From a bacterium (lineage in GTDB: Bacteria > Zhuqueibacterota > QNDG01 > JAFGCO01), in NCBI GenBank assembly GCA_016932575.1, contig JAFGCO010000060.1, positions 1 through 61,947 of the forward strand: DNA of 61,947 nucleotides, given 5' to 3'. The position numbers and the translations under genes were made by a program. This document shows positions 1 to 61,947 of this stretch, one piece after another; within the stretch, counting starts at the first letter, position 1, and every line of letters begins with the position of its first letter. The notes below the pieces were generated by a model. It saw only the letters and a list, made by a program, of their open reading frames with translations, was not told the DNA's origin and made no database searches.

Positions 1-270
1 GACTTCGGTCTGGGAGATTATTTCGGATGGGATGTTGTGGCCTTTGCTAAGGTGGTTTCTGATTCCATTTATGTGAGTGTTTCGCGGACGCAGGGTCAGG
101 CCATGGTCAAAGGGTCGGGCGAACTGGGATCTCTGACCTTCACGGGATTAAGCAAGGGTTCGGGTGAGGTCGAGGTGGATCCGGCGGAGGTGCATTTTTA
201 TGACGCGGACGGGGAGGAAATTGTCATGACGGATCTTGTGGTCGGAGACGCGACGATTACGGTGGAGTAA
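1..270 (+). CDS. C-terminal end of a cohesin-domain protein (5' truncated by window edge)
   Basis: The frame is open from base 1 and ends at TAA 268-270, so the gene begins outside the window. The 89 visible residues read like the last strands of a cohesin module: GELGSLTFTGLSKGSGEVEV followed by a strand with FYDADGEEI and a final TITVE. In known cohesins this part closes the jelly-roll that binds dockerins or acts as an extracellular structural domain. The downstream gene starts 39 bases later on the same strand and carries two dockerin-like repeats, which strengthens the reading. The rest of the protein is unseen, so its overall function is unknown. A generic beta-sandwich domain is the main alternative. 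Confidence 0.6.
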   Translation, partial: DFGLGDYFGWDVVAFAKVVSDSIYVSVSRTQGQAMVKGSGELGSLTFTGLSKGSGEVEVDPAEVHFYDADGEEIVMTDLVVGDATITVE

Positions 271-309
271 CAGACCGGTCTTATTTATCAGGGAGCAGGG
301 AGGTCATTG

Positions 310-2778
310 ATGAAAACCAGTTATTTCAAAGGTATTTTATACGTTATCGGTTTTTTATTGATCGGATCGGGCGGAGCGGTTTGTCAGGAGGTTGTGGGAT
401 CCCAGGAAATACGCTGGCTGCGCGTGGGCGATTTGCACGCCTGGGTTTCAAACGCGGGTGCGGAGGTGGAGTTTGGACGCAGAGGCAGGGCATCTTTTGA
501 AGGGACTGATCAGACTGACAATATGTACTGGGAAGCGCTTTATTCAAATTCAGACCGCAATGTTTCCAGGGGCATGTGGCTGGGTACCGCCAATTATAAT
601 GATCCGGTTTCCGGCGAAACCTATGCCTGTAAAGTAGTGCAGGCCGGGCCCCGGTTTGCCAATTTATTGACCAATTTTATGCCGGTCACATTTAAAATGA
701 TCGGCAGATACGAGGCACCGGCAGTTTTGGTGGACGGCATGATAGCCTCGGACAATTATTTAAATGATGTATTGGATGAAGTGGATCCGGATATGCCTGC
801 GGACCGCATGGTGCTGAATGTGATGCATACCAACCTGGGTGTCACAGTCAAGCGGAAAGTGATGGCCTTCAGCCAGGGCAATCACGATGATTACATTATC
901 TGCGAATACATCCTGAAAAACACGGGGATTATCAATCTGGAGGGAAGCGTCAGTACCCAGTCATTAGATGATGTGTATTTTATGATTTTATTCAGATACG
1001 CGCCCGCCTGGGAGGCCACGCGGTTCGCAGACTGGGCGCCAGCCGCCAATATCGGCTGGGGGCGCAACACGGTCTATGACGTGTTCGGGGAGGATCCCGA
1101 TGCCTCCGATTTTGAAATGCGGGGATTTTACGCCTATTACGGCCCGCATTCTTCGAGCCCGGGATATGAATCCGACTGGGGATGCCCGCGATGGGACCGG
1201 TCTTCTGTTCTGGGGGCACCCGCCTTTATCGGCGCGGTCACTTTGCACGCGGATACTGGTCCTGATGATCAATCAGATGATCCCTCTCAGCCCGGATCCA
1301 CACCCTTTTTGGGAGCGGATGCGGCGATGATGAGCGCTATTGACAGTTATTATCCTTCAATGATGAGCCAGCAATATGAGGCCATGATGTATGGCCATGA
1401 GTCACAGGACCACGCCGCACAGGTCGGGGACGAATTTGCTGACAGGTATGGCGTCGATCCAGGCGGATATATACAATGCCTGGGTTACGGGCCTTATGAT
1501 TTGATACCCGGGGACAGCGTGCGTATTATTATAGCAGAGGGCGTGCACGGGCTGACACGCAGAAAAAGCCTGGAAGTGGGCACCCGCTGGTATGCGTATG
1601 AAAGCGGTACAGGCATGCCTGAACTGATCATGCCCGACGGCTCAAGCACGTCAGATCACGATCAGTATAAAAAAGCCTGGGTCTGGACAGCCGAAGATTC
1701 CATTCTTCAAACCTATCGAAGGGCCATGGATAATTATCAAAGCGGGTATAATATTCCGCAGCCGGTTCCGCCGCCCGAGACATTCGAAGTCAGATCGGGC
1801 AGCGATAAGATTACGTTGTCCTGGGCGGACAATGCCACCTCTTATCCCCATTTTGGCGGGTACCGTATTTACCGGGCCATCGGGAGCGTGGATACATTTT
1901 ACACGCTTATTTTTCAATGTTCCTCATCAGACGTGGTTCATGAATATACAGATCGGGCTGTGATTTCCGGTGTCAATTATTACTATTATATTCAAACCAT
2001 TGATGATGGCACCAACGATAATATGAATACCGGGATGCCATTCACACTGGCAAGCAGCAAGTTCTGGACATTAATAAATACACCTGCTTTTTTGCGGCCG
2101 TCATTGACCGTGTATCCGGGAGACACAGACAACAATGGTGTTGTCGACGCCCTGGACGTACTGCCCATCGGTCTGTATTTTATGGAGACGGTGATTCAAA
2201 GAGATGCACTTTCATTTGAATGGAAAGCAAATAATCATATCAGCCTGAACCAGGAAAAAATTGGCCCGACCTACGCAGATGCGAACGGCGACGGGACCGT
2301 GGATGAAAAGGATGTGATCGGTATAGGCGTGAACTGGGGGAACACGCATTCGGATATCACACCCATTCCGCTTTCAATGGATATCGAAGAGGCCAAAAAT
2401 CCGGAACACCGCGAGGCTTTCAGAAAAATTTACAACTGTCTTCAGGGAAACAGCGAGGCGGTCCAGGCCATGAAAACACTGCTCGAAGGATTGCTGGGGG
2501 AAACCCTTCCCCAGGCCTGTCGGCTGGAACAGAATTTTCCCAATCCCTTCAATCCGGAAACGGCCATACGGTTTGCATTGCCCGAGCCTCAATCCGTGTC
2601 CCTGATGCTTTATAACATGCGGGGGCAGTCAGTGAAAGCCCTGATATCAAATCAGCCCTTCGCGGCCGGTGTTCATACGGTGAGACTGCGCAGCGGGGAT
2701 CTGGAAAGCGGGATTTATCTGTACAGGATACAGACGGATACCTGGTCTGCATTCCGTAAGCTGATTGTCGTTAAATAA
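310..2778 (+). CDS. Exported protein with Fn3, dockerin-like repeats and T9SS type A sorting domain
   Basis: I chose ATG 310, which lies 6 bases after an AGGGAGG ribosome site; a TTG three bases upstream is less likely. The 822-residue protein begins with a signal peptide (hydrophobic about residues 8-25). Residues about 27-480 form a large domain I do not recognise. A fibronectin type III domain lies near 485-580. Two dockerin-like calcium loops follow, GDTDNNGVVDALDV (about 603) and ADANGDGTVDEKDV (about 655). The last 85 residues are a type IX secretion sorting domain beginning LEQNFPNPFNPETAIRF and ending LIVVK. It is expected to be secreted and either anchored or released at the cell surface. 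It follows a cohesin-domain gene, so the two products could bind each other; that pairing is inference. Confidence 0.85.
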   Translation: MKTSYFKGILYVIGFLLIGSGGAVCQEVVGSQEIRWLRVGDLHAWVSNAGAEVEFGRRGRASFEGTDQTDNMYWEALYSNSDRNVSRGMWLGTANYNDPVSGETYACKVVQAGPRFANLLTNFMPVTFKMIGRYEAPAVLVDGMIASDNYLNDVLDEVDPDMPADRMVLNVMHTNLGVTVKRKVMAFSQGNHDDYIICEYILKNTGIINLEGSVSTQSLDDVYFMILFRYAPAWEATRFADWAPAANIGWGRNTVYDVFGEDPDASDFEMRGFYAYYGPHSSSPGYESDWGCPRWDRSSVLGAPAFIGAVTLHADTGPDDQSDDPSQPGSTPFLGADAAMMSAIDSYYPSMMSQQYEAMMYGHESQDHAAQVGDEFADRYGVDPGGYIQCLGYGPYDLIPGDSVRIIIAEGVHGLTRRKSLEVGTRWYAYESGTGMPELIMPDGSSTSDHDQYKKAWVWTAEDSILQTYRRAMDNYQSGYNIPQPVPPPETFEVRSGSDKITLSWADNATSYPHFGGYRIYRAIGSVDTFYTLIFQCSSSDVVHEYTDRAVISGVNYYYYIQTIDDGTNDNMNTGMPFTLASSKFWTLINTPAFLRPSLTVYPGDTDNNGVVDALDVLPIGLYFMETVIQRDALSFEWKANNHISLNQEKIGPTYADANGDGTVDEKDVIGIGVNWGNTHSDITPIPLSMDIEEAKNPEHREAFRKIYNCLQGNSEAVQAMKTLLEGLLGETLPQACRLEQNFPNPFNPETAIRFALPEPQSVSLMLYNMRGQSVKALISNQPFAAGVHTVRLRSGDLESGIYLYRIQTDTWSAFRKLIVVK

Positions 2779-2886
2779 GAAAAGCATGTGTGAAAAAATG
2801 CGAATGGGCAATGAATACAAGCAACGGCTTCTGGCAGTGGTCATTCATTTGATTTCATATCATCATTAATCAAAAAAGGAGGCATT

Positions 2887-3921
2887 ATGAAAAGCAAAAA
2901 ACTTGGACTGCTCATTTTATCTCTGCTGTTCCTGTGTCTGTTTATGGTGTGCAGTAATGACAAGGATCCGGCTTCTTATGTTGACAGTTACGAGGACCAG
3001 GTGGCCTATAAGGAAAGTGTGGGAACTACGCATCAGGGTGATTTTTTTCCATTAAATGAAAACTATACCTGCTATTATTTAGGCAACATGATCGCAGATT
3101 ATAAAATGGAAATCAAAGGTTTTGGTTCTAATGAAGACACGATGGATGAACCCATTTATGGCGAGCAAAAGGTGCTCGGAATACGGAATATTCCGCTGCC
3201 GAGCGGGACTGTTCCCCTGTACCCGATTGTGGATACCATGGATATGGATTCGGACACAAGCCGCTTTTTCATGAAAGATCAGACGGCGGTTTATATCAAG
3301 GCGATAAAAATGAGCAACGGGGAATATCTGGAAATAGAAGATCCCGTATTCTTTAAATCCACCCTTGTGGTGGGAGACAGCTGGAAAACAGCTCCAAGAG
3401 CTGATATGACCAAACTGCTCGAAGGAGAAATGGGGGATGAGGCGTCCGGCTCCGATCTGTCCATGAACGCCGAAGCCAAATTTTTTGTCGTTGGAGAAGA
3501 AACCATTAATCTGCCTATCGGATACAGAAAGGCCGTGAGGCTCGAGCAGGCAAATGATATTGTGCTGAAGGGCAACCTGGTTGACAGCGGAATGGAATTT
3601 GATATCAAGATCGACGCCAAACTCGCTGTTGAATATCATGTGATCGCGGATACGGGTATTGTTCATCAGAATGTGACCGGGCCGATGAATATGAGCATGT
3701 CCGGAGCTGGAATGAGTATTGTAATTTCGATGGATATCCAGCAATGCGATCTTAAACTGACCGGTATTACTGGAGGTGCAGGTACTGAAAATGGCCTGCT
3801 TTCGCTGGCCAAGCCGGCGGCTCCCGGAAAACGGTTTGCATTTCGTTCGGACAGAGAAGAAAAGATGTGGAAGTTATCACAGCGGATTGCGAAAATGCTG
3901 ATCCGCCAGCTTACACTTTAG
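2887..3921 (+). CDS. Putative lipoprotein of unknown function
   Basis: A strong AAAAAAGGAGG site precedes this ATG. The 344-residue product starts with a positively charged n-region, a hydrophobic stretch and LFMVCSND, where the Cys would be lipidated; Val at position -1 is not the classic lipobox residue. The mature part is acidic, has no Cys motif, and reads as mixed beta structure. I recognise no family. It lies 108 bases after the dockerin/T9SS gene on the same strand and may be co-transcribed with it. A long perfect hairpin lies 64 bases past its stop. Confidence 0.7.
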   Translation: MKSKKLGLLILSLLFLCLFMVCSNDKDPASYVDSYEDQVAYKESVGTTHQGDFFPLNENYTCYYLGNMIADYKMEIKGFGSNEDTMDEPIYGEQKVLGIRNIPLPSGTVPLYPIVDTMDMDSDTSRFFMKDQTAVYIKAIKMSNGEYLEIEDPVFFKSTLVVGDSWKTAPRADMTKLLEGEMGDEASGSDLSMNAEAKFFVVGEETINLPIGYRKAVRLEQANDIVLKGNLVDSGMEFDIKIDAKLAVEYHVIADTGIVHQNVTGPMNMSMSGAGMSIVISMDIQQCDLKLTGITGGAGTENGLLSLAKPAAPGKRFAFRSDREEKMWKLSQRIAKMLIRQLTL

Positions 3922-3985
3922 GGCTGTGATAACAAACAGCCGCCTCTAAAGATTGTGTCATTGATTTATCTTTTAAATCGGTTTA

Positions 3986-4028
3986 CCGTCAATGTAGAGC
4001 GATGTGATTTTTCGCTCTACATTGACGG
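3986..4028. terminator. Perfect 17-bp inverted repeat between convergent genes
   Basis: The arms 3986-4002 and 4012-4028 are exact reverse complements (CCGTCAATGTAGAGCGA and its complement) around a 9-base loop. The hairpin sits between the convergent lipoprotein and hisJ genes, and its right arm covers the hisJ stop codon (4017-4019). No clear U-tract follows on either strand, so it is not a textbook intrinsic terminator. Its position fits a bidirectional terminator or an mRNA 3'-end stabiliser. Confidence 0.6.
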
Positions 4029-4862
4029 CATTAAAACCTCATTTAAGCTGATATATTCTTTCTTTCGATTTTTAAAAATTACGACTTTATGCCATCCGTA
4101 AATTTTAAGCAGGCCGACGGCCACATCAAAATGCCGTCCAATTTGACCGGGGGCATGCGCGTCACTGCCCAGAGTCATTTCAATGCCGAGTTCGGCTGCA
4201 TGCTGTAAAATTAGCCTCGAGGGATACGGTTCCCGAAGACATCCCCTGTCAATTCCTCCGGTGTTGATTTCAAGCACAAGATCATTTTGTTTTATCAATT
4301 CAAGAATGGATCGAATCGCATCCGTCTGGTCTTTGGATGGTTGGGCACATTTCAATTTTTTCGGCAGATCCAGATGTGCGATGATGTCGCACATGTTCAA
4401 ACGAATCATTTTCTCCATCATCACCCAGTATGTCTCCCATAAACCGTCCGGTCCGCCCAGCTGATGAATACGTTCTTTAAGATAGCCTTCCTGATAATCG
4501 ATACCAATATCATTGATGAGATGTACGGAACCGTATATATAATCAAATTCATAGCTTTTAACTGCTTCTGTAATTTCTTTTTCATGGGCCGGCAGATAAT
4601 CAATCTCAACACCGATTCGTATATCCAACTGGCCCGCATAGCTGGATTGAAGTCGACGGATTTCGTTCATATATTCGGTCCAGCGGTTCCCTGGCACCAC
4701 GCAGCCGGGAATGGGTTCCACATACTTTTCTGGATAGGGGAAATGCTCGGAGAAACCAAGAACCCTGAATTTTTTTTGAATGGCTTGTTGTACGGTTTCT
4801 TCAGCAGAGCCTGCAGCGTGACCGCAGTAGGAAGTGTGCACATGAAGATCAAAGAGCGGCAA
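4017..4862 (-). CDS. hisJ: Histidinol-phosphatase, PHP (HisJ) family
   Basis: Predicted to hydrolyse L-histidinol phosphate to histidinol in histidine biosynthesis, with a trinuclear metal site in a PHP barrel. The metal ligands are visible in order: LHVHTSYCGH near the N-terminus, FSEHF, GVEIDY, YGSVHL and GSDAHAPG near the C-terminus. The sequence resembles B. subtilis HisJ throughout. The start is set by the ribosome site: AAAGGAGG (4868-4875) lies 5 bases before TTG 4862-4860, giving a 281-residue protein that begins directly at the PHP motif. The in-frame ATG at 4916 would overlap argG by 38 bases and add 18 unmatched residues. It follows the argG stop by 16 bases, so the two are probably co-transcribed. 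No other his gene is in the window. Confidence 0.85.
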   Translation of the reverse strand: MPLFDLHVHTSYCGHAAGSAEETVQQAIQKKFRVLGFSEHFPYPEKYVEPIPGCVVPGNRWTEYMNEIRRLQSSYAGQLDIRIGVEIDYLPAHEKEITEAVKSYEFDYIYGSVHLINDIGIDYQEGYLKERIHQLGGPDGLWETYWVMMEKMIRLNMCDIIAHLDLPKKLKCAQPSKDQTDAIRSILELIKQNDLVLEINTGGIDRGCLREPYPSRLILQHAAELGIEMTLGSDAHAPGQIGRHFDVAVGLLKIYGWHKVVIFKNRKKEYISLNEVLMPSM

Positions 4863-4878
4863 AAGATCCTCCTTTAGA

Positions 4879-6138
4879 TTAATCCCTTTTAAACTTGGAA
4901 TAATCGGGCTTTTCATAGTCGCTTCTGCCTGTACCGTCCAGGTTCAGCATGGCCCGGACCTTCAGGGGCAATCCGAAACAGTTGATAAATCCTTCAGCAT
5001 CTTTTTGATCATAAACATCATCGGCGCCGAATGTGGCATAGTCTTCCCGATACAGGGAGTATGGCGATTTGCGTCCGACAGCGATGGCCTGACCTTTATA
5101 CATTTTTATACGAACCGTACCAGTGACCTGATGTTGTGTGGATTCAACAAAGGCATCCAGCGATTTTTTCAGCTGGCTGAACCACTGGCCATAATAAATC
5201 AGTTCCGCGTATTGCACAGATACGGACTGCTTGAAATGAAGTATGCCTGCTTCCAGTACCAGACTCTCAATTTCGCGGTGGGCAATATAGAGCAGGGTGC
5301 CGCCCGGTGTTTCATATACACCGCGGGATTTGATGCCTACCAGACGGTTCTCCACCATATCCACCACACCGATTCCATGCCTTGCCGCCCGTTTGTTAAG
5401 CGAAACCATTAAATCAATAACCGGCATGGGATTGCCGTCAATACTCACCGGTATGCCTTTTTCAAACTGAATTTCCATGTATTCCGGCTTGTCGGGTGCT
5501 TCTTCAGGGATTGTGATATATTCAAACACATTTTTCGGAGGTTCTTTCCAGGGATCTTCCAGGCTACCGCCCTCGCTTGATCTGTGCCAAAGATTGGCGT
5601 CATTGCTGTAAATTTTTTCTTTGGACTGACTGATCGGGATATGATGCTTTTGCGCATAGGCTATGGCGTCTTCCCGTGATTTGATATTCCATTCACGCCA
5701 TGGAGAAATGACTTTGAGTTTGGGATTCATGGCCTTGTATGTCAGCTCAAAACGAACCTGATCATTCCCTTTGCCGGTGCAGCCATGTGAAACAGCATCA
5801 GCACCTTCCTTTTCCGCAATTTCAACCTGGCGCTTGGCCAGCAGTGGACGGGATAGTGCAGATCCCAGAAGATATCTTCCTTCGTACATGGCACCGGCTT
5901 TTAAGGTCGGGAATATATAATCACGGATAAATTCTTCCCGCAGATCTTCAATGTAGATTTTGCTGGCCCCGGATGCCAGTGCTTTTTCTTCAAGGCCCGG
6001 TAATTCGCTGTCCTGACCGACATGGCCGGTAACGGCGATGACTTCACAACCATAATTTTCCTTCAGCCATGGAATGATAATGGATGTGTCCAAACCCCCG
6101 GAATATGCCAGAACCACTTTTTTTATATCAGCACTCAT
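4879..6138 (-). CDS. argG: Argininosuccinate synthase
   Basis: Condenses citrulline and aspartate with ATP to argininosuccinate, the penultimate step of arginine synthesis. The N-type ATP-pyrophosphatase loop AYSGGLDTS lies about residue 11, followed by typical family segments such as [13 protein letters not shown] and the C-terminal SPYSLYRED. The length of 419 residues fits the family. I chose ATG 6138 because GGAGG lies 8 bases upstream; the GTG at 6153 and ATG at 6144 sit on or too close to that site. It is followed closely by hisJ, and argR lies 508 bases upstream on the same strand. Regulation by ArgR is expected from the family, but I see only a partial ARG-box-like sequence in the upstream gap. 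Confidence 0.96.
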
Positions 6139-6252
6139 TTTCATTTCCTCCACCAGAATGTTATTATCATCAGCATGATTTTTTTATCAACGGATATAAT
6201 CGATATATTCAATAAACCGGTTCACTCTATTTTAAAATGTCAGAGATATTTT

Positions 6253-6282
6253 TTTAAAGCGTATTTTTATCTTTATTGTCAA
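6253..6282 (-). promoter_or_regulatory. Candidate sigma70 promoter for argG
   Basis: On the minus strand TTGACA (6282-6277) is followed after 18 bases by TTTAAA (6258-6253). This would give an argG leader of about 110 bases. Further in, TATTGAATATATCGATTA (about 6202-6219) resembles one good and one poor half of an ARG box. Both readings are pattern matches only. Confidence 0.35.
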
Positions 6283-6313
6283 TCTGGATCAGGCAAACAT
6301 TCTGTTTCACGAA

Positions 6314-6358
6314 ATTCAATGATCACACACTGTCTCAGACAGTGTGTGATCATTGAAT
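6314..6358. repeat. 45-bp palindrome with 22-bp perfect arms
   Basis: ATTCAATGATCACACACTGT followed by CT (6314-6335) is exactly complementary to 6337-6358, with a single central C at 6336. It is the longest perfect dyad in the window. It lies 287 bases beyond the argR stop and about 175 bases upstream of the argG start on the same strand. It could be the argR terminator, although no U-tract follows on the minus strand. It could also be a large cruciform-type operator or a mobile palindromic unit. The outermost ATTCA/TGAAT bases resemble ARG-box half sites but are too far apart. Confidence 0.6.
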
Positions 6359-6645
6359 GATTCATCAAATTGAAAAGCAATCAGGACTGCATGAGAATCA
6401 AGTAAAATTTTCACTGATGAAAAATGGCTTCGCGTACTGTCTCTCATCAATCCAATATCAGAGATCTCATGAAATATTCAATGCAGTGTCTGCCAAATAT
6501 TTCAGGCAGGCACGGTCGGAAAAATTTCCGCACACATCAAGGCAATGTCTTCCGCTCCGTTATCCGGATGATATTGCCTGAAAATAAATTCGGGATAAAA
6601 TATACATTAATAAATATTGATATGCAAGTAATTTCAATGGAATAA

Positions 6646-7107
6646 TTATTTAGAAGCAAGAATATCTTTCAGTCTTTGTACCACGGCTCTGGCATCATTT
6701 TCACTCTTTGTAATAATCAGGATAGTATCGTCTCCCGCAACAGTTCCAACGATTTCCGACCAGCCGATTTCATCCAGACATTTGGCCAGACCGGATGCGT
6801 TGCCGGAAATGGTCTTGAGAACCACAAGATTGTTGATATGCTGACTGTCTGTCAGGAAATCAAAAAGCTCCCGTTTCAGCATAATGCCTACATGGTATAT
6901 TTCCCGTTCTTTGGTTTGCACAAAACGAAACCGGCCTTCTTTACCCCGGACTTTGATGATTCCCAGTTCTTTAAGATCTTTTGACAGTGTGGATTGACTG
7001 ATGTCGATATCCTTTTGACTCAATTCATCCAGAAGCGCCTGCTGTGATTCAACGTTTACAGATTCAATCAATTTCAAAATATGAAACTGACGATTTTTTT
7101 TTGGCAT
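6646..7107 (-). CDS. argR: Arginine repressor
   Basis: The 153-residue protein has the ArgR layout: an N-terminal winged helix-turn-helix (about 1-70, with ISQSTLSKDLKELGIIKV) and a C-terminal hexamerisation and arginine-binding domain with the signature GTVAGDDTILII (about 127-138). The start has TAAGGAG upstream. ArgR normally represses arginine synthesis genes with L-arginine as co-repressor, and argG lies immediately downstream on the same strand. Confidence 0.93.
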   Translation of the reverse strand: MPKKNRQFHILKLIESVNVESQQALLDELSQKDIDISQSTLSKDLKELGIIKVRGKEGRFRFVQTKEREIYHVGIMLKRELFDFLTDSQHINNLVVLKTISGNASGLAKCLDEIGWSEIVGTVAGDDTILIITKSENDARAVVQRLKDILASK

Positions 7108-7166
7108 GAGAGTGCTCCTTATATCAGATAACGATCGGAATCTTTATGGAAATCGTATGGCCGGTA

Positions 7167-7916
7167 TTACAGATGGGTCACATAAATCAGCTTTATTTCA
7201 CGGCTGCTGCCGGGAACATTTTCACCGTTTTCAAAAATATTTTTCCAGTCGAATTCAACATACAGCGTCTGATTAAACGACCATTGAACAGCCGCATTGA
7301 AATATCCTTTACCTGAGCCGAGGGCTTTATTCTGATTGTCGTTGATGGCTGCATCATATTCGCATAAGAGAACCAGCTCGGGATTGATCCATTTATGAAA
7401 TCCAATAAAAATGTTCGGATCTCTGTCTCTGTCTTCATTTTCCAGGCTCCAGTTTAGGCCGCCATGCATGCCCAGTCCGCCAAGAAAGGACGTGTTTTTA
7501 CTCACCACTGCATAAATACCGCGGGATTTTACTGCATACCGCTTTAAATGTTTGTTATAGGCGCCCAATCCCTGGGAATTAAATCCGATCATAATACCCG
7601 GGGAAAGATTTTGCTCTGAAATGAGCAAGTATTGAATATGAACAGCCGGCTGCGGGTTCATATTGACCTTTCCCATCCCAATAATATTTTCACCGCCGAA
7701 GGAAACGCCCATTCCAATTCTGTCTGTCAGGCCCACCAAAACTGAAGTCAGCAGTCCGCCTTTCGGGTACATGCGTAATTCAGCCATCATTTCGCCCTGA
7801 AACAGGGTTTTTGAGACAGGCACATCCACCAGTTGTCCGATTCTCAGGGAACCGGGCTGCGCCAGAGCAGACAGGGTAAACAGGAAAAAGAAAAGACATC
7901 GAAAGGTTTTTTTCAT
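7167..7916 (-). CDS. Putative outer-membrane beta-barrel protein
   Basis: The 249-residue product starts with a clear signal peptide (MKKTFRCLFFFLFTLSALAQ). The rest alternates short amphipathic strands rich in Gly and aromatics (for example GGENIIGMG, GGLGMHGGLNWSLE, YVEFDWKNIFENG), as expected of an outer-membrane barrel. It recalls the small YjbH- or PorV-like barrels common in FCB genomes, but I cannot assign a family. Its start lies 137 bases beyond the stop of another barrel gene, with that gene's terminator between them. Confidence 0.6.
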   Translation of the reverse strand: MKKTFRCLFFFLFTLSALAQPGSLRIGQLVDVPVSKTLFQGEMMAELRMYPKGGLLTSVLVGLTDRIGMGVSFGGENIIGMGKVNMNPQPAVHIQYLLISEQNLSPGIMIGFNSQGLGAYNKHLKRYAVKSRGIYAVVSKNTSFLGGLGMHGGLNWSLENEDRDRDPNIFIGFHKWINPELVLLCEYDAAINDNQNKALGSGKGYFNAAVQWSFNQTLYVEFDWKNIFENGENVPGSSREIKLIYVTHL

Positions 7917-7982
7917 CGATCCGCTCCCAAACCTGTTTAATGACTTTTTTCAAGTTACACGATTTGACCCACAATGTCAAGA

Positions 7983-8017
7983 ATAAAGAAAAAAACCTAT
8001 CGGTATACGATAGGTTT
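7983..8017 (-). terminator. Intrinsic terminator for the 8054-9376 gene
   Basis: On the minus strand AAACCTATCG, a 5-base loop and CGATAGGTTT (8017 to 7993) form a 10-bp perfect stem followed by TTTTTCTTTATT. It begins 36 bases after the stop codon of the upstream barrel gene. Confidence 0.8.
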
Positions 8018-8053
8018 CGCAAGAAATATTCAATGTAAAGAATAGTATGCTTA

Positions 8054-9376
8054 TTATAAATAATAACTGAGGGTAACCAAAATCTTGCTGGCATTCAGTT
8101 TTTCTTCATCGATCAGATTATTTCTCGGAATGCCGTTCCAGCTGGTTTTCGCATAAGCGGCATCAATGGAGAATTGTTCCGAGAATGTGTATCCAAATCC
8201 TGCGGACCAGACAGTCCGTTTATCTTTTATCGTGTCCCGGACAGGATTTTCCAGAATGGTATATCCGCCGCGCAATTTCAGGGGCATGCCGGGTATTGTA
8301 ATTTCTCCGCCTGTGTAAATATTTTTAATGTTGCGCAGTTTCTGCCGGATGATAATATTGGCCGAGGTTTTATCCGTATCTTCATAAGGTGTATCAGTGA
8401 CATATTTGAACTGGCTGTAATCAATAAACTCCACGTCTCCTGCAAGTGTTACCGGTCCCTTTGAAAGCGAACCTCCCATTCTTAAAATCCAGGGTGATCT
8501 GATTTTATATTCCGAATATCCTTCATCTACGGCTTCAGGGACTGGTTTATCATAAGCGTCTTCTTCCGGATAATACTCATAATACCGAATATCCGCGTAG
8601 TCCCAATTTTCTTTGGCTTTCAATGTTACCGGCGTCTTGATGACAACAGAAAAGGAGCCCAGATTTTTAATTTGATATATCATGCCCAGTGTAAAATTCA
8701 AACCGGAGAAATCTGTGATCGAATTATCGGTGGAGTCAAAATGCGACCAGTAATAAATGTCATCCCGATCCAGAAACATAGTTTGATTGTTATATTCGCG
8801 TCTGCCGCCCCAAATGTTCAAGGACAGCCCCATGAACAGGTCCGGCGCGACTTCCATGGAACCGCCGAAGCTGGTGTTGGTCAGGCTGCCCTCTGTATAG
8901 TTGTTATAATCCACGGTAACGGTGTCGTACTGGCTGATTTGACGGGCAAAACGGCTCAGCATAATGGCTGTATCCAACTGCCGGATACGATGATATCCGA
9001 ATCCGAATGTCAGACTGCCCCGATATGTGGGAATGGGGATGCTTAAACCCAAATCATTCAGCTTGGTATATGTGGTGGTCTCTTCTGATACAGTGTTCAG
9101 GCTGTTTACTTCACTTGTATAACTCATTTGTGAAAGAGAGGCGTGGACCTGGGTATGTTTGATCCGTGCCAATCCCGCAGGATTGTATACGATCGCGCTT
9201 TGTCCATCCGCGACGGCCGAATAGGCGCCTCCCATGCCCAGTGGCCTGGCACCGGCCGGCCACGCATGCCCCCATAAGAAAGGCACATCAACACTTTCAT
9301 CTGTATTGCCGATCTGACCCATGGCCGATCCTGTGATAAGTATCCCCATAATGAGAATTGATAAGTACTGACGCAT
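8054..9376 (-). CDS. Outer-membrane protein, FadL/PorV-like barrel
   Basis: The start is ATG 9376, with TTGGAGGGACAA just upstream; the in-frame TTG of the ribosome site itself (9388) is rejected. The 440-residue protein has a signal peptide, then ARPLGMGGAYSAVADGQSA and YNPAGLA. These are hallmarks of the FadL/PorV/UPF0164 outer-membrane group, in which an N-terminal plug precedes a 14-strand barrel. Alternating strands continue to the C-terminus, which ends in an aromatic/hydrophobic strand (LVTLSYYL). In FCB bacteria such proteins include PorV/PorQ, which carry T9SS cargo, and hydrophobic-compound transporters. Sequence alone does not decide. Its start is 23 bases after the stop of the Tyr-rich lipoprotein gene. 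Confidence 0.7.
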   Translation of the reverse strand: MRQYLSILIMGILITGSAMGQIGNTDESVDVPFLWGHAWPAGARPLGMGGAYSAVADGQSAIVYNPAGLARIKHTQVHASLSQMSYTSEVNSLNTVSEETTTYTKLNDLGLSIPIPTYRGSLTFGFGYHRIRQLDTAIMLSRFARQISQYDTVTVDYNNYTEGSLTNTSFGGSMEVAPDLFMGLSLNIWGGRREYNNQTMFLDRDDIYYWSHFDSTDNSITDFSGLNFTLGMIYQIKNLGSFSVVIKTPVTLKAKENWDYADIRYYEYYPEEDAYDKPVPEAVDEGYSEYKIRSPWILRMGGSLSKGPVTLAGDVEFIDYSQFKYVTDTPYEDTDKTSANIIIRQKLRNIKNIYTGGEITIPGMPLKLRGGYTILENPVRDTIKDKRTVWSAGFGYTFSEQFSIDAAYAKTSWNGIPRNNLIDEEKLNASKILVTLSYYL

Positions 9377-9399
9377 TTGTCCCTCCAAAATAAGTTCCT

Positions 9400-10272
9400 T
9401 TATCGACGCTTTCTTCTGCTACTGCTGCTTCCACTGCTTCCGCTGCTACTACGCTTGCTGGAACCGGATGAACTGGACCCGGAGGAGGATGAGGGCTTTC
9501 TTACGGTCGTACTCGAGCTGCTCGATCGTTTCCGGGTGGCACTGCTCGAGCGTCCGACAGCACGGGAGGAGGAACCCGATGATGAGCTGGATCGACGCAC
9601 CCGGCGGGAAGAGGATGATGTTTTGCTGTTCGAACTGGCAGCACTGCCGTTCCGTTTTGTGGTGGCAGAGAATCCTTGTGACGATGGTGATCTTGTGTCA
9701 TGTGTCGATATGTTACCCGTACGGCGGGCTGTGGCTGATGACCTTGCGGATGGAATATATCCTCCGGATTTATAATTATCCCGGTCACGACCTGTCAAAG
9801 CATCGCGGTGCGCAAACGGCCGGCGCTTGTAAGGGGTGGGTGAATAATATCCTTCCCAATAAGTGTAATAGGGATCCCGGTAATGCCATCCGGGATAATA
9901 ATATCCGGGTGCATATGAATAATAATATCCCCCCCAGCCGTAATAATAACTGGGATAATACCAGTAATAATCATCATACCACCACCAATTCCAGGTTGTA
10001 TGATAGTGATACCAGTAAGGTGAGGTCCAGAAAGGATCGTATACAACATATCCTGGCCATAAATCGCCATATATATAATACTCATGAATGACCGGGGAGT
10101 CTGCTTCCATCGAATCGGTTTCGGCATCATCGTCGTATGTGTATTCTTCATATTCCTCATAGGCAATTTCTTGTCTCGAAGATGTCACATCGGGAATCAT
10201 TACAACCGTATAGCATCCATTGATGATGAACATAGACAGAATGATTCCCAAAAAAATCATCCATTGCCTCAT
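9400..10272 (-). CDS. Lipoprotein with Tyr/Trp-rich segment and Ser/Arg-rich tail
   Basis: AAGGAGG precedes ATG 10272. The 290-residue protein has a lipoprotein signal with Cys in FIINGCYTV (about residue 20). Next come an acidic stretch with EEYEEYTYDDDAETD, a segment from about 65 to 145 made mostly of Tyr, Trp, Gly and Pro, and a C-terminal 120 residues dominated by Ser with Arg/Lys and ending SSSRRKRR. No enzyme domain is visible. Comparable low-complexity envelope proteins occur in FCB genomes without known function. It may act as a surface adhesive, a cross-linkable structural protein or an envelope spacer; these are guesses. It is probably co-transcribed with the barrel protein gene 23 bases downstream. 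Confidence 0.75.
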   Translation of the reverse strand: MRQWMIFLGIILSMFIINGCYTVVMIPDVTSSRQEIAYEEYEEYTYDDDAETDSMEADSPVIHEYYIYGDLWPGYVVYDPFWTSPYWYHYHTTWNWWWYDDYYWYYPSYYYGWGGYYYSYAPGYYYPGWHYRDPYYTYWEGYYSPTPYKRRPFAHRDALTGRDRDNYKSGGYIPSARSSATARRTGNISTHDTRSPSSQGFSATTKRNGSAASSNSKTSSSSRRVRRSSSSSGSSSRAVGRSSSATRKRSSSSSTTVRKPSSSSGSSSSGSSKRSSSGSSGSSSSRRKRR

Positions 10273-10515
10273 GGCCAGATCCTCCTTAAATATGTCGGTT
10301 GATTACTATTTTTACGATCAGAGATGCGAATCTGTTCCAGATATTTGTGAAAATATAATCTTGTGAATATTTAGGTATGACATTTGCATTTATCCCAAAT
10401 ACAATTTTAAAACCAGATAGTTATATTCAGGAAGAGGTTTTTATTTCGATTTGTAATGATAAATCTTCCAATTTGCATGATTTGGCCTGATGCGAAACAG
10501 TGGAGACTCGTCTGA

Positions 10516-12579
10516 ATGGAAGCCATGGGGAAAATAGCCGGAAATTCGAAAAAGGAGATTGAAACAATCACACAGTCGCTGAATGGCCTTACCCGGCTTA
10601 GCGAATCTTTCTGGCATATTCAAAGTTCCACAGATTTTTGGAATGCGGTACGAAATACACTGGATACACTGAAATCCCTGATCAGTTTTAATCATGCGAT
10701 TGTTATGATTTATAATCATGACAAACATCATTTTGACTGGCAGAGGCTCGGTTCGATTCCACAATCCACCATTAAAGAGTTACAATCCAAGATATTTGAG
10801 ACATTATTTTACTATGTTATTTCTGACAAACGTCCCCTGATTTTGGATCATACCCTGAAAGAAATCGTCGCAGGACACGATCCAATGACAACAGGGGACG
10901 GCTCCTGCCTGGCCGTTCCAATCATTCAACACGAACAGGCAATCGGTTTGTTGATTTTAGAGCATTCAAAACCTCATGCATTTACTGATCAGAATTCCCA
11001 TGTGGCGCTGTTGTATGCCAATCATCTGGGATTTTCCTATTATCGTTTGCAGAATCCTATTACAGAAGAAAGTCTGGCGCATCGATATCATCATTTATTT
11101 GAAAGAATCAATGTCCCTCTTTTTTATTGTGCAACGGAAGGATTCCTTCAGTGTGCCAATCAGGCATTTTTAGATTTGATGGAGCTGAGGGATATTCAGG
11201 ATGTATTTGACATCAATTTTTTTGATCGGATTCAATTGGTTCAGCAGCATCCAAACTCGTTTCATGAGTTGGTGAAAAAATGCGGATTCTTAAAGAATCT
11301 GGAGGCCAGAATACAGTGCCAGGACGGGCAGGTCATTACAGTATTGATCAGCATTATGCCGCTGCGTGATGAGAACCGTCAGGTTACCGGTTATGAAGGT
11401 GTTGTGTGGGATATCAGCGAAAAACGCGACCTTGAAGCCCAATTGATCCAGGCGCAAAAGCTTGGAGCACTTGGATCTCTGACCGGTGGCATTGCTCATG
11501 ATTTCAACAATCTCATCGGGGGAATCATGGGATGCGCATCGATGTTGCTTTCTGAAATACCCGATTCGCATCCCTTTTATGGTGATGTTATGACTATTAT
11601 GAACGCATCCAAAAGGGCGGCTGACTTAACAGGGCAGTTGCTTTCGTTTTCGCGTAAGCATCAATATGAAATCAAAGATGTCAGTATACATTTACTTATC
11701 AACGAAGTGTTGAACATTCTCTCGCGCACGCTTCCCAAAAATATTCAGATTCATACTGAGATCGAGCCGGACTTGCATCCATTGCATGTTGACGCCACAC
11801 AGATGGAACAGGCACTCATGAATATTTGCATAAATGCACGGGATGCCATGCCATCAGGCGGCATACTGACCATTGAAGCAGAAAGCGTCTTTTTAGATCA
11901 TCGTGCAATGCAAATTACAAAAAATTTGCAGCCGGGTTCTTATGTCCTTATCCGAATTCGTGATACCGGATGCGGAATGAGCAAGGAGCTTCAGGATCAT
12001 ATTTTTGAACCGTTTTTCACAACCAAATCTGTGAATAATGGAAGCGGTCTCGGATTGGCGATAGTCGCGGATATCGTTGAAAAGCACAAAGGCTGTATCT
12101 CGGTGCAGAGCGAGGATGGGAAGGGCAGCATGTTCGAAATGCTGATACCGGCCGGATTGTCCGAACAGGAAAAAGAAAATCTCGAAGATGAAGGATTGAA
12201 TTTGCCAGCCGGGGATGAAACGGTGCTGCTTGTGGATGATGAAGATGTGATTCGTCGCATGGGCAAGCGAATGCTGGAAAAATACGGTTATCAAGTTATT
12301 CTCGCAAGAAACGGAGAGGAAGCGATTAAGATTTTCAAGGATCATCATGTGGATCTGGTGATTTTGGATATGATCATGCCCAAATTGGACGGTTTTCGCA
12401 CTCTTGGCCGTTTGCAGAAGATTGACTCAAAGGTGAAAGCCCTGTTATTTACGGGCAATATTACGGAAGAAGGACAGAAACGATGCAAAGAAGCAGGATT
12501 TGTGGATTTGGTGACCAAGCCGTTTGAAACCGGTGATTTTTTGCAGATCGTTCGGGATGCGATTGATCAAAAAAAATAA
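10516..12579 (+). CDS. Soluble hybrid sensor histidine kinase (GAF-PAS-HisKA-HATPase-REC)
   Basis: The 687-residue protein has no membrane segment. It has a GAF-like domain (about 35-180), a PAS domain (about 195-310), an HisKA dimerisation helix with the H-box GGIAHDFNNLIGG (His about 328), and an HATPase domain with N-box NICINARDAMPSGG, G1 DTGCGMSK and G2 GSGLGLAIV. It ends in a receiver domain beginning VLLVDDED with the phospho-acceptor Asp in LVILDMIMPK (about 616). The H-box family (HDFNN) is typical of kinases with a C-terminal receiver. The signal sensed is unknown. The gene is isolated, followed by a terminator at 12605-12636, and no partner regulator is adjacent. Confidence 0.92.
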   Translation: MEAMGKIAGNSKKEIETITQSLNGLTRLSESFWHIQSSTDFWNAVRNTLDTLKSLISFNHAIVMIYNHDKHHFDWQRLGSIPQSTIKELQSKIFETLFYYVISDKRPLILDHTLKEIVAGHDPMTTGDGSCLAVPIIQHEQAIGLLILEHSKPHAFTDQNSHVALLYANHLGFSYYRLQNPITEESLAHRYHHLFERINVPLFYCATEGFLQCANQAFLDLMELRDIQDVFDINFFDRIQLVQQHPNSFHELVKKCGFLKNLEARIQCQDGQVITVLISIMPLRDENRQVTGYEGVVWDISEKRDLEAQLIQAQKLGALGSLTGGIAHDFNNLIGGIMGCASMLLSEIPDSHPFYGDVMTIMNASKRAADLTGQLLSFSRKHQYEIKDVSIHLLINEVLNILSRTLPKNIQIHTEIEPDLHPLHVDATQMEQALMNICINARDAMPSGGILTIEAESVFLDHRAMQITKNLQPGSYVLIRIRDTGCGMSKELQDHIFEPFFTTKSVNNGSGLGLAIVADIVEKHKGCISVQSEDGKGSMFEMLIPAGLSEQEKENLEDEGLNLPAGDETVLLVDDEDVIRRMGKRMLEKYGYQVILARNGEEAIKIFKDHHVDLVILDMIMPKLDGFRTLGRLQKIDSKVKALLFTGNITEEGQKRCKEAGFVDLVTKPFETGDFLQIVRDAIDQKK

Positions 12580-12604
12580 AATTATTCAAATGCCTGGATT
12601 GATC

Positions 12605-12636
12605 AACCCATTTCTGAATTGAGGAGTGGGTTTTTT
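12605..12636 (+). terminator. Intrinsic terminator of the hybrid kinase gene
   Basis: AACCCATTTCT pairs with AGGAGTGGGTT (with G-U pairs) around the loop GAATTG, followed by TTTTTT. It starts 25 bases after the kinase stop codon. Confidence 0.8.
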
Positions 12637-13315
12637 AATGGCTAAGGGAATTTGTAACAAATATATAAAATAGAAAATGGATGCTGCTGATCTATCTGGA
12701 TTATTTTTATTGTTAATAATTTTTTTATTTTTTTATTGGCAGAGACTTGTAATGGTCATATAAGAAAAGGTTTTTGGTTTGGCAGAGAAGGAATTGGCAG
12801 ACAAGGAATTTTAAATAAGAATACTTGCTTTCTTTTAAAAAAAAAGTGGCAAAGAAACGTTTGCTTTTTGCATGCTCATGGTGTCTTATGGTGTGTGCAG
12901 AGACTGACGGATTCGGATTTCCTAAAGCGAGATTGACTGAAGTCTGCTTTCCGCGCAAAATGCGATTTTTCGCCCCGCCGCCTGTATCGTACCATACGGT
13001 TTTCAAAATTTTAAAAATTTTTTTGAGATTATTCGTAATACAAAAAATATTGCCTTGAGGATATTGTATCTGGTCATTATTACACTTTTTTTTTATTTCA
13101 ATGATGATTATATTATTTTATATTGCTGTAATATTTTTCTAAAAATGTCGAGAAGCCCAGCCTATTTACTCGATGTTTTTCTTCTTGATTATCATGCAAT
13201 AAAGAAAAATTAAAAAGATACAATTGGTGTCCGTATCATCTCAATATGGGAAATTGCCAAACTGGTGGAATACCACTGATTAACGTTACCCTGCAACTGA
13301 TCCATCCGTCTATAT

Positions 13316-13348
13316 AAACCTACGAGGTCTTCAAGACCTCGTAGGTTT
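13316..13348. terminator. Perfect 16-bp hairpin (CCTACGAGGTCTT type)
   Basis: AAACCTACGAGGTCTT (13316-13331) is exactly complementary to 13333-13348 around a single C. TTTT follows the right arm on the plus strand, and the A/T-rich flank TATATA precedes the left arm. It lies between the convergent kinase and larC genes, 145 bases beyond the larC stop. It closely resembles in design the hairpin at 49756-49788, which also lies between convergent genes, so a bidirectional terminator is the likeliest role. Confidence 0.65.
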
Positions 13349-13493
13349 TCAGTAAGCGAGTTATATTTCTCGTAAAGTATATCCTTGGCGAAGGACCTAA
13401 AATAAGATATGTAGTGTGTGTTTTATCATTTTCAAACAGTTTGTCAGGCAGTGGTCATTGATGTTTATTCAATCCACAAACAGCACACGGTTA

Positions 13494-14669
13494 TTATTTT
13501 CTGATCAGACGATCCGCTTCTGTTTTCAATGTTTGATACACAGTCTGCACAGGAACATGATTTTCCCCGGCCAGTTTTCTGCAATCCTCATATTCCGGTT
13601 CAGCGATTTTTTGTCCATTATCCATGACCCGAATTTTTACACGTCCTTCACCCAATTTCGTTTGAACGCTGATGTGTTCACGGACCAGGATTTTACGTTT
13701 TTTTACCTCTGAGATGCGAATCCCAAGAGTCGTGGTTTCTTCAAATAGAATGTTAATCAGGGCATCGATCTTTTGCGGCGGGGCGATAATACTGAGTACA
13801 ACACCCGGCCGGTTTTTTTTCATCATCACCTGAGTCATAAATACATCCAGAGCACCGGCTGTAAAAAGCCGGTCCATCACATAATCATAAAATTGCGGAT
13901 TCATATCATCGATATTGGTTTCAATCAGCTGAACCCTGTCCTGATGTGTCTCCCCGGTTGTTTCCCCGATAATCACACGGATCAGATTGGGAATATCCAG
14001 ATCTTTACTGCCCAGACCATAACCTGTTGTATGAATTGTCATATTCGGGCACTTACCGAATCCTTTGGATAAAGTGACTAAAATAGCCGCTCCCGTAGGT
14101 GTGACCAGTTCGGTTTCGATCCCGGTATCATAGACAGGGATACCCTTCAGCAATTCCAGCGTGGCCGGCGCGGGCACGGGCAGTACGCCATGTGCGCATT
14201 GAATCGCGCCGCTTCCTATAGGCAGTCTGGAAACGTGGATTTCATCGATACCCAGACTGTGAAATCCAATGGCAGCTCCCACGATATCGATAATAGAATC
14301 CACGGCGCCAACTTCATGAAAATGAACATCGTCTATCGTCTTATTATGAATTTTTGCTTCGGCTTCCGCCAATCGTGTAAAAATATCCACGCTTGTTTTT
14401 TTTACGGATTTTGATAAATCGCTTTGCATGATGAGATCGTGAATATGCTTAAAGGTGCGGTGATGATGCTCTTTAGGAATTTGGACATCGAATTTTGTCC
14501 CGGTGATATGATTTTTTTCTTTTTTTCCGGCGGTCAGCCGGTATCCATGAAGATCCAGCTTTTTTAATTCATTTTGAAGTGTTTTTAAGGAAAATCCCGC
14601 ATCCACCAGGGCACCCAGAATCATATCTCCGCTTGCACCGGCAAAACAGTCAAAATAAGCGATCCTCAT
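13494..14669 (-). CDS. larC: Nickel-pincer cofactor biosynthesis protein LarC
   Basis: LarC is the CTP-dependent cyclometallase that inserts nickel into the pyridinium-3,5-bisthiocarboxylate mononucleotide. The 391-residue protein begins MRIAYFDCFAGASGDM, the family signature. It has the His-rich stretch KEHHHRTFKHIHDL (about 66-79) and DDVHFHEVGAVDSI (about 113-126), then ELVTPTGAAIL. It is full length in one frame, whereas in some lactobacilli larC is split and needs a programmed frameshift. It overlaps larB by 4 bases (ATGA), so the two are translationally coupled. LarE (sulfur insertion) and LarA (racemase) are not in the window. Confidence 0.93.
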   Translation of the reverse strand: MRIAYFDCFAGASGDMILGALVDAGFSLKTLQNELKKLDLHGYRLTAGKKEKNHITGTKFDVQIPKEHHHRTFKHIHDLIMQSDLSKSVKKTSVDIFTRLAEAEAKIHNKTIDDVHFHEVGAVDSIIDIVGAAIGFHSLGIDEIHVSRLPIGSGAIQCAHGVLPVPAPATLELLKGIPVYDTGIETELVTPTGAAILVTLSKGFGKCPNMTIHTTGYGLGSKDLDIPNLIRVIIGETTGETHQDRVQLIETNIDDMNPQFYDYVMDRLFTAGALDVFMTQVMMKKNRPGVVLSIIAPPQKIDALINILFEETTTLGIRISEVKKRKILVREHISVQTKLGEGRVKIRVMDNGQKIAEPEYEDCRKLAGENHVPVQTVYQTLKTEADRLIRK

Positions 14670-15424
14670 GTTTTTTCTCCCAATTGATTGATCAGACTGG
14701 CCAGATAACCGGCGCCGAATCCATTATTGATGTTTACGACACCAATGCCGGGCGCGCAGCTGTTCAGCATGGTGAGCAGTGCTGAAAGCCCATTGAAACT
14801 GGCGCCGTATCCCACACTTGTGGGTACGGCAATGACCGGTTTATCCAACAGCCCGGCTACCACACCAGGAAGCGCACCTTCCATGCCGGCGACTACAATA
14901 ATGACATTTGCTTTTATCAATTTTTCGTGATTATTTAAAATTCGATGGATACCTGCCACACCGGCGTCGAACAGACGTTCCACCGGATTTCCCATGGCTT
15001 CGGCGGTGATCGATGCTTCTTCGGCCACCGGAATATCCGCAGTGCCGGCAGAAACAATTAAGACCAGACCATTTCGTATGGGTCTGGGTATTTTCCCGAT
15101 CACAATCACTTTGGCTTCAGGATGATAGACAGCCTTTTTTGTGACGGTTTTTACTGCCTTAAACTGCTCTTCAGACGCCCGCATGCCTAAAATGAGGGGA
15201 TCGTTTTGGCTCATCCGTTTTGCAATATCCCGGATTTGTCCGGTTGTTTTTCCCTGACAAAAAATTACTTCCGGAAAGCCGCGACGCAGACTGCGGTGCG
15301 TGTCTATTTTGGCAAAACCCAGATCATCATAGGGAAGATTTTTTATTTGTTCCAGGGCCGTGTCGATGCTCATCCGGCCCGACTGGACCGACGTCAGTAA
15401 ATCTTTCAATTGTTCTCGATTCAT
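14666..15424 (-). CDS. larB: Pyridinium-3,5-biscarboxylic acid mononucleotide synthase LarB
   Basis: LarB carboxylates and hydrolyses nicotinic acid adenine dinucleotide, the first step of nickel-pincer nucleotide synthesis. Its C-terminal part is related to PurE (AIR carboxylase). Visible family segments are VSAGTADIPVAEEA (about 133), VVAGMEGALPGVVAGL (about 186) and the PurE-like PTSVGYGAS and NNGFGAG. I chose ATG 15424 (252 residues); an in-frame TTG at 15439 is possible. It is followed directly by larC. Confidence 0.92.
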   Translation of the reverse strand: MNREQLKDLLTSVQSGRMSIDTALEQIKNLPYDDLGFAKIDTHRSLRRGFPEVIFCQGKTTGQIRDIAKRMSQNDPLILGMRASEEQFKAVKTVTKKAVYHPEAKVIVIGKIPRPIRNGLVLIVSAGTADIPVAEEASITAEAMGNPVERLFDAGVAGIHRILNNHEKLIKANVIIVVAGMEGALPGVVAGLLDKPVIAVPTSVGYGASFNGLSALLTMLNSCAPGIGVVNINNGFGAGYLASLINQLGEKT

Positions 15425-15517
15425 GGCTTTTCTCAACATTCATAAGACCGGTCAAAAGGTTAAACATTTTCCTGTAAAAAATCAACTGATTTTTCTTCTT
15501 TCGTATCCATTATTAAT

Positions 15518-15546
15518 AAAAAACCGGCTTTTAAACCGGTTTTTTT
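15518..15546 (-). terminator. Intrinsic terminator of the FlgO/TPR gene
   Basis: AAAAAACCGG and CCGGTTTTTT form a 10-bp stem around CTTTTAAA. It lies about 28 bases beyond the stop at 15574 on the minus strand, with a T-run on both strands, so it could also work in the other direction. Confidence 0.75.
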
Positions 15547-15573
15547 GGATCAATCGTTGTTCAGAAGTCACTA

Positions 15574-18126
15574 TTATGAAATCTTCTGATGAACATCATT
15601 TGCTGAAATAAATCGAATGGCCTGAATCCCTTTTCCCTTGTCGTCGGTGACCCTGAAGTAAAATCCCCAGTTCCTGTAGCGGTTGCAGATTTTAATTAAA
15701 ACCTGATTGTTCCCCGGCTGCAAGATCACCGGTGTAATCTGATCGTCAATAATCGCGTCCTGAATGCGGTTCAGGCGCCAGACTTCTTCTCCGTTCAGCC
15801 AGATTTTGATTCCCTCGTCGGATCCGGTGCGGAATTGCACTTCTTTTTCTTCCGGAGATTCGATATGTATAACTCCGTATGCAACGGACCATTCTGATTT
15901 GATGAATTGGTTTTTCAAGTCAATATATCCATCATAGTAACCGTCATCAAGACGCTTCCACCGGATAAGCCGCCTGTTCTGTTGATACGTCCGGTCTATG
16001 TCGAACTCTTTTTCAGGGGGAAACCGGCGGTTGAATCCATCTCTATTTTCAAAAGGACCGATGACAAACCAGAGGGAATCCAGGGGCATGCCCGCTGTTC
16101 TTACCTGTTCAGAGGCGCCGGAGTGATTACCGGTGCGCATGTATAAATCTGCCAGAAGGCCCCGGAATCCTGTTTCATAGAAATTAAGATCGCACTTTTC
16201 TGAAGATTCAATGAGATGCTGATAGGTGGCAATTCCGATAAGCGGCATTTCTGCAAGCATGTCATTCAAAATATGAAAGAGCCTCCACATATGCGAATAT
16301 CCGATATTTTTCACATTCTGCATCACCGCAAGAAATTGTGTTTCAAATTTTTCCTGCAGTTCCGTATCGATCTCATCGGTGCGACCCAGTTGTATCAGCA
16401 ATAACATTTTCAGGAATTTCGCCCGTAACATTTCAAAGGGATTGTCTATGACCGCCAGGGTTGAGTCAATGAGCCGGAGAGACTGTTCAGGTTCAATGCG
16501 ATGCCAAATTGAGATGATTGCCAGAAGGGGAAAGTGATCCCGTTTTTTTCGGTCTGTTGTCAGTGCCGTCCTGATTTGATGGTATTGATTCTTGAAAATA
16601 TCAATGGCCCGGCTGGTATCTCCCTGTGTTTTATAAATTTCAGCAATTTCCAGAGCCGGATTATACTGAAACGGATATTCTTCCAGCGCATCTCTGTAGA
16701 TCGAAAGAGATTTTTGTGTGTTGCCTATCCGTTGGTACAAACCCGCAATATCACACAGTGTTTTTGATTTTGGGGCGCCCTGGAGCTTATGGTTCATGGA
16801 TTGCTCGAAGTATGCAATTGCTTTTTTGTAATCACCGGATTCGACCGCCGCATTGGCAAGGTGATCGTAGGCAGGTGTAAATTCCTCTGTTTTTTCCAGC
16901 GCCATCCTGAAATATCTGGCTGCCTTTTTATATTCTCCCTGAAACAAATAGATATCGCCGAGGCTGTCGTAGGGATTGGGCTCGTCGGGAACTGTTTTGC
17001 GGTATTCATTCAGGATTTCCTCGGCCTGATCATAATCTCCTGTCAGGGCATAACAATACCCCAGTTGATTCATTGTGAGTTTGTGTTTAGGATCAAGTTT
17101 ATAGGTTTTTTCATAATATTCAATGGCCTTATCATAATTCCGCAGGCCAAAGTACAGGTTGGCCAGGTCATTATGTGCCCGGACATCCGTGGGATTCTTT
17201 TTGATCCAATCGATTTGCAAATTCAGCAAATGTTCAATGTCTGCATTGAAGCCGGCGCGTGTCAGCTCCAGCTGATACTTTTCCTTTCGGGTGGCATTAT
17301 CTTTCAGTTTTTCCGCCATTTGATACAGAGCAAAAGCTGTCTCGTTATCTCCCTGGCCAGCGACGCATTGAAGTAATTTCAGATAAGGAGAGACAAATGC
17401 GGAATCCAGCCCGATCGCTTTTTTATAATGAGGAATTGCCTCCTGGATTCGAACCTGATTGCACAATTCTTCCGCAAGGGTGTATTGCTGCCACGCTTCC
17501 ATGGAATTGGTGCTCAGTTCAGCGACGCCTCTGAATGTGTTTTCGCCATCCATGGGAAACTGAAGATCTTGCTGTATTTTCTGGCTTATATGATCCACCA
17601 TGGTCAGGATGGTTTCCATTCCTGTGCCTTCCACACTTTCTTCTCTTAATACAAGTCCTTCATACGGTTCCACAAGCTGGACATTGAGCTGCAGGGATTC
17701 TCCATGTCTGTAGATATTCCCGCGGAGCAGGACTTCGACATTGGCTTCCTTTGCTACCACGGCTGCCATATCCATATCGACTTTTTGATTGACATCCTGA
17801 TCCATCCGTTCCAGGATTTCTATGAGCCGATCTGTTCCCAATACAGAGAGATGGTGAGATTGAGACAGTGCCCGGATGAACATTTCAGCGAGACCCTTCT
17901 GCAGCCACTCGAGATTCTGGTCTCCGGTTCTGTTCTTAAAAAACATGACAGCAATGCTGCGCTGCTGGGACGGCTCCAGGTGAATGGTAGTTGTGAGCTG
18001 ATCTTCATTTCGGATCACGGTCCGGGGCGTATCCGAAAGTCGGATTTTTCGTTGAGATGCGTCTTGCCGGCAGGCATTAAGGGAGATCAACACGATGAAT
18101 GGCCAAAGGATAACCTGGAATTTCAT
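15574..18126 (-). CDS. Lipoprotein with FlgO/TolB-like domain, TPR array and C-terminal GPF-type module
   Basis: The 850-residue protein has a lipoprotein signal ending SLNAC (Cys19). Residues about 55-185 resemble the FlgO/TolB-N-type fold found before TPR arrays in many signalling proteins (RSIAVMFFKNRTGDQNLEWL, then GLAEMF and VLGTDRLIEIL). About ten TPR units follow (for example YDKAIEYYEKTYKLDPKHKL near 340). The last 150 residues form a beta-rich module beginning WFVIGPFENRDGFNRRFPPE and containing IKIWLNGEEVWR. A closely similar module occurs inside the transglutaminase protein at 28873-32634. The protein probably sits in the periplasm attached to a membrane as a scaffold. It is followed by a terminator, and the phosphatase gene lies 102 bases upstream. 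Confidence 0.8.
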   Translation of the reverse strand: MKFQVILWPFIVLISLNACRQDASQRKIRLSDTPRTVIRNEDQLTTTIHLEPSQQRSIAVMFFKNRTGDQNLEWLQKGLAEMFIRALSQSHHLSVLGTDRLIEILERMDQDVNQKVDMDMAAVVAKEANVEVLLRGNIYRHGESLQLNVQLVEPYEGLVLREESVEGTGMETILTMVDHISQKIQQDLQFPMDGENTFRGVAELSTNSMEAWQQYTLAEELCNQVRIQEAIPHYKKAIGLDSAFVSPYLKLLQCVAGQGDNETAFALYQMAEKLKDNATRKEKYQLELTRAGFNADIEHLLNLQIDWIKKNPTDVRAHNDLANLYFGLRNYDKAIEYYEKTYKLDPKHKLTMNQLGYCYALTGDYDQAEEILNEYRKTVPDEPNPYDSLGDIYLFQGEYKKAARYFRMALEKTEEFTPAYDHLANAAVESGDYKKAIAYFEQSMNHKLQGAPKSKTLCDIAGLYQRIGNTQKSLSIYRDALEEYPFQYNPALEIAEIYKTQGDTSRAIDIFKNQYHQIRTALTTDRKKRDHFPLLAIISIWHRIEPEQSLRLIDSTLAVIDNPFEMLRAKFLKMLLLIQLGRTDEIDTELQEKFETQFLAVMQNVKNIGYSHMWRLFHILNDMLAEMPLIGIATYQHLIESSEKCDLNFYETGFRGLLADLYMRTGNHSGASEQVRTAGMPLDSLWFVIGPFENRDGFNRRFPPEKEFDIDRTYQQNRRLIRWKRLDDGYYDGYIDLKNQFIKSEWSVAYGVIHIESPEEKEVQFRTGSDEGIKIWLNGEEVWRLNRIQDAIIDDQITPVILQPGNNQVLIKICNRYRNWGFYFRVTDDKGKGIQAIRFISANDVHQKIS

Positions 18127-18228
18127 ATTATAATCTCCTCACTATGGCGTTTAACTTTTATACGTTGTCAGGATGGTTTACGTTGCATCAGGTGACGGAT
18201 TCATCAATAACAACCATGGCACTATTCG

Positions 18229-20205
18229 TTATTGACGCGTTATTGCCACCAGCGTCATATCATCCTGCTGCTTTGCCTGTCCCGCATGATTTTTCACTGC
18301 TGCAATCACAGTCTGATTGATTTTTCCGGCATTACGGGAATTTTGTGAACGGATTAAATTGATCAGCCGCTCCTCACCGAATTCTATGCCATCGGTATTG
18401 GCAGCTTCAATGATCCCATCCGTATAAAAAAGTATCGTGTCAAGCGTATTGAGCGATATGGTTTCTTCATGAATGGTCTGATCGAATACTTCGCCCTTTT
18501 CCAGCCCCAGTCCGATTCCTTCAGGAACATGGCTATGCACAGAACATGTTTTTCTGTCTTTGATCAGGAGACTGTTGTGACCAGCCCTTGAAAATATCAG
18601 ACAGCGTTTGCTTTGATCGATCACCGCGTAGATCATGGTAATAAAAATATGGCGGTCCATAATATCGTACAGCCGGCGGTTCAATTCGCTGAGAAGGATT
18701 TTGGGAGAAGTATGGATTTTGGTCAGTGATGTCATCAATCCTTTGACAACTGCCATATAAAAAGCCGCGGATGTCCCTTTGCCGGTCACATCGGCGATCG
18801 TGATGCCCAGACGGTTTTGATCGATGCCAAAGTAATCAAAATAATCACCCCCGATTTCGGTGGCAGGCAGGCATAATCCCTGAATATCGAAACCGGCAAT
18901 TTTCGGATCATGCCGCGGCAGAAGGTTATGCTGAACCTGGCCGGCAATTTTCAATTCCTGCTTCAATCTTTCCTGTTCTGTCAGTTCGTTCAGCAAGAGA
19001 ACATTTTCAAGGGCAAAAACAGCCTGACGAATCAGAGTGGCCAGAAAGCTTTTCTCGGATTCCGAATATTGACTTCCCGAGTGACGTCCATTCAAAACAA
19101 GAATGCCCACGGCATCTTCCATTAATTTCATTGGACAAATCAGCAAGGGTTCTTCCCGCTCGCTGATCCGGCTTAAATATATCCGGAAAGACGGAGGCGC
19201 TTGAAAGTCATCCAGGGATTGCGGATGATCGGCGTTTTTTATCCATGTATGCAATTCCGGATCGCATTGAAATGACGGTGCATTCTCAATAGGATCCGGA
19301 TATGCTGAAGCGAGGTAGAGGTCACATATTTCCTGGCTTTTTCGTAAGAATAGAATCACTTTTTTTGCATCCAAAGCAGCGGCAATACGGTGGGTGATAA
19401 GATGAAAGATACGCTGCGCTTCCAGTGTAAATCCCAGCTGCCGTCCGAAAGATTCGATTTCGACTTTTTCTTTCAGCTGACTGGTCATGTAGTTAAACGC
19501 GCTGGCCATTTCACCAATTTCGTCTTTACTCTGAATCACCACTTCCTGGTCGAGATTCCCTTCCGAGATTTTTTTCATGGCCCGGGTCAGGGCCGAAAGG
19601 GGATTGACAATTTTATGACTCATAAAAAAAGAAACAAGAATGACCGCGACTGTGAAAATAAATCCCATTTCAAGATTCGCGATTAAATTTCGCCAGAGCT
19701 CATTATTGATTTCAACCATTGAAAATCCCACGTGCACATACCCCCGGCACTGGTCGCTCATCATGATGGTGACAGAAACAGACTCGAAATCACGCTGGCT
19801 TTCGGCAGCAATGTTACGCTGTTCCAGCTGGCTGATGATCTGGGCCTGATCCCAATCGCTTAGAGGATGATTCGGAGTTTCCACCCAATCTGTGTTCAAG
19901 ACATGTGCCTTCAGATCCCGAAATTCATTGAAAATTGCGATATATACAATGTCCGGATTGATGGAAATCTGATTCTCGATATAGGATTGATAAAGGCTCC
20001 AGTCTTCCGAACCCACAGATCGAATGGTGGCAATATTATTGGCCAGCCGTTCCATGCGCAGTTTCACCTGATCGGCCTGGAGTTTCATTTCACGAATGGT
20101 GAAAAAATAGGTGACAATCGCCATGATCACAAGAACCATGGTGACAAAAGGGATGGCGATTTTATATCGCAGGCTAAAGAGAAATGCGGGTTTCCTCGAT
20201 GTCAT
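18229..20205 (-). CDS. Membrane SpoIIE-family (PP2C-type) serine phosphatase with HAMP and GAF domains
   Basis: The 658-residue protein has a transmembrane helix (about 13-35), an extracytoplasmic sensor region, a second helix (about 175-197) and a HAMP domain (NPLSALTRAMKKISEGNLDQ). A GAF-like domain (about 265-405), a short coiled coil and a SpoIIE/RsbU phosphatase domain (about 440-656) follow. The metal-binding segments are visible: GGDYFDYF, ADVTGKGTSAA and FYTDGIIEA. Such enzymes dephosphorylate anti-sigma-factor antagonists or similar serine-phosphorylated partners in response to an external signal. No partner antagonist or anti-sigma gene is adjacent, so the pathway is unknown. Confidence 0.9.
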   Translation of the reverse strand: MTSRKPAFLFSLRYKIAIPFVTMVLVIMAIVTYFFTIREMKLQADQVKLRMERLANNIATIRSVGSEDWSLYQSYIENQISINPDIVYIAIFNEFRDLKAHVLNTDWVETPNHPLSDWDQAQIISQLEQRNIAAESQRDFESVSVTIMMSDQCRGYVHVGFSMVEINNELWRNLIANLEMGFIFTVAVILVSFFMSHKIVNPLSALTRAMKKISEGNLDQEVVIQSKDEIGEMASAFNYMTSQLKEKVEIESFGRQLGFTLEAQRIFHLITHRIAAALDAKKVILFLRKSQEICDLYLASAYPDPIENAPSFQCDPELHTWIKNADHPQSLDDFQAPPSFRIYLSRISEREEPLLICPMKLMEDAVGILVLNGRHSGSQYSESEKSFLATLIRQAVFALENVLLLNELTEQERLKQELKIAGQVQHNLLPRHDPKIAGFDIQGLCLPATEIGGDYFDYFGIDQNRLGITIADVTGKGTSAAFYMAVVKGLMTSLTKIHTSPKILLSELNRRLYDIMDRHIFITMIYAVIDQSKRCLIFSRAGHNSLLIKDRKTCSVHSHVPEGIGLGLEKGEVFDQTIHEETISLNTLDTILFYTDGIIEAANTDGIEFGEERLINLIRSQNSRNAGKINQTVIAAVKNHAGQAKQQDDMTLVAITRQ

Positions 20206-20491
20206 GCCGGTTTTTTATCCTGTTGGTCAAAGGATTTTACAACAAGACTGTTGAAAAAGGAATATGCATTCTTCCGAAGGCTGTCAAAGCATCAGATCCA
20301 CACGAAGTTCAAATAATATATCACGCCTTCATGAGGATTTTAATTTCTTTCTTTATGTTTTTAGCATTCTGAACAGCAAAATAAATATCATGTCTGTTTT
20401 TGAATATACGGAAAAAAACAGGGAGTTCAAAAAAGGAAATTGCATTAATATCCATTTGATTCAGAAAAATACAACCTGAGAAATTTATATA

Positions 20492-21781
20492 TTATTGTTT
20501 ATGTGCCTTTTTTCGCTTTCGGGCCGCGAATTCCGGAGCTTCTTTAATTGCCAGACCCAGAATCGGGAACGACCGCATCATGTGTTTCAGTACACTCCGC
20601 TTTAATTTCAGCGGTGCTTTTCCCACATCTTTCCAACCCCTGCTTTTCAAGTCATCAGGAGGCAGCTGTTTGTCTTCCCAGTTGGCAAACAGGCGTCCCC
20701 ATGTGCTTGATAATATGCTTTTTACCCATTTCATATGAACCGGATACCAGAACAGATCATGGTAGGTAACACTGGCCAAATAGGACCAGGGGGCAAGCAC
20801 GGTTTTCAGTGTCCACTCAAGCGGTTTTTTCAGCCATCCCCAGTAAATTCTATGCTGCATCCGGCTGGCAAAAGTCATTTTGTAAAAGGGGCCGACAAAT
20901 CCCCATTCTTCATCCAGCACTTCTGTATCACCAACAATATTCATTTCTTTTATTTCACCGCATCCCAGTCCCTTTTCATGTGCCAGACGGACGAATTTCA
21001 GATCACCTAACGGATCAAATCCCATGAGTTTTGCAGCCACTGCATCAATGGCGACCTGATCCTCTGAAGCCAGAATGACATTCTTTACATATGGCGTCAT
21101 ACAGCGGGGGCCGGGGCCGTCTCCGACAAAAGTGCCGTCCATAACAGCAAACAGACCCGGATGGATTTTTTTCTGAATCATCAACAGATCCACAACGGTT
21201 TCATGAATCACAGGGTGGGTCCAATGTCGTTTTTCATTGAGCAGGCCTCCGAAGGCATTTTTCATGGCCCCCGTGGTGGTTGTAAAAATGTGGGTTTTTA
21301 TTGTAGGCAGGTGGATGATGTTTTCTCCGATGAATCGTTTCGGTATCATGAATCCCTTTTTATACACGTCATTCAGCACCATAAAATCATCGGCCAGATC
21401 ACCTACGGCTTCCCGAATGTGGATCCATTCTTCACCTTCATAAAGATGAATATTGCGCAATCCGTGATTTCGAATGGGATCGATCTGTTTGTTTTCCCGT
21501 TCTCCCAGATGGGCGTCGATCACCACGGTTCTGTTATGGCATCCATGGATCAAATCGGTTTTATATCCGTCCCGTTTCATCGCGCGTATCACGCCATCCA
21601 GCTGCCAGGGAGTTGTTGAACTGCCCGGATAGAAAAAATGCCAGCTGATATTGATTTTAAGCGCAGTGTCCAGTTCTTTTTGAATCACACTCTGATAATC
21701 AGCAAGATTCATCAGTCGATGATAATCATCGAGAATGGTTTCAGGAGAAGTTTTTAGGATAGCAACTTTTGATTTATACAT
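20492..21781 (-). CDS. DUF362 domain-containing protein
   Basis: AAAGGA lies 8 bases before ATG 21781. The 429-residue protein resembles DUF362 proteins: the N-terminal VAILKTSPETI, then NISWHFFYPGSSTTPWQLDG, HLPTIKTHIFTTTTGAMKNAFGG and DQVAIDAVAAKLMGFDP. DUF362 proteins often carry ferredoxin-type iron-sulfur motifs, but none is seen here. The biochemical role of the family is not established. It is a single gene with 138 bases to the YchF-like gene. Confidence 0.8.
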   Translation of the reverse strand: MYKSKVAILKTSPETILDDYHRLMNLADYQSVIQKELDTALKINISWHFFYPGSSTTPWQLDGVIRAMKRDGYKTDLIHGCHNRTVVIDAHLGERENKQIDPIRNHGLRNIHLYEGEEWIHIREAVGDLADDFMVLNDVYKKGFMIPKRFIGENIIHLPTIKTHIFTTTTGAMKNAFGGLLNEKRHWTHPVIHETVVDLLMIQKKIHPGLFAVMDGTFVGDGPGPRCMTPYVKNVILASEDQVAIDAVAAKLMGFDPLGDLKFVRLAHEKGLGCGEIKEMNIVGDTEVLDEEWGFVGPFYKMTFASRMQHRIYWGWLKKPLEWTLKTVLAPWSYLASVTYHDLFWYPVHMKWVKSILSSTWGRLFANWEDKQLPPDDLKSRGWKDVGKAPLKLKRSVLKHMMRSFPILGLAIKEAPEFAARKRKKAHKQ

Positions 21782-21919
21782 AATAAAAATCCTTTATCAG
21801 AGTTTTTAAAGTAACATATAAGATAAAGAATCAGAGATAAAAAAGCAAAAGTAAAAAAAGTAAAAATAAATGAATATGAAAAGTATGGATATTGATTTTT
21901 ATAATTTTATTTCAAATTA

Positions 21920-22948
21920 TTATACATTAAACCTGAAATTCATGATGTCCCCGTCCTGTACCCGGTATTCCCTGCCCTCCAGACGGACGGTGCCTTTTTT
22001 CCGGGCTTCTGCATAGCTGCCGGCTTTCATTAAATCATCATAGGCAACGGTTTCTGCGCGAATAAAACCTTTTTGTATATCCGAATGGATCGTACCTGCG
22101 GCTTCCACAGCCGGTGTTTGTTTCCTGATGGTCCAGGCCCGGACTTCGTCTTCTCCAACTGTGAAATAAGAAATGAGCCCCAGCATTTCATATGATTGTT
22201 GAATTACCCGGCTGCGGGCCGTATCGGCAATGCCGTATTCCTTTAAAAATATTTCCATATCATGCCGATCCATTTGACTGATTTCATGTTCCAGTTGTCC
22301 TCGTACAGCCAGACAGTTGAAATTTTGATGAATTTCGGGAATATCAGGAATCCCGTCATTATCGTCCTCATTGTTGAAGCAGATAAGCATAGGTTTGCCT
22401 GAAAGAAATGCAAATCCCCGAAGCAGAGGATGTATGGCAAGTTCCGGATGGGTACGCAGCGGATTTTCCTTTTCAAGCCAGGAATAAATTTCATGCATGA
22501 GGATGTGTTCTTCCGGATTGTATCCCCGGTCTTTTTTCTTGTCGAGTTCCAGCTTTTCCATCCTTTTTTCTGCGACCATCAGATCAGAAAAAATCATGTC
22601 TTCTTCTATTGCATGAAAATCATCCAGAGGATCGCGGCCCTCGAGGCCCGGTTGAAAATTACGGATCACATGAATAAACGCATCACTGTCCCGCACATCT
22701 GCCCAGCGTTGTTCATGCGTATTCCGGCTACTTCCCATTACAGTGCACGGAAGAAAATAATTCACTTTTGCATAGGTTGTCTTTTTTGGTCGGTACATAC
22801 TGCTTAACCGATCGACCCTATCATCCGGTACTTCCACAGTGCCCATTTTGTTTTCATTCCGTTTTTCCGGTAACCATGATATCTGGGTCAGCGCTTCGAA
22901 CAATGTATATTTTCCTGCCATTGGCAGGCCGATGATACCGAGTTTCAA
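21920..22948 (-). CDS. YchF/OBG-like GTPase homologue, divergent
   Basis: The 342-residue protein starts MKLGIIGLPMAGKYTLFEAL. This is a P-loop as in YchF, but with Tyr where Ser is normal (GKYT for GKST). It then follows the YchF layout: VEVPDDRVDRLSSMYRPKK, a helical insert (about 115-160, with MEKLELDKKK), and a C-terminal DUF933/TGS-type domain ending with AGSYAEARKKGTVRLEGREY and MNFRF. The nucleotide-specificity loop reads CFNNEDDND, unlike the NMxE typical of YchF. YchF binds ribosomes and prefers ATP. This copy could be a specialised paralogue or may have altered nucleotide binding. Confidence 0.82.
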   Translation of the reverse strand: MKLGIIGLPMAGKYTLFEALTQISWLPEKRNENKMGTVEVPDDRVDRLSSMYRPKKTTYAKVNYFLPCTVMGSSRNTHEQRWADVRDSDAFIHVIRNFQPGLEGRDPLDDFHAIEEDMIFSDLMVAEKRMEKLELDKKKDRGYNPEEHILMHEIYSWLEKENPLRTHPELAIHPLLRGFAFLSGKPMLICFNNEDDNDGIPDIPEIHQNFNCLAVRGQLEHEISQMDRHDMEIFLKEYGIADTARSRVIQQSYEMLGLISYFTVGEDEVRAWTIRKQTPAVEAAGTIHSDIQKGFIRAETVAYDDLMKAGSYAEARKKGTVRLEGREYRVQDGDIMNFRFNV

Positions 22949-23133
22949 ACTGCCTCCTGGTTGTTAATAATAAAAATGACTAAAAATATAGGAAATGGGA
23001 ACCGAAATTGCAAGATGAAAAAATACCGGGTCGGAAAACACCATGTGAGTGAAGCGGCTCAGGGATAATTCATTTTCATTTAATGATTTCTATCATTAAT
23101 ATCTGCCATTGATGCCATTGAATAAAAGATGCT

Positions 23134-24465
23134 TTATTCAAAACGGATCCAGTCGATTTCAACGGGGACATCTGATTCCTGCACAACAACCAGATCATGT
23201 ATTCCTGCAGGAACGATGTCAAGGGCGGAATTTATAATGTGCCAATCCTCGTCCTGTGTTATTTTTATATGTGCAACCACCGGACCCTCCACATCATCGA
23301 TACGCAGTTCGATATGTCCTGTTTTTTCGGATATGATTTTTATATTCGCGGATTTCACTTTCTGATCGCCGAAATCCACGCTGTTATACTGGATCCATGC
23401 CCCTTTTACATTCAGTATCGTTTTCCATCCGTCCATTTTATTCTGTTCATCAAGAAAACGGATTAAAGTGCCTTTATCGCTGATTTTGCTGAAACGGTCG
23501 ATCTGTATCTTCTGCATGGCCGATGTGAGCCCCACGCCGCGCAGGGTGGGGATGACTTTCTGAATCGTTCCATCCTCATTGAAAAACAGACTGTCTGCCC
23601 GGACGGACCGGTTTTTATCAAAGTCCGGAGAAAGGTCATTATGATGATAAAACAGATACCAATGACCTTGATATTCCAGAATGGAATGGTGATTGGTCCA
23701 GCAGCCTGTCGGTGATTCATCCATGATGATGCCCTTGTATTCAAAGGGACCCATCGGATTTTTTCCAATGGCATAGACAATGGCTTCGGTTTTTTTTATG
23801 ACATGTGGAAATGAAAAATAATAACTCCCGTTTCGTTCAAATAAATAGGGCCCCTCCTTGAATCCCGATGGCAGGTTTTTCACTTCCTTAGGTTCGGATG
23901 CGAGTTCTTTCATGTTCTCTTTAAGCCTGGCCATGTATAAACATCGGTGCGCAGCCCAATAAAGATAGGCCTGCCCGTCTTTATCAATGAAAGGATTGGG
24001 ATCGATTCCGAATACACCGTTCATGGGTTCCGGTTCAGGTTTAAAAGGCCCATACGGATAATTTGATACTGCGACCCCGATCTGCGGCATTCTTCTTTTT
24101 GATTGATTCCTGGTTATGGCAGGAAAATAAAAATAATACAGGCTGTCTTTTTTAATGCAATCCGGCGCCCACAGGCTGTTAAATGTTGAATCGACCCATG
24201 GAACGGTTCCCTGGCTTATTATGACGCCATGATCTGTCCAGTCGGTCAGGTTTTGAGAAGAAAAAACATGATAATCTTTCATGCAGAACCAGTCTGTTCC
24301 GCAGTTTTCATCATGGGAAGGATACATATAGACCCTGTCTTTAAATACACGGGCGGACGGATCGGCTGTAAATTGATCCATAATAAGCGGATTTTGAGCG
24401 AATGTGCCGGTGAAGCACAGCCATAGACAAAGACTCCCTATAACATGAAAACAAGCAATTTTCAT
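23134..24465 (-). CDS. Glycoside hydrolase family 43 with C-terminal CBM6-like domain
   Basis: AAAGGAAA precedes the ATG. The 443-residue protein has a signal peptide ending TFAQ. It then has a five-bladed GH43 domain with the expected carboxylates: base Asp35 in FTADPSARVF, pKa-modulating Asp155 in GIDPNPFIDKDG, and acid Glu204 in GFKEGPYLFE. Residues about 330-443 resemble a CBM6-type beta-sandwich (WIQYNSVDFG, HIELRIDDVEG, ending VEIDWIRFE). GH43 enzymes cleave beta-xylosides, alpha-arabinofuranosides or related bonds in hemicellulose; the substrate cannot be fixed here. It stands alone, with a direct repeat upstream (24511-24543). Confidence 0.9.
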   Translation of the reverse strand: MKIACFHVIGSLCLWLCFTGTFAQNPLIMDQFTADPSARVFKDRVYMYPSHDENCGTDWFCMKDYHVFSSQNLTDWTDHGVIISQGTVPWVDSTFNSLWAPDCIKKDSLYYFYFPAITRNQSKRRMPQIGVAVSNYPYGPFKPEPEPMNGVFGIDPNPFIDKDGQAYLYWAAHRCLYMARLKENMKELASEPKEVKNLPSGFKEGPYLFERNGSYYFSFPHVIKKTEAIVYAIGKNPMGPFEYKGIIMDESPTGCWTNHHSILEYQGHWYLFYHHNDLSPDFDKNRSVRADSLFFNEDGTIQKVIPTLRGVGLTSAMQKIQIDRFSKISDKGTLIRFLDEQNKMDGWKTILNVKGAWIQYNSVDFGDQKVKSANIKIISEKTGHIELRIDDVEGPVVAHIKITQDEDWHIINSALDIVPAGIHDLVVVQESDVPVEIDWIRFE

Positions 24466-24510
24466 AACTTCAGTTTCCTTTCATTATCATTTAAGGCAAT
24501 TTAAATGCTG

Positions 24511-24543
24511 TGTTTGTTAAAGTCAATAATCCTGTTTGTTAAA
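24511..24543 (-). promoter_or_regulatory. 11-base direct repeat at 22-base spacing upstream of GH43
   Basis: TGTTTGTTAAA occurs at 24511-24521 and again at 24533-24543, exactly 22 bases apart, or two helical turns. The pair lies 46-78 bases upstream of the GH43 start. Tandem sites on one DNA face are typical of AraC-type or response-regulator operators. No regulator gene is adjacent, so this is only a candidate. Confidence 0.3.
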
Positions 24544-24755
24544 AAATGTCAGGAAGCACGGAGATTATTCATAGAAATAAATCGGCGAACTGCACCATCT
24601 CGATCAGCTTCGTTAACAGATATGCGTTGTGAGGTTCGTAATGGATGTTCAGGTATGAATCCGGATATTGCACGAAAGCAGAGGCTTGATCGATAGAATA
24701 AGACCGATAAGTAAAATGAAATTCGATTTAAAAAATAGAAGCGAAAGATATGTCA

Positions 24756-26681
24756 CTATTGTTGATTTGTCCGGATGACAGGGTAAGCACCTATGTACTG
24801 AACGCTGCTCGATTTTCCGAGAAATTTTTCGATTGTTGCCGGAAGCGGGGCGGCGGCCTCAGATCCGGTAAATTTGTTTGATAACTGATAATTACCCAGT
24901 TCCCGGCATTTAAAAAGGGGACCGTGATAATCGAAAAAATACCGGCTGTTTGCGGAGAAAGCTGGATGCAGATTTGTCAAATCCTCAGGAGATTCAAGGG
25001 CAGCCTGACAGTCTTCAGGATGCTTCACCGGGCTCCAGTAGATCAACGGCGTTGAAGTGACCGATGCCCGCACGTAGACATTATGATCGAGCGTTTGCAC
25101 CTGAGGTGTATGCAGTCTGTCACATAAAGATTTCGGCTGCCAGAAAGTCAGGAGCGGTCTGTGAAAATTTTCATCTCCGGTCAGCAGATTATTCATGAGA
25201 ATATGACCATCCCGTTCATCCACGTCCGGTCCCGTACTGGCATGCCACCCGAAGCGGTCTCCGGCCGCGATTCGGGAAGTTCGTGCGATGCTTACTGTGC
25301 TGTTTACGAGGGTGTTTTGCAGTATTTTAACGTCCGAGCTGTTCAGTATGAAAATGCCGTTGCCGCAGTTCACAAAAACATTTCCCGCACAGACGGCACC
25401 CTTTGAAATTTCGACGAAAAAACCGCTGTCCGCCCCCCATGGGTGGTTGGGTGAAAATATTTGATCCGGATGCCCGACATTCTCAACCCAGTTGTTGATA
25501 AACAGACCGTCTGCATTGCCCACATCATACCAGATACCGTTTGAACACGGATGATCGATCACCAGATTATCCAGGCAGGTGACCCGGTGGCATTGGTTGA
25601 AAATTTTTACGGATGCGGGAAAGTATCCGGTGATTTCTTCGATATTGTTGCGTGCGAATATATTTTTTTCTAAGAGCACATCGGATGAACTTATGATATA
25701 AAGACCTTCTGTGCTGGTGTCTTGTACTCGGCAATGGCGGACAGTCAAGCTGTCTCCTTTCAAGTAAGCTGCTACCCGTGAGCAGTAAGACAGGGTGCAG
25801 TGTTCCAGGATTGTGCCCACCACGTCCTTACCAAAACCGGATTCATCGGATATCCCCTCAGGATACGTACCTTCGATTTCAAGAGCCCGGTAGGCATACT
25901 GGGTGAAAGTGATTCCCCGGATGACCGGACCGATGCGATCCGGCTTCTTGCCATGGCACTTTTTGGTGGTTCTTTTGAGGGCGATATCAAATGCGGTGAT
26001 CTCCACCAAACGATGGGTTGGATCCGCGCCGAGATAAACCAGTCCGGCTTCGTAATCAATATAATAAGAATGTTCATCTACATCGCCTCCCCAACCGGCT
26101 GATTGTAATAATTCACCGTCCACGAACACCATATCATTGTTAAACCGATGCAGGGGCGTTTTCGCGACGTTGGTCCGGCGGTTCCACCAGTCCGCAGGTT
26201 GGGCGGGAAACAGGGGGGACCATCTGGTCTGCCATAATCCGTTTCCGAGATCTTCCCATTGATCGGCTATATAGGTTCCTTTGAAGACCGGCGTTTCATC
26301 CTTGTAAGGCTGGATAATGATTCCCTGGTTGAATGTCAGGTTGCCCGTCCTGTATATGCCGGCACGCATGATAATGGCGTCTCCCGATTTTACCCGCTCG
26401 ATGGCGGCTTTCAGGCTTGTGGGCCGCTCAGGAGTTTTACCCTGCGATTTCGTTTTTCCGTCGGGTGCTACATAGTAAATCGTTTTCGCTTTTTCCGGTA
26501 AATCATAGGTTTGATGAACCGGTCCGTAGGGGCCGCCGGACGGCTGCGCCGAGGCAGGGATCATAGGAATTATGATGCAAACGGACAGACAGGCGATAAA
26601 TACGCCCCTTTTCATTGCTTTGTTTTGTGATTTTGGAAATGTGAACATATGCAAGTTATGGATCGGATTCATGGGATCCAT
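24756..26681 (-). CDS. Secreted right-handed parallel beta-helix protein (polysaccharide-lyase-like)
   Basis: ATG 26681 has AAAGGAA upstream; the signal peptide core (GVFIACLSVCIIIPMIPASAQ region) begins at an internal Met23, which is an alternative start. The mature protein opens with TIYYVAPDGKTKSQGKTPER and IMRAGIYRTGNLTF, the usual start of DUF1565/pectate-lyase-like beta-helix proteins. It continues with many short repeats of strand and turn (LTVRHCRVQDTS, GLYIISSSDVLLEKNIF, FVNCGNGIFILNSSDVKIL). Such folds bind or cleave acidic polysaccharides. No catalytic triad can be assigned by eye, so the activity is unproven. It lies 20 bases after a small Cys-rich gene and near a GH43 gene. Confidence 0.78.
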   Translation of the reverse strand: MDPMNPIHNLHMFTFPKSQNKAMKRGVFIACLSVCIIIPMIPASAQPSGGPYGPVHQTYDLPEKAKTIYYVAPDGKTKSQGKTPERPTSLKAAIERVKSGDAIIMRAGIYRTGNLTFNQGIIIQPYKDETPVFKGTYIADQWEDLGNGLWQTRWSPLFPAQPADWWNRRTNVAKTPLHRFNNDMVFVDGELLQSAGWGGDVDEHSYYIDYEAGLVYLGADPTHRLVEITAFDIALKRTTKKCHGKKPDRIGPVIRGITFTQYAYRALEIEGTYPEGISDESGFGKDVVGTILEHCTLSYCSRVAAYLKGDSLTVRHCRVQDTSTEGLYIISSSDVLLEKNIFARNNIEEITGYFPASVKIFNQCHRVTCLDNLVIDHPCSNGIWYDVGNADGLFINNWVENVGHPDQIFSPNHPWGADSGFFVEISKGAVCAGNVFVNCGNGIFILNSSDVKILQNTLVNSTVSIARTSRIAAGDRFGWHASTGPDVDERDGHILMNNLLTGDENFHRPLLTFWQPKSLCDRLHTPQVQTLDHNVYVRASVTSTPLIYWSPVKHPEDCQAALESPEDLTNLHPAFSANSRYFFDYHGPLFKCRELGNYQLSNKFTGSEAAAPLPATIEKFLGKSSSVQYIGAYPVIRTNQQ

Positions 26682-26701
26682 TTTATTTCCTTTACAATAG
26701 G

Positions 26702-27064
26702 TTACATTATTCTGCTTCGAACCGCCTCCAGACGCATTTTGGCACCGGTGTCTGTTTTAAATAAATTTTCAAGATTTTTACAGGCATATTCCGTGCAACA
26801 GGCACAATTTTCAATGCCTTTTCCAATAGCGCATTTTCTTATTTCACAACCGGCGCATGCCTTGAATAAGCTTCCTCCTTCGGCAGTGCATCCGTCACAC
26901 TCGGTAATATCCGAAACCTGATATTCAATGCCATAATGTTCCCGGCATACTTCAATGATCCGCTGAATCAGTTTTTCTTTCTTTGACGCATCTGCCTCTC
27001 TTGCTGCCAGATAAATGGTGCACCTGCTGCAAAGCAAACCACAATAGGCGATGTTTTCCGCCAT
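26702..27064 (-). CDS. DUF3795 Cys-rich protein
   Basis: The protein has 120 residues from ATG 27064, with an alternative TTG at 27070. It has the DUF3795 pattern of paired cysteines: YCGLLCSRCTIY, ECDGCTAEGG, FKACAGCEIRKCA and ENCACCTEYACKNLE. Together they probably bind one or more zinc ions or Fe-S clusters. The family's function is unknown. It is the middle gene of a probable three-gene unit with the membrane protein upstream (44 bases) and the beta-helix gene downstream (20 bases). The functions look unrelated, so the coupling may be accidental. Confidence 0.82.
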   Translation of the reverse strand: MAENIAYCGLLCSRCTIYLAAREADASKKEKLIQRIIEVCREHYGIEYQVSDITECDGCTAEGGSLFKACAGCEIRKCAIGKGIENCACCTEYACKNLENLFKTDTGAKMRLEAVRSRIM

Positions 27065-27108
27065 TTTCAAACGGCTCCGCTCTTATTGAACCGCGAAAAA
27101 TGATTCGT

Positions 27109-27930
27109 CTATTTTGCCGTACTCTTTTTCATGGATTTCAAGAATATCAATAAAATAACGGTGCTGATCACGGCAATGACGGTAAAAATGCCTGCCACGG
27201 AGGTGTCGTCGCTTACGCCCTTGATTTTCATCATGATCACCATAACAGCAAGCGCCACTGCCAGGATGAGAATGAACACCAGGAGTACGGGGGTCAGCAC
27301 CAGGCCAAGGCGGTTTTTTTTCATAAGCAGAACCGCTGTGATGACCAGACCCGGCAGAACAATCGCCATATCCAGGACATGCACCGGATTTACCAGCAAA
27401 TTGTAGTTTGATACAGTTTCAGGCACTGTGTTGTTCATAATCGCCGGGATCACATCTTTCAGCCACAGCAGATAGAACATGCAGGCGATGATGATCAGAT
27501 AGATACCGATCGTACGTGCAGGGGTTTTTTCAGAGAACCACGTATCAACAGGCAATCTGTTTAATTGGATGAGGATCAGAATAAAAATATACAAAGATGT
27601 TCCCAGGATTACACAATAAAGCAGAAACAGACGATTGAAATGCACACCAAAACTGTAAATGAAAAAGGAGTATAAAATATAGAATACTGTGCCGCAAAAT
27701 ATAAAATAGGCTGTTTTGCGATGCTTAAGCACAAGTGCCAGCGAGACAAGAAGCAACGGTACAACCGCAAATAAGCCCACCAGATCCTGTCCCATGCCCT
27801 GAACGGCCATGGACTCCTCATCCCGTGCATATGTATCAGGCACGAATGCACCGAAATAGGAGACAATGGCCAAAGTCAATGATAATATAATGGTTAAAAT
27901 GACAATAATTTTTTCAGAGGATTTTTCCAT
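27109..27930 (-). CDS. Uncharacterised multi-pass membrane protein
   Basis: I chose ATG 27930, with AGGAG 7 bases upstream; an earlier start at 27957 would lie inside a palindromic operator-like site. The 273-residue protein has about seven or eight hydrophobic helices, with a loop after the first helix (GAFVPDTYARDEESM). No family is recognised. Conserved-looking charged positions within helices are not obvious, so transport cannot be claimed. Confidence 0.7.
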   Translation of the reverse strand: MEKSSEKIIVILTIILSLTLAIVSYFGAFVPDTYARDEESMAVQGMGQDLVGLFAVVPLLLVSLALVLKHRKTAYFIFCGTVFYILYSFFIYSFGVHFNRLFLLYCVILGTSLYIFILILIQLNRLPVDTWFSEKTPARTIGIYLIIIACMFYLLWLKDVIPAIMNNTVPETVSNYNLLVNPVHVLDMAIVLPGLVITAVLLMKKNRLGLVLTPVLLVFILILAVALAVMVIMMKIKGVSDDTSVAGIFTVIAVISTVILLIFLKSMKKSTAK

Positions 27931-27942
27931 GGCTGTTCTCCT

Positions 27943-27959
27943 GAATGAACCGTTCATTC
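27943..27959 (-). promoter_or_regulatory. 17-bp palindrome GAATGAAC-N-GTTCATTC at the ribosome site
   Basis: A perfect dyad with a one-base centre lies directly against the Shine-Dalgarno sequence (27938-27942) of the membrane protein gene at 27930. The sequence resembles operators of TetR-family repressors. A protein bound here would block both transcription and translation start. No repressor gene is in the window. Confidence 0.5.
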
Positions 27960-28345
27960 GCTGTATCCAATCCCTGAATCCGGTTAAGCCCGGATGTCAT
28001 GACAGGATTCGACTGTTCCCTTTTTTATTTGTACAAGGTACATTGAATGGATCGATAATGTCAAGTTTTTTCCTTTCGGAATAATAGAATCGGATGAGGC
28101 TATCGGGAATATTTCTCTGTTGTTCCAGCTATTTCTGTAACTGCCGGTGATTTATTTGGATGGTTTGGATGAAGAAGGATCCAGAATCGTGCATGTGATT
28201 TGGTCCGATACAAAAGTATCTGCGAGATCGGTCAGTTTTGCCGGTATATTAAACAGGCACTTTAAATTACTTGTCGGTATTCATTTTGAATAACCAGAAA
28301 AGGAGAAAAGGGAATTGTCAGTCAAATAAACGAGAAAAAGCATCG
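27960..28345. other. Intergenic region (about 390 bp) with no gene
   Basis: Contains the candidate promoter at 28035-28064 and a small inverted repeat ATCCGG/CCGGAT (27978-27995). From 28080 to 28345 I see no gene, repeat or terminator; plus-strand frames there are the antisense of the DUF2892 gene or lack a start signal. Confidence 0.5.
28035..28064 (-). promoter_or_regulatory. Candidate promoter of the membrane protein/DUF3795/beta-helix unit
   Basis: On the minus strand TTGACA (28064-28059) is followed after 18 bases by TACCTT (28040-28035), which overlaps the near-palindrome TGTACCTTGTACA. The leader would be about 100 bases and would include the dyad at 27943-27959. Confidence 0.35.
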
Positions 28346-28555
28346 TTATTCTTTGACTTCCCTGAATGTTTTAATACTAAAAAGGTTATAAGCGGGGCAG
28401 ACACCGAAATAGCTGGTGATCAGAAATATACCGGCGATGATGCCGAGGATAAGAGCCGCGGATCCGGATATGAATCCGATAAAATACGAGACAGCGACAA
28501 CAAACGCCAATGTAAATCGTATGATGCGGTCAATGGTTCCCATATTTTTCTTCAC
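28346..28555 (-). CDS. DUF2892 (YgaP-like) small membrane protein
   Basis: A 69-residue protein from GTG 28555, with GGGAG 7 bases upstream. It starts MKKNMGTIDRIIRFTLA and has two hydrophobic helices with SGSAALILGIIAGIFLITS and FGVCPAYNLFSI, the family signature. In other bacteria this domain is fused to, or lies next to, rhodanese or thioredoxin-like proteins and may handle sulfur species. No such neighbour is present here. Confidence 0.85.
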   Translation of the reverse strand: MKKNMGTIDRIIRFTLAFVVAVSYFIGFISGSAALILGIIAGIFLITSYFGVCPAYNLFSIKTFREVKE

Positions 28556-28872
28556 GTTATATCTCCCTGGTACTTTTTTTGATTTATTGTGCTAATTTGC
28601 CAAAGCGCCTGTAAATATCGTTCATATTGTGAATAATATCGCGCAACGACGAAAATTTATTTCGATCGACAGGGATGAATAAAAAAAATAATTATTGCAT
28701 AATTTTACGAAATTTCGAAATAAAATGCAACTATTAATCTTCAAATACCTTGTATTTTTCGTTTCGTTCGATGGGCTTTTTCGATAGGGAAACTGAAAAT
28801 CAATAAAAGAGAGCGATATAGCTCTGTTTGGCAGCAGTCTCTGTACAGAATTGACAATCGGGGTCCTGATGC
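28556..28872. other. Intergenic region (317 bp) upstream of DUF2892 gene
   Basis: AT-rich. It holds the compound dyad at 28694-28729. No ORF with a start signal and no U-tracted hairpin for the transglutaminase gene is seen. Confidence 0.5.
28694..28729. promoter_or_regulatory. Centred compound dyad TTGCAT-N7-CGAAATTTCG-N7-ATGCAA
   Basis: The inner palindrome (28707-28716) and the outer arms (28694-28699, 28724-28729) share the same centre, giving a symmetric 36-bp site. It lies 139 bases upstream of the DUF2892 start, and 144 bases beyond the transglutaminase gene stop. This architecture suits a dimer or tetramer of a DNA-binding protein. The regulator is unknown. Confidence 0.35.
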
Positions 28873-31800
28873 TTATGGCTGTTTTGCTTTCAGCAATATC
28901 TGGGTATCATCTGCTTTCAGTACGTTGTTGTAGAAGGTTTTGAATGCCGCATATTCCTCGGGCAGGACATCCCATTTTTTATTGATGAAGGTGCGTGTGC
29001 CTTTGATGGTTCCGTTTTGATGCGACAGGCTCATACTGTATTCAGCCACGGAACAGGTATGATGGATCTCTCCGGGCATCTCAACAGGCCTGTAGCCCTC
29101 AGGTAATGTAAGCGTAATCGTTTCCTTTTCCAGATCCGCAGAAGGCCAGTATTCATAAGTGTATTGTCTCTGATCGTAAGAAAGCGCCCGGTTGGGATCG
29201 ACGGCATCTGTCCACGGAATTTTCACAATTTTAAAACTGCCGGCTTCATTCATATATTCAGGTACGGTGAATTCATAATAATAGTGAATATCCGAGGCAA
29301 TACTGTCGATGTTTTCAATGGTAAATGATTTCAATTCCAGGCTGGGATAGTCCCTGGTCAGATTTTCTATCAGAGTTTTTTCACGGTCCTTTTGTCCCAT
29401 GAATCGATAGGCCTGTCTTGCCTGAGCGGCAAAGCTGCCTGTACGCGTGGTGGTAATCTCGATATTCAGCGTATTGTTTTTCAGAACATTTGATTGGTTG
29501 ATACGTTTCAATTCACGCTTCATAAACAGGTTTTCATCCAGATAGACGGGGGATGTGACACCGGATTGAATATTCAGGGCAAAGGCCCCCATATCCGCCT
29601 GAGGTACAGATCCCACCGGATAATTTTGAGCAGTGAGATCGATATACAGTGGTTTATCGCCTGTCGTGACGTTTATGATGGCATGGTTGAAATCAATGGA
29701 GGGGAGAGCATAAACCCTGCGACCTTCATTGCGCGTGTTCACAATGACATAATGTGCATCGATGCCCGCTTCTTTAAGCATGGCGATAGCCAGAGTAGCC
29801 GTATCTTTACAGTCACCGATCCGGTTCACAAGTACGTCCCGGGCCTTTTGCGGGATAAGCCCGGACTGTCGGAAAGGTATGAAACTGTAACGGATATTCT
29901 CTGTGATAAAATGATGAATCCGCCGAATTTTTTCGCTGTCCGGTAAAATCTGGTCTCCAATCAATTCATGCACTTTTTCCTTGATTTCATAACTGGAGCG
30001 GGTTTTGGTTTTAGCCAGGTCCGTATACCAGTCGACAATGAAAGCCCAGTCTGGAATGCTTGAGATATAGAGTTTTTTTCCGATATCATCCAGCCCAGGC
30101 ATACGATATTCATATTGAATTGCCGGCTCGTTTTTGAGCCGCCATTGATACAACCTGCCATCCGCGGTTTGGATGACCGTATCCGGAGATTCGTGCATAA
30201 ACTGAGTTTTGTATTGAAATATAAAATCATCGGGAGCCAAAATAGCATAGCGTATATCCTGGACCGGATAATAAGTATTAAAATAGAAATCATCCCAAAA
30301 ATGATTGGAGAGTTTACCTGAGTAATAATTGCGGATTTTCCATTTCAAATAAATAAAATCATTTTCTTCCAGGGTTTTAAAAACAAGCTGATTGTCGTTT
30401 TGATCGGCATTGATCTCGGATCCATCCGGCTTGATCACGATAGCTTTTTCCACAATTAATTTTTCTGTATAGGGATTATACGCAATCCAGTATTCCTTGA
30501 ACTGGTCGATGCCTGTCGGATTGAACACACGGACGAGCATCTCTTCTCTGGATTCCGAAGCGCCCCGTGGATAGACGACACGCTTGGCATCGTTCAGCAG
30601 AATAACAGCGCCATCATCCGGATAGGCCTCTGCAGCGGGCGCATTGTCAATTAAACTGTCGATATTAACGACTCCGAATTGATCGTAAACAGGGGGTTTA
30701 TCCTGTATTTCACGCAGTTTGTCCCGCGTATCGTAAAAGGTCGGATTATAGACCAGGGCTTTTTCATAATAGTGAACCGCCTGCTTGTTCCGACCGGTAA
30801 TACGCATAAGTTCCCCAAGCGCAGTCCAGTAGAGGGCGCTTTGGTGGCAGATTTGAATGGCCTGCAAGAGATAAGTTTCAGCTTCGTCGTAACGCTGCGC
30901 AGTTTTATAGGTTAGTGCCATGTCATAATAGAATCCTGTGGCTGCGGGACTGTACTTCAGTCTTTTTATGGCGATTTTTTCCCAGTCATTGAATTTACCT
31001 GCTTTCAGGTAAAATTCCATTAATGTGGTGAATACATTGTTCTGCGTGTGACCTTTTAAGTGTCTTTTCAGGGATTTGATCGCTTTATCCGGACTTTTAT
31101 TGGCATAAAGGGAAAGATAGGCACTCGCCTGCACAAATTCCCAGTTATCCGGATATTTTATAAGGGCCTCATCGGTAATTTCAACGACTTTTTCCGGTTC
31201 GTTTTTTGCATGATACAGGGCAATTTTATATTGAATCAGCTCGGGACTTTCTCCGAGCGCTCTTTCCAGGTTATCCAGAATTTTTTGGGCTTCTTCGTAA
31301 TCCTGATTGTCCAGCGCCTGATCGTATTTATAATCGAGAACTGCCGGAATCATGGGATCCAGGTTGTGGATTCTTTCGAGCGTCGTGATGATTTCATCGA
31401 ATTTTTCGCCCCGGGTATAGGCTTCAATCAATTGATGGAGAATTAATGCATTATCCGGTGCTATGGCCAGTGCCCTGCGGAGCACCAGTTCCGCTTCAAT
31501 GGCTTTGTCATTACGGAGATAGCATTCAGACAGGAGCAGATAGTTTTCCAGATGGTTGGGAAATTCCCGGATGCGCTTTTCAAAAAATGCTTCAGCAAAG
31601 TGTCTGATCACTCCGGGTCGGGCACCGGGTTTGGAAGGATAGGGCTGTACGGATGAATGAATCCGGATATTATCCAGCCTTTCACCGCCTGGACCGGTGA
31701 TGCGCATCATGAAATTGCATTGATTGATTTCCGAATACCCGCATTTGATCAGCAGGCGGTTCCATCCCATTTGCAATTCGGTTTCCGCAATATACGTATC

Positions 31801-32634
31801 CAGATCATTGTTGTTTTCATCTGCCCATTCGATGGTTTGTTCGTCATTCAGGAATACTTTAACAGCGCCCGATGTGCCGATACGAATCTGGACAGTTTGT
31901 TTTTGCGGTGAATGTACAAATGTATTGGCATAAAATACGGATTCTTCCTGTGGAAAATAACGACGAAAATCGATCCAGCCGTCATAACGGTATTTGGTGA
32001 TAGGAAACCAGTGTGCCGGAATGTCGTTTTTTCCCGTATATATTTTTAAAGAGTCTATTTCCGTTTCAGGCGGAAAGACACGCTCGAATCCGGATGCGGA
32101 GATATTATCAAAAGGGCCGATGACCATCCAGTCAGTGATAGCATTCAGTTTTTCGTAGTAATATTTCGCTTTTTTCAATTCCGCATGTTCCTGATAATAG
32201 CGGCCGGTCATTTCAGCTGCGGATGCGCGTAATGTGCTGTTTTTTGCCGTGTCCGACAGGATTTCATAAAGATCAATGACACCGGATGATTTCAGGTTGT
32301 GCAGGTTATACATCCGTGGAGTGATCATGCCCGCATATATATAAGGTTCTGGATCGTCCGTCAGCTCAATCGCTTTTTTATAATGGTTCCAGGAATCCTG
32401 TCGCCTTTGTATGAGTTGATAAAGGTAGGCCAGGCCAAGATGTGCGCGAAATTGACCGGATTTGTTTTGCAGGGCCTTCTGGAACTGAGCCTCAGTACAG
32501 GAACGGTTGTTTTCTGCCCAGGCTTCCCAGGCTGCTTCGACCGGGGCGACCGGCAGTTGAGCGAGAGCACGGGCAGATAACACGAAGTACAGGAAAAAGC
32601 GGGTGACAAGAGATATTAATCGTGCAGATGGCAT
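28873..32634 (-). CDS. Large periplasmic TPR / DUF3857 / transglutaminase-like protein
   Basis: GGAGG lies 7 bases before ATG 32634. The 1253-residue protein has a signal peptide and TPR units (about 30-165). An inserted beta module begins DWMVIGPFDNISASGFERVF (about 168-325). Further TPRs (about 350-650) are followed by a DUF3857 domain (about 690-850) and a transglutaminase-like core. The core has a full Cys-His-Asp triad: Cys about 940 in IGDCKDTATLA, His about 983 in DFNHAIINV and Asp about 998 in YIDLTA. The C-terminal 200 residues form a beta-rich DUF3858-like domain. Cleavage or cross-linking activity is possible but unproven; many family members are of unknown function. The inserted module is shared with the FlgO/TPR lipoprotein. 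Confidence 0.88.
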   Translation of the reverse strand: MPSARLISLVTRFFLYFVLSARALAQLPVAPVEAAWEAWAENNRSCTEAQFQKALQNKSGQFRAHLGLAYLYQLIQRRQDSWNHYKKAIELTDDPEPYIYAGMITPRMYNLHNLKSSGVIDLYEILSDTAKNSTLRASAAEMTGRYYQEHAELKKAKYYYEKLNAITDWMVIGPFDNISASGFERVFPPETEIDSLKIYTGKNDIPAHWFPITKYRYDGWIDFRRYFPQEESVFYANTFVHSPQKQTVQIRIGTSGAVKVFLNDEQTIEWADENNNDLDTYIAETELQMGWNRLLIKCGYSEINQCNFMMRITGPGGERLDNIRIHSSVQPYPSKPGARPGVIRHFAEAFFEKRIREFPNHLENYLLLSECYLRNDKAIEAELVLRRALAIAPDNALILHQLIEAYTRGEKFDEIITTLERIHNLDPMIPAVLDYKYDQALDNQDYEEAQKILDNLERALGESPELIQYKIALYHAKNEPEKVVEITDEALIKYPDNWEFVQASAYLSLYANKSPDKAIKSLKRHLKGHTQNNVFTTLMEFYLKAGKFNDWEKIAIKRLKYSPAATGFYYDMALTYKTAQRYDEAETYLLQAIQICHQSALYWTALGELMRITGRNKQAVHYYEKALVYNPTFYDTRDKLREIQDKPPVYDQFGVVNIDSLIDNAPAAEAYPDDGAVILLNDAKRVVYPRGASESREEMLVRVFNPTGIDQFKEYWIAYNPYTEKLIVEKAIVIKPDGSEINADQNDNQLVFKTLEENDFIYLKWKIRNYYSGKLSNHFWDDFYFNTYYPVQDIRYAILAPDDFIFQYKTQFMHESPDTVIQTADGRLYQWRLKNEPAIQYEYRMPGLDDIGKKLYISSIPDWAFIVDWYTDLAKTKTRSSYEIKEKVHELIGDQILPDSEKIRRIHHFITENIRYSFIPFRQSGLIPQKARDVLVNRIGDCKDTATLAIAMLKEAGIDAHYVIVNTRNEGRRVYALPSIDFNHAIINVTTGDKPLYIDLTAQNYPVGSVPQADMGAFALNIQSGVTSPVYLDENLFMKRELKRINQSNVLKNNTLNIEITTTRTGSFAAQARQAYRFMGQKDREKTLIENLTRDYPSLELKSFTIENIDSIASDIHYYYEFTVPEYMNEAGSFKIVKIPWTDAVDPNRALSYDQRQYTYEYWPSADLEKETITLTLPEGYRPVEMPGEIHHTCSVAEYSMSLSHQNGTIKGTRTFINKKWDVLPEEYAAFKTFYNNVLKADDTQILLKAKQP

Positions 32635-32771
32635 TCGTTATCCTCCATGGTCCAAAAATATCATTCAATGTCTTATAAGTTAATAAAATAATGGATGGAT
32701 GCAACGGGAAAATCGAAGTGGGCAGGCGTTTTTGAATCACTGCCGTCGGTTCTGATTTCAGGATATAAGAT

Positions 32772-33599
32772 TTACGGTTCCAGGTTCCTGGCTTCATCCA
32801 GTAATTCGAGTGTATGGTCAATGAGCTCCGGACCGGCCGGCGCTCCATGTCCGGGAACGATCACTGCGGCCGGAAAAATCTTCAGTTTTTTCACGGATAC
32901 AGGCCAGGAGTCGAGATCCGCATCTGCCGTGTTGCCGATACGGGAACCGGACAGAATCAAGCATCCGCCGAACAACACTTTTTTTTGTGGAAACCATACC
33001 ACGACATTGTCCGGTGAATGACCGGAACCAGGCCAGGCAATCCGGCATGTGTCCGATCCGAAAATAAAAAAATGACCTTCTTCAAGGGGAAAAGTATGAT
33101 CCGGCGGCATGTACGGCATACGGGCATGCTTATGAAAATAGAGTGAATCCGCGTGCATGGCCCTCAGAAAATTCAGGGTGGTTTCTCTTGCGGTACGTCC
33201 GCGTGTTTTAAGCAGGCCGTTAATGGCATCCGATCCCCAGACCGGGATTTTCCGTTTCAGAAGAAATGCATTACCACCCAGATTGTCCACATGAAAGTGG
33301 GTGTTAACTGCCAGTACCGGCGGAACGCCCCACCGGTTTTCGATCCACTGGACCAGGAGCTCCGTTGCTTCGGGTGTATAAGGCGTGTCTATCAGAATCA
33401 GACTGCTGTCCTCCATTTGCACAATCAGCCCGTTGGCCGGCCAGGGAAACGCGTGGGTATGCATCCAGACAGCCGGAGTGAGCTGACGGACCCGCAGGTA
33501 TGCATCCAGAATGACAGATTCATCCGCGGTTTGGGAGAACAATGCCGGATTTGACATGAAAAGCATTCCGATAAAACAAAAAACAGGATTCGTTTTCAT
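32772..33599 (-). CDS. Subclass B1-like metallo-beta-lactamase
   Basis: I start at ATG 33599, which gives a 275-residue protein with a signal peptide (MKTNPVFCFIGMLFMSNPAL then FSQ). The longer frame to 33812 adds 71 residues without any feature. The two-zinc site of B1 enzymes is complete: His101, His103 and Asp105 in NTHFHVDNLGG, His194 in GSGHSPDN, Cys213 in FGGCLI, and His251 in PGHG. The segment IGNTADADLDSWPVSVKKL also matches the B1 Asn233 region. The Lys normally three residues after the Cys (Lys224, which contacts the substrate carboxylate) is Leu here. The family hydrolyses beta-lactams in the periplasm. The missing Lys leaves activity uncertain. Confidence 0.85.
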   Translation of the reverse strand: MKTNPVFCFIGMLFMSNPALFSQTADESVILDAYLRVRQLTPAVWMHTHAFPWPANGLIVQMEDSSLILIDTPYTPEATELLVQWIENRWGVPPVLAVNTHFHVDNLGGNAFLLKRKIPVWGSDAINGLLKTRGRTARETTLNFLRAMHADSLYFHKHARMPYMPPDHTFPLEEGHFFIFGSDTCRIAWPGSGHSPDNVVVWFPQKKVLFGGCLILSGSRIGNTADADLDSWPVSVKKLKIFPAAVIVPGHGAPAGPELIDHTLELLDEARNLEP

Positions 33600-33949
33600 G
33601 GATTCAAGATAGGTATTTTTAGTGAATAAAACAATATGAAACAGGGTGAACCCTGTGGGATGGATAAACATATCCAACAGGGTAAAGGTGGATTCCGGCT
33701 CAAAACCTTGTCCCTGTGAAAACAGGGAACACCGGAATGACAGGGGAAGGGTGTCATTCTCGAAACATGTCTTCGACTCCGATCGGCGATTTGTAATCGG
33801 GCCTGTCCGCATTCTTTCTGGCGGGAATCCAGGAGTGGTGATTTATCAGCTTGATACTCAAATTTGCAGAAAATCCAGTTTAACGCATTTATTTTCAACA
33901 GCCCCATTTCCTGTTTTAAACAGCAATGATATCCTAAAAACGAAAATGG
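33600..33949. other. Intergenic region with dispersed-repeat-like sequences (350 bp)
   Basis: Near the beta-lactamase start, ACAGGGT/ACCCTGT forms a small hairpin (33641-33656), and a third CAACAGGGT follows at about 33678. GAATGACA (33735-33742) and TGTCATTC (33752-33759) form a dyad. Then CATTCTTTCTGGCGGGAATCCAG (33811-33833) resembles the widespread intergenic repeat of the type CATTCCCGCGAAAGCGGGAATCC. No gene is seen. Confidence 0.45.
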
Positions 33950-35320
33950 TCACCATGAAGAGAAAGCCGGCGATGCCAGCCTATTTGAACAATTCAATAA
34001 TGCACGTAAATTGTGATAGGAGGTTTTCCAGTGATGGGCCTTGCGCTGCCTGTTGTTTTTCCGGTAATGTTCCGGACCTGTTTCAAACCAGCCGCCGTAT
34101 CGATGGTCTATGAGATATTTTTGTATGTATTGCCACTGTTTTTCAAAGCAGCATTTGTATCGGTCGTCTTCCGGATAAAGACTTGCCATCAGGAGAAACA
34201 CATTCAAAGCCTCTGCCTGCACCCACCAGGTTTTTCTGCGGTCGATTACGGTCGGGATGGAATCTCCCTTGAAATAGTAAGCTGCTTCATAAAGCCCGCC
34301 TTTTTCCGCATCCCATCCGTATTGAATGGCATGATCCACCAGCCGCCGCTTCATTCTTTCAAACACAGGATCGGGGGGAAGCTCCAGGAACTTTCCAGCT
34401 TCATGAAGCAGATAAGCAGTCTCCACGTCATGTCTGAAAGAGACATGATCCAGATAAAAGTTGTTACTTCGTGCCGCATCACAAGAATCACGGTAGGAAA
34501 CAGGTGTCCAGTCTTCATGATAAAATAAATGCAGATACCCCTGATCCGTGATGAACCGGTCCCGGATCATGGCAATAATATCTTCGAGTGTTTCGCGAAG
34601 CCCGGGATCGGGCCAGACATGGTAGAGACTGGTGTAAGCCTCCAGAATATGAATACTGGAATTGTAATCCTTGAGGCCGGCATAATCGCTGTCCCATCCG
34701 TTTCCTGAGGGATTTCCAAGGTGCAGAGGTGTTCCGTCCCGGGATAATTGATTGAAATAACCTCCGTAGACAGAATCCCGCGAATGTGCTTCAAGCCAAT
34801 GAAATGCATTTTCAGCCAGTTGCAGGGCCTCTTTTTTATCTGTTAATTCATAATATGCAGTCAATGCATAAATCGCGAATGCGTTGCCATATAACCGTTT
34901 GGTGCTTTTAAATCCGTTTGCCTCATGATATTTGCCTGTCCGGTTCCGGAATTCATAAAATCCGCCGAATTGATCGTCCCACATGGCATTTTTAATAAAT
35001 TGAAATCCAATATCCGCTGTATGGTGCAGGTCGAAGTTTTCAGGAAAACGGAGCGCGGCTTTTGAAGCGCTCCAGGTATGACGCGCCTGAGTAACGATCC
35101 CTTTCAGAGAGTCATCCTCCTTTTTCCAGTCATATGACCAGTTGGGAAAAAATCCGCCGCAGGCAGTATCGGCTGTCCGGGGATACCAGACGTTGATCAG
35201 CTGAAGTATTGCGTTGTCAATTTGTAAGGATATGGAGCTTGATTTCTGAGACCGGTCATGAACAGTGAACATCAATACAAGGGCAATGATCATCAGAACA
35301 CAATGACGGAGTTTTTGCAT
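33950..35320 (-). CDS. AGE-family epimerase (cellobiose/N-acylglucosamine 2-epimerase-like), exported
   Basis: AAAGGAG lies 5 bases before ATG 35320. The 456-residue protein has an N-terminal signal segment (HCVLMIIALVLMF), then an (alpha/alpha)6 barrel with the family features: GGFFPNWSYDW, QARHTWSASKA, GGFYEFRN, LYGNAFAIYALTAYYE and FRHDVETAYLLHEAG. The last resembles the HDIE motif of cellobiose 2-epimerases. Such enzymes interconvert the C2 configuration of N-acylglucosamine, glucose, or the reducing end of disaccharides. Export is unusual, since most members are cytoplasmic. Confidence 0.85.
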   Translation of the reverse strand: MQKLRHCVLMIIALVLMFTVHDRSQKSSSISLQIDNAILQLINVWYPRTADTACGGFFPNWSYDWKKEDDSLKGIVTQARHTWSASKAALRFPENFDLHHTADIGFQFIKNAMWDDQFGGFYEFRNRTGKYHEANGFKSTKRLYGNAFAIYALTAYYELTDKKEALQLAENAFHWLEAHSRDSVYGGYFNQLSRDGTPLHLGNPSGNGWDSDYAGLKDYNSSIHILEAYTSLYHVWPDPGLRETLEDIIAMIRDRFITDQGYLHLFYHEDWTPVSYRDSCDAARSNNFYLDHVSFRHDVETAYLLHEAGKFLELPPDPVFERMKRRLVDHAIQYGWDAEKGGLYEAAYYFKGDSIPTVIDRRKTWWVQAEALNVFLLMASLYPEDDRYKCCFEKQWQYIQKYLIDHRYGGWFETGPEHYRKNNRQRKAHHWKTSYHNLRALLNCSNRLASPAFSSW

Positions 35321-35519
35321 ACCAACTCCTTTGCAGCCTGGAAATCATCGGGATCATTATTATTGATCAGCAATGCATTGTATAATTAAATAGTTATCAC
35401 CCGTGCTACGCATGGTTGACAATGTAAACATTCCGACTTTGCATATCAAGAGAATAATGGTGATTATCATTGGTCGTAAAATAAAAAAAATTTATTGCAC
35501 TTATTTTCACAAAAAACTA

Positions 35520-35548
35520 TTGACATGAAAAATTGTTATTTATATATT
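35520..35548 (+). promoter_or_regulatory. Sigma70-type promoter candidate for the hydrogenase operon
   Basis: TTGACA (35520-35525) is separated by exactly 17 bases from TATATT (35543-35548). It is the best promoter match in the window. Transcription from about 35555 would give a leader of about 400 bases before the HydB-like gene. Confidence 0.55.
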
Positions 35549-35556
35549 CAATAGAG

Positions 35557-35581
35557 CTGTGATATTTTCAGACTATCACAG
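35557..35581 (+). promoter_or_regulatory. Dyad CTGTGATA-N9-TATCACAG at the predicted transcription start
   Basis: The 8-bp perfect arms 35557-35564 and 35574-35581 lie immediately downstream of the promoter's -10 element. The spacing does not match a CRP or FNR site (N6 or N4 between half sites). It could be an operator for an unknown regulator or an RNA hairpin at the 5' end. Confidence 0.4.
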
Positions 35582-35958
35582 ATGAGCCCTTTAGTTAGTC
35601 TTGACACTCAGCGTTCTTTGTCAATATCTCCTGAATGCACCGGACGCCGATAGCGATAGATCAATCGATTATTTGAATTTCATTTCTCTTATCCAGACGA
35701 ATATCCAATCTTATTGTTGCACATATGCTTCCTGTTGTGAATATGGATAACAATTTTTAACCAGGTCCTGTTTTGCCATAACCAGTCAGATCCGTTCAGC
35801 ATATAATCAATTTAATTTCCGCACATCCGGCATCTTATATAAAGATTAAACAGTTTTTCGCTTATCTCATATCGCTTTTGCATCATTGAAACATTACAAC
35901 TGTCCGCATTCGGGCATAGACATGACATCTATTTTTTAATACTCATAGGAGACCTCCG

Positions 35959-36996
35959 ATGCTAATAGAAGAACAGGCATTGCTTTTATTTTTTCAACAA
36001 TGTGCTGAAAAGGGTGTAGGGGCATATTCGGAGATCATTGTTCCAGTTCAGCAAGGTGAGAATGAGGGGCAATCTCATTTTTCCCCATTTTCACGGGATA
36101 AAGTGTGTATCCTCAGCGGGTATCGTTCCATTGATCCGGTTAAAATGCTGTTTTACATGCCCAGGGAAAAGGTGCTGCCGATTCAGAAGAGCAGAAAGAA
36201 ACGTATCGTTGCCGGAGTGAAAGCATGTGACATTAAGGGGGTGCAGGTATTGGATGCTGCACTTTCAGGAGGGGATTTTATTGATCCTGTGTATCAGGCG
36301 TGGCGTGAAGAAACCACCCTGATTTCAACGGATTGTTCATCCATTGCCTCTACCTGTCATTGCACACTTCTTTCCGGTCAGCCCTATGCAGAATCCGGCT
36401 TTGATTTGAATTTATCAAAACTGAAGGATAAATTTTTCATACAAGTGGGTTCAGAAAAGGGAGAGGCGCTTTTAAAACTCATTCAAAAATATGTTCCTGT
36501 TGAAGATTCTTCTGATGCTGATTTAAAAGCCGTACAGGCCAATCGGAAGAAAATGAAAGAGAAGGTCATTGCTCAGAATAAAGATCTGGAACGGTCCGGA
36601 AAATACGATAAACTTCGCCAGGATTATGATAAAGACTGGCCGAAAGTATCGGAGACATGTGTGGGATGCGGCGCCTGTACCCATATCTGTCCTACGTGCT
36701 ATTGTTTGATCCTGAACGATGAAACCAAGGCGCAAAAATTTGTCAAAGTACGCAGTTATGATTCCTGTCAATGGCATGGGTATGCACGTGTCGCCGGTGG
36801 TGACAGCCCCCGTCCGAAAATGTTTCAGAGATTTCGGAATCGTTATCTGTGCAAATTTCTTTTTATGAAAAGCAATTTTGACCAGCTTGGCTGTACAGGC
36901 TGTGGCCGATGCACAGAAGCCTGTGCAGGCAATATTGATTTCCGCAAGGTTGTGAAGCGGATTACAGATAAAGTGAAAACGGAAGTTGTTGTGTGA
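35959..36996 (+). CDS. HydB/AsrA-like iron-sulfur subunit of the hydrogenase operon
   Basis: The 345-residue protein resembles the beta subunit of sulfhydrogenases and AsrA of anaerobic sulfite reductase. These pass electrons between a flavoprotein and the catalytic subunit. It has an N-terminal domain with KACDIKG, DCSS and TCHC motifs, then two [4Fe-4S] motifs, CVGCGACTHICPTCYC (about 235) and CTGCGRCTEACAGN (about 314). GGAG lies 7 bases before ATG. It is the first gene of the hydrogenase operon, and the partner flavoprotein is next, after 100 bases. It is unusual beside a group 4 hydrogenase, because it normally accompanies group 3b enzymes. Confidence 0.87.
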   Translation: MLIEEQALLLFFQQCAEKGVGAYSEIIVPVQQGENEGQSHFSPFSRDKVCILSGYRSIDPVKMLFYMPREKVLPIQKSRKKRIVAGVKACDIKGVQVLDAALSGGDFIDPVYQAWREETTLISTDCSSIASTCHCTLLSGQPYAESGFDLNLSKLKDKFFIQVGSEKGEALLKLIQKYVPVEDSSDADLKAVQANRKKMKEKVIAQNKDLERSGKYDKLRQDYDKDWPKVSETCVGCGACTHICPTCYCLILNDETKAQKFVKVRSYDSCQWHGYARVAGGDSPRPKMFQRFRNRYLCKFLFMKSNFDQLGCTGCGRCTEACAGNIDFRKVVKRITDKVKTEVVV

Positions 36997-37096
36997 ATTT
37001 GAATCAGAGCACGGCCCCATGCACAGCCAATCACGACAACTTCCATGGGAATTCATGGAACGTGTTGGTCTCCTATTGAAACCTGGGAGGAAATAG

Positions 37097-37918
37097 ATGC
37101 AGAATCCTTTTGAGGTGATCCCGGCAAAAATTTACAAAATAAAACAAGAGTCGCCTCTGATCCGGACAATCAGTTTGCGTCCTGAAAAATCCATTCGATT
37201 TCAAACAGGACAATTTATGGAACTGACCCTGCCCGGTATCGGAGAAGCGCCTTTTACACCCTCCACATCCCATTTTCAAACAGAGGTGATGGATATTACG
37301 ATCATGAAAACGGGTTTTATGACCGAACATATTCATCAGACGAAAGTAGGGGATCTTGTCGGATTAAGAGGGCCCTTCGGAACCCGTTACCCGCTTGAGC
37401 GGTTTGAAGGTAAAGATCTCCTGATCCTGGGTGGCGGGTGTGGATTGGCGCCTTTGCGTTCGCTATTTCTGACTTTGCTGGATGAAATAGACAAATACAA
37501 AAGCATCACGTTCCTTGCCGGTGCGAAAAGCCCAAAAGACTGTATCTACAAGAGTGAAGTCAGTGGCTGGAAAAAACATCCGAATGTCAAATTTTTAAGA
37601 GCCGTCGACGTCGTTCCAGAAGGAGAGACATGGGATGAGGAAGTGGGCGTGGTGACTGTTCTGCTGAAAAAGTGCAGTATTGATCCGAAGACCAATCCGG
37701 CCGTTGTATGCGGCCCACCGGTCATGATGAAATTCGGCACATTCGATCTGTTAAAAATGGGTTATAAAGAAGAGAATATCTATCTCTCCATGGAAAAGAA
37801 AATGTACTGCGGACATGGACAGTGCAGGCATTGTGTGATGGGGAAATATTACGCGTGCAAGGATGGCCCTGTGTTCTCTTACGCACAAATCAAGGATGAG
37901 GAGGCAATCTGGGAATGA
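37097..37918 (+). CDS. HydG/AsrB-like FAD- and NAD(P)-binding subunit
   Basis: The 273-residue protein belongs to the ferredoxin-NADP reductase superfamily. The FAD domain contains TISLRP and FQTGQFMELTLPG, the NAD(P) domain GGGCGLAPLRSLF (about 113), and the C-terminus has four cysteines (YCGHGQCRHCVMGKYYACKDG) for one [2Fe-2S] cluster. It resembles the gamma subunit of sulfhydrogenase and PyrK. It should exchange electrons between NAD(P)(H) and the HydB-like subunit. GGAGG lies 6 bases before ATG, and it overlaps the next gene by 4 bases. A weak hairpin (TTCCATG/CATGGAA, 37041-37060) lies just upstream. Confidence 0.9.
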   Translation: MQNPFEVIPAKIYKIKQESPLIRTISLRPEKSIRFQTGQFMELTLPGIGEAPFTPSTSHFQTEVMDITIMKTGFMTEHIHQTKVGDLVGLRGPFGTRYPLERFEGKDLLILGGGCGLAPLRSLFLTLLDEIDKYKSITFLAGAKSPKDCIYKSEVSGWKKHPNVKFLRAVDVVPEGETWDEEVGVVTVLLKKCSIDPKTNPAVVCGPPVMMKFGTFDLLKMGYKEENIYLSMEKKMYCGHGQCRHCVMGKYYACKDGPVFSYAQIKDEEAIWE

Positions 37919-38418
37919 AACGATTGGTGATTGATATCCCGGCCCTTATGGAATCCGGCGTGCCGGTCGAAGAAATACAATGCGAATATTTGTTTCACCG
38001 CAAGAATCCGGGCCCATTTTCGCTGCTGGAAGTCGCAGAATTCGCATCGTATTGCCGTCAGTGCCGCGACGCTTTCTGCGTCACAGCATGTCCTAAAGAG
38101 GCGCTGGAAAGACAGAAAAACGGCATGATCAAACGGTACAACATGCGTTGCGTGGGATGCAAGAGTTGTGTGCTGGCCTGTCCATTTGGCACTATTTTTC
38201 CGGAAGTGATCAATTACATTACAGCCAAATGCGACACCTGCCTGAACCAGCTTTCTGAAAATCCGGATTACCTGCCGGCCTGTGTCAAATCTGCACCGGC
38301 AGACACGTTTTCCATGCAGGATGTGGCCAAGGAAGATCCTGATAAACATCTTTATTTTGTCGGAGACCATGTTGCAGTCAAGAGCCCGGGATGGCGGCAA
38401 AAGGAGGAGAGAACATGA
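37915..38418 (+). CDS. 4Fe-4S polyferredoxin (HycB-type) of the group 4 hydrogenase
   Basis: The 167-residue protein carries grouped cysteine motifs, YCRQCRDAFCVTACP (about 43), CVGCKSCVLACPFG (about 77) and CDTCLNQLSENPDYLPACV (about 104). This is the layout of HycB/CooF-like electron-transfer subunits with about three to four [4Fe-4S] clusters. It probably links the HydB/HydG input pair to the hydrogenase small subunit. It is coupled on both sides by ATGA overlaps. Confidence 0.88.
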   Translation: MKRLVIDIPALMESGVPVEEIQCEYLFHRKNPGPFSLLEVAEFASYCRQCRDAFCVTACPKEALERQKNGMIKRYNMRCVGCKSCVLACPFGTIFPEVINYITAKCDTCLNQLSENPDYLPACVKSAPADTFSMQDVAKEDPDKHLYFVGDHVAVKSPGWRQKEERT

Positions 38419-39338
38419 TTGGACTCAAATTTCTGTATCTCCTCGGATTTATGGTGGCCACAGCCGTGTTCGGCCTGATTGTGGGGTGGGTGGACCGCAA
38501 GCTTTCGGCGCGTGTCCAGTTTCGTGTGGGTCCGCCTTTTCTGCAGAATTTTAATGATTTCTTTAAATTGATGGGCAAGGAGACTATTCTGGTCAGGAAT
38601 GGTATTCACTGGCTTTTCATTACGGCGCCGCTGGCAGCATTCGGCATGCTGGTTCTGATCTCGACCATGATATGGACCGCGCTGATTCTGCATCGGGGTT
38701 TCGGAGGGGACCTGATCGTTGTGATGTATCTTATGATGATCTACTCTGTTGCGCTGGTCCTTGGCGGCGCAAGCACGGGGAATGTCTACTCTTCAATAGG
38801 CGCGGGTCGAGAGATCAAGCTGCTTTTGGGTGATGAACTGGTTTTTATCATGATCTGTCTGGTACCAGTCATTCAGTCCAATTACACACTAAGGCTGGAT
38901 CAAATCATCACACATCAGGCAGAAAATGGCATGGTGATCGGATCTGTTTCAGGTGCGATTGCCTTTGTCCTAGGACTGCTCTGCATTCAGGCAAAGATGG
39001 CATTGCCGCCTTTTCATATCCCCGAAGCAGAAACCGAGCTGGTTGAAGGTCCGCTCATGGAGTACAGCGGTCCGCTTCTTGCTTTTTGGAAATTGAACCA
39101 TCACATGATGTATGTCGCCTATCCGCTGCTTCTCGTACTCCTCTTTTTCGGCGGATTCAAGCTTCAGGGCATCGATATTCTCTGGGCTGTGCTGAAATAT
39201 CTGTTGATTGTGGTTTTAATGATTCTGATAAAAAATACAAATCCTCGCGTGCGTATTGATACGGCGCTGAATTTTTTCTGGCGGATCGCCGCACCGTTGG
39301 GGCTTGCCGCTGTACTCTTAGCCGTTCTGGGAGTGTAA
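38415..39338 (+). CDS. NuoH-like membrane subunit of group 4 [NiFe]-hydrogenase (EchB/MbhM/HycD type)
   Basis: ATG 38415 is set by AAAGGAGG 7 bases upstream and overlaps the previous stop by 4 bases; the longer frame from 38391 would contain the ribosome site. The 307-residue protein has about eight helices and the conserved cytoplasmic loops of the family: ARVQFRVGPPFLQNF (quinone-site-like loop in complex I) and FHIPEAETELVEGPLMEYSG. It anchors the hydrogenase module to the antiporter-like subunits and forms the entry of the ion pathway. Confidence 0.92.
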   Translation: MIGLKFLYLLGFMVATAVFGLIVGWVDRKLSARVQFRVGPPFLQNFNDFFKLMGKETILVRNGIHWLFITAPLAAFGMLVLISTMIWTALILHRGFGGDLIVVMYLMMIYSVALVLGGASTGNVYSSIGAGREIKLLLGDELVFIMICLVPVIQSNYTLRLDQIITHQAENGMVIGSVSGAIAFVLGLLCIQAKMALPPFHIPEAETELVEGPLMEYSGPLLAFWKLNHHMMYVAYPLLLVLLFFGGFKLQGIDILWAVLKYLLIVVLMILIKNTNPRVRIDTALNFFWRIAAPLGLAAVLLAVLGV

Positions 39339-39339
39339 T

Positions 39340-39759
39340 ATGGGATGGTACAATAAACGTCTGGCCAAATCAATCTGGGTGTTTCACGTAAGTGCATCTC
39401 CATGCAATAATTGCGACATTGAAATTCTGGATTTGCTTACACCCAAATATGATGTCGAACGTCTGGGGATCAAACTGGTCGGCTCGATCCGGCATGCGGA
39501 TGTGCTGCTGGTGACAGGTATCATGAATCAGAAGATCGCACCAAAGGTTCGTAAAATCTATGAACAGGCACCGAAACCAATATTCGTTGTTGGAGTCGGT
39601 ACCTGCCCTTCCGGCGGATGTTGTTTTAATGACAGTTACAATATCACTCATAATCGGAAAGATGTGATTCCCTATGATATTTATATTCCGGGATGTCCAC
39701 CCAAACCGGAAGCCATGATAGCCGGAGTCGCAAAGCTGATGGAGGTTTTGAATGAATAG
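39340..39759 (+). CDS. NuoB-like small subunit of group 4 [NiFe]-hydrogenase (EchC/MbhJ type)
   Basis: A 139-residue protein with the four cysteine positions for the proximal [4Fe-4S] cluster: CNNCDIEILD (about 18), VGTCPSGGCCF (about 86) and PGCPPKPEAM (about 117). It transfers electrons directly to the NiFe site in the large subunit. It overlaps the next gene by 8 bases. Confidence 0.93.
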   Translation: MGWYNKRLAKSIWVFHVSASPCNNCDIEILDLLTPKYDVERLGIKLVGSIRHADVLLVTGIMNQKIAPKVRKIYEQAPKPIFVVGVGTCPSGGCCFNDSYNITHNRKDVIPYDIYIPGCPPKPEAMIAGVAKLMEVLNE

Positions 39760-40192
39760 AAGCGACCGCACCGATGATTTCCTGAAGAAATTTAAGGGAA
39801 AGATTGACAAGGTCATCCGTAAGCCGAAGCGTCTCTATTTTGAAGTGAGGGATGAAGATCTTCGTGAAATTGTCAAGTATATTTTTCATGATATGGGCTG
39901 CAGGCTTTCTACAGCCACTGCCACAGAAGTGTATGACGCGATTGAAGTGCTTTATCAGTTTTCACACGATCCATCGGGATGTTATTTCTGTCCCCGTGTC
40001 AGGATGAAAGACAAAAAAAATCCGGTTATGAATTCAATCACACCCGTGGTACGCGGCGCCGAATGGATTGAGCGTGAAATGTTCGACTTTTGGGGAGTGA
40101 CTTTCCGGGATCACCCCAGACCCGAACGTCTTCTGGCCAGAGAACATCCACAGAAACTTGATAAACCACTCCGGTTCGGGAGGATTTCATGA
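39752..40192 (+). CDS. NuoC-like subunit of group 4 [NiFe]-hydrogenase (EchD/MbhK type)
   Basis: The 146-residue protein ends with the complex I 30-kDa subunit signature (WIEREMFDFWGVTFRDHPRP). It stabilises the interface between small and large subunits. It overlaps the following large-subunit gene by 4 bases. Confidence 0.88.
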   Translation: MNRSDRTDDFLKKFKGKIDKVIRKPKRLYFEVRDEDLREIVKYIFHDMGCRLSTATATEVYDAIEVLYQFSHDPSGCYFCPRVRMKDKKNPVMNSITPVVRGAEWIEREMFDFWGVTFRDHPRPERLLAREHPQKLDKPLRFGRIS

Positions 40193-41382
40193 AGCTGAAT
40201 GAAAATGTTAACCATGTGCCTGTCGGACCCTTTCATCCTCTTCTTGAGGAGGCGGAATATTTTAATCTGACAGTGGAAGGCGAGACGGTAGTCGATATTG
40301 ACATGGATATCGGCTGGATGCACCGGGGTCATGAATTTATCTCTGAACAGAAAACCTTTACACAATCTATTTTTCTGGTTGAGCGTATTTGCGGGATTTG
40401 TTCCACATCACATCCGCTGGCATGTGTGCACGCATTTGAGGATGTGGACAATACAGATATCCCGGAACGAGCAGCTTATATACGGTCTCTGGTCGGTGAG
40501 CTTGAACGAATTCACAGCCATTTATTGTGGCTCGGTCTGGCCGGTCATTTTATCGGCTATGATACACTCTGGATGTGGTCATGGAAATATCGGGAACCGG
40601 TGCTTCAAATGATGGAAATTATTTCCGGTAACCGAAACCATTATGGGATGATGCGAATCGGAGGCGTTGCCCGTGATGTGGATCCGGACCGTGTCAAAAC
40701 GCTGCGACCTATTTTGGACATGCTGGACAAAAAGCTGAAAATGATTGTCGCAGCAGCCAAAGATGATCCTGTGCTAAAATCACGACTCAAGGGCGTGGGT
40801 GTGCTTACCAAACAGGATGCGATTGAGATGTGTGCGACAGGACCCACTTCGCGCGCATCCGGTGTTCCGGGCGATGTACGCACAGACGAACCCAATGATG
40901 CATACGGATGGCTCGATTTTAAAGTTATTGTTACAGAAAACGGGGACGTGTGGGATAAATTGGTCGTTCGTTTGCTCGAAATGCTGGAATCTACAAAAAT
41001 ATGCCGTCAATGCCTTGACAAACTGAACACTGTGAAGGGACCGATATTAAATGATGTCAAGGAAATTTCTGCGGGAGAAGGAATTGGCCGATATGAAGCC
41101 CCCCGCGGTGAAGTATTCCATTATGTTCGTACCGACGGGACAAACAGGGCCATCCGCCACAAAGTCAGGGCACCGAGTTATGTGAATATTCCAACTTATT
41201 CGGCATCCTGTAAAGGTATCCCGATTGCCGATGCCCTGATCACACTGGCTTCGGTAGATCCATGCTATTGCTGTACGGAACGGGCACTCAGGGTGAAGGG
41301 TGAACATCCTGATGCCATTGATTTTTTGAAATTATCACGAGCAAAGACCGAGCGAATCAGGAGGGAAATCCATGGCCACTAA
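40189..41382 (+). CDS. Group 4 [NiFe]-hydrogenase large (catalytic) subunit
   Basis: The 397-residue NuoD-like protein keeps both nickel-binding CxxC motifs: ERICGICSTSH (about 65) and DPCYCCTER (about 357). It is therefore a true hydrogenase and not a complex I subunit. The catalytic reaction is 2H+ + 2e- to H2, reversible. After the Arg of the second motif 32 residues remain (to GH at the end). That matches the length of the peptide removed from E. coli HycE, and a matching protease gene lies at 47857. NiFe(CN)2CO assembly would use the hyp genes at 49.8-55.5 kb. Overlaps with both neighbours indicate one operon. Confidence 0.94.
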   Translation: MKLNENVNHVPVGPFHPLLEEAEYFNLTVEGETVVDIDMDIGWMHRGHEFISEQKTFTQSIFLVERICGICSTSHPLACVHAFEDVDNTDIPERAAYIRSLVGELERIHSHLLWLGLAGHFIGYDTLWMWSWKYREPVLQMMEIISGNRNHYGMMRIGGVARDVDPDRVKTLRPILDMLDKKLKMIVAAAKDDPVLKSRLKGVGVLTKQDAIEMCATGPTSRASGVPGDVRTDEPNDAYGWLDFKVIVTENGDVWDKLVVRLLEMLESTKICRQCLDKLNTVKGPILNDVKEISAGEGIGRYEAPRGEVFHYVRTDGTNRAIRHKVRAPSYVNIPTYSASCKGIPIADALITLASVDPCYCCTERALRVKGEHPDAIDFLKLSRAKTERIRREIHGH

Positions 41383-43186
41383 TCCTTATATCGCGTTGAT
41401 TCTCATCCCGATACTGGTGGGTCTGTTCAATCTGGTTCTGCCAGGACTGCTGAAGAAAATACTCACTTTTCTCGGCATGGCTCTCACAGGATTCCTGACA
41501 CTGATGCTCGCGCTTGATCCCGATTTTTTTGAATGGATCTTTGAAGTCCCCTATTTTGGATTAGATAACCTCGGTACTTTTGCACTGGCCGGCACACAGT
41601 TGCTTGCTTTCATTATTTTAATTTTCACACTCAAAGGCGTGGACAAGCGAATTGAGAAATCTTTTTTTGTACTTTATCCCTTGACTGTGGGATTCTGTAA
41701 TGGTGTGATCCTTTCGGATCATATGATAGCGTTTATGGTTTTCTGGGGACTGTCGGGAGTCATGCTTTATTTGTTCAATCTGTTAGGCCGAAGCAAGGAT
41801 GCTCCGGAATCCGCACGCAAAACATTTATGCTTATCGGCGGGAGTGACGCCTGTCTTATTCTTGGATTTGTAATGCTGGGTTTCGCGATACCCCAGCCAA
41901 GCTGGTTCATCACTGATATCAATGTGGATCTGACGGGCAGTGCTGCAATCGTTTCATTTATCTCTTTGCTCATTGCTGCTTTGGCCAAAGCAGGGGGATT
42001 TCCGCTTCATACCTGGGTACCCTCTTATGCCAAAGAAGCCCCTGTTGAGAGTGTGGCGCTTTTGCCCGCATCGCTGGACAAAATTCTCGGTATTTTTCTA
42101 TTGGCCCGTATCGTTACGCAATTATTTCAATGTCCCCTTCTCATTCATATGGTTCTGATCAGTATCGGTGCAGTCACAGTCATTGCAGCGGTCATGATGG
42201 CTCTTGTTCAGCATAATGGCCGGGAACTGCTCGGATATCATGCGGTCAGCCAGGTTGGATATATGATCATCGGTGTTGGAAGCGGATCACCCATAGCTTT
42301 TGCGGGCGGACTCTTTCATCTGATCAATAATGCCATTTACAAGTCCAATCTTTTTCTCGTATTGGGATCCGTTGAAAAACAGACCGGTACAAATGAATTG
42401 GATGATCTCGGCGGTTTGGGAAAGAATATGCCGATTACACTTGTTATGGCGCTCATCGGTGCGTTTTCCATTTCGGGAATTCCGCCTTTCAACGGATTCT
42501 TTTCAAAATGGTTAATTTATCATGGACTGCTGGACATGGCCAGAGAGGCAACAGCCGGATATGAGATCTGGCTGCTGGCGTGTTTTATTCTGGCCATTTT
42601 TGGAAGTGCGCTGACTCTGGCCAGTTTTCTCAAGTATTTGCATACGATTTTTCTGGGCAAGCGTCCTAAAAAATATGATAAAATCAGAGAAGCCCCGGCC
42701 AATCAATGGCTTTCTACCGGGCTGCTGTCTGTCTTGTGCGTTATTTTCGGACTGTTTGCCCTTGAAATTCCCCTGCCCAAGCTTATCCTGCCTATTCTGG
42801 AGGAAAATGGAATGGGCAGTTTCGATTACGGGCTTTACAAATCAAAACTCATTTTTACGATGATGGGTGTGGGATTCGTTATCGGCTGGATCATTTACCT
42901 GCTCATACGGAAAGTCCGGCTGGATGATGTATATCTCGGGGGTATGGATGCATTAGAAAAGTTTCGTGTTACGGGAACCGAATTTTATCAGGAAATCCGC
43001 CGGATGAAACCGCTCAGCACCATTTATGATTGGGTTGAGAAAAAGTGGCTTGATCTGTATGCGCTGCTGGGAGGTGCTTCCAATACCATTGCACGATTGT
43101 TTCAGAAAGCACATCCGGGATTATTGTCTTTGTATTTGTTTTATATTGTGCTGGGCATGTTGGTTTTAATGTTTATACGCAATTGA
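41372..43186 (+). CDS. NuoL/HyfB-like antiporter subunit lacking the TM5 glutamate
   Basis: The 604-residue membrane protein has about 16 helices. The central lysine helix is present (ALAKAGGFPLHTW), and so are NGRELLGYHAVSQVGYMI and the SISGIPPFNGFFSKW loop. The helix that in NuoL, MrpA and MrpD carries an essential Glu reads FMVFWGLSGVMLYLF, with Gly in place of Glu. The C-terminus has an amphipathic, aromatic segment (YQEIRRMKPLSTIYDWVEKK) and a final helix. It is one of two large antiporter-like subunits of the operon; the other (44603) has the Glu. It overlaps the large-subunit gene by 11 bases, and the only sizeable gap inside the operon follows (87 bases). Confidence 0.9.
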   Translation: MATNPYIALILIPILVGLFNLVLPGLLKKILTFLGMALTGFLTLMLALDPDFFEWIFEVPYFGLDNLGTFALAGTQLLAFIILIFTLKGVDKRIEKSFFVLYPLTVGFCNGVILSDHMIAFMVFWGLSGVMLYLFNLLGRSKDAPESARKTFMLIGGSDACLILGFVMLGFAIPQPSWFITDINVDLTGSAAIVSFISLLIAALAKAGGFPLHTWVPSYAKEAPVESVALLPASLDKILGIFLLARIVTQLFQCPLLIHMVLISIGAVTVIAAVMMALVQHNGRELLGYHAVSQVGYMIIGVGSGSPIAFAGGLFHLINNAIYKSNLFLVLGSVEKQTGTNELDDLGGLGKNMPITLVMALIGAFSISGIPPFNGFFSKWLIYHGLLDMAREATAGYEIWLLACFILAIFGSALTLASFLKYLHTIFLGKRPKKYDKIREAPANQWLSTGLLSVLCVIFGLFALEIPLPKLILPILEENGMGSFDYGLYKSKLIFTMMGVGFVIGWIIYLLIRKVRLDDVYLGGMDALEKFRVTGTEFYQEIRRMKPLSTIYDWVEKKWLDLYALLGGASNTIARLFQKAHPGLLSLYLFYIVLGMLVLMFIRN

Positions 43187-43273
43187 ATCTTCGTCAGGTC
43201 GTATGTTGCAGGCCGTTGATCTTATCCATTCCTTGACCCGCGATATACGATATACGACAGTCGAGGAGGTTTT

Positions 43274-43822
43274 ATGCCGGTTGAAACGTGGTTGACCTTT
43301 ATACTGGGATTCATGATTTTGGGCTCGATTGTCGCGCTTGAAATCAGGGATATCCTCTCTTCCATTGTCGCGATCGGAGTCGTGGGACTGGGAGTGTCCA
43401 TCGCATTTCTTTTTCTGCAGGCGCCTGATCTGGCGATTGTTCAGTTCCTTTTTGAAATATTCGCGCTGATTATACTTGTCCGGGCGTTTGTGAAGAAAGA
43501 TTATCATATCGAGACACCGGCGCGTGTGAATGGATTTATGGTGGCAATCTCACTGCTTGTGCTTATTGCGATTTTTGTATCCAGTATCTCTGTTTTCAAA
43601 CTGCTGCCTCCTTTTGGGCAGCCGCTGTTTGAAACCGCCAGCCATTATGTGAATTACGGTACTGAGGAGACGGGGGCGGTTAATCTTGTGGCTTCTATTA
43701 TTCTCGATTACCGTGCCTATGATACACTGGGTGAAGTCACTGTTCTGTTTACAGCTATTCTTGGTACGATTACTATCTTGCGTATTCGAAAGGGCAAGGA
43801 TGCAGGGAGGAAGGGCGCATGA
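43274..43822 (+). CDS. MbhD/MbhE-type Mrp subunit (DUF4040 plus MbhE domains)
   Basis: The 182-residue protein has about five helices. Its N-terminal half has the DUF4040/MbhD signature (AFLFLQAPDLAIVQFLFE), and its second half matches MbhE (YVNYGTEETGAVNLVASIIL, then DTLGEVTVLFTAILG). In standard Mrp antiporters these domains form the C-terminal part of MrpA; here they are one separate gene, as in Mbh operons, where they are usually two. GAGG lies 7 bases before ATG. It overlaps the next gene by 4 bases. Confidence 0.88.
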   Translation: MPVETWLTFILGFMILGSIVALEIRDILSSIVAIGVVGLGVSIAFLFLQAPDLAIVQFLFEIFALIILVRAFVKKDYHIETPARVNGFMVAISLLVLIAIFVSSISVFKLLPPFGQPLFETASHYVNYGTEETGAVNLVASIILDYRAYDTLGEVTVLFTAILGTITILRIRKGKDAGRKGA

Positions 43823-44271
43823 ACAATTCAAAACAAGGTATGACTCTTATTGTCAAAACCGTAACCCGGGTCACTGTCTGGCTTATTGTGCTGTACGGGA
43901 TTTACTTGATTCTGCATGGCCATCTTACACCCGGGGGAGGATTCGGAGGCGGTGTGATTCTGGCACTGGCATTTTTAAATATTATGTTAGCCTATGGGAG
44001 GGAGGCCACACAAAAGTGGCTCAACTTGAAATTTCTTGAAGATATCGAAGCGGTTAGTGCGACTCTCTTTTTATTCATGGGTCTTTTAGGCATTGCTCTG
44101 GGTGGCCGTTTTCTGATCAATTTTTTACCAAAAGGATCACCCCACGCCTTGCTGAGCGCAGGGAATATTCCTATACTGAACATTTTGATCGGTGTCAAAG
44201 TCGCGATGTCTTTATTCCTTGTAGTCTGGGTACTGGCAGGTTTGCATGAAGAGAAAGGAGGTCAATCGTGA
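43819..44271 (+). CDS. mrpB: MrpB/MnhB-type antiporter subunit (MbhF-like)
   Basis: The 150-residue protein has four helices and the MnhB signature YGIYLILHGHLTPGGGFGGG followed by a long helix. It is part of the Na+/H+ antiporter module. ATGA overlaps couple it to the genes on both sides. Confidence 0.9.
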   Translation: MNNSKQGMTLIVKTVTRVTVWLIVLYGIYLILHGHLTPGGGFGGGVILALAFLNIMLAYGREATQKWLNLKFLEDIEAVSATLFLFMGLLGIALGGRFLINFLPKGSPHALLSAGNIPILNILIGVKVAMSLFLVVWVLAGLHEEKGGQS

Positions 44272-44606
44272 CGCTTTATCTGATGTGTTTTGCACTTTTC
44301 CTTGTCGGTGTTTATGGCCTGCTCACAAAAAGGGATCTGATCAAGATTATCCTTTCCCTTGCGATTATGGGATATGCGGTGAATTTATTTCTTATTCTTT
44401 TTGCCTATAAAAAAGACGCGATATTCCCTATTCTTTTAAAGAATGTGGCTCAGAGTTCGATGGTGGATCCCCTGCCGCAGGCATTGGTTCTCACGTCTAT
44501 TGTCATTGAACTGGGAACCACCGCACTTTTAGTGGCTCTGGCCATCCGGCTTGTTCAGAAATACAAAACCTTTGATATTACCAAAATCAGGAGGCTTTTC
44601 GGATGA
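44268..44606 (+). CDS. mrpC: MrpC/NuoK-like antiporter subunit (MbhG-like)
   Basis: The 112-residue, three-helix protein has the MrpC/NuoK core GYAVNLFLILFAY and the downstream DPLPQALVLTSIVIELGTTA segment, including the conserved Glu in the third helix. It forms part of the trans-membrane ion path. It overlaps mrpD by 4 bases. Confidence 0.92.
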   Translation: MTLYLMCFALFLVGVYGLLTKRDLIKIILSLAIMGYAVNLFLILFAYKKDAIFPILLKNVAQSSMVDPLPQALVLTSIVIELGTTALLVALAIRLVQKYKTFDITKIRRLFG

Positions 44607-46078
44607 TCCTCCCGTATTATATTGCTATCCCGTTGCTGTCGGCTTTTCTGATTTCACTGATTGCAGGGAAAAAAGATGAGTGGGCTGTTTTACTCTCCAC
44701 TACAGCCGGTGCATCCATGCTGATTCTTTCTATTTACAGTCTGATTGCACAGAATGGAGAAACATTTGTTTATAAGATGGGATTCTGGAGTCTGCCTATC
44801 GGCATTGTGCTGGTGCAGGATGGGCTCACCTGCCTGATGCTGGTGCTTGTCAGTTTAATCTCGTTTACATCCCTTATATATTCTGTACAGTATATCCGGC
44901 ATATGGACAGAAACTGGAAATACTATGCGCTGTTTATGCTGCTCATTACGGGGATGAACGGTGTCATTATTACAGGCGATCTTTTTAATTTGTTTGTGTT
45001 TATGGAGATTGCCCTGTTCTCCGCTTTTGCCCTGGTGGCTTACGGCGGTCATGCCGAGGAATATGAAGCAGCCTTTAAATACGCGGTCATGGGCGCCCTT
45101 TCTTCAGCACTTGTGCTGATTGGAATCGCGATTCTTTACAGCGCTACATCCACACTGACTTTGGCAAAAATTGCTGAGAAAGTGCCGACACTTGACCCCG
45201 GGCTGATTTTCTGGACAGGAGGTCTGTTTCTTGCCGGTCTGGGGCTGAAAGCTGCGATTATGCCGTTCCATGCGTGGCTTCCGGATGCGCACTCCTCAGC
45301 TCCTGCCCCGATTTCCTCCATGCTTTCCGGTGTTTTGATTAAAGTACTCGGCATTTATACGATAATTCGTCTTTATTTCAATGTGTTTAATGCCCCTGAT
45401 TTTTATATGCAAGTCTTCCTTGTATTGGGTGCCGTTTCTATTATCCTTGGGGGATTGCTCTCCATTGTCCAATGGGACATGAAACGCCTTCTGGCATATT
45501 CCAGCATCAGCCAGGTCGGTTACATCCTGGTGGGTCTGGGTATTGGAACACGGCTTGGTATTTTGGGTGCAGTGTTTCATTTATTCAGCCATGCAATTTT
45601 TAAATCGTTGCTTTTTTATAATGCGGGTGCAGTTGAAATGGCACTTGGCACACGCGATATGCGTAAGATGGGTTCCCTTGCCCGTGTGCTTCCGATCACT
45701 TCAGCAACCTCACTTGTAGGTACTCTGGCCATTTCAGGAATTCCGCCATTTAATGGTTTCATCAGCAAGCTGATTATCATCATAGCATTGATTAAAGCGG
45801 GGGCACCCGTATATGCGATCCTTGCCGTGATCGGCAGTATTCTGACACTGGGTGCCATGATGAAAATGCAGCGGTATGGATTTCGTGGTGAGACAGAGAT
45901 TAAGAAAATATCCGAAAAGATCGGATGGCGCATGAATACTGCCATGATATTGCTTGCCGTATTGTGTCTTTTAACCGGATTGATGCTGCTGCCGGGCATC
46001 CGAGAATCGATAGTTGATCCGGTTGTAAAAGTACTGGTCGATCATAGTCAATACATGCAGCTGGTTCTTGGGAGATAA
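44603..46078 (+). CDS. mrpD: MrpD/NuoN-like antiporter subunit (MbhH-like)
   Basis: The 491-residue protein has 14 helices and all key residues of an ion-translocating subunit. These are the TM5 Glu in NLFVFMEIALFSAFAL, the central Lys in FLAGLGLKAAIMPFHAWLPDA, and KRLLAYSSISQVGYI, plus TLAISGIPPFNGFISK. It should be a functional proton or sodium channel half, in contrast to the NuoL-like protein at 41372. Two bases separate it from mrpE. Confidence 0.94.
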   Translation: MILPYYIAIPLLSAFLISLIAGKKDEWAVLLSTTAGASMLILSIYSLIAQNGETFVYKMGFWSLPIGIVLVQDGLTCLMLVLVSLISFTSLIYSVQYIRHMDRNWKYYALFMLLITGMNGVIITGDLFNLFVFMEIALFSAFALVAYGGHAEEYEAAFKYAVMGALSSALVLIGIAILYSATSTLTLAKIAEKVPTLDPGLIFWTGGLFLAGLGLKAAIMPFHAWLPDAHSSAPAPISSMLSGVLIKVLGIYTIIRLYFNVFNAPDFYMQVFLVLGAVSIILGGLLSIVQWDMKRLLAYSSISQVGYILVGLGIGTRLGILGAVFHLFSHAIFKSLLFYNAGAVEMALGTRDMRKMGSLARVLPITSATSLVGTLAISGIPPFNGFISKLIIIIALIKAGAPVYAILAVIGSILTLGAMMKMQRYGFRGETEIKKISEKIGWRMNTAMILLAVLCLLTGLMLLPGIRESIVDPVVKVLVDHSQYMQLVLGR

Positions 46079-46080
46079 TT

Positions 46081-46587
46081 ATGCAAATAAAAACGCGTAG
46101 TCGAATAACTGTATTCATTTTATCATTTTTGGTCTGGATCGCGCTGACCAGTGTCCGTGATCCGCAGGAGTTGGTTGCCGGATTTGTTGTTTCTGTTCTG
46201 GTTGCCCTGATTGCCGGTCATTTTTTCATTACAACAGAGAAATCAAAGCATTTTTTGCATCGAATGGCAGCTGCAATTCTCTATTTTTTTAAATTTCTCT
46301 GGGAGATGGTCAAAGCAAATTTTCATGTGGCTTATCTTGTTATTCATCCCAATGTGCCGATCAGACCCGGAATCGTTAAAATCAAAACCCGTTTGACCAA
46401 AGAGACTGCCATTACAGTTTTAACCAACTCCATTACTTTGACGCCGGGCACGTTAACCGTGGATATCAATCCCGAGAAGAAAGAAATTTATGTGCACTGG
46501 ATCGATGTGAAGTTTAAGGATGTGAAAATGGCTACGAAGACAATCGGCGGCAAATTTGAGAGCAGACTTATGGAGGTGTTTGAATGA
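46081..46587 (+). CDS. mrpE: MrpE-type antiporter subunit (MbhA-like)
   Basis: The 168-residue protein has two to three N-terminal helices, then a cytoplasmic domain with VIHPNVPIRPGIVKIKTRL and LTNSITLTPGTLTVDI, the MrpE signatures. It overlaps mrpF by 4 bases. Confidence 0.92.
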   Translation: MQIKTRSRITVFILSFLVWIALTSVRDPQELVAGFVVSVLVALIAGHFFITTEKSKHFLHRMAAAILYFFKFLWEMVKANFHVAYLVIHPNVPIRPGIVKIKTRLTKETAITVLTNSITLTPGTLTVDINPEKKEIYVHWIDVKFKDVKMATKTIGGKFESRLMEVFE

Positions 46588-46922
46588 AGATCATTCGCTG
46601 GCTGCTCGGATTGATGATCATCGGTCTGTTCATCATCTTTAATTTTTTCATCTATCAGGGACCGATTCTGTTCAAGCTGATAAACGTGAGTTTATTCTGC
46701 ACACTCTTTGTACTTTTCCGTGTGCTTTTCGGACCGTCTCCGGCTGACCGTATTGTCGCAGTGGATATTCTTGGCATCCTGATTATCGGATTGCTCGCCC
46801 TGCTGGGACTTCATTATAAAACCGATTTCTATATGGATATTGCGCTCATATGGGCGCTATTGAGTTTTATTGCCTCTCTGGCGTTTTCCAAAATACTGGA
46901 AGGGAGGTCGCTTGATGATTAG
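46584..46922 (+). CDS. mrpF: MrpF-type antiporter subunit (MbhB-like)
   Basis: A 112-residue three-helix protein with RVLFGPSPADRIVAVDILG, the MrpF signature including the Asp implicated in ion binding. It overlaps mrpG by 8 bases. Confidence 0.92.
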   Translation: MKIIRWLLGLMIIGLFIIFNFFIYQGPILFKLINVSLFCTLFVLFRVLFGPSPADRIVAVDILGILIIGLLALLGLHYKTDFYMDIALIWALLSFIASLAFSKILEGRSLDD

Positions 46923-47253
46923 AGAAATTTTAGGAATGGCTTTCATTTACATTGGCATTGCCTTCGATTTTTTTGGTGTGCTTGGACTGGTACGACTGCC
47001 TGATGTTTATAACAGGCTCCAGGCTGCCACCAAGTGTGTTACATTCGGCACGGCAGGCCTGCTTTTTGGTATATTTATCCTTCAGGGGTTTAATGCTTTC
47101 GGATTCAAAGCATTGATCGGGATTGTATTTATCTTTTTAGCGGCTCCGGTAGCGGCTCATGCCATTGCCCGGGCTGCCCATCGAAGCCGAATCCCTCTGA
47201 CTTCTGAAACCGTGGTGGATGCCTACGAAAAAGATCATGAGATCAAGGAGTAA
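46915..47253 (+). CDS. mrpG: MrpG-type antiporter subunit (MbhC-like)
   Basis: ATG 46915 has GGGAGG upstream; the TTG at 46870 in the same frame is rejected. The 112-residue protein has the MrpG signature FFGVLGLVRLPDVYNRLQA followed by KCVTFGTAG and three helices. It completes the Mrp set B-G in this operon. Confidence 0.92.
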   Translation: MIREILGMAFIYIGIAFDFFGVLGLVRLPDVYNRLQAATKCVTFGTAGLLFGIFILQGFNAFGFKALIGIVFIFLAAPVAAHAIARAAHRSRIPLTSETVVDAYEKDHEIKE

Positions 47254-47258
47254 GCATT

Positions 47259-47867
47259 ATGTGGCTCCCTAAAATACGAGAACTCAAAGAAGCGCTTGGT
47301 TCACTTTTTTCCGCGCCATATACAACCAAATTCCCCAAAGACATGAGCGCAGTGGATTTGCCTGATGGATTTCGCGGGTTCCCCAGATACGATGCTTCTG
47401 CGTGTGTGGGATGCGGTACATGTGCGCAGGTTTGTCCAACCCGTGCGATCGATGTTATTGATAATACGAAGAAAAAAATACGCACGCTTCGTGTGAATTA
47501 CAACCAGTGTATGAACTGCGGCCAATGTGAAGAAAAGTGTATCACAAAAACAGGGATCACACTGACCAAGGAATTTACCCTTGTCGTCACCGATCTGTCC
47601 GATTCTTCTGCTTTTGAATCCGTTGAAAAAGAACTGGCGGTTTGTGAGGTTTGCGGCGCAGTGATTGGCTGTAAAGACCACCTTGCATGGATCAAAGACC
47701 GTTTAGGGGCCAAGGCTTATGCGCATCCCAATCTGCTTTTATGGACACAGGAACAATTCTCTCAATCCGGACCGGCTGAAGTGAAGGATCGAATCCGACG
47801 TGAAGATCAGATTAAAATGGTTTGTGCCAAATGCCGTTATCGTATTGTTGTCGCTGATGAATTTTAA
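47259..47867 (+). CDS. NuoI-like 4Fe-4S ferredoxin subunit (MbhN/EchF type)
   Basis: A 202-residue protein with two [4Fe-4S] motifs, ACVGCGTCAQVCPTRA (about 50) and CMNCGQCEEKC (about 87). A C-terminal extension contains CEVCGAVIGC and CAKCRY, a possible extra zinc or iron site. In Mbh and Ech it is the electron-entry subunit next to the small subunit. Here it lies after the Mrp genes, far from the other hydrogenase core genes. It overlaps the protease gene by 11 bases. Confidence 0.9.
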   Translation: MWLPKIRELKEALGSLFSAPYTTKFPKDMSAVDLPDGFRGFPRYDASACVGCGTCAQVCPTRAIDVIDNTKKKIRTLRVNYNQCMNCGQCEEKCITKTGITLTKEFTLVVTDLSDSSAFESVEKELAVCEVCGAVIGCKDHLAWIKDRLGAKAYAHPNLLLWTQEQFSQSGPAEVKDRIRREDQIKMVCAKCRYRIVVADEF

Positions 47868-48321
47868 TGAATTTCAAGAATCGCTTCACGCGTATTCTCC
47901 TAAATCCATTGTGCTTGTGGGATTGGGCAATCCAATGAGAACAGATGATGGTGCCGGCCTCAAACTTCTTGAAAAAATAAAGCAAACAGACGTCTTTTCG
48001 GCTTCCCATTTTATTTTTGCCGAGACCAACCCGGAAAATTATCTTCAGAATATTCTTGACTGTCATCCTGAAGCCGTGGTTTTTATTGACACCGCCCGTT
48101 TTAAACAACCTCCCGGAACCATTCAGTGGCTGAAGCAGTACAATCTTGAAGAATTTCGCATCAGTACACACGCATTTTCCATGACGCTTGTTGAAGAATA
48201 TCTCAGGGCTCATCAATCCATGAGTTTTTATTATCTGGGCATTCAGCCATACTCGACAAAAATCGGGAGGAGGATGTCATCCGTACTTAAAAGAAGTCTG
48301 GAACTTTTTTTTCTGAAATGA
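47857..48321 (+). CDS. Hydrogenase maturation protease (HycI/HyaD-like)
   Basis: I chose ATG 47857 (154 residues); an upstream frame start at 47800 would lie deep in the ferredoxin gene. The signature GLGNPMRTDDGAGL is followed by the other nickel-ligand positions VFIDTAR (Asp) and STHAFSM (His), as in HybD and HycI. It should cut the C-terminal tail of the large subunit at 40189-41382 after nickel insertion. It is the last hydrogenase gene before the kinase. Confidence 0.9.
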   Translation: MNFNEFQESLHAYSPKSIVLVGLGNPMRTDDGAGLKLLEKIKQTDVFSASHFIFAETNPENYLQNILDCHPEAVVFIDTARFKQPPGTIQWLKQYNLEEFRISTHAFSMTLVEEYLRAHQSMSFYYLGIQPYSTKIGRRMSSVLKRSLELFFLK

Positions 48322-48346
48322 AGCATTACTTGATCAGAGATTTTTT

Positions 48347-49690
48347 ATGGGCATTCAACAACAAAAACTTTATCTTCCCTTTTATACGGTTCAGACCTTA
48401 AAAGATCGTCTTGAATGGGTCATCAATCTTCGCTGGCTTGCTGTTTTCGGAATATTGATCGCGGTTCCGATCGGGCGCCAGATGCTGAATTTCTCTCTGG
48501 CGTATCCGCAGATGATTATTATTTCCTTTATATTGCTGTTATTGAATATTATCTATTTTTTTCTTCTTCATTTTACAACGTTCAAGTCCGAATTTCAGGA
48601 ACTTTTTTTTGCGGAAATTCAGGCCCTTACTGATCTTCTCATTATTTCATGCCTGGTTCATTATTCAGGGAGTCTGCAAAATCCTTTTTATTTCTTTTAT
48701 ATCATTGTCGTCATATTAAATGTCTTTATTTTTCCGGGTATTCTGATTCCCCTGATGAATGCCGGTCTGGCCTGTGCGCTGCTGACAGGATGGACGCTTC
48801 TGGAGTATACGGGGCGTGTGCCTGTATATCAGCTGGGTGACGATGTGCTTTCACCCGCCCATATCATTACCGCGTTGCTGGCGTTTTACGTTTTGACGTT
48901 TGCCGGAATGTACATTATTGCCAATTTTGTGCAGAATTATCGTTCTCTGAAAGCCATTATCGATGAGAAAAATAAACTGCTTGAGAGATCGATGATTGAA
49001 CGCCAGGAGATTTTTCGATACGCAGCCCATGAATTGAAGTCACCCATTACAACCATTCAGAGCACGCTGGCCGTTGTGGATTATACTTATTCCAAGGATC
49101 TTGCCCCCGAAGTCAGAGATATGGTAAAACGGGCGGAAAACCGTTCAACACAGCTCCTGGATATGGTCAATGAGATGATAGCAATCACAAAATATAAACA
49201 GGGAATTATGGTTCCCGATTTTCAATGTGTGCAGTTCTGCGGATGGTTGAAACAGATTGCCGAGTCGCAACGTTCTTATGCGCTTCAAAAAGATATCAGG
49301 CTAAACGTCGGGACGTTGTCTGAAGAAATTACCATCTGTTTCGACCGATCCGAAATGGACAAGGTTGTTGTCAACCTGTTAAGCAACGCACTTCGTTATA
49401 CACCTTCAGGAGGCCAGGTTTCAATTGAACCCTTTCAGGACAAGACACATTATGGCTTCTGTGTCATTGATACAGGTATTGGAATCGAGATGGAAGATCG
49501 GGACAAAATATTTAATGAATTTTACAGAACACGCGCTGCCAAACAAATGGAACGTACAGGAACCGGTCTGGGATTAAATCTGGTTCGTGAAATTATTAAA
49601 AAGCATGGAGGCAGACTCCAGGTGAAAAGTGAAGTGGGAAAGGGAAGTCAGTTCACGGTGAGACTGCCGAGAGGGAAGAACAGAAAATAG
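48347..49690 (+). CDS. Membrane sensor histidine kinase with RegB-like quinone motif
   Basis: The 447-residue protein has six hydrophobic helices (about 25-195), then a coiled helix, an HisKA domain with H-box FRYAAHELKSPIT (His228), and an HATPase domain with VNLLSNALRYTPSGG, DTGIGIE and GTGLGLNLV. The sensor part begins LEWVINLRWLAVFG and contains SGSLQNPFYFF (GSLQNPF at 108-114). Both resemble RegB/PrrB, whose conserved GGxxNPF between helices 3 and 4 senses ubiquinone redox state. The RegB regulatory Cys is not evident and no response regulator is adjacent. It lies 25 bases after the protease gene and is probably co-transcribed with the hydrogenase. Confidence 0.88.
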   Translation: MGIQQQKLYLPFYTVQTLKDRLEWVINLRWLAVFGILIAVPIGRQMLNFSLAYPQMIIISFILLLLNIIYFFLLHFTTFKSEFQELFFAEIQALTDLLIISCLVHYSGSLQNPFYFFYIIVVILNVFIFPGILIPLMNAGLACALLTGWTLLEYTGRVPVYQLGDDVLSPAHIITALLAFYVLTFAGMYIIANFVQNYRSLKAIIDEKNKLLERSMIERQEIFRYAAHELKSPITTIQSTLAVVDYTYSKDLAPEVRDMVKRAENRSTQLLDMVNEMIAITKYKQGIMVPDFQCVQFCGWLKQIAESQRSYALQKDIRLNVGTLSEEITICFDRSEMDKVVVNLLSNALRYTPSGGQVSIEPFQDKTHYGFCVIDTGIGIEMEDRDKIFNEFYRTRAAKQMERTGTGLGLNLVREIIKKHGGRLQVKSEVGKGSQFTVRLPRGKNRK

Positions 49691-49755
49691 CAGAGCAGCT
49701 CATTCTAAGTAATACTTGACAGTCTTTTAATAACTTATTAATTTTTTGTAAACTC

Positions 49756-49788
49756 ATCCTCCCGAAGGCTTGGAGCCTTCGGGAGGAT
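49756..49788. terminator. Perfect 15-bp hairpin between convergent kinase and hypE genes
   Basis: ATCCTCCCGAAGGCT (49756-49770) is exactly complementary to 49774-49788 around TGG. It lies 65 bases beyond the kinase stop and 5 bases beyond the hypE stop, so it can serve both operons. It shares its design with 13316-13348. Confidence 0.75.
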
Positions 49789-49793
49789 ATCCA

Positions 49794-50852
49794 TTAACAA
49801 ATCCTCGGCAGCTGATCGCCGGTCAGCAGATCAAGTCTCCGGCGCCCCCCAAATGCGTTGACTGCAGTGACAGATTTTTCCGGTGTTTCATCAACATGGC
49901 CGATAATACAGGCCGGATTTTCTTTATTATTTGTCCGGATAAGCTTAAGTGCCTGTTCAGCGCCTGATTCCGGAACAAAAAGCACAAAACGCCCTTCATT
50001 GGGCATATAAAATGGATCGAGGCCAAACAGTTCGCAGGCACCGTAAACGGTCGGATCCACAGGAACCACCTCCTCCCGGATTTCGAAATGTTTTCCGCTT
50101 TCCTCCGCCAGTTCCACAAGGGCCGTTGCCATGCCGCCGCGCGTGCAGTCGCGCATGCAGTGAATCGGAATGTCATTGTCCAGCAAGTCCAGTACGATCC
50201 GATGCAGGGCATTGCAGTCGCTCAGAATCTCCGTTTCAAAAGAGAGTCCTTCCCTCGATGAAAGAACCGCGATACCGTGCCTGCCGATGTCACCGCTTAA
50301 AATGATTTTGTCACCGGACCGGATTTCCCTGGGACCGATGGACTGATCATGATCCAGTGTGCCCACTCCCGTCGTATTAATGAGGAGCTCTCCCTCTCCT
50401 TTTCTGTCGATGACTTTGGTATCTCCTGTCACAATATTTACGTTTGATTCTTCTGCTGCCTCACCAATACTCTGGATAACATTCCACAGGATTTCCATCC
50501 CCAATCCTTCCTCCATAATCAGAGACAGGCTGAGCCATCGGGGGGTGGCGCCGCACATGGCGAGATCATTCACAGTACCAAATACAGAGAGTTTTCCAAT
50601 ATCTCCTCCCGGGAAAAAAAGGGGCCGAACCACATGGCTGTCCGTTGTCATCACGATTTTTGTTTTCGGATTATCCAGTAATGCGCCGTCATGCTTTTGG
50701 GCTAAAAACGGATTATTCAGGACCGGCTGAAACATATGCTGGATAAGATCCCGGGTCAAGCGGCCGCCGCTGCCGTGAGCCATGACAATTTTCGGATACT
50801 TGCTGAGGGGAATCGGACACTGCAGCCCCTTCCATTTTGTTTTATCCGGCAT
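49794..50852 (-). CDS. hypE: Hydrogenase maturation factor HypE
   Basis: HypE dehydrates the carbamoylated C-terminal Cys to thiocyanate, the source of CN ligands for the NiFe site. ATG 50852 has AGGAG 5 bases upstream, giving 352 residues; the longer frame to 51056 runs into hypD. It starts with [16 protein letters not shown] and ends in PRIC, the required C-terminal Cys motif. It overlaps hypD by 11 bases and is the last gene of the hyp operon. Confidence 0.94.
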
Positions 50853-51936
50853 GGGATCTCCTGTATTTATAATAGGCGGCGCACGCCCCTTCTGATGAAA
50901 CCATGGTGGCTCCAAGCGGGGATTCCGGCGTGCATGCTTTTCCAAAAGCCGGGCACGCATCCGGTTTTTGCAGACCCTGCAAAATTTGTCCGCTGATACA
51001 GATTTCCGGCTCTGCGACCTCCTCACCGGATAAATGGAATTTATGTTCGGCGTCAAAAATCAGATACGCATCATTTAATCCGAGACCACTGTTCGGGATG
51101 GTGCCTATGCCGCGCCACTGACGGTCCACAACCCGAAATACTTTTTGCATCCATTCCCGGGCCGGAAGGTTTCCTTCGATCCGGACGGAACGGAGGTACT
51201 GATTTTCAACTTCAGCGCGGCCTTCTTCAAGCTGCCTGATACAGAGATATACACCCTGAACCAGATCCAGGGGTTCGAATCCGGTGACAATGATGGGTAT
51301 CTGATATTTCTTGGCAATAGGATTGTACTCCTGAACTCCCATGACTGTGCAGACATGACCTGCCGCAAGAAAACCGTCAATTTTCGACTGTTTTGAAGAA
51401 AGGATCGCCTTTATAGCGGGCGGGACAAGCACGTGTGCAACCAGCATGGAGAAATTTGTCATACGGCTCTCTTTTGCCTGATGAACGGCCATAGCCACGG
51501 CCGGGGCCGTGGTCTCAAATCCGATTGCAAAAAAGACGACCTCACGGCCGGGATTATCCCGGGCAATTTGCACGGCATCCATGGGGGAGTACACCATGCG
51601 GATGTCGCGCCCTTCGGCTTTTACTGAGAGCAGGTCCCGGTCTTTGCCGGGTACGCGAAGCATGTCCCCGAATGAACAGAAGGTGACCTCGGGACGAGAA
51701 GCCAGACGGATGGCTTTTTCGATCATAACAAGAGGTGTGACGCAGACCGGACAGCCGGGACCGTGAAGCAGGGTGATTTTTTCAGGAAGGAGCTCCTGCA
51801 ATCCGTATTTCAGTATCGCATGGGTCTGGCCGCCGCAGATTTCCATGATTCGCCAGTCATGGTTTGTGATCCGGTGGATCGCATCCAGTATTTTTTGTAC
51901 GTGGCCTGCCTCACGAAATTCAGAGATGTATTTCAT
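50842..51936 (-). CDS. hypD: Hydrogenase formation protein HypD
   Basis: A 364-residue iron-sulfur protein that, with HypC, assembles Fe(CN)2CO. The family cysteines are present in [12 protein letters not shown] (about 37), [13 protein letters not shown] (about 64) and the C-terminal cluster region. It overlaps hypC by 4 bases. Confidence 0.95.
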
Positions 51937-52184
51937 TTATGCCGATGTTCCTCTTCTTTTTCTGCGATTTCATTCCAGAGGCGCAGGGTTTCAGCGGCTT
52001 CATCAGGATCAATCACGCTAAGGGCAAAGCCCACATGCACATTCACATAATCTCCGATTTTGGCGTCGGGCACATATCCTAAATGCACTTCGCGAACCAC
52101 ACCGCCGAATTGGACCTTGCCCTTACGGTTGACCGGGTCCGCTTCTTTAATTTCGATGATTTTTCCGGGAATGGCAAGACACAT
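51933..52184 (-). CDS. hypC: Hydrogenase chaperone HypC/HupF
   Basis: An 83-residue protein with the invariant MCLAIPGKI start (Cys2 binds iron) and [13 protein letters not shown]. It carries the Fe(CN)2CO unit between HypD and the large subunit. It is coupled to hypD by a 4-base overlap; a 104-base gap separates it from hypF. Confidence 0.95.
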
Positions 52185-52288
52185 GGTTATTTCTCATATT
52201 TTATATGTTAGAAAATGTACCAAAGTTCAGTTTTAAGTATCTTTATGCACATTCAAGTTTTAATTTAATGCGTGATTCAATATATAAC

Positions 52289-54586
52289 TTATACAAAACC
52301 ATATTTTGCGGCAGCAATCTGACCCAGACTGATCCCGCCGTCGTTGGGCGGAATTTGTTGATGCCGGTAAACCCGGTATCCGGACTTTTCGAGTGTGTCG
52401 CATACCCGTTCTGTCAGCAGTTTGTTCTGAAAGCATCCTCCACTGAGTAGGATACGGCGCTGACCGATGCGTTCCGCGACTTTGAGGATGACATTCACGA
52501 GGGTCCAGTGGAATCTGTCAGATATATTCTGGATCCGGGCACCTGAGTTGATTTCGCAGAGGCACTCATGAATCATTGGTTCCCAATCGATTTGAAGATG
52601 AGGCTCTGTGTCGACCAGCTTAAAAGAATAGGGATCTGCTTTTTTATTGGATTGCCAGGCAAGGTATTCGACCAGCATGGCTGCCTGGCCTTCATAACGA
52701 TTCACATGGAGAATTCCGGTCATAGAAGCGATCACATCAAAGAGGCGCCCTATACTCGATGTCAGCGGGCTGAATGATCTGTGGTTCAACAGTTTCACCA
52801 GATTGTTCCATTCATCTTTTCGAAATGATTGTGCGACGTTGGGACATGTAGACGCGTCCAGTTTGTCGCCGAAGCAGGCATGCAGAACTGCCAGTGCCGA
52901 CCGGCGGGGTTCCCGAATGGCCGCTTCACCGCCAACAAGAGAAAAGGGTCTCAAAGAAGCAACACGGTACCACTTATCCTGATTCACTTGAATAAATTCA
53001 CCGCCCCATATCGTGCCGTCGGTTCCGTATCCTGTTCCGTCCCATGAAACTCCCAATACAGGCGGATCGATTTCATTATCCAGCATGCAGCTTAAAACAT
53101 GAGCCAGATGATGCTGAACCGGCTTTGCGTTCGGATCGGTTTTTAAAGCCTCTGCTGTTGAAGCATAATCCGGGTGCATATCATGGAGAATGGTTCCGGG
53201 CCGGATGGATGACAGCGCCTGCAGATCTTTGATGATCCGGCGAAAGTGGATCATTGCTGGTTCAGTTTCAAGATCGCCGATATGCTGACTGACAATGGCC
53301 TGATTTTTTGCAGACAGGGTTATCGTGTTTTTCAGATGGCCTCCGAAAGCCGCCGCAGGCGGGTCGGATGTCTTTATCAGAATGGGAAGCGGCGCATATC
53401 CCCGGGCTCGTCTGAGAAGCATTTCTGTCTGCCCGATCAGCCGCCCCACAGAATCATCCACAGGCCGCACAATGGGACGGTTGTGAATCAGAAATGCGTC
53501 CGCGATCCCGCCCAGTCTTTCGAATGCCTCGTCATTTTCAATACAGATAGGCTCTTCTGAAATATTTCCGCTGGTTGCAATGACCGGCCGGTTCAAAAGT
53601 TTCATCAGGATGTGATGGAGGGGTGTGTAGGGCAGCATGGCGCCGTAACAGGGATTATCGGGTGCTATCTCAGGCGCCAAAGAAGAATCGGGCAAGTTTT
53701 TCTTCCAGAGCAGCAGGATCGGCGCTTCCGGTGCCGTGAGCCAGCGGTGTTCGGAAGGCGTGATATCACAGGCAGATTGGATTGATGCAACGTCGGGAAA
53801 CATCAGGGCGAAAGGTTTTTCTTCACGGTGCTTGAGTTTTCGCAGGCGTCGGACAGTTACCGAGTTGGTTGCATCCGCCATTAAATGAAAGCCTCCAAGC
53901 CCTTTAACAGCCACGATTTTTCCGGCTTTAATCGCGTGAACCGCTTGCTTTACAGCTTCTTTATTTGCTGAAAGTAACTGTCTGGTACGGCTTCTTAATT
54001 CCATATGCGGACCGCAGTTCGGGCATGCATTGGGCTGGGCATGAAAACGACGATTATCAGGATTTTCATACTCGGCCCTGCATTCAGGGCACATATCAAA
54101 TGATTTCATCGAAGTGTTCACCCGGTCATAGGGCATGCGCTCAATAATTGAAAAGCGCGGACCGCATTGGGTGCAGTTGATAAATGGATAAAGATACCGG
54201 CGGTCCTTCGGATTGAACAGCTCCTTAAGACAATCCGTGCAGGTCGCGATATCCGGCAGAATCCAGGCTGAATGATGTTTCTCATGAACGCTTTGGATAA
54301 TTTCGAACTTTGGATATCCAACCGGATCAAGATAATGAAATTTCACGGATTGAATATGCGCCTGCCGCGGGGTTTTTGATTGGAGGGACCAAAGAAAAGA
54401 TTGAATCGAGTCGTGATTTCCTTCGGCTTCGATGAGAACGCCGTGGGAGTTGTTGCGCACCCATCCCGTTAATCGATATCGATCCGCCATTCTGTAAACA
54501 AACGGACGAAATCCAACACCCTGAACCGCGCCGTGAATTCGGATTTTTATCCGTTTTTTATTTTGTGAGTCAGCCAGTCTGTCCAC
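52289..54586 (-). CDS. hypF: Carbamoyltransferase HypF
   Basis: The 765-residue protein transfers a carbamoyl group to HypE. Domains in order: acylphosphatase (IHGAVQGVGFRPFVYR, about 18), two zinc fingers (CTDCLKELF to CTQCGPRF, and CPECRAEYEN to CPNCGP), YrdC-like (about 205-390) and Kae1-like (about 400-765). The predicted GTG start overlaps hypB by 40 bases. No later ATG or GTG precedes the acylphosphatase motif, so the overlap seems real. Confidence 0.94.
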   Translation of the reverse strand: MDRLADSQNKKRIKIRIHGAVQGVGFRPFVYRMADRYRLTGWVRNNSHGVLIEAEGNHDSIQSFLWSLQSKTPRQAHIQSVKFHYLDPVGYPKFEIIQSVHEKHHSAWILPDIATCTDCLKELFNPKDRRYLYPFINCTQCGPRFSIIERMPYDRVNTSMKSFDMCPECRAEYENPDNRRFHAQPNACPNCGPHMELRSRTRQLLSANKEAVKQAVHAIKAGKIVAVKGLGGFHLMADATNSVTVRRLRKLKHREEKPFALMFPDVASIQSACDITPSEHRWLTAPEAPILLLWKKNLPDSSLAPEIAPDNPCYGAMLPYTPLHHILMKLLNRPVIATSGNISEEPICIENDEAFERLGGIADAFLIHNRPIVRPVDDSVGRLIGQTEMLLRRARGYAPLPILIKTSDPPAAAFGGHLKNTITLSAKNQAIVSQHIGDLETEPAMIHFRRIIKDLQALSSIRPGTILHDMHPDYASTAEALKTDPNAKPVQHHLAHVLSCMLDNEIDPPVLGVSWDGTGYGTDGTIWGGEFIQVNQDKWYRVASLRPFSLVGGEAAIREPRRSALAVLHACFGDKLDASTCPNVAQSFRKDEWNNLVKLLNHRSFSPLTSSIGRLFDVIASMTGILHVNRYEGQAAMLVEYLAWQSNKKADPYSFKLVDTEPHLQIDWEPMIHECLCEINSGARIQNISDRFHWTLVNVILKVAERIGQRRILLSGGCFQNKLLTERVCDTLEKSGYRVYRHQQIPPNDGGISLGQIAAAKYGFV

Positions 54587-55200
54587 GCTTCAATTCCATC
54601 ACCTGTCTTTGCTGAACATTCAAAAAGAGTGAGAGCCGGATTGATTTTTAATGCGTTTTTCCGAAAGGTATCGACGCTGAATTCAACATAAGGCAGAAGA
54701 TCGGTCTTGTTCAGAATACAGGTTGTTGCTTTATGAAAAGCCAGAGGATATTTTAGCGGTTTGTCATCTCCTTCGGTTGCAGAAAGGATGACCACTTTTT
54801 CAGTTTCCCCAAGATCAAATTCTGCAGGGCACACAAGATTGCCGACATTTTCAATAAACAGCAATTGTATTTCATCCAGCGGCAGCTTGTTTAAGGCATC
54901 CTGTATCAGCCGGGCGTCGAGGTGACAGCCGCCGCGGGTGATGATCTGAACCACAGGGATCTGATGCTCGGCAATCCGCTGTGCGTCATGGTCGGTCTGC
55001 ACATCACCCTCGATAACAGCCGGATGTATCTTCCCCTTCAGAATTTCAAGTGTTTTTTCTAGAAGCGTTGTTTTTCCGGATCCCGGAGAACTCAGAAGAT
55101 CGAGCGTCAGAATATTTTTTTGATGAAAAATTTCCCGGTTCAATTTTGCCAGATCCTCATTTTTCTCCAGAATTTTCTTTTCAATGGTGATGATACTCAT
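54547..55200 (-). CDS. hypB: Hydrogenase nickel incorporation GTPase HypB
   Basis: A 217-residue G protein that drives nickel delivery. It has a P-loop LLSSPGSGKTTLLEK (about 35), the metal-site loop RGGCHLDARLI (about 96) and LNKTDLL. It lacks the N-terminal CxxCGC and the His-rich stretch found in some HypBs, so nickel storage is not expected. It is coupled to hypA by an ATGA overlap. Confidence 0.94.
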   Translation of the reverse strand: MSIITIEKKILEKNEDLAKLNREIFHQKNILTLDLLSSPGSGKTTLLEKTLEILKGKIHPAVIEGDVQTDHDAQRIAEHQIPVVQIITRGGCHLDARLIQDALNKLPLDEIQLLFIENVGNLVCPAEFDLGETEKVVILSATEGDDKPLKYPLAFHKATTCILNKTDLLPYVEFSVDTFRKNALKINPALTLFECSAKTGDGIEAWTDWLTHKIKNG

Positions 55201-55541
55201 GAAACAAGCTCCAGTTTTTCGATGTGCAGTTCCTCGCCCTGCTGAATATCGATTTCGTGCGATGAACAGTTAGGGCATAAGAATTCAAAATCGCGGATAC
55301 CGAAAACTGTATCGCAGCTGCGGCACTTCGCGAGAATGGGCAGAGATTCAATACAGAGCGATGAAGAAGCAAGGGGCGTGTCTTCTGTCAGAGCCTGATA
55401 GGCGAATGTCAGAGATTCGGGAACCACTGCGGTTAATTCACCGATTTTAACATGCACGGACTTACAGGTTTCACCTGGATGCTCTCTGAGAATTTTTTCA
55501 ACAGTCATGATAATCTGTTGCGCTATGCTCATCTCATGCAC
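55197..55541 (-). CDS. hypA: Hydrogenase nickel chaperone HypA
   Basis: The 114-residue protein has the zinc site CRSCDTVF and CPNCSS, and the sequence HEMSIAQQIIM at the N-terminus. In the family His2 directly after the initiator Met binds nickel, so I favour the GTG at 55541, which yields MHEMSIAQ. ATG 55547 would put two residues before His. It is the first gene of the hypABFCDE operon. Confidence 0.9.
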   Translation of the reverse strand: MHEMSIAQQIIMTVEKILREHPGETCKSVHVKIGELTAVVPESLTFAYQALTEDTPLASSSLCIESLPILAKCRSCDTVFGIRDFEFLCPNCSSHEIDIQQGEELHIEKLELVS

Positions 55542-55547
55542 GGGCAT

Positions 55548-56097
55548 TCTCGATGATTGAAGGCGTTTTAAATAAAATATCGTCTATCAACTGTTTTTCT
55601 TTGCTGTAACCTGTTTTATCGTTTTCAGATTGAGCGGAATTTCAAATCTTTGACAGGTGTCTTCCACTTTATCTTGATAAAGCAAATGTTTAATAAAGTA
55701 AATATTGGGACGGTGAATATCAAGAAAATAATGAAACAGGCAGTGATATGGAACAGTACTTCTGAATGCTTGTTCCATCCGGATTTTTTACGGAGATTTT
55801 TCGAATACAAGGATTCCCATCCCCGGCAAATAAAATGGCGGACAGGTCTGCCAAAAAGAAAAAGTGATAATCTTAAGGAATGATGTTAAAAATATCGCAC
55901 CTTTTTGGGCAAATTATGATAAGCCACCACCAGACAGACGGTGTGAAAACACGGCCTATTTGGTCATTTCGAATCCTGCGAAGCGGATTGAGAAATCTTC
56001 CAGTTTCTTTCAAAACAATAAGTTAGTATGATTTCTTGTTGTATTTTTTCATGGCATAAAACCAGTCTTCTGATTTGTTCAGAAGCTCCCTGTACGG
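55548..56097. other. Intergenic region between hypA and the arylsulfotransferase-like gene (550 bp)
   Basis: No gene with a start signal; short frames on both strands lack domains. A dispersed-repeat-like stretch lies at about 55957-56001. The hyp promoter must lie in the first 150 bases, but I see no strong match. Confidence 0.5.
55957..56001. repeat. Dispersed intergenic repeat-like sequence
   Basis: GGTCATTTCGAATCCTGCGA followed by AGCGGATTGAGAAATCTTCC resembles a repeat family of the type GTCATTTCGAnnnAGCGnnGAGAAATCT, common between genes of FCB and other bacteria. Only one copy is in the window, so this is recognition from memory. Confidence 0.4.
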
Positions 56098-58344
56098 CTA
56101 CTTTTGAATGATCATTTTTCTCGTTTTCGAGAATTTCTGTTTAGAGCCTTGTTGAACGGAGGCTGAGGAAGGATTACCCACTTTTAACTGAAAAAGATAA
56201 ATACCACTCGGCAAATTTTCTGCTTCAAATTTAACTTTATGCTCACCTTCCGAAAGCCGATGACTGATGATCCGTTTGATTTCCTTGCCCAGCAGATCAT
56301 AGATTTTCAATGTTACAAATTGCGTTTGAGAAAGATGAAAACGAATGACTGTTGAACCATTAAACGGATTCGGATAGTTCTGGTACGATGTGAAGTCAGC
56401 AGGCATGGGCTCTTGTTTTTCTGCAGATGATTGAATAATTTCTTTTAATGAAATATTGTCAAAATAAATATCCGAATCGGCCTCTCCACCGCAGTCGAAT
56501 ACAATGCGGGCCTCAAGATCTGTCGTCTTTTTCATTATGAATTCATATGCGAAGTGCTGTTTAATTTTTTTAAGGCCCTGGTAACCGATCTGTGCATAAT
56601 TGGTTTTTCCTTCAACTTTGCCGTCGATGAGCCGGTTACGGCCGGCATAGGCATCAAATTCGAACAGATAAGAGGATCCTTTCAGCAGCTTAATATTCTC
56701 CTGAAGTAATTTCACATGGTGAATCGCAGTACCACCGGTCGTTACATGCAGATGATATTGACCCTGTTCATCAATCTCTCCTGTAGAATTTGAACCCATG
56801 AGCTCCCAGTGATTTGTATTATCAGAAAAATCTCCATTTTTTACCATATTCTCACCCGATTGGCCAAACGATGTGAGTACCTGCACTTCGTTAGAAAAAT
56901 CACTTTCATGACCCTTTGTATCAACGGCCTTGACACGAAAATAGTAATCCGCATTGTTCTGTAAATCGCTCAGCACGATATAGGTTTCATGGCTTGTGGT
57001 CATCAGGGATGTTGGATTGGGGTGTGTTGCCCCGTATATATGATAATGATCCACATCAAGATCACCAAACTTGTTGAAAATAAGGGCGACTCCCGTATGA
57101 TAGGATTCTGCAATCAGGTAAGGAACCAGCGCCATTCCCTCCCATTCGAACCTTTTTGACCGGTAACTTGAGGCTCCGTTAACAGTCAGCTCAAACACAA
57201 TCTGACCATTCATATTCACTTCACACGCCTGAAGGGGAGGCCATTCCGACCAGTCGATATAGGTGTTTCCATTGGATAAACGCTGAACACTGCCCATCAT
57301 GTGACGGTTTTTTTCTGTTGTATAGGGGATCCAGAATTCCCATACTTTTTCAGCGGTTTTTTTTACAGGATCCAGTTTATATTCCACTGCTCGTGTGTCG
57401 TCCGGTGTGCGATAGTTGCCATTGTCGTATATCGTATAATGATTCGGCATACCATGCACAGGCCTTGCATGATGCTGATGCGTGAATTGGACATCCTCAT
57501 GGATCCAGGTAAAATCGTTGTTCCTGCCGCCGAGCCGCCAGATGATTTCCCCGGTTTCATGATTGATTTTGGTGACCTCGTCCAGAGCACGGGCGGAAAT
57601 AATGATTTGGCCGTCGTAATCCACTGCAATGGAATTGATTGTGGGGGCAAGGATGTATGACTGTGTCAGGTCTTCATGGATGGCGTCTGTGATCTGATAA
57701 CGATTCTGTTCATAGGGGTGCCACTCCCAGACCACACCATGGTTATTATCCTGTTCCTGGATGAATGAGCCCTGTATTGTTGCATTTGAACTGCCCCCCA
57801 GATGGCTTAGATCCATTATCAGAGTTTCATTGGCGATAAGGACCGCATGTCCGTTTGGCAGAATTAAACATTCATGCGAATCGGTTGAATGACCGATGCA
57901 TTGAAATGTATCGATTTCCACATAATTATGATCGAGGACAATTTGATGTCTGTTCCGATAGATATAAGCGGACAGCACATCATTTTGTTGCAGTTTAAAA
58001 TCACCGCTGCTGGCATTATAAAAACCGAAACTCTCAGGATATTTGCGATAAAAGTAGGGGGTACCGTCATTGTTTAATATGACAATATAATTACCGAGTA
58101 AACCAAAGGTTGAAGCAAAAAATATTTTACCCGGCGCAGTTTCTCCGTTCTGATTGATTTCGATATCTGGAAAGTCACTGGGGATGCTCACTCCGTTAAT
58201 GGTTCTCACAAAATGTCCGGTATTTGTCGCCAGGGGTGTTCCGGATGAATGAAATCCTGAATAGGGATCAAACCGGCTTTCAGGATAGCTGTTTGTGTGA
58301 TATATTGTGAAAATCACGAAGAACAATAAAGGCAGTTTCTTCAT
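56098..58344 (-). CDS. Secreted arylsulfotransferase-like protein with Fn3 and T9SS sorting domains
   Basis: I start at ATG 58344 (748 residues, signal peptide KKLPLLFFVIFTIY); an ATG three codons upstream is possible. Residues about 35-400 resemble the ASST six-bladed propeller: KINHETGEIIWRLGGRNNDF, FTHQHHARPVHGMPNHYTI and SNGNTYIDWSEWP, with His residues where the catalytic ones are expected. A Fn3 domain (about 410-500), a carbohydrate-binding-like sandwich (about 505-650) and a C-terminal T9SS sorting domain (YQNYPNPFNGSTVIRF to MIIQK) follow. ASST transfers sulfate between phenolic compounds. Here the propeller might instead be structural. Confidence 0.83.
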   Translation of the reverse strand: MKKLPLLFFVIFTIYHTNSYPESRFDPYSGFHSSGTPLATNTGHFVRTINGVSIPSDFPDIEINQNGETAPGKIFFASTFGLLGNYIVILNNDGTPYFYRKYPESFGFYNASSGDFKLQQNDVLSAYIYRNRHQIVLDHNYVEIDTFQCIGHSTDSHECLILPNGHAVLIANETLIMDLSHLGGSSNATIQGSFIQEQDNNHGVVWEWHPYEQNRYQITDAIHEDLTQSYILAPTINSIAVDYDGQIIISARALDEVTKINHETGEIIWRLGGRNNDFTWIHEDVQFTHQHHARPVHGMPNHYTIYDNGNYRTPDDTRAVEYKLDPVKKTAEKVWEFWIPYTTEKNRHMMGSVQRLSNGNTYIDWSEWPPLQACEVNMNGQIVFELTVNGASSYRSKRFEWEGMALVPYLIAESYHTGVALIFNKFGDLDVDHYHIYGATHPNPTSLMTTSHETYIVLSDLQNNADYYFRVKAVDTKGHESDFSNEVQVLTSFGQSGENMVKNGDFSDNTNHWELMGSNSTGEIDEQGQYHLHVTTGGTAIHHVKLLQENIKLLKGSSYLFEFDAYAGRNRLIDGKVEGKTNYAQIGYQGLKKIKQHFAYEFIMKKTTDLEARIVFDCGGEADSDIYFDNISLKEIIQSSAEKQEPMPADFTSYQNYPNPFNGSTVIRFHLSQTQFVTLKIYDLLGKEIKRIISHRLSEGEHKVKFEAENLPSGIYLFQLKVGNPSSASVQQGSKQKFSKTRKMIIQK

Positions 58345-58440
58345 TATTCTCATATCCTTTGATGGTTATCATACCCAACGACTTAGTGACTCAAAAGACT
58401 CCCGGATCCAAAAAAAAAGAGTTGATCCTGTTATTGTTCA

Positions 58441-59571
58441 TTATTCCAATATATGGATATTTTTTCTTTTACAAATTGCATTAAGGACATCGGGCCAGAC
58501 CGTGACACTCACTTCTCCGATGTGAGCCGATCTTAACAGATACATATAGGTTCGCGACTGGCCGATCCCCCCTCCGATACTCAACGGTATCTCATCATTG
58601 AGGATCGCCTGGTGGTAGGGCAGCTCGAGCATATGTTCCTGTCCGCTTTCCCTGAGCTGCTGTACAAGGGACTCTTTGGTCACACGGATCCCCATGGATG
58701 TCAGTTCATGCCTTCGTTTTGTCACCGGATTCCAGACCAGGATATCTCCGTTGAGACCATGGAACTGCTTGCCATTCTTTTTAATTGTCGGCGTGATCCA
58801 GTCATCATAATCCGCTGCCCGCATTTCATGAGGATATCCGTCTTCCAGAACATAGCCGACACCGATGATAAAGATGGCTGGATGCACTTCCTGAACCATT
58901 TTTGTCTCTCGCTGTTTTCGTGTCAAATCCGGATAGCGTTCAAGGATTTCCTCTGCGTGAAAAAATTTTAACTTTTCTGGTATATCGGGATATTTATCTG
59001 TGTTGAGTTCCGGGAAGTCTTTTTTGACCATCTGACCTGCTTCATAGATAACGGACCATATTTTCTCAACGATATCCTTCAGAAAATCCAGATTGCGCAT
59101 TTTATGGGTGATCACCCTCTCCCAGTCCCATTGATCGACATAAGCGCTGTGGTCATGGTCCAGAAAATAGTCTTTCCTTACCGCTCTCATATCCGTGCAA
59201 ATACCTTCGCCCACTTTGCAGCCGAATTGCTTCAATGCCATCCGTTTCCATTTTGTGGCCGCCTGGACCACCTGAGTTTTAATTTTATTTTCGAGACCGA
59301 GCCCGCAAAAAAATTCGATGGGTGTACGCGAACCATCCCGGTCAAGATAATCGTTCACGCCGCTGTCCTTACTTACGATGAGGGGAACCTGAACCATAAA
59401 AAGATTGAGTTCTCTGCACAGGTTCTCTTCTATAAAATTTTTTATTTTATAGAGTGCCTTCATTCTCTCCTTGGGGGCCAGCAATGCCTGATAATCGTGG
59501 GGAAGAATTTTATCGACTTCTTCATATGTGCTGATACCCGGACCTGCCAGATCCGCTTTCTTGTCTGCCAT
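58441..59571 (-). CDS. asnA: Aspartate-ammonia ligase
   Basis: The enzyme makes asparagine from aspartate, ammonia and ATP. ATG 59571 lies 6 bases after AAAGGAGG (TTG 59574 rejected), giving 376 residues, somewhat longer than E. coli AsnA. Visible class II synthetase-like segments are FMVQVPLIVSKDSGVND (about 58), TDMRAVRKDYFLDHDHS and, at the C-terminus, LSIGGGIGQSRTYMYLL. Ammonia dependence suggests an ammonium-replete, anaerobic life. It is a single gene upstream of the ASST gene. Confidence 0.95.
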   Translation of the reverse strand: MADKKADLAGPGISTYEEVDKILPHDYQALLAPKERMKALYKIKNFIEENLCRELNLFMVQVPLIVSKDSGVNDYLDRDGSRTPIEFFCGLGLENKIKTQVVQAATKWKRMALKQFGCKVGEGICTDMRAVRKDYFLDHDHSAYVDQWDWERVITHKMRNLDFLKDIVEKIWSVIYEAGQMVKKDFPELNTDKYPDIPEKLKFFHAEEILERYPDLTRKQRETKMVQEVHPAIFIIGVGYVLEDGYPHEMRAADYDDWITPTIKKNGKQFHGLNGDILVWNPVTKRRHELTSMGIRVTKESLVQQLRESGQEHMLELPYHQAILNDEIPLSIGGGIGQSRTYMYLLRSAHIGEVSVTVWPDVLNAICKRKNIHILE

Positions 59572-59609
59572 CAAAGACCTCCTTTGGAAGGAAACATAAT
59601 GAAAATTCC

Positions 59610-59627
59610 AGTATTGTCAACAATACT
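59610..59627 (-). promoter_or_regulatory. 18-bp dyad AGTATTGT-N2-ACAATACT upstream of asnA
   Basis: The perfect 8-bp arms lie 39-56 bases upstream of the asnA start. On the minus strand the dyad contains TTGACA followed after 16 bases by TATGTT, a weak promoter whose -35 would lie inside the operator. The regulator is unknown. Confidence 0.4.
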
Positions 59628-59936
59628 TTGCTTATATCGAATCATGATCAACCGCTTCTACAATGAGGGCCGTGGTTATTGCATCCAGACATGCCGAATT
59701 GTCGTCATTGATAATGACAAACCCGGCAGAAAAATGATTTTCAATATTTTCATGCAAAGTGTCTTTATATTTTAAAATATTGCTTATTCAATCATATCCA
59801 TGAATTGAATGGGGGAATACATACTAAGAGATTATTTTATTCATGCCAACTTAACAACACTTGAAAAATCGCCGGCTTTTCAATAAATAGCAATAAACAC
59901 CCGAGACAAGATCTGAGGCATGAAAGTCAATGGTTC

Positions 59937-59968
59937 GACCGCCCCGGATTTTACAATCCAGGGCGGTC
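59937..59968 (-). terminator. G+C-rich hairpin downstream of the SGNH gene
   Basis: GACCGCCC-C-GGATT pairs with AATCC-A-GGGCGGTC around TTAC: 13 pairs with one mismatch. It lies 85 bases past the SGNH stop. No U-tract follows, so termination is likely but not certain. Confidence 0.5.
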
Positions 59969-60052
59969 AGATCCATGATTGACATTGATGATTTCAGTGC
60001 TAAAAAATTTTTATAAACGCCGAGGATATCCTGAATAGGATCAGATGGTCTG

Positions 60053-61333
60053 TTATTCAGTAAAAAGACTCAGATCGATCGACTCGGCCATCATCACGTA
60101 ACCTGCTTCGTTGGGATGGAGATGATCGCCTGTGTCTCCCTCGGGTATCAGTGCCAGCGGATCTTCCGGATTCTGCATGGCCTCGTCAAAGTCAATGACC
60201 GCGTCAAAGCGGCCGCTGGTCCGGATCCATTCATTGACCGTCTGACGGGCGGCTTCACGTTCCTCTGTATAATAAAAAGTGCAGCCTTTAAATGGAAGGA
60301 TAGTCGCTCCATAAACCAGAATGTCCGCGGCATGCGCGTCATCAATCATGGTTTCAAAAGCGTCGATGAGATCGGTCGCAACCTGCTGTATCGCTTCTGT
60401 TCCTTCCGTGGTTCCGATATCATTGATTCCCTCGAGAATGATCAGCCAGCGCACACCGTACTGCTTTAAAACATCGCGTTCAAAACGGCTCAGGGCTGTG
60501 GGGCCAAGACCCCCGTCGAGCACTTCATTTCCGCCGATCCCCATATTCAGAACAGCAACTTCCTGTGTTTCAGGATTTTCAAGAAGCCGGCAAGCCAGTT
60601 CATCCGGCCAGCGGTTTTGCATGTTGGTGCCCGAACCGCGTCCGTCGGTGATGGAGTTGCCCAATATGGCAATAGACGCAGCCGATTTGGGAGCCAGCAC
60701 ATCAATCCCATTGATGACAAACCAGTGAACGGTTGTTTTACCGCCAAGGAAGTCTGCCGCTAAAAGTTTGTTCCCTTCACACAAGTAGGATGTGGTTCGC
60801 GATCCCGGATGGCCGGTGACGTCTTCTGATGTTTGCCCGAAATGGATCGTAATGGCGACTTCGCTCCTCGGCTCCAAATGAAAATCGACAGGATCAGACG
60901 TCACTGCAACGCCGGGCGCCATCGTGACTTCCGTCGAGTCATTAAACAGCAGTTCCCTGTCAGTCGATATATCAATGACGCTTTCACCCAGTGATAAAGC
61001 GATATGCACGGATTTCAGTGTCACGGGACTTGTACTGAATTCGTTAGAAAACCTGACCCGGATCGTTTCTCCGCCGATCGACACACAGACAATCTGTCGT
61101 AATGAATTATCGGTGAGTCCGGGCCGGCTCGGCGGCATGTTGCCCGGCTCAACCAGCTGGGGCGCCGTGGCCCAGGTGCCAATCCACACCTGGTCAGATT
61201 TGGACGAATCTCCGGTTGGCGATTTGTGACACATGACAAACGTGAGCATGAGCCCGGCCAGCAGGATAAAAACAGCGATCGATAGAAATAATGAGGAACT
61301 GCGTTTACTGAAGGAAATGTTCTTTTTCACCAT
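60053..61333 (-). CDS. SGNH/GDSL-type esterase, membrane-anchored
   Basis: GGAGG lies 10 bases before ATG 61333. The 426-residue protein has an N-terminal hydrophobic segment ending LTFVMCHKS; the Cys could be lipidated, although Met at -1 is atypical. A jelly-roll-like domain (about 50-215) precedes an SGNH domain with ILGNSITDGRGSG (block I Ser), NMGIGGNE (block II), LEGINDIG (block III Asn) and DHLHPNEAGY (block V Asp/His). Such enzymes remove acetyl or acyl groups from polysaccharides and other esters. Confidence 0.88.
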   Translation of the reverse strand: MVKKNISFSKRSSSLFLSIAVFILLAGLMLTFVMCHKSPTGDSSKSDQVWIGTWATAPQLVEPGNMPPSRPGLTDNSLRQIVCVSIGGETIRVRFSNEFSTSPVTLKSVHIALSLGESVIDISTDRELLFNDSTEVTMAPGVAVTSDPVDFHLEPRSEVAITIHFGQTSEDVTGHPGSRTTSYLCEGNKLLAADFLGGKTTVHWFVINGIDVLAPKSAASIAILGNSITDGRGSGTNMQNRWPDELACRLLENPETQEVAVLNMGIGGNEVLDGGLGPTALSRFERDVLKQYGVRWLIILEGINDIGTTEGTEAIQQVATDLIDAFETMIDDAHAADILVYGATILPFKGCTFYYTEEREAARQTVNEWIRTSGRFDAVIDFDEAMQNPEDPLALIPEGDTGDHLHPNEAGYVMMAESIDLSLFTE

Positions 61334-61947
61334 GGTTGGATGTCCTCCGGTTTGTTTAAATGGTTTTTATATACAGGACTGAATTATGCCTATTTACTTT
61401 AAAACAGTAATCATTTATAAATAAGAGTATGTGAAATTGAACTTTATAGTGAATGAATAAAAATGACCGCTGACAATCCGATCTGTTTTATTTCATTAAG
61501 ATCATTTTTTTTGTGTGAGTCTGATTATGCACCTTTAATTTACAAAAATATATCCCATTAGTCAAATGCAAAACATCAACTGTCACGGAATAATCGGGCT
61601 CGTTTTGAACAGATATTGCATATACCGGCACATCATTATTTTTCATAAGGTAATTAAAGTCATTCAGGTTATAAGTGTTATCGTAATACCACTCATAATA
61701 AAGCCTTTTTTTATGGATAATTAGAGAAAATGTTTTTATAATAATAAACTGAACTTTGGCAAATTTTGAGTTTGAGCAATGTTTTCAGAAGGTAAGCTTT
61801 TCAGATAAGCACACTTTTTTTATCGATACGTTAGGATTAGGCTAATGGGTTTATTAATAAAAGCACACTCCATTAAATAAAAAGGTTACCTTCTGAAACG
61901 ATAGTTTGCTATCCGGTGTGTGGGAAAGAAAGATTATTCCTTTTGAA
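61334..61947. other. Right-edge region without genes (614 bp)
   Basis: Very AT-rich. Apart from the inverted and direct repeats at 61782-61898, I see nothing. On the minus strand a short open stretch at about 61505-61700 reads as several in-frame residues ending in ...YFCKLKVHNQTHTKK, which might be a decayed C-terminal sorting domain, but it is too broken to call. Confidence 0.4.
61782..61898. repeat. 13-bp inverted repeats around 90 bp, with an internal direct repeat
   Basis: TTTCAGAAGGTAA (61783-61795) and TTACCTTCTGAAA (61886-61898) are exact complements. Between them AAGCACACT occurs twice, near 61806 and 61861. It could be a small palindromic mobile unit, a structured RNA or an operator region; no ORF is inside. 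Confidence 0.45.

Follow-up and report, generated by a model that had tools for sequence, protein, structure and literature searches.

The P. furiosus Mbh (group 4d) has a NiFe core, MbhDE, Mrp subunits and a single antiporter subunit, with MbhN as the entry point for ferredoxin. In E. coli formate hydrogenlyase (group 4a), an external oxidoreductase module sits on a HycB/HycF-like relay, in which the extension of HycF that bears a Cys quartet contacts HycB (PMC9474812), and formate or CO modules are carried by the Mrp-linked group 4b enzymes (PMC5037454). P. furiosus sulfhydrogenase I (SHI, group 3b) contains HydB and HydG but is soluble, has other large and small subunits and lacks a membrane arm, whereas respiratory complex I combines the NAD(P)H module NuoEFG, a core of NuoBCDHI and antiporter subunits, and uses quinone. 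HydDB gives [NiFe] group 4g an 'undetermined role, putatively ferredoxin-coupled' (PMC5037454), and this group is polyphyletic (PMC11291895). Mrp-linked 4g enzymes of Ca. Celaenobacter antarcticus (L048) and Ca. Saelkia tenebricola (L077) were published as ferredoxin-driven, with HydB unmentioned (PMC8542988). In Saganbacteria RX5A, a cluster termed enigmatic combines group 4, Mrp, cooF and asrA/asrB genes with a molybdopterin oxidoreductase, and its electron donor was left open (PMC6349859).

The window analyzed here, a stretch of 61,947 nucleotides, contains a 17-gene array on the + strand (35959-48321), with all ORFs found at the coordinates listed below. The order is HydB-like, HydG-like, HycB-like polyferredoxin, group 4 [NiFe] core, AntN, MbhDE, MrpB-G, HycF-like ferredoxin and protease.

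35520..35548, +, promoter-like site TTGACA-17-TATATT, 410 nt upstream of HydB, weak candidate
35959..36996, +, HydB/AsrA-like Fe-S subunit, putative electron relay of the NAD(P) module (family match, relay cysteines)
37097..37918, +, HydG/AsrB-like flavoprotein with FAD, NAD(P) and [2Fe-2S] sites (domain matches, invariant motifs)
37915..38418, +, HycB/CooF-like polyferredoxin (FdA), 12 invariant Cys, room for three [4Fe-4S]
38391..39338, +, NuoH/MbhM-like membrane anchor (PF00146, 207 bits)
39340..39759, +, NuoB/MbhJ-like small subunit, one [4Fe-4S]
39752..40192, +, NuoC/MbhK-like subunit
40189..41382, +, group 4 [NiFe] large subunit (NuoD-like), RICGIC...DPCYCCTER, proton-shuttle Glu21 kept
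41372..43186, +, AntN, NuoL/HycC/MbsX-like antiporter subunit, Gly126 at the TM5 Glu position
43274..43822, +, fused MbhD-MbhE (MrpA C-terminal part; Pfam)
43819..44271, +, MrpB (MnhB; Pfam)
44268..44606, +, MrpC (NuoK-like, Oxidored_q2; Pfam)
44603..46078, +, MrpD antiporter subunit, TM5 Glu and Lys residues kept (Pfam)
46081..46587, +, MrpE (MNHE; Pfam)
46584..46922, +, MrpF (Pfam)
46915..47253, +, MrpG (MnhG; Pfam), longest ORF from 46870
47259..47867, +, NuoI/HycF-like ferredoxin (FdI), two [4Fe-4S] and HycF-type C-terminal Cys quartet
47857..48321, +, HycI-like maturation protease, longest ORF from 47800

The start codons of MrpG (46915) and HycI (about 47857) are probably later than those of the longest ORFs, and NuoH has a possible alternative start at 38415. 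The promoter-like site is weak because such sites are no more numerous than in shuffled sequences; no RNA families or tRNAs were found within the window, and a set of hyp maturation genes adjoins the array. The preliminary description had reported HydB/HydG-like genes followed by a group 4 core, which the family matches of each ORF confirm, as well as both NiFe CxxC motifs of the large subunit (C68/C71 and C359/C362, both present) and MbhDE-MrpB-C-D-E-F-G, each borne out by Pfam with MbhD and MbhE fused. It did not include the second antiporter-like subunit, AntN (604 aa), and the overlaps of 4-11 bases that it saw throughout do not hold, because gaps of 100 nt and 87 nt separate HydB from HydG and AntN from MbhDE, and three junctions are gapped by 1-5 nt.

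The large subunit has P. furiosus MbhL as its best PDB match (6cfw_L, 290 bits), and its C68, C71, C359 and C362 are invariant among 83-84 homologues. All ligands expected for flavin, NAD(P), Fe-S clusters and the NiFe site are invariant across homologous arrays, with 100% conserved cysteines in FdA (12), FdI (8+4), NuoB (4), NuoD (4), HydG (4) and HydB (12 or more). The array shares the NiFe core, Glu21, MbhDE and the MrpB-G type subunits with Mbh, but in place of a short MbhN-type input with no extra oxidoreductase module it always has HydB, HydG and the HycB-like FdA, as well as a HycF-like ferredoxin and another antiporter subunit, the one with Gly in TM5. FdI belongs to the HycF type, not the short MbhN/Ech type, since it bears the C-terminal Cys quartet that Ech lacks. 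The external module on a HycB/HycF-like relay resembles formate hydrogenlyase and the Mrp arm resembles that of group 4b, with an NAD(P) module instead of a formate or CO module. HydB, HydG and the cofactor sites are common to SHI, whereas the array also encodes a membrane arm. The overall logic is that of complex I, but NiFe ligands are present, H+ would take the place of quinone, and a HydBG-type flavin module replaces NuoEFG.

The HydB-like protein matches ShyB (171 bits) and SHI beta (9nez_B, 138 bits), and the relay cysteines of SHI beta are all kept and 100% conserved in 64 homologues. The HydG-like protein matches SHI gamma (9nez_C, 180 bits) and has FAD, NAD and DHODB-type Fe-S domains. 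As read from its motifs, the putative NAD(P) site has an invariant Asp at the position of Thr-Arg in SHI, an NADPH enzyme, and this weakly hints at a preference for NADH. HydG distances correlate with those of the large subunit at 0.91, the same as for NuoB, a value inflated by species-tree signal; NuoH correlations near zero were an artefact of ORF extraction and were left out.

The array recurs in many bacterial phyla, many of them little known or uncultured, in sediments and other anoxic habitats. The synteny search for HydB/HydG beside group 4 large subunits that had been suggested earlier found HydB-HydG in 55/55 loci with 5 kb upstream; the gene order is the same in 53 of these and the remaining two have HydBG further upstream, so a chance arrangement is excluded. 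Downstream, AntN-MbhDE-MrpB-G-FdI follows in 46 of the 47 loci with 7.5 kb available. In two Cloacimonadota (L042 and L048), HydG and the polyferredoxin are separated by an inserted second complex I-like (Mbx-like) operon; loss of HydBG from these loci was ruled out, as HydB-HydG was found upstream of the insertion. In a quick tree, the large subunits of array-bearing loci form one supported clade apart from Mbh, Hyc and Ech, with MbhL on a long branch outside it. The published 4g genomes L048 and L077 fall inside this clade and share the same core. The link to 4g is made by these two genomes, and because 4g is polyphyletic, the array clade would be one clade within it.

We consider it likely that the products of the array form a single membrane complex, an H2:NAD(P)+ oxidoreductase that resembles complex I and translocates ions, although synteny and co-divergence fall short of proof for one physical complex. 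HydBG could instead be a soluble AsrAB sulfite/sulfur or group 3b sulfhydrogenase module merely parked beside the group 4 genes, as HydB/HydG are homologous to AsrA/AsrB and SHI beta/gamma. This is very improbable. The home genome, which is 94.5% complete, has a single NiFe large subunit, and we found in it no other group 3 hydrogenase, no FeFe hydrogenase and no AsrC match over the cut-off; with no other NiFe, FeFe or AsrC gene, HydBG lacks an alternative partner there. HydA/HydD-type large and small subunits of a group 3b sulfhydrogenase were not recognized, the HydA model reaching 20 bits against a cut-off of 880. A group 3b partner encoded elsewhere was accordingly rejected for this genome, as was an AsrABC sulfite reductase. 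Moreover, the HydG sequences of the arrays form a clade of their own, apart from those of group 3b, and two copies are retained in genomes that have both. Synteny, invariant ligands, the separate HydG clade, a co-divergence of HydG and the large subunit that equals the tightness seen among core subunits, and the lack of another partner in the home genome thus support the earlier proposal that HydBG serves the group 4 hydrogenase as its NAD(P) input in one predicted operon.

A ferredoxin-driven Mbh-like hydrogenase, with HydBG as an accessory balancing ferredoxin and NAD(P)H or with both donors feeding one wire, is unlikely but deserves more weight. It agrees with the HydDB entry for 4g, 'ferredoxin-coupled (putative)' (PMC5037454), with the ferredoxin assumed in the Antarctic lake study whose two 4g genomes lie in the array clade (PMC8542988), and with the two polyferredoxin-like subunits, both of which could accept soluble ferredoxin too. 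However, HydBG occurs as universally as the core subunits do, and FdI is of the HycF type, which docks an external oxidoreductase via HycB. The membrane arm raises another alternative, an NAD(P)H hydrogenase without pumping whose Mrp arm is vestigial or regulatory. AntN, the antiporter subunit on the hydrogenase side, unexpectedly has Gly at the position of the TM5 pumping glutamate in 67 of 70 homologues, whereas nearly every antiporter subunit compared with it has Glu. Without this glutamate in AntN, the arm may pump less strongly or in another way. Nevertheless, the AntN lysines of TM7, TM8 and TM12 are kept in 70/70, every genuine MrpD copy retains the TM5 Glu and the Lys residues, and a complete Mrp set is unlikely to persist unused in so many lineages, which leaves the absence of pumping barely probable. 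Nine MrpD sequences apparently without the TM5 Glu proved to be an artefact, AntN having been picked at incomplete loci.

In the ion-translocating oxidoreductase that we favor, electrons would pass from NAD(P)H to the FAD and [2Fe-2S] of HydG, the Fe-S clusters of HydB, the three clusters of the HycB-like protein, the two of the HycF-like protein, the single cluster of the NuoB-like small subunit and finally the NiFe site of the large subunit. The parts of this path are seen in the sequence, and their presumed connectivity follows the analogy of formate hydrogenlyase. Catalysis at the NiFe site would power the membrane arm (NuoH-like, AntN, MbhDE and MrpB-G), probably through Na+/H+ exchange as in Mbh, judging from the family. 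We infer the ion coupling, its direction and the use of NAD or NADP. The H2/H+ couple at 1-10 Pa H2 lies at about -266 to -296 mV by our Nernst estimate and the cellular NADH potential at about -280 mV (PMC9304861); because these couples are nearly at equilibrium, H2 pressure and the ion gradient would set the direction. In one direction NADH would drive H2 release, pulled by an H2 consumer or pushed by the gradient, and in the other H2 would drive NAD(P)+ reduction with ion export. Most likely, then, the array encodes a predicted machine that swaps electrons between H2 and cellular NAD(P)H while pumping ions. We see an even chance that it is a widespread, undescribed, reversible ion-pumping NADH:H+ oxidoreductase that interconverts NADH and H2 for fermenting or syntrophic bacteria, a complex I with protons for quinone and without electron bifurcation, its AntN channel rebuilt by loss of the TM5 glutamate.

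The disposal of NADH as H2 by anaerobes is an old problem, usually answered by bifurcating FeFe hydrogenases or reversed electron transport via Rnf. The operon offers a direct alternative, in which one complex would couple the NADH/H2 couple to an ion gradient, and gives a testable function to one clade of HydDB group 4g. It would be a further case of modular complex I evolution, in which the same core carries another type of NAD(P) module, and the TM5 change of AntN offers a natural experiment in which the pumping glutamate is lost. Parts of the arrangement had been seen before, in the Mrp-linked 4g enzymes (PMC8542988) and the RX5A cluster (PMC6349859), whose molybdopterin oxidoreductase has no counterpart in the array of the window. 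In a sister group 4 lineage with HydBG, whose hydrogenase is formate-linked, we also observed that an in-frame TGA stands in for the codon of the bridging Cys in the N-terminal NiFe motif; it probably encodes selenocysteine.

The home genome (handle G000) is 4.41 Mb in size and 94.5% complete, and its contig C11, which is the window, holds seventeen consecutive plus-strand open reading frames at 35959-48321, whose identities were assigned by NCBIfam, Pfam and PDB-sequence searches.

Genes of the array (35959-48321) and the hyp genes beyond it
Genes 1-3, plus strand: HydB/AsrA-like, HydG/AsrB-like, HycB/CooF-like polyferredoxin (FdA)
Genes 4-7, plus strand: NuoH-, NuoB-, NuoC- and NuoD-like hydrogenase subunits
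Genes 8-9, plus strand: NuoL/HycC-like antiporter subunit (AntN), fused MbhD-MbhE
Genes 10-15, plus strand: MrpB, C, D, E, F, G
Genes 16-17, plus strand: NuoI/HycF-like ferredoxin (FdI), HycI-like protease
49794-55547, minus strand: hypE, D, F, B, A (HypD by Pfam, the others by reading translations plus the AIRS domain; HypF, B and A by eye)

The preliminary description of HydB/HydG-like genes joined to a group 4 core and an MbhDE-MrpB-G array holds, but not its overlaps at every junction: the spacing is tight, yet 100 nt separate HydB from HydG and 87 nt separate AntN from MbhDE. A consensus scan, itself weak, found no terminator-like sites in these two gaps, and a clear GGAGG-like site precedes most of the genes. 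Directly downstream lies a plus-strand histidine kinase gene, followed by the hyp genes on the minus strand (48347-55547).

Scanning GTDB genomes for relatives of the large subunit yielded at least 582 encoded relatives among at least 587 pattern matches, and the best 80 loci were retained. Among these 80, the gene order HydB-HydG-FdA-NuoHBCD-AntN-MbhDE-MrpBCDEFG-FdI(-HycI) is strikingly constant. The synteny of HydB/HydG with group 4 large subunits, suggested as a check, holds across these genomes: of the 55 loci whose upstream sequence spans 5 kb or more, 53 have the pair within the preceding 5.5 kb, and the two exceptions, the Cloacimonadota loci L042 and L048, have it farther upstream (L119:127-1972; L118:3435-5286). 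In these two (L118:3435-18460 and L119:127-15293), HydG and FdA are separated by the insertion of a complete Mbx-like operon, which comprises Mrp subunits, a NuoHBCD set with no NiFe ligands in its NuoD, and a NuoI-NfnL-like fusion and which places two complex I-like machines within one gene run. The full Mrp set is present at 46/47 loci with 7.5 kb downstream (exception, L085), and in the Omnitrophota variants L070 and L074 FdI immediately follows NuoD. Judging by record title, carriers among the best 80 include KSB1, Marinimicrobia, Ignavibacteriota, Aminicenantes, Cloacimonadota, Thermotogota, Fibrobacterota, Aerophobetes, Kiritimatiellota, Lentisphaerota, Verrucomicrobiota, Omnitrophota, Desantisbacteria, Elusimicrobiota and Clostridia; because nearly all of these genomes are metagenome-assembled, single taxon assignments may be wrong, while the synteny on contigs stands.

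A quick maximum-likelihood tree groups the large subunits in one supported clade, with MbhL, Ech, Hyc/Hyf and an Azospirillum enzyme linked to aldehyde ferredoxin oxidoreductase falling outside it. Its members include Ca. Celaenobacter antarcticus (L048) and Ca. Saelkia tenebricola (L077), whose hydrogenases were published as Mrp-linked HydDB group 4g (PMC8542988), a group that is polyphyletic (PMC11291895). Saganbacteria RX5A has a related cluster, containing asrA, asrB and cooF, that was termed enigmatic (Matheus Carnevali et al. 2019, PMC6349859), and our searches, which covered an open-access library, yielded no published proposal of NAD(P) coupling for the clade. On the Azospirillum plasmid (L111:697-10065), one operon combines the aldehyde ferredoxin oxidoreductase gene with a group 4 hydrogenase that has a HycF-like subunit, which is another plug-in input module.

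The cofactor sites are invariant or nearly so. In HydG, these are the flavin region (E-P-F-T-P-S), GGGxGxAPLR, CGPP and the four cysteines of the [2Fe-2S] site; in HydB, cysteines 90, 126, 133, 135, 234, 237, 240, 244, 247, 249, 270, 312, 315, 318 and 322, all shared with the beta subunit of P. furiosus sulfhydrogenase I (SHI); and elsewhere, the 12 cysteines of FdA, 8+4 of FdI and four of NuoB. The NuoD-like large subunit keeps C68, C71, C359, C362, H75 and Glu21, the last of which has a proton-shuttle role (PMC11228991). Its C-terminal motif, DPCYCCTER (residues 357-365 of the product of 40189-41382), carries an extra cysteine next to a NiFe ligand, Cys361, invariant in 83/83 sequences, whereas MbhL has DPCLSC and HycE DPCYSC. 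After its NAD domain, HydG has Val-Asp in 68/68 sequences, in contrast to Val-Thr-Arg in SHI, an NADPH enzyme; this hints at NADH, but weakly, because the bacterial group 3b HydGs compared here also have Asp at this site.

An alternative raised at the outset is that HydB-HydG serves a group 3 hydrogenase encoded elsewhere. No other NiFe large subunit was found in the home genome (94.5% complete), nor any FeFe hydrogenase or AsrC above the cut-off. At L076, L103 and L104, the group 4 array is directly preceded by an operon for a group 3b-like hydrogenase that includes a HydB-HydG pair of its own, so that each genome has two distinct HydG copies, and in a tree with one weakly supported deep fork the array HydGs separate from group 3b HydG and SHI gamma. 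Pairwise distances of HydG correlate with those of the large subunit at 0.91, as do those of NuoB (0.91), with species history adding to both. FdI has the C-terminal cysteine quartet of HycF (C129, C132, C189, C192; 100% of 54 sequences), which Ech lacks. In formate hydrogenlyase, the C-terminal extension of HycF holds a metal ion and is in contact with HycB, onto which the external dehydrogenase docks (PMC9474812). By analogy, the simplest model would place HydBG where FdhF sits.

Gene content, gene order, ligands and clade structure are direct observations; the array is real and conserved, and most likely encodes a group 4 hydrogenase that is NAD(P)-linked and Mrp-coupled, a function that we infer. 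Electrons would pass from NAD(P)H through HydG, HydB, FdA, FdI and the NuoB-like subunit to NiFe, with ion coupling via AntN/MbhDE/Mrp, and the enzyme may operate near equilibrium, its direction set by H2 pressure and the gradient. The home genome probably holds other ion-coupled redox enzymes, because it encodes an NqrF-like protein (a putative name; 30% match at C22) and, at a contig end (L098:6951-9979, minus strand), an Mbx-like complex in which a NuoD lacking NiFe ligands precedes a NuoI-NfnL-like fusion.

The preliminary description did not foresee a peculiarity of AntN (41372-43186). Its predicted fold is of the NuoL/HycC/MbsX type with a less certain C-terminal extension (AlphaFold2 mean pLDDT 86.8, pTM 0.89; Foldseek TM 0.78-0.79 against HycC and MbsX). 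W125-G126 is invariant in the alignment used with the model, and the lysines of TM7, TM8 and TM12 are kept in all sequences. The TM5 glutamate, required for pumping in complex I and Mrp, occurs in the Mrp, Mbh, MBS and NdhF subunits of the alignment and in nearly all other antiporter subunits compared, but its position is glycine in 67/70 AntN sequences, whereas all true copies of MrpD keep it. Therefore, either AntN may conduct ions by another route or pumping may occur on the MrpD side only.

Fourteen genomes of the same phylum encode another group 4 large subunit, 42-45% identical, with one in-frame TGA in the match. In the five loci inspected, the TGA occupies the same codon, the second (bridging) cysteine of the N-terminal NiFe motif (RICGIU).

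In-frame TGA sites
L099, about 7646-7648, minus strand
L100, 6824-6826, plus strand
L101, 7305-7307, plus strand
L102, about 5487-5489, minus strand
L108, about 4318-4320, minus strand

At these five loci the TGA is followed by a hairpin resembling bacterial SECIS elements (ACAGTAC-loop-GTACTGT); over the full 45 nt, the folding energy is only modestly below that of shuffles. Among the part of the candidates scored, a clear tRNA-Sec (68-75 bits) occurs in 9/14 of the TGA genomes and in many other genomes too. The TGA in RICGIU probably encodes selenocysteine. Such a position would be unusual because known [NiFeSe] hydrogenases carry selenocysteine in the C-terminal motif; it is not known from any of them at the bridging cysteine of the N-terminal motif, and our literature search found no precedent. 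The TGA-bearing large subunits are fused to NuoC and group with HycE in the quick tree, and their operons also carry HydB-HydG. At L099, the operon also includes, directly upstream, a molybdopterin-dehydrogenase-like gene, as read from its translation.
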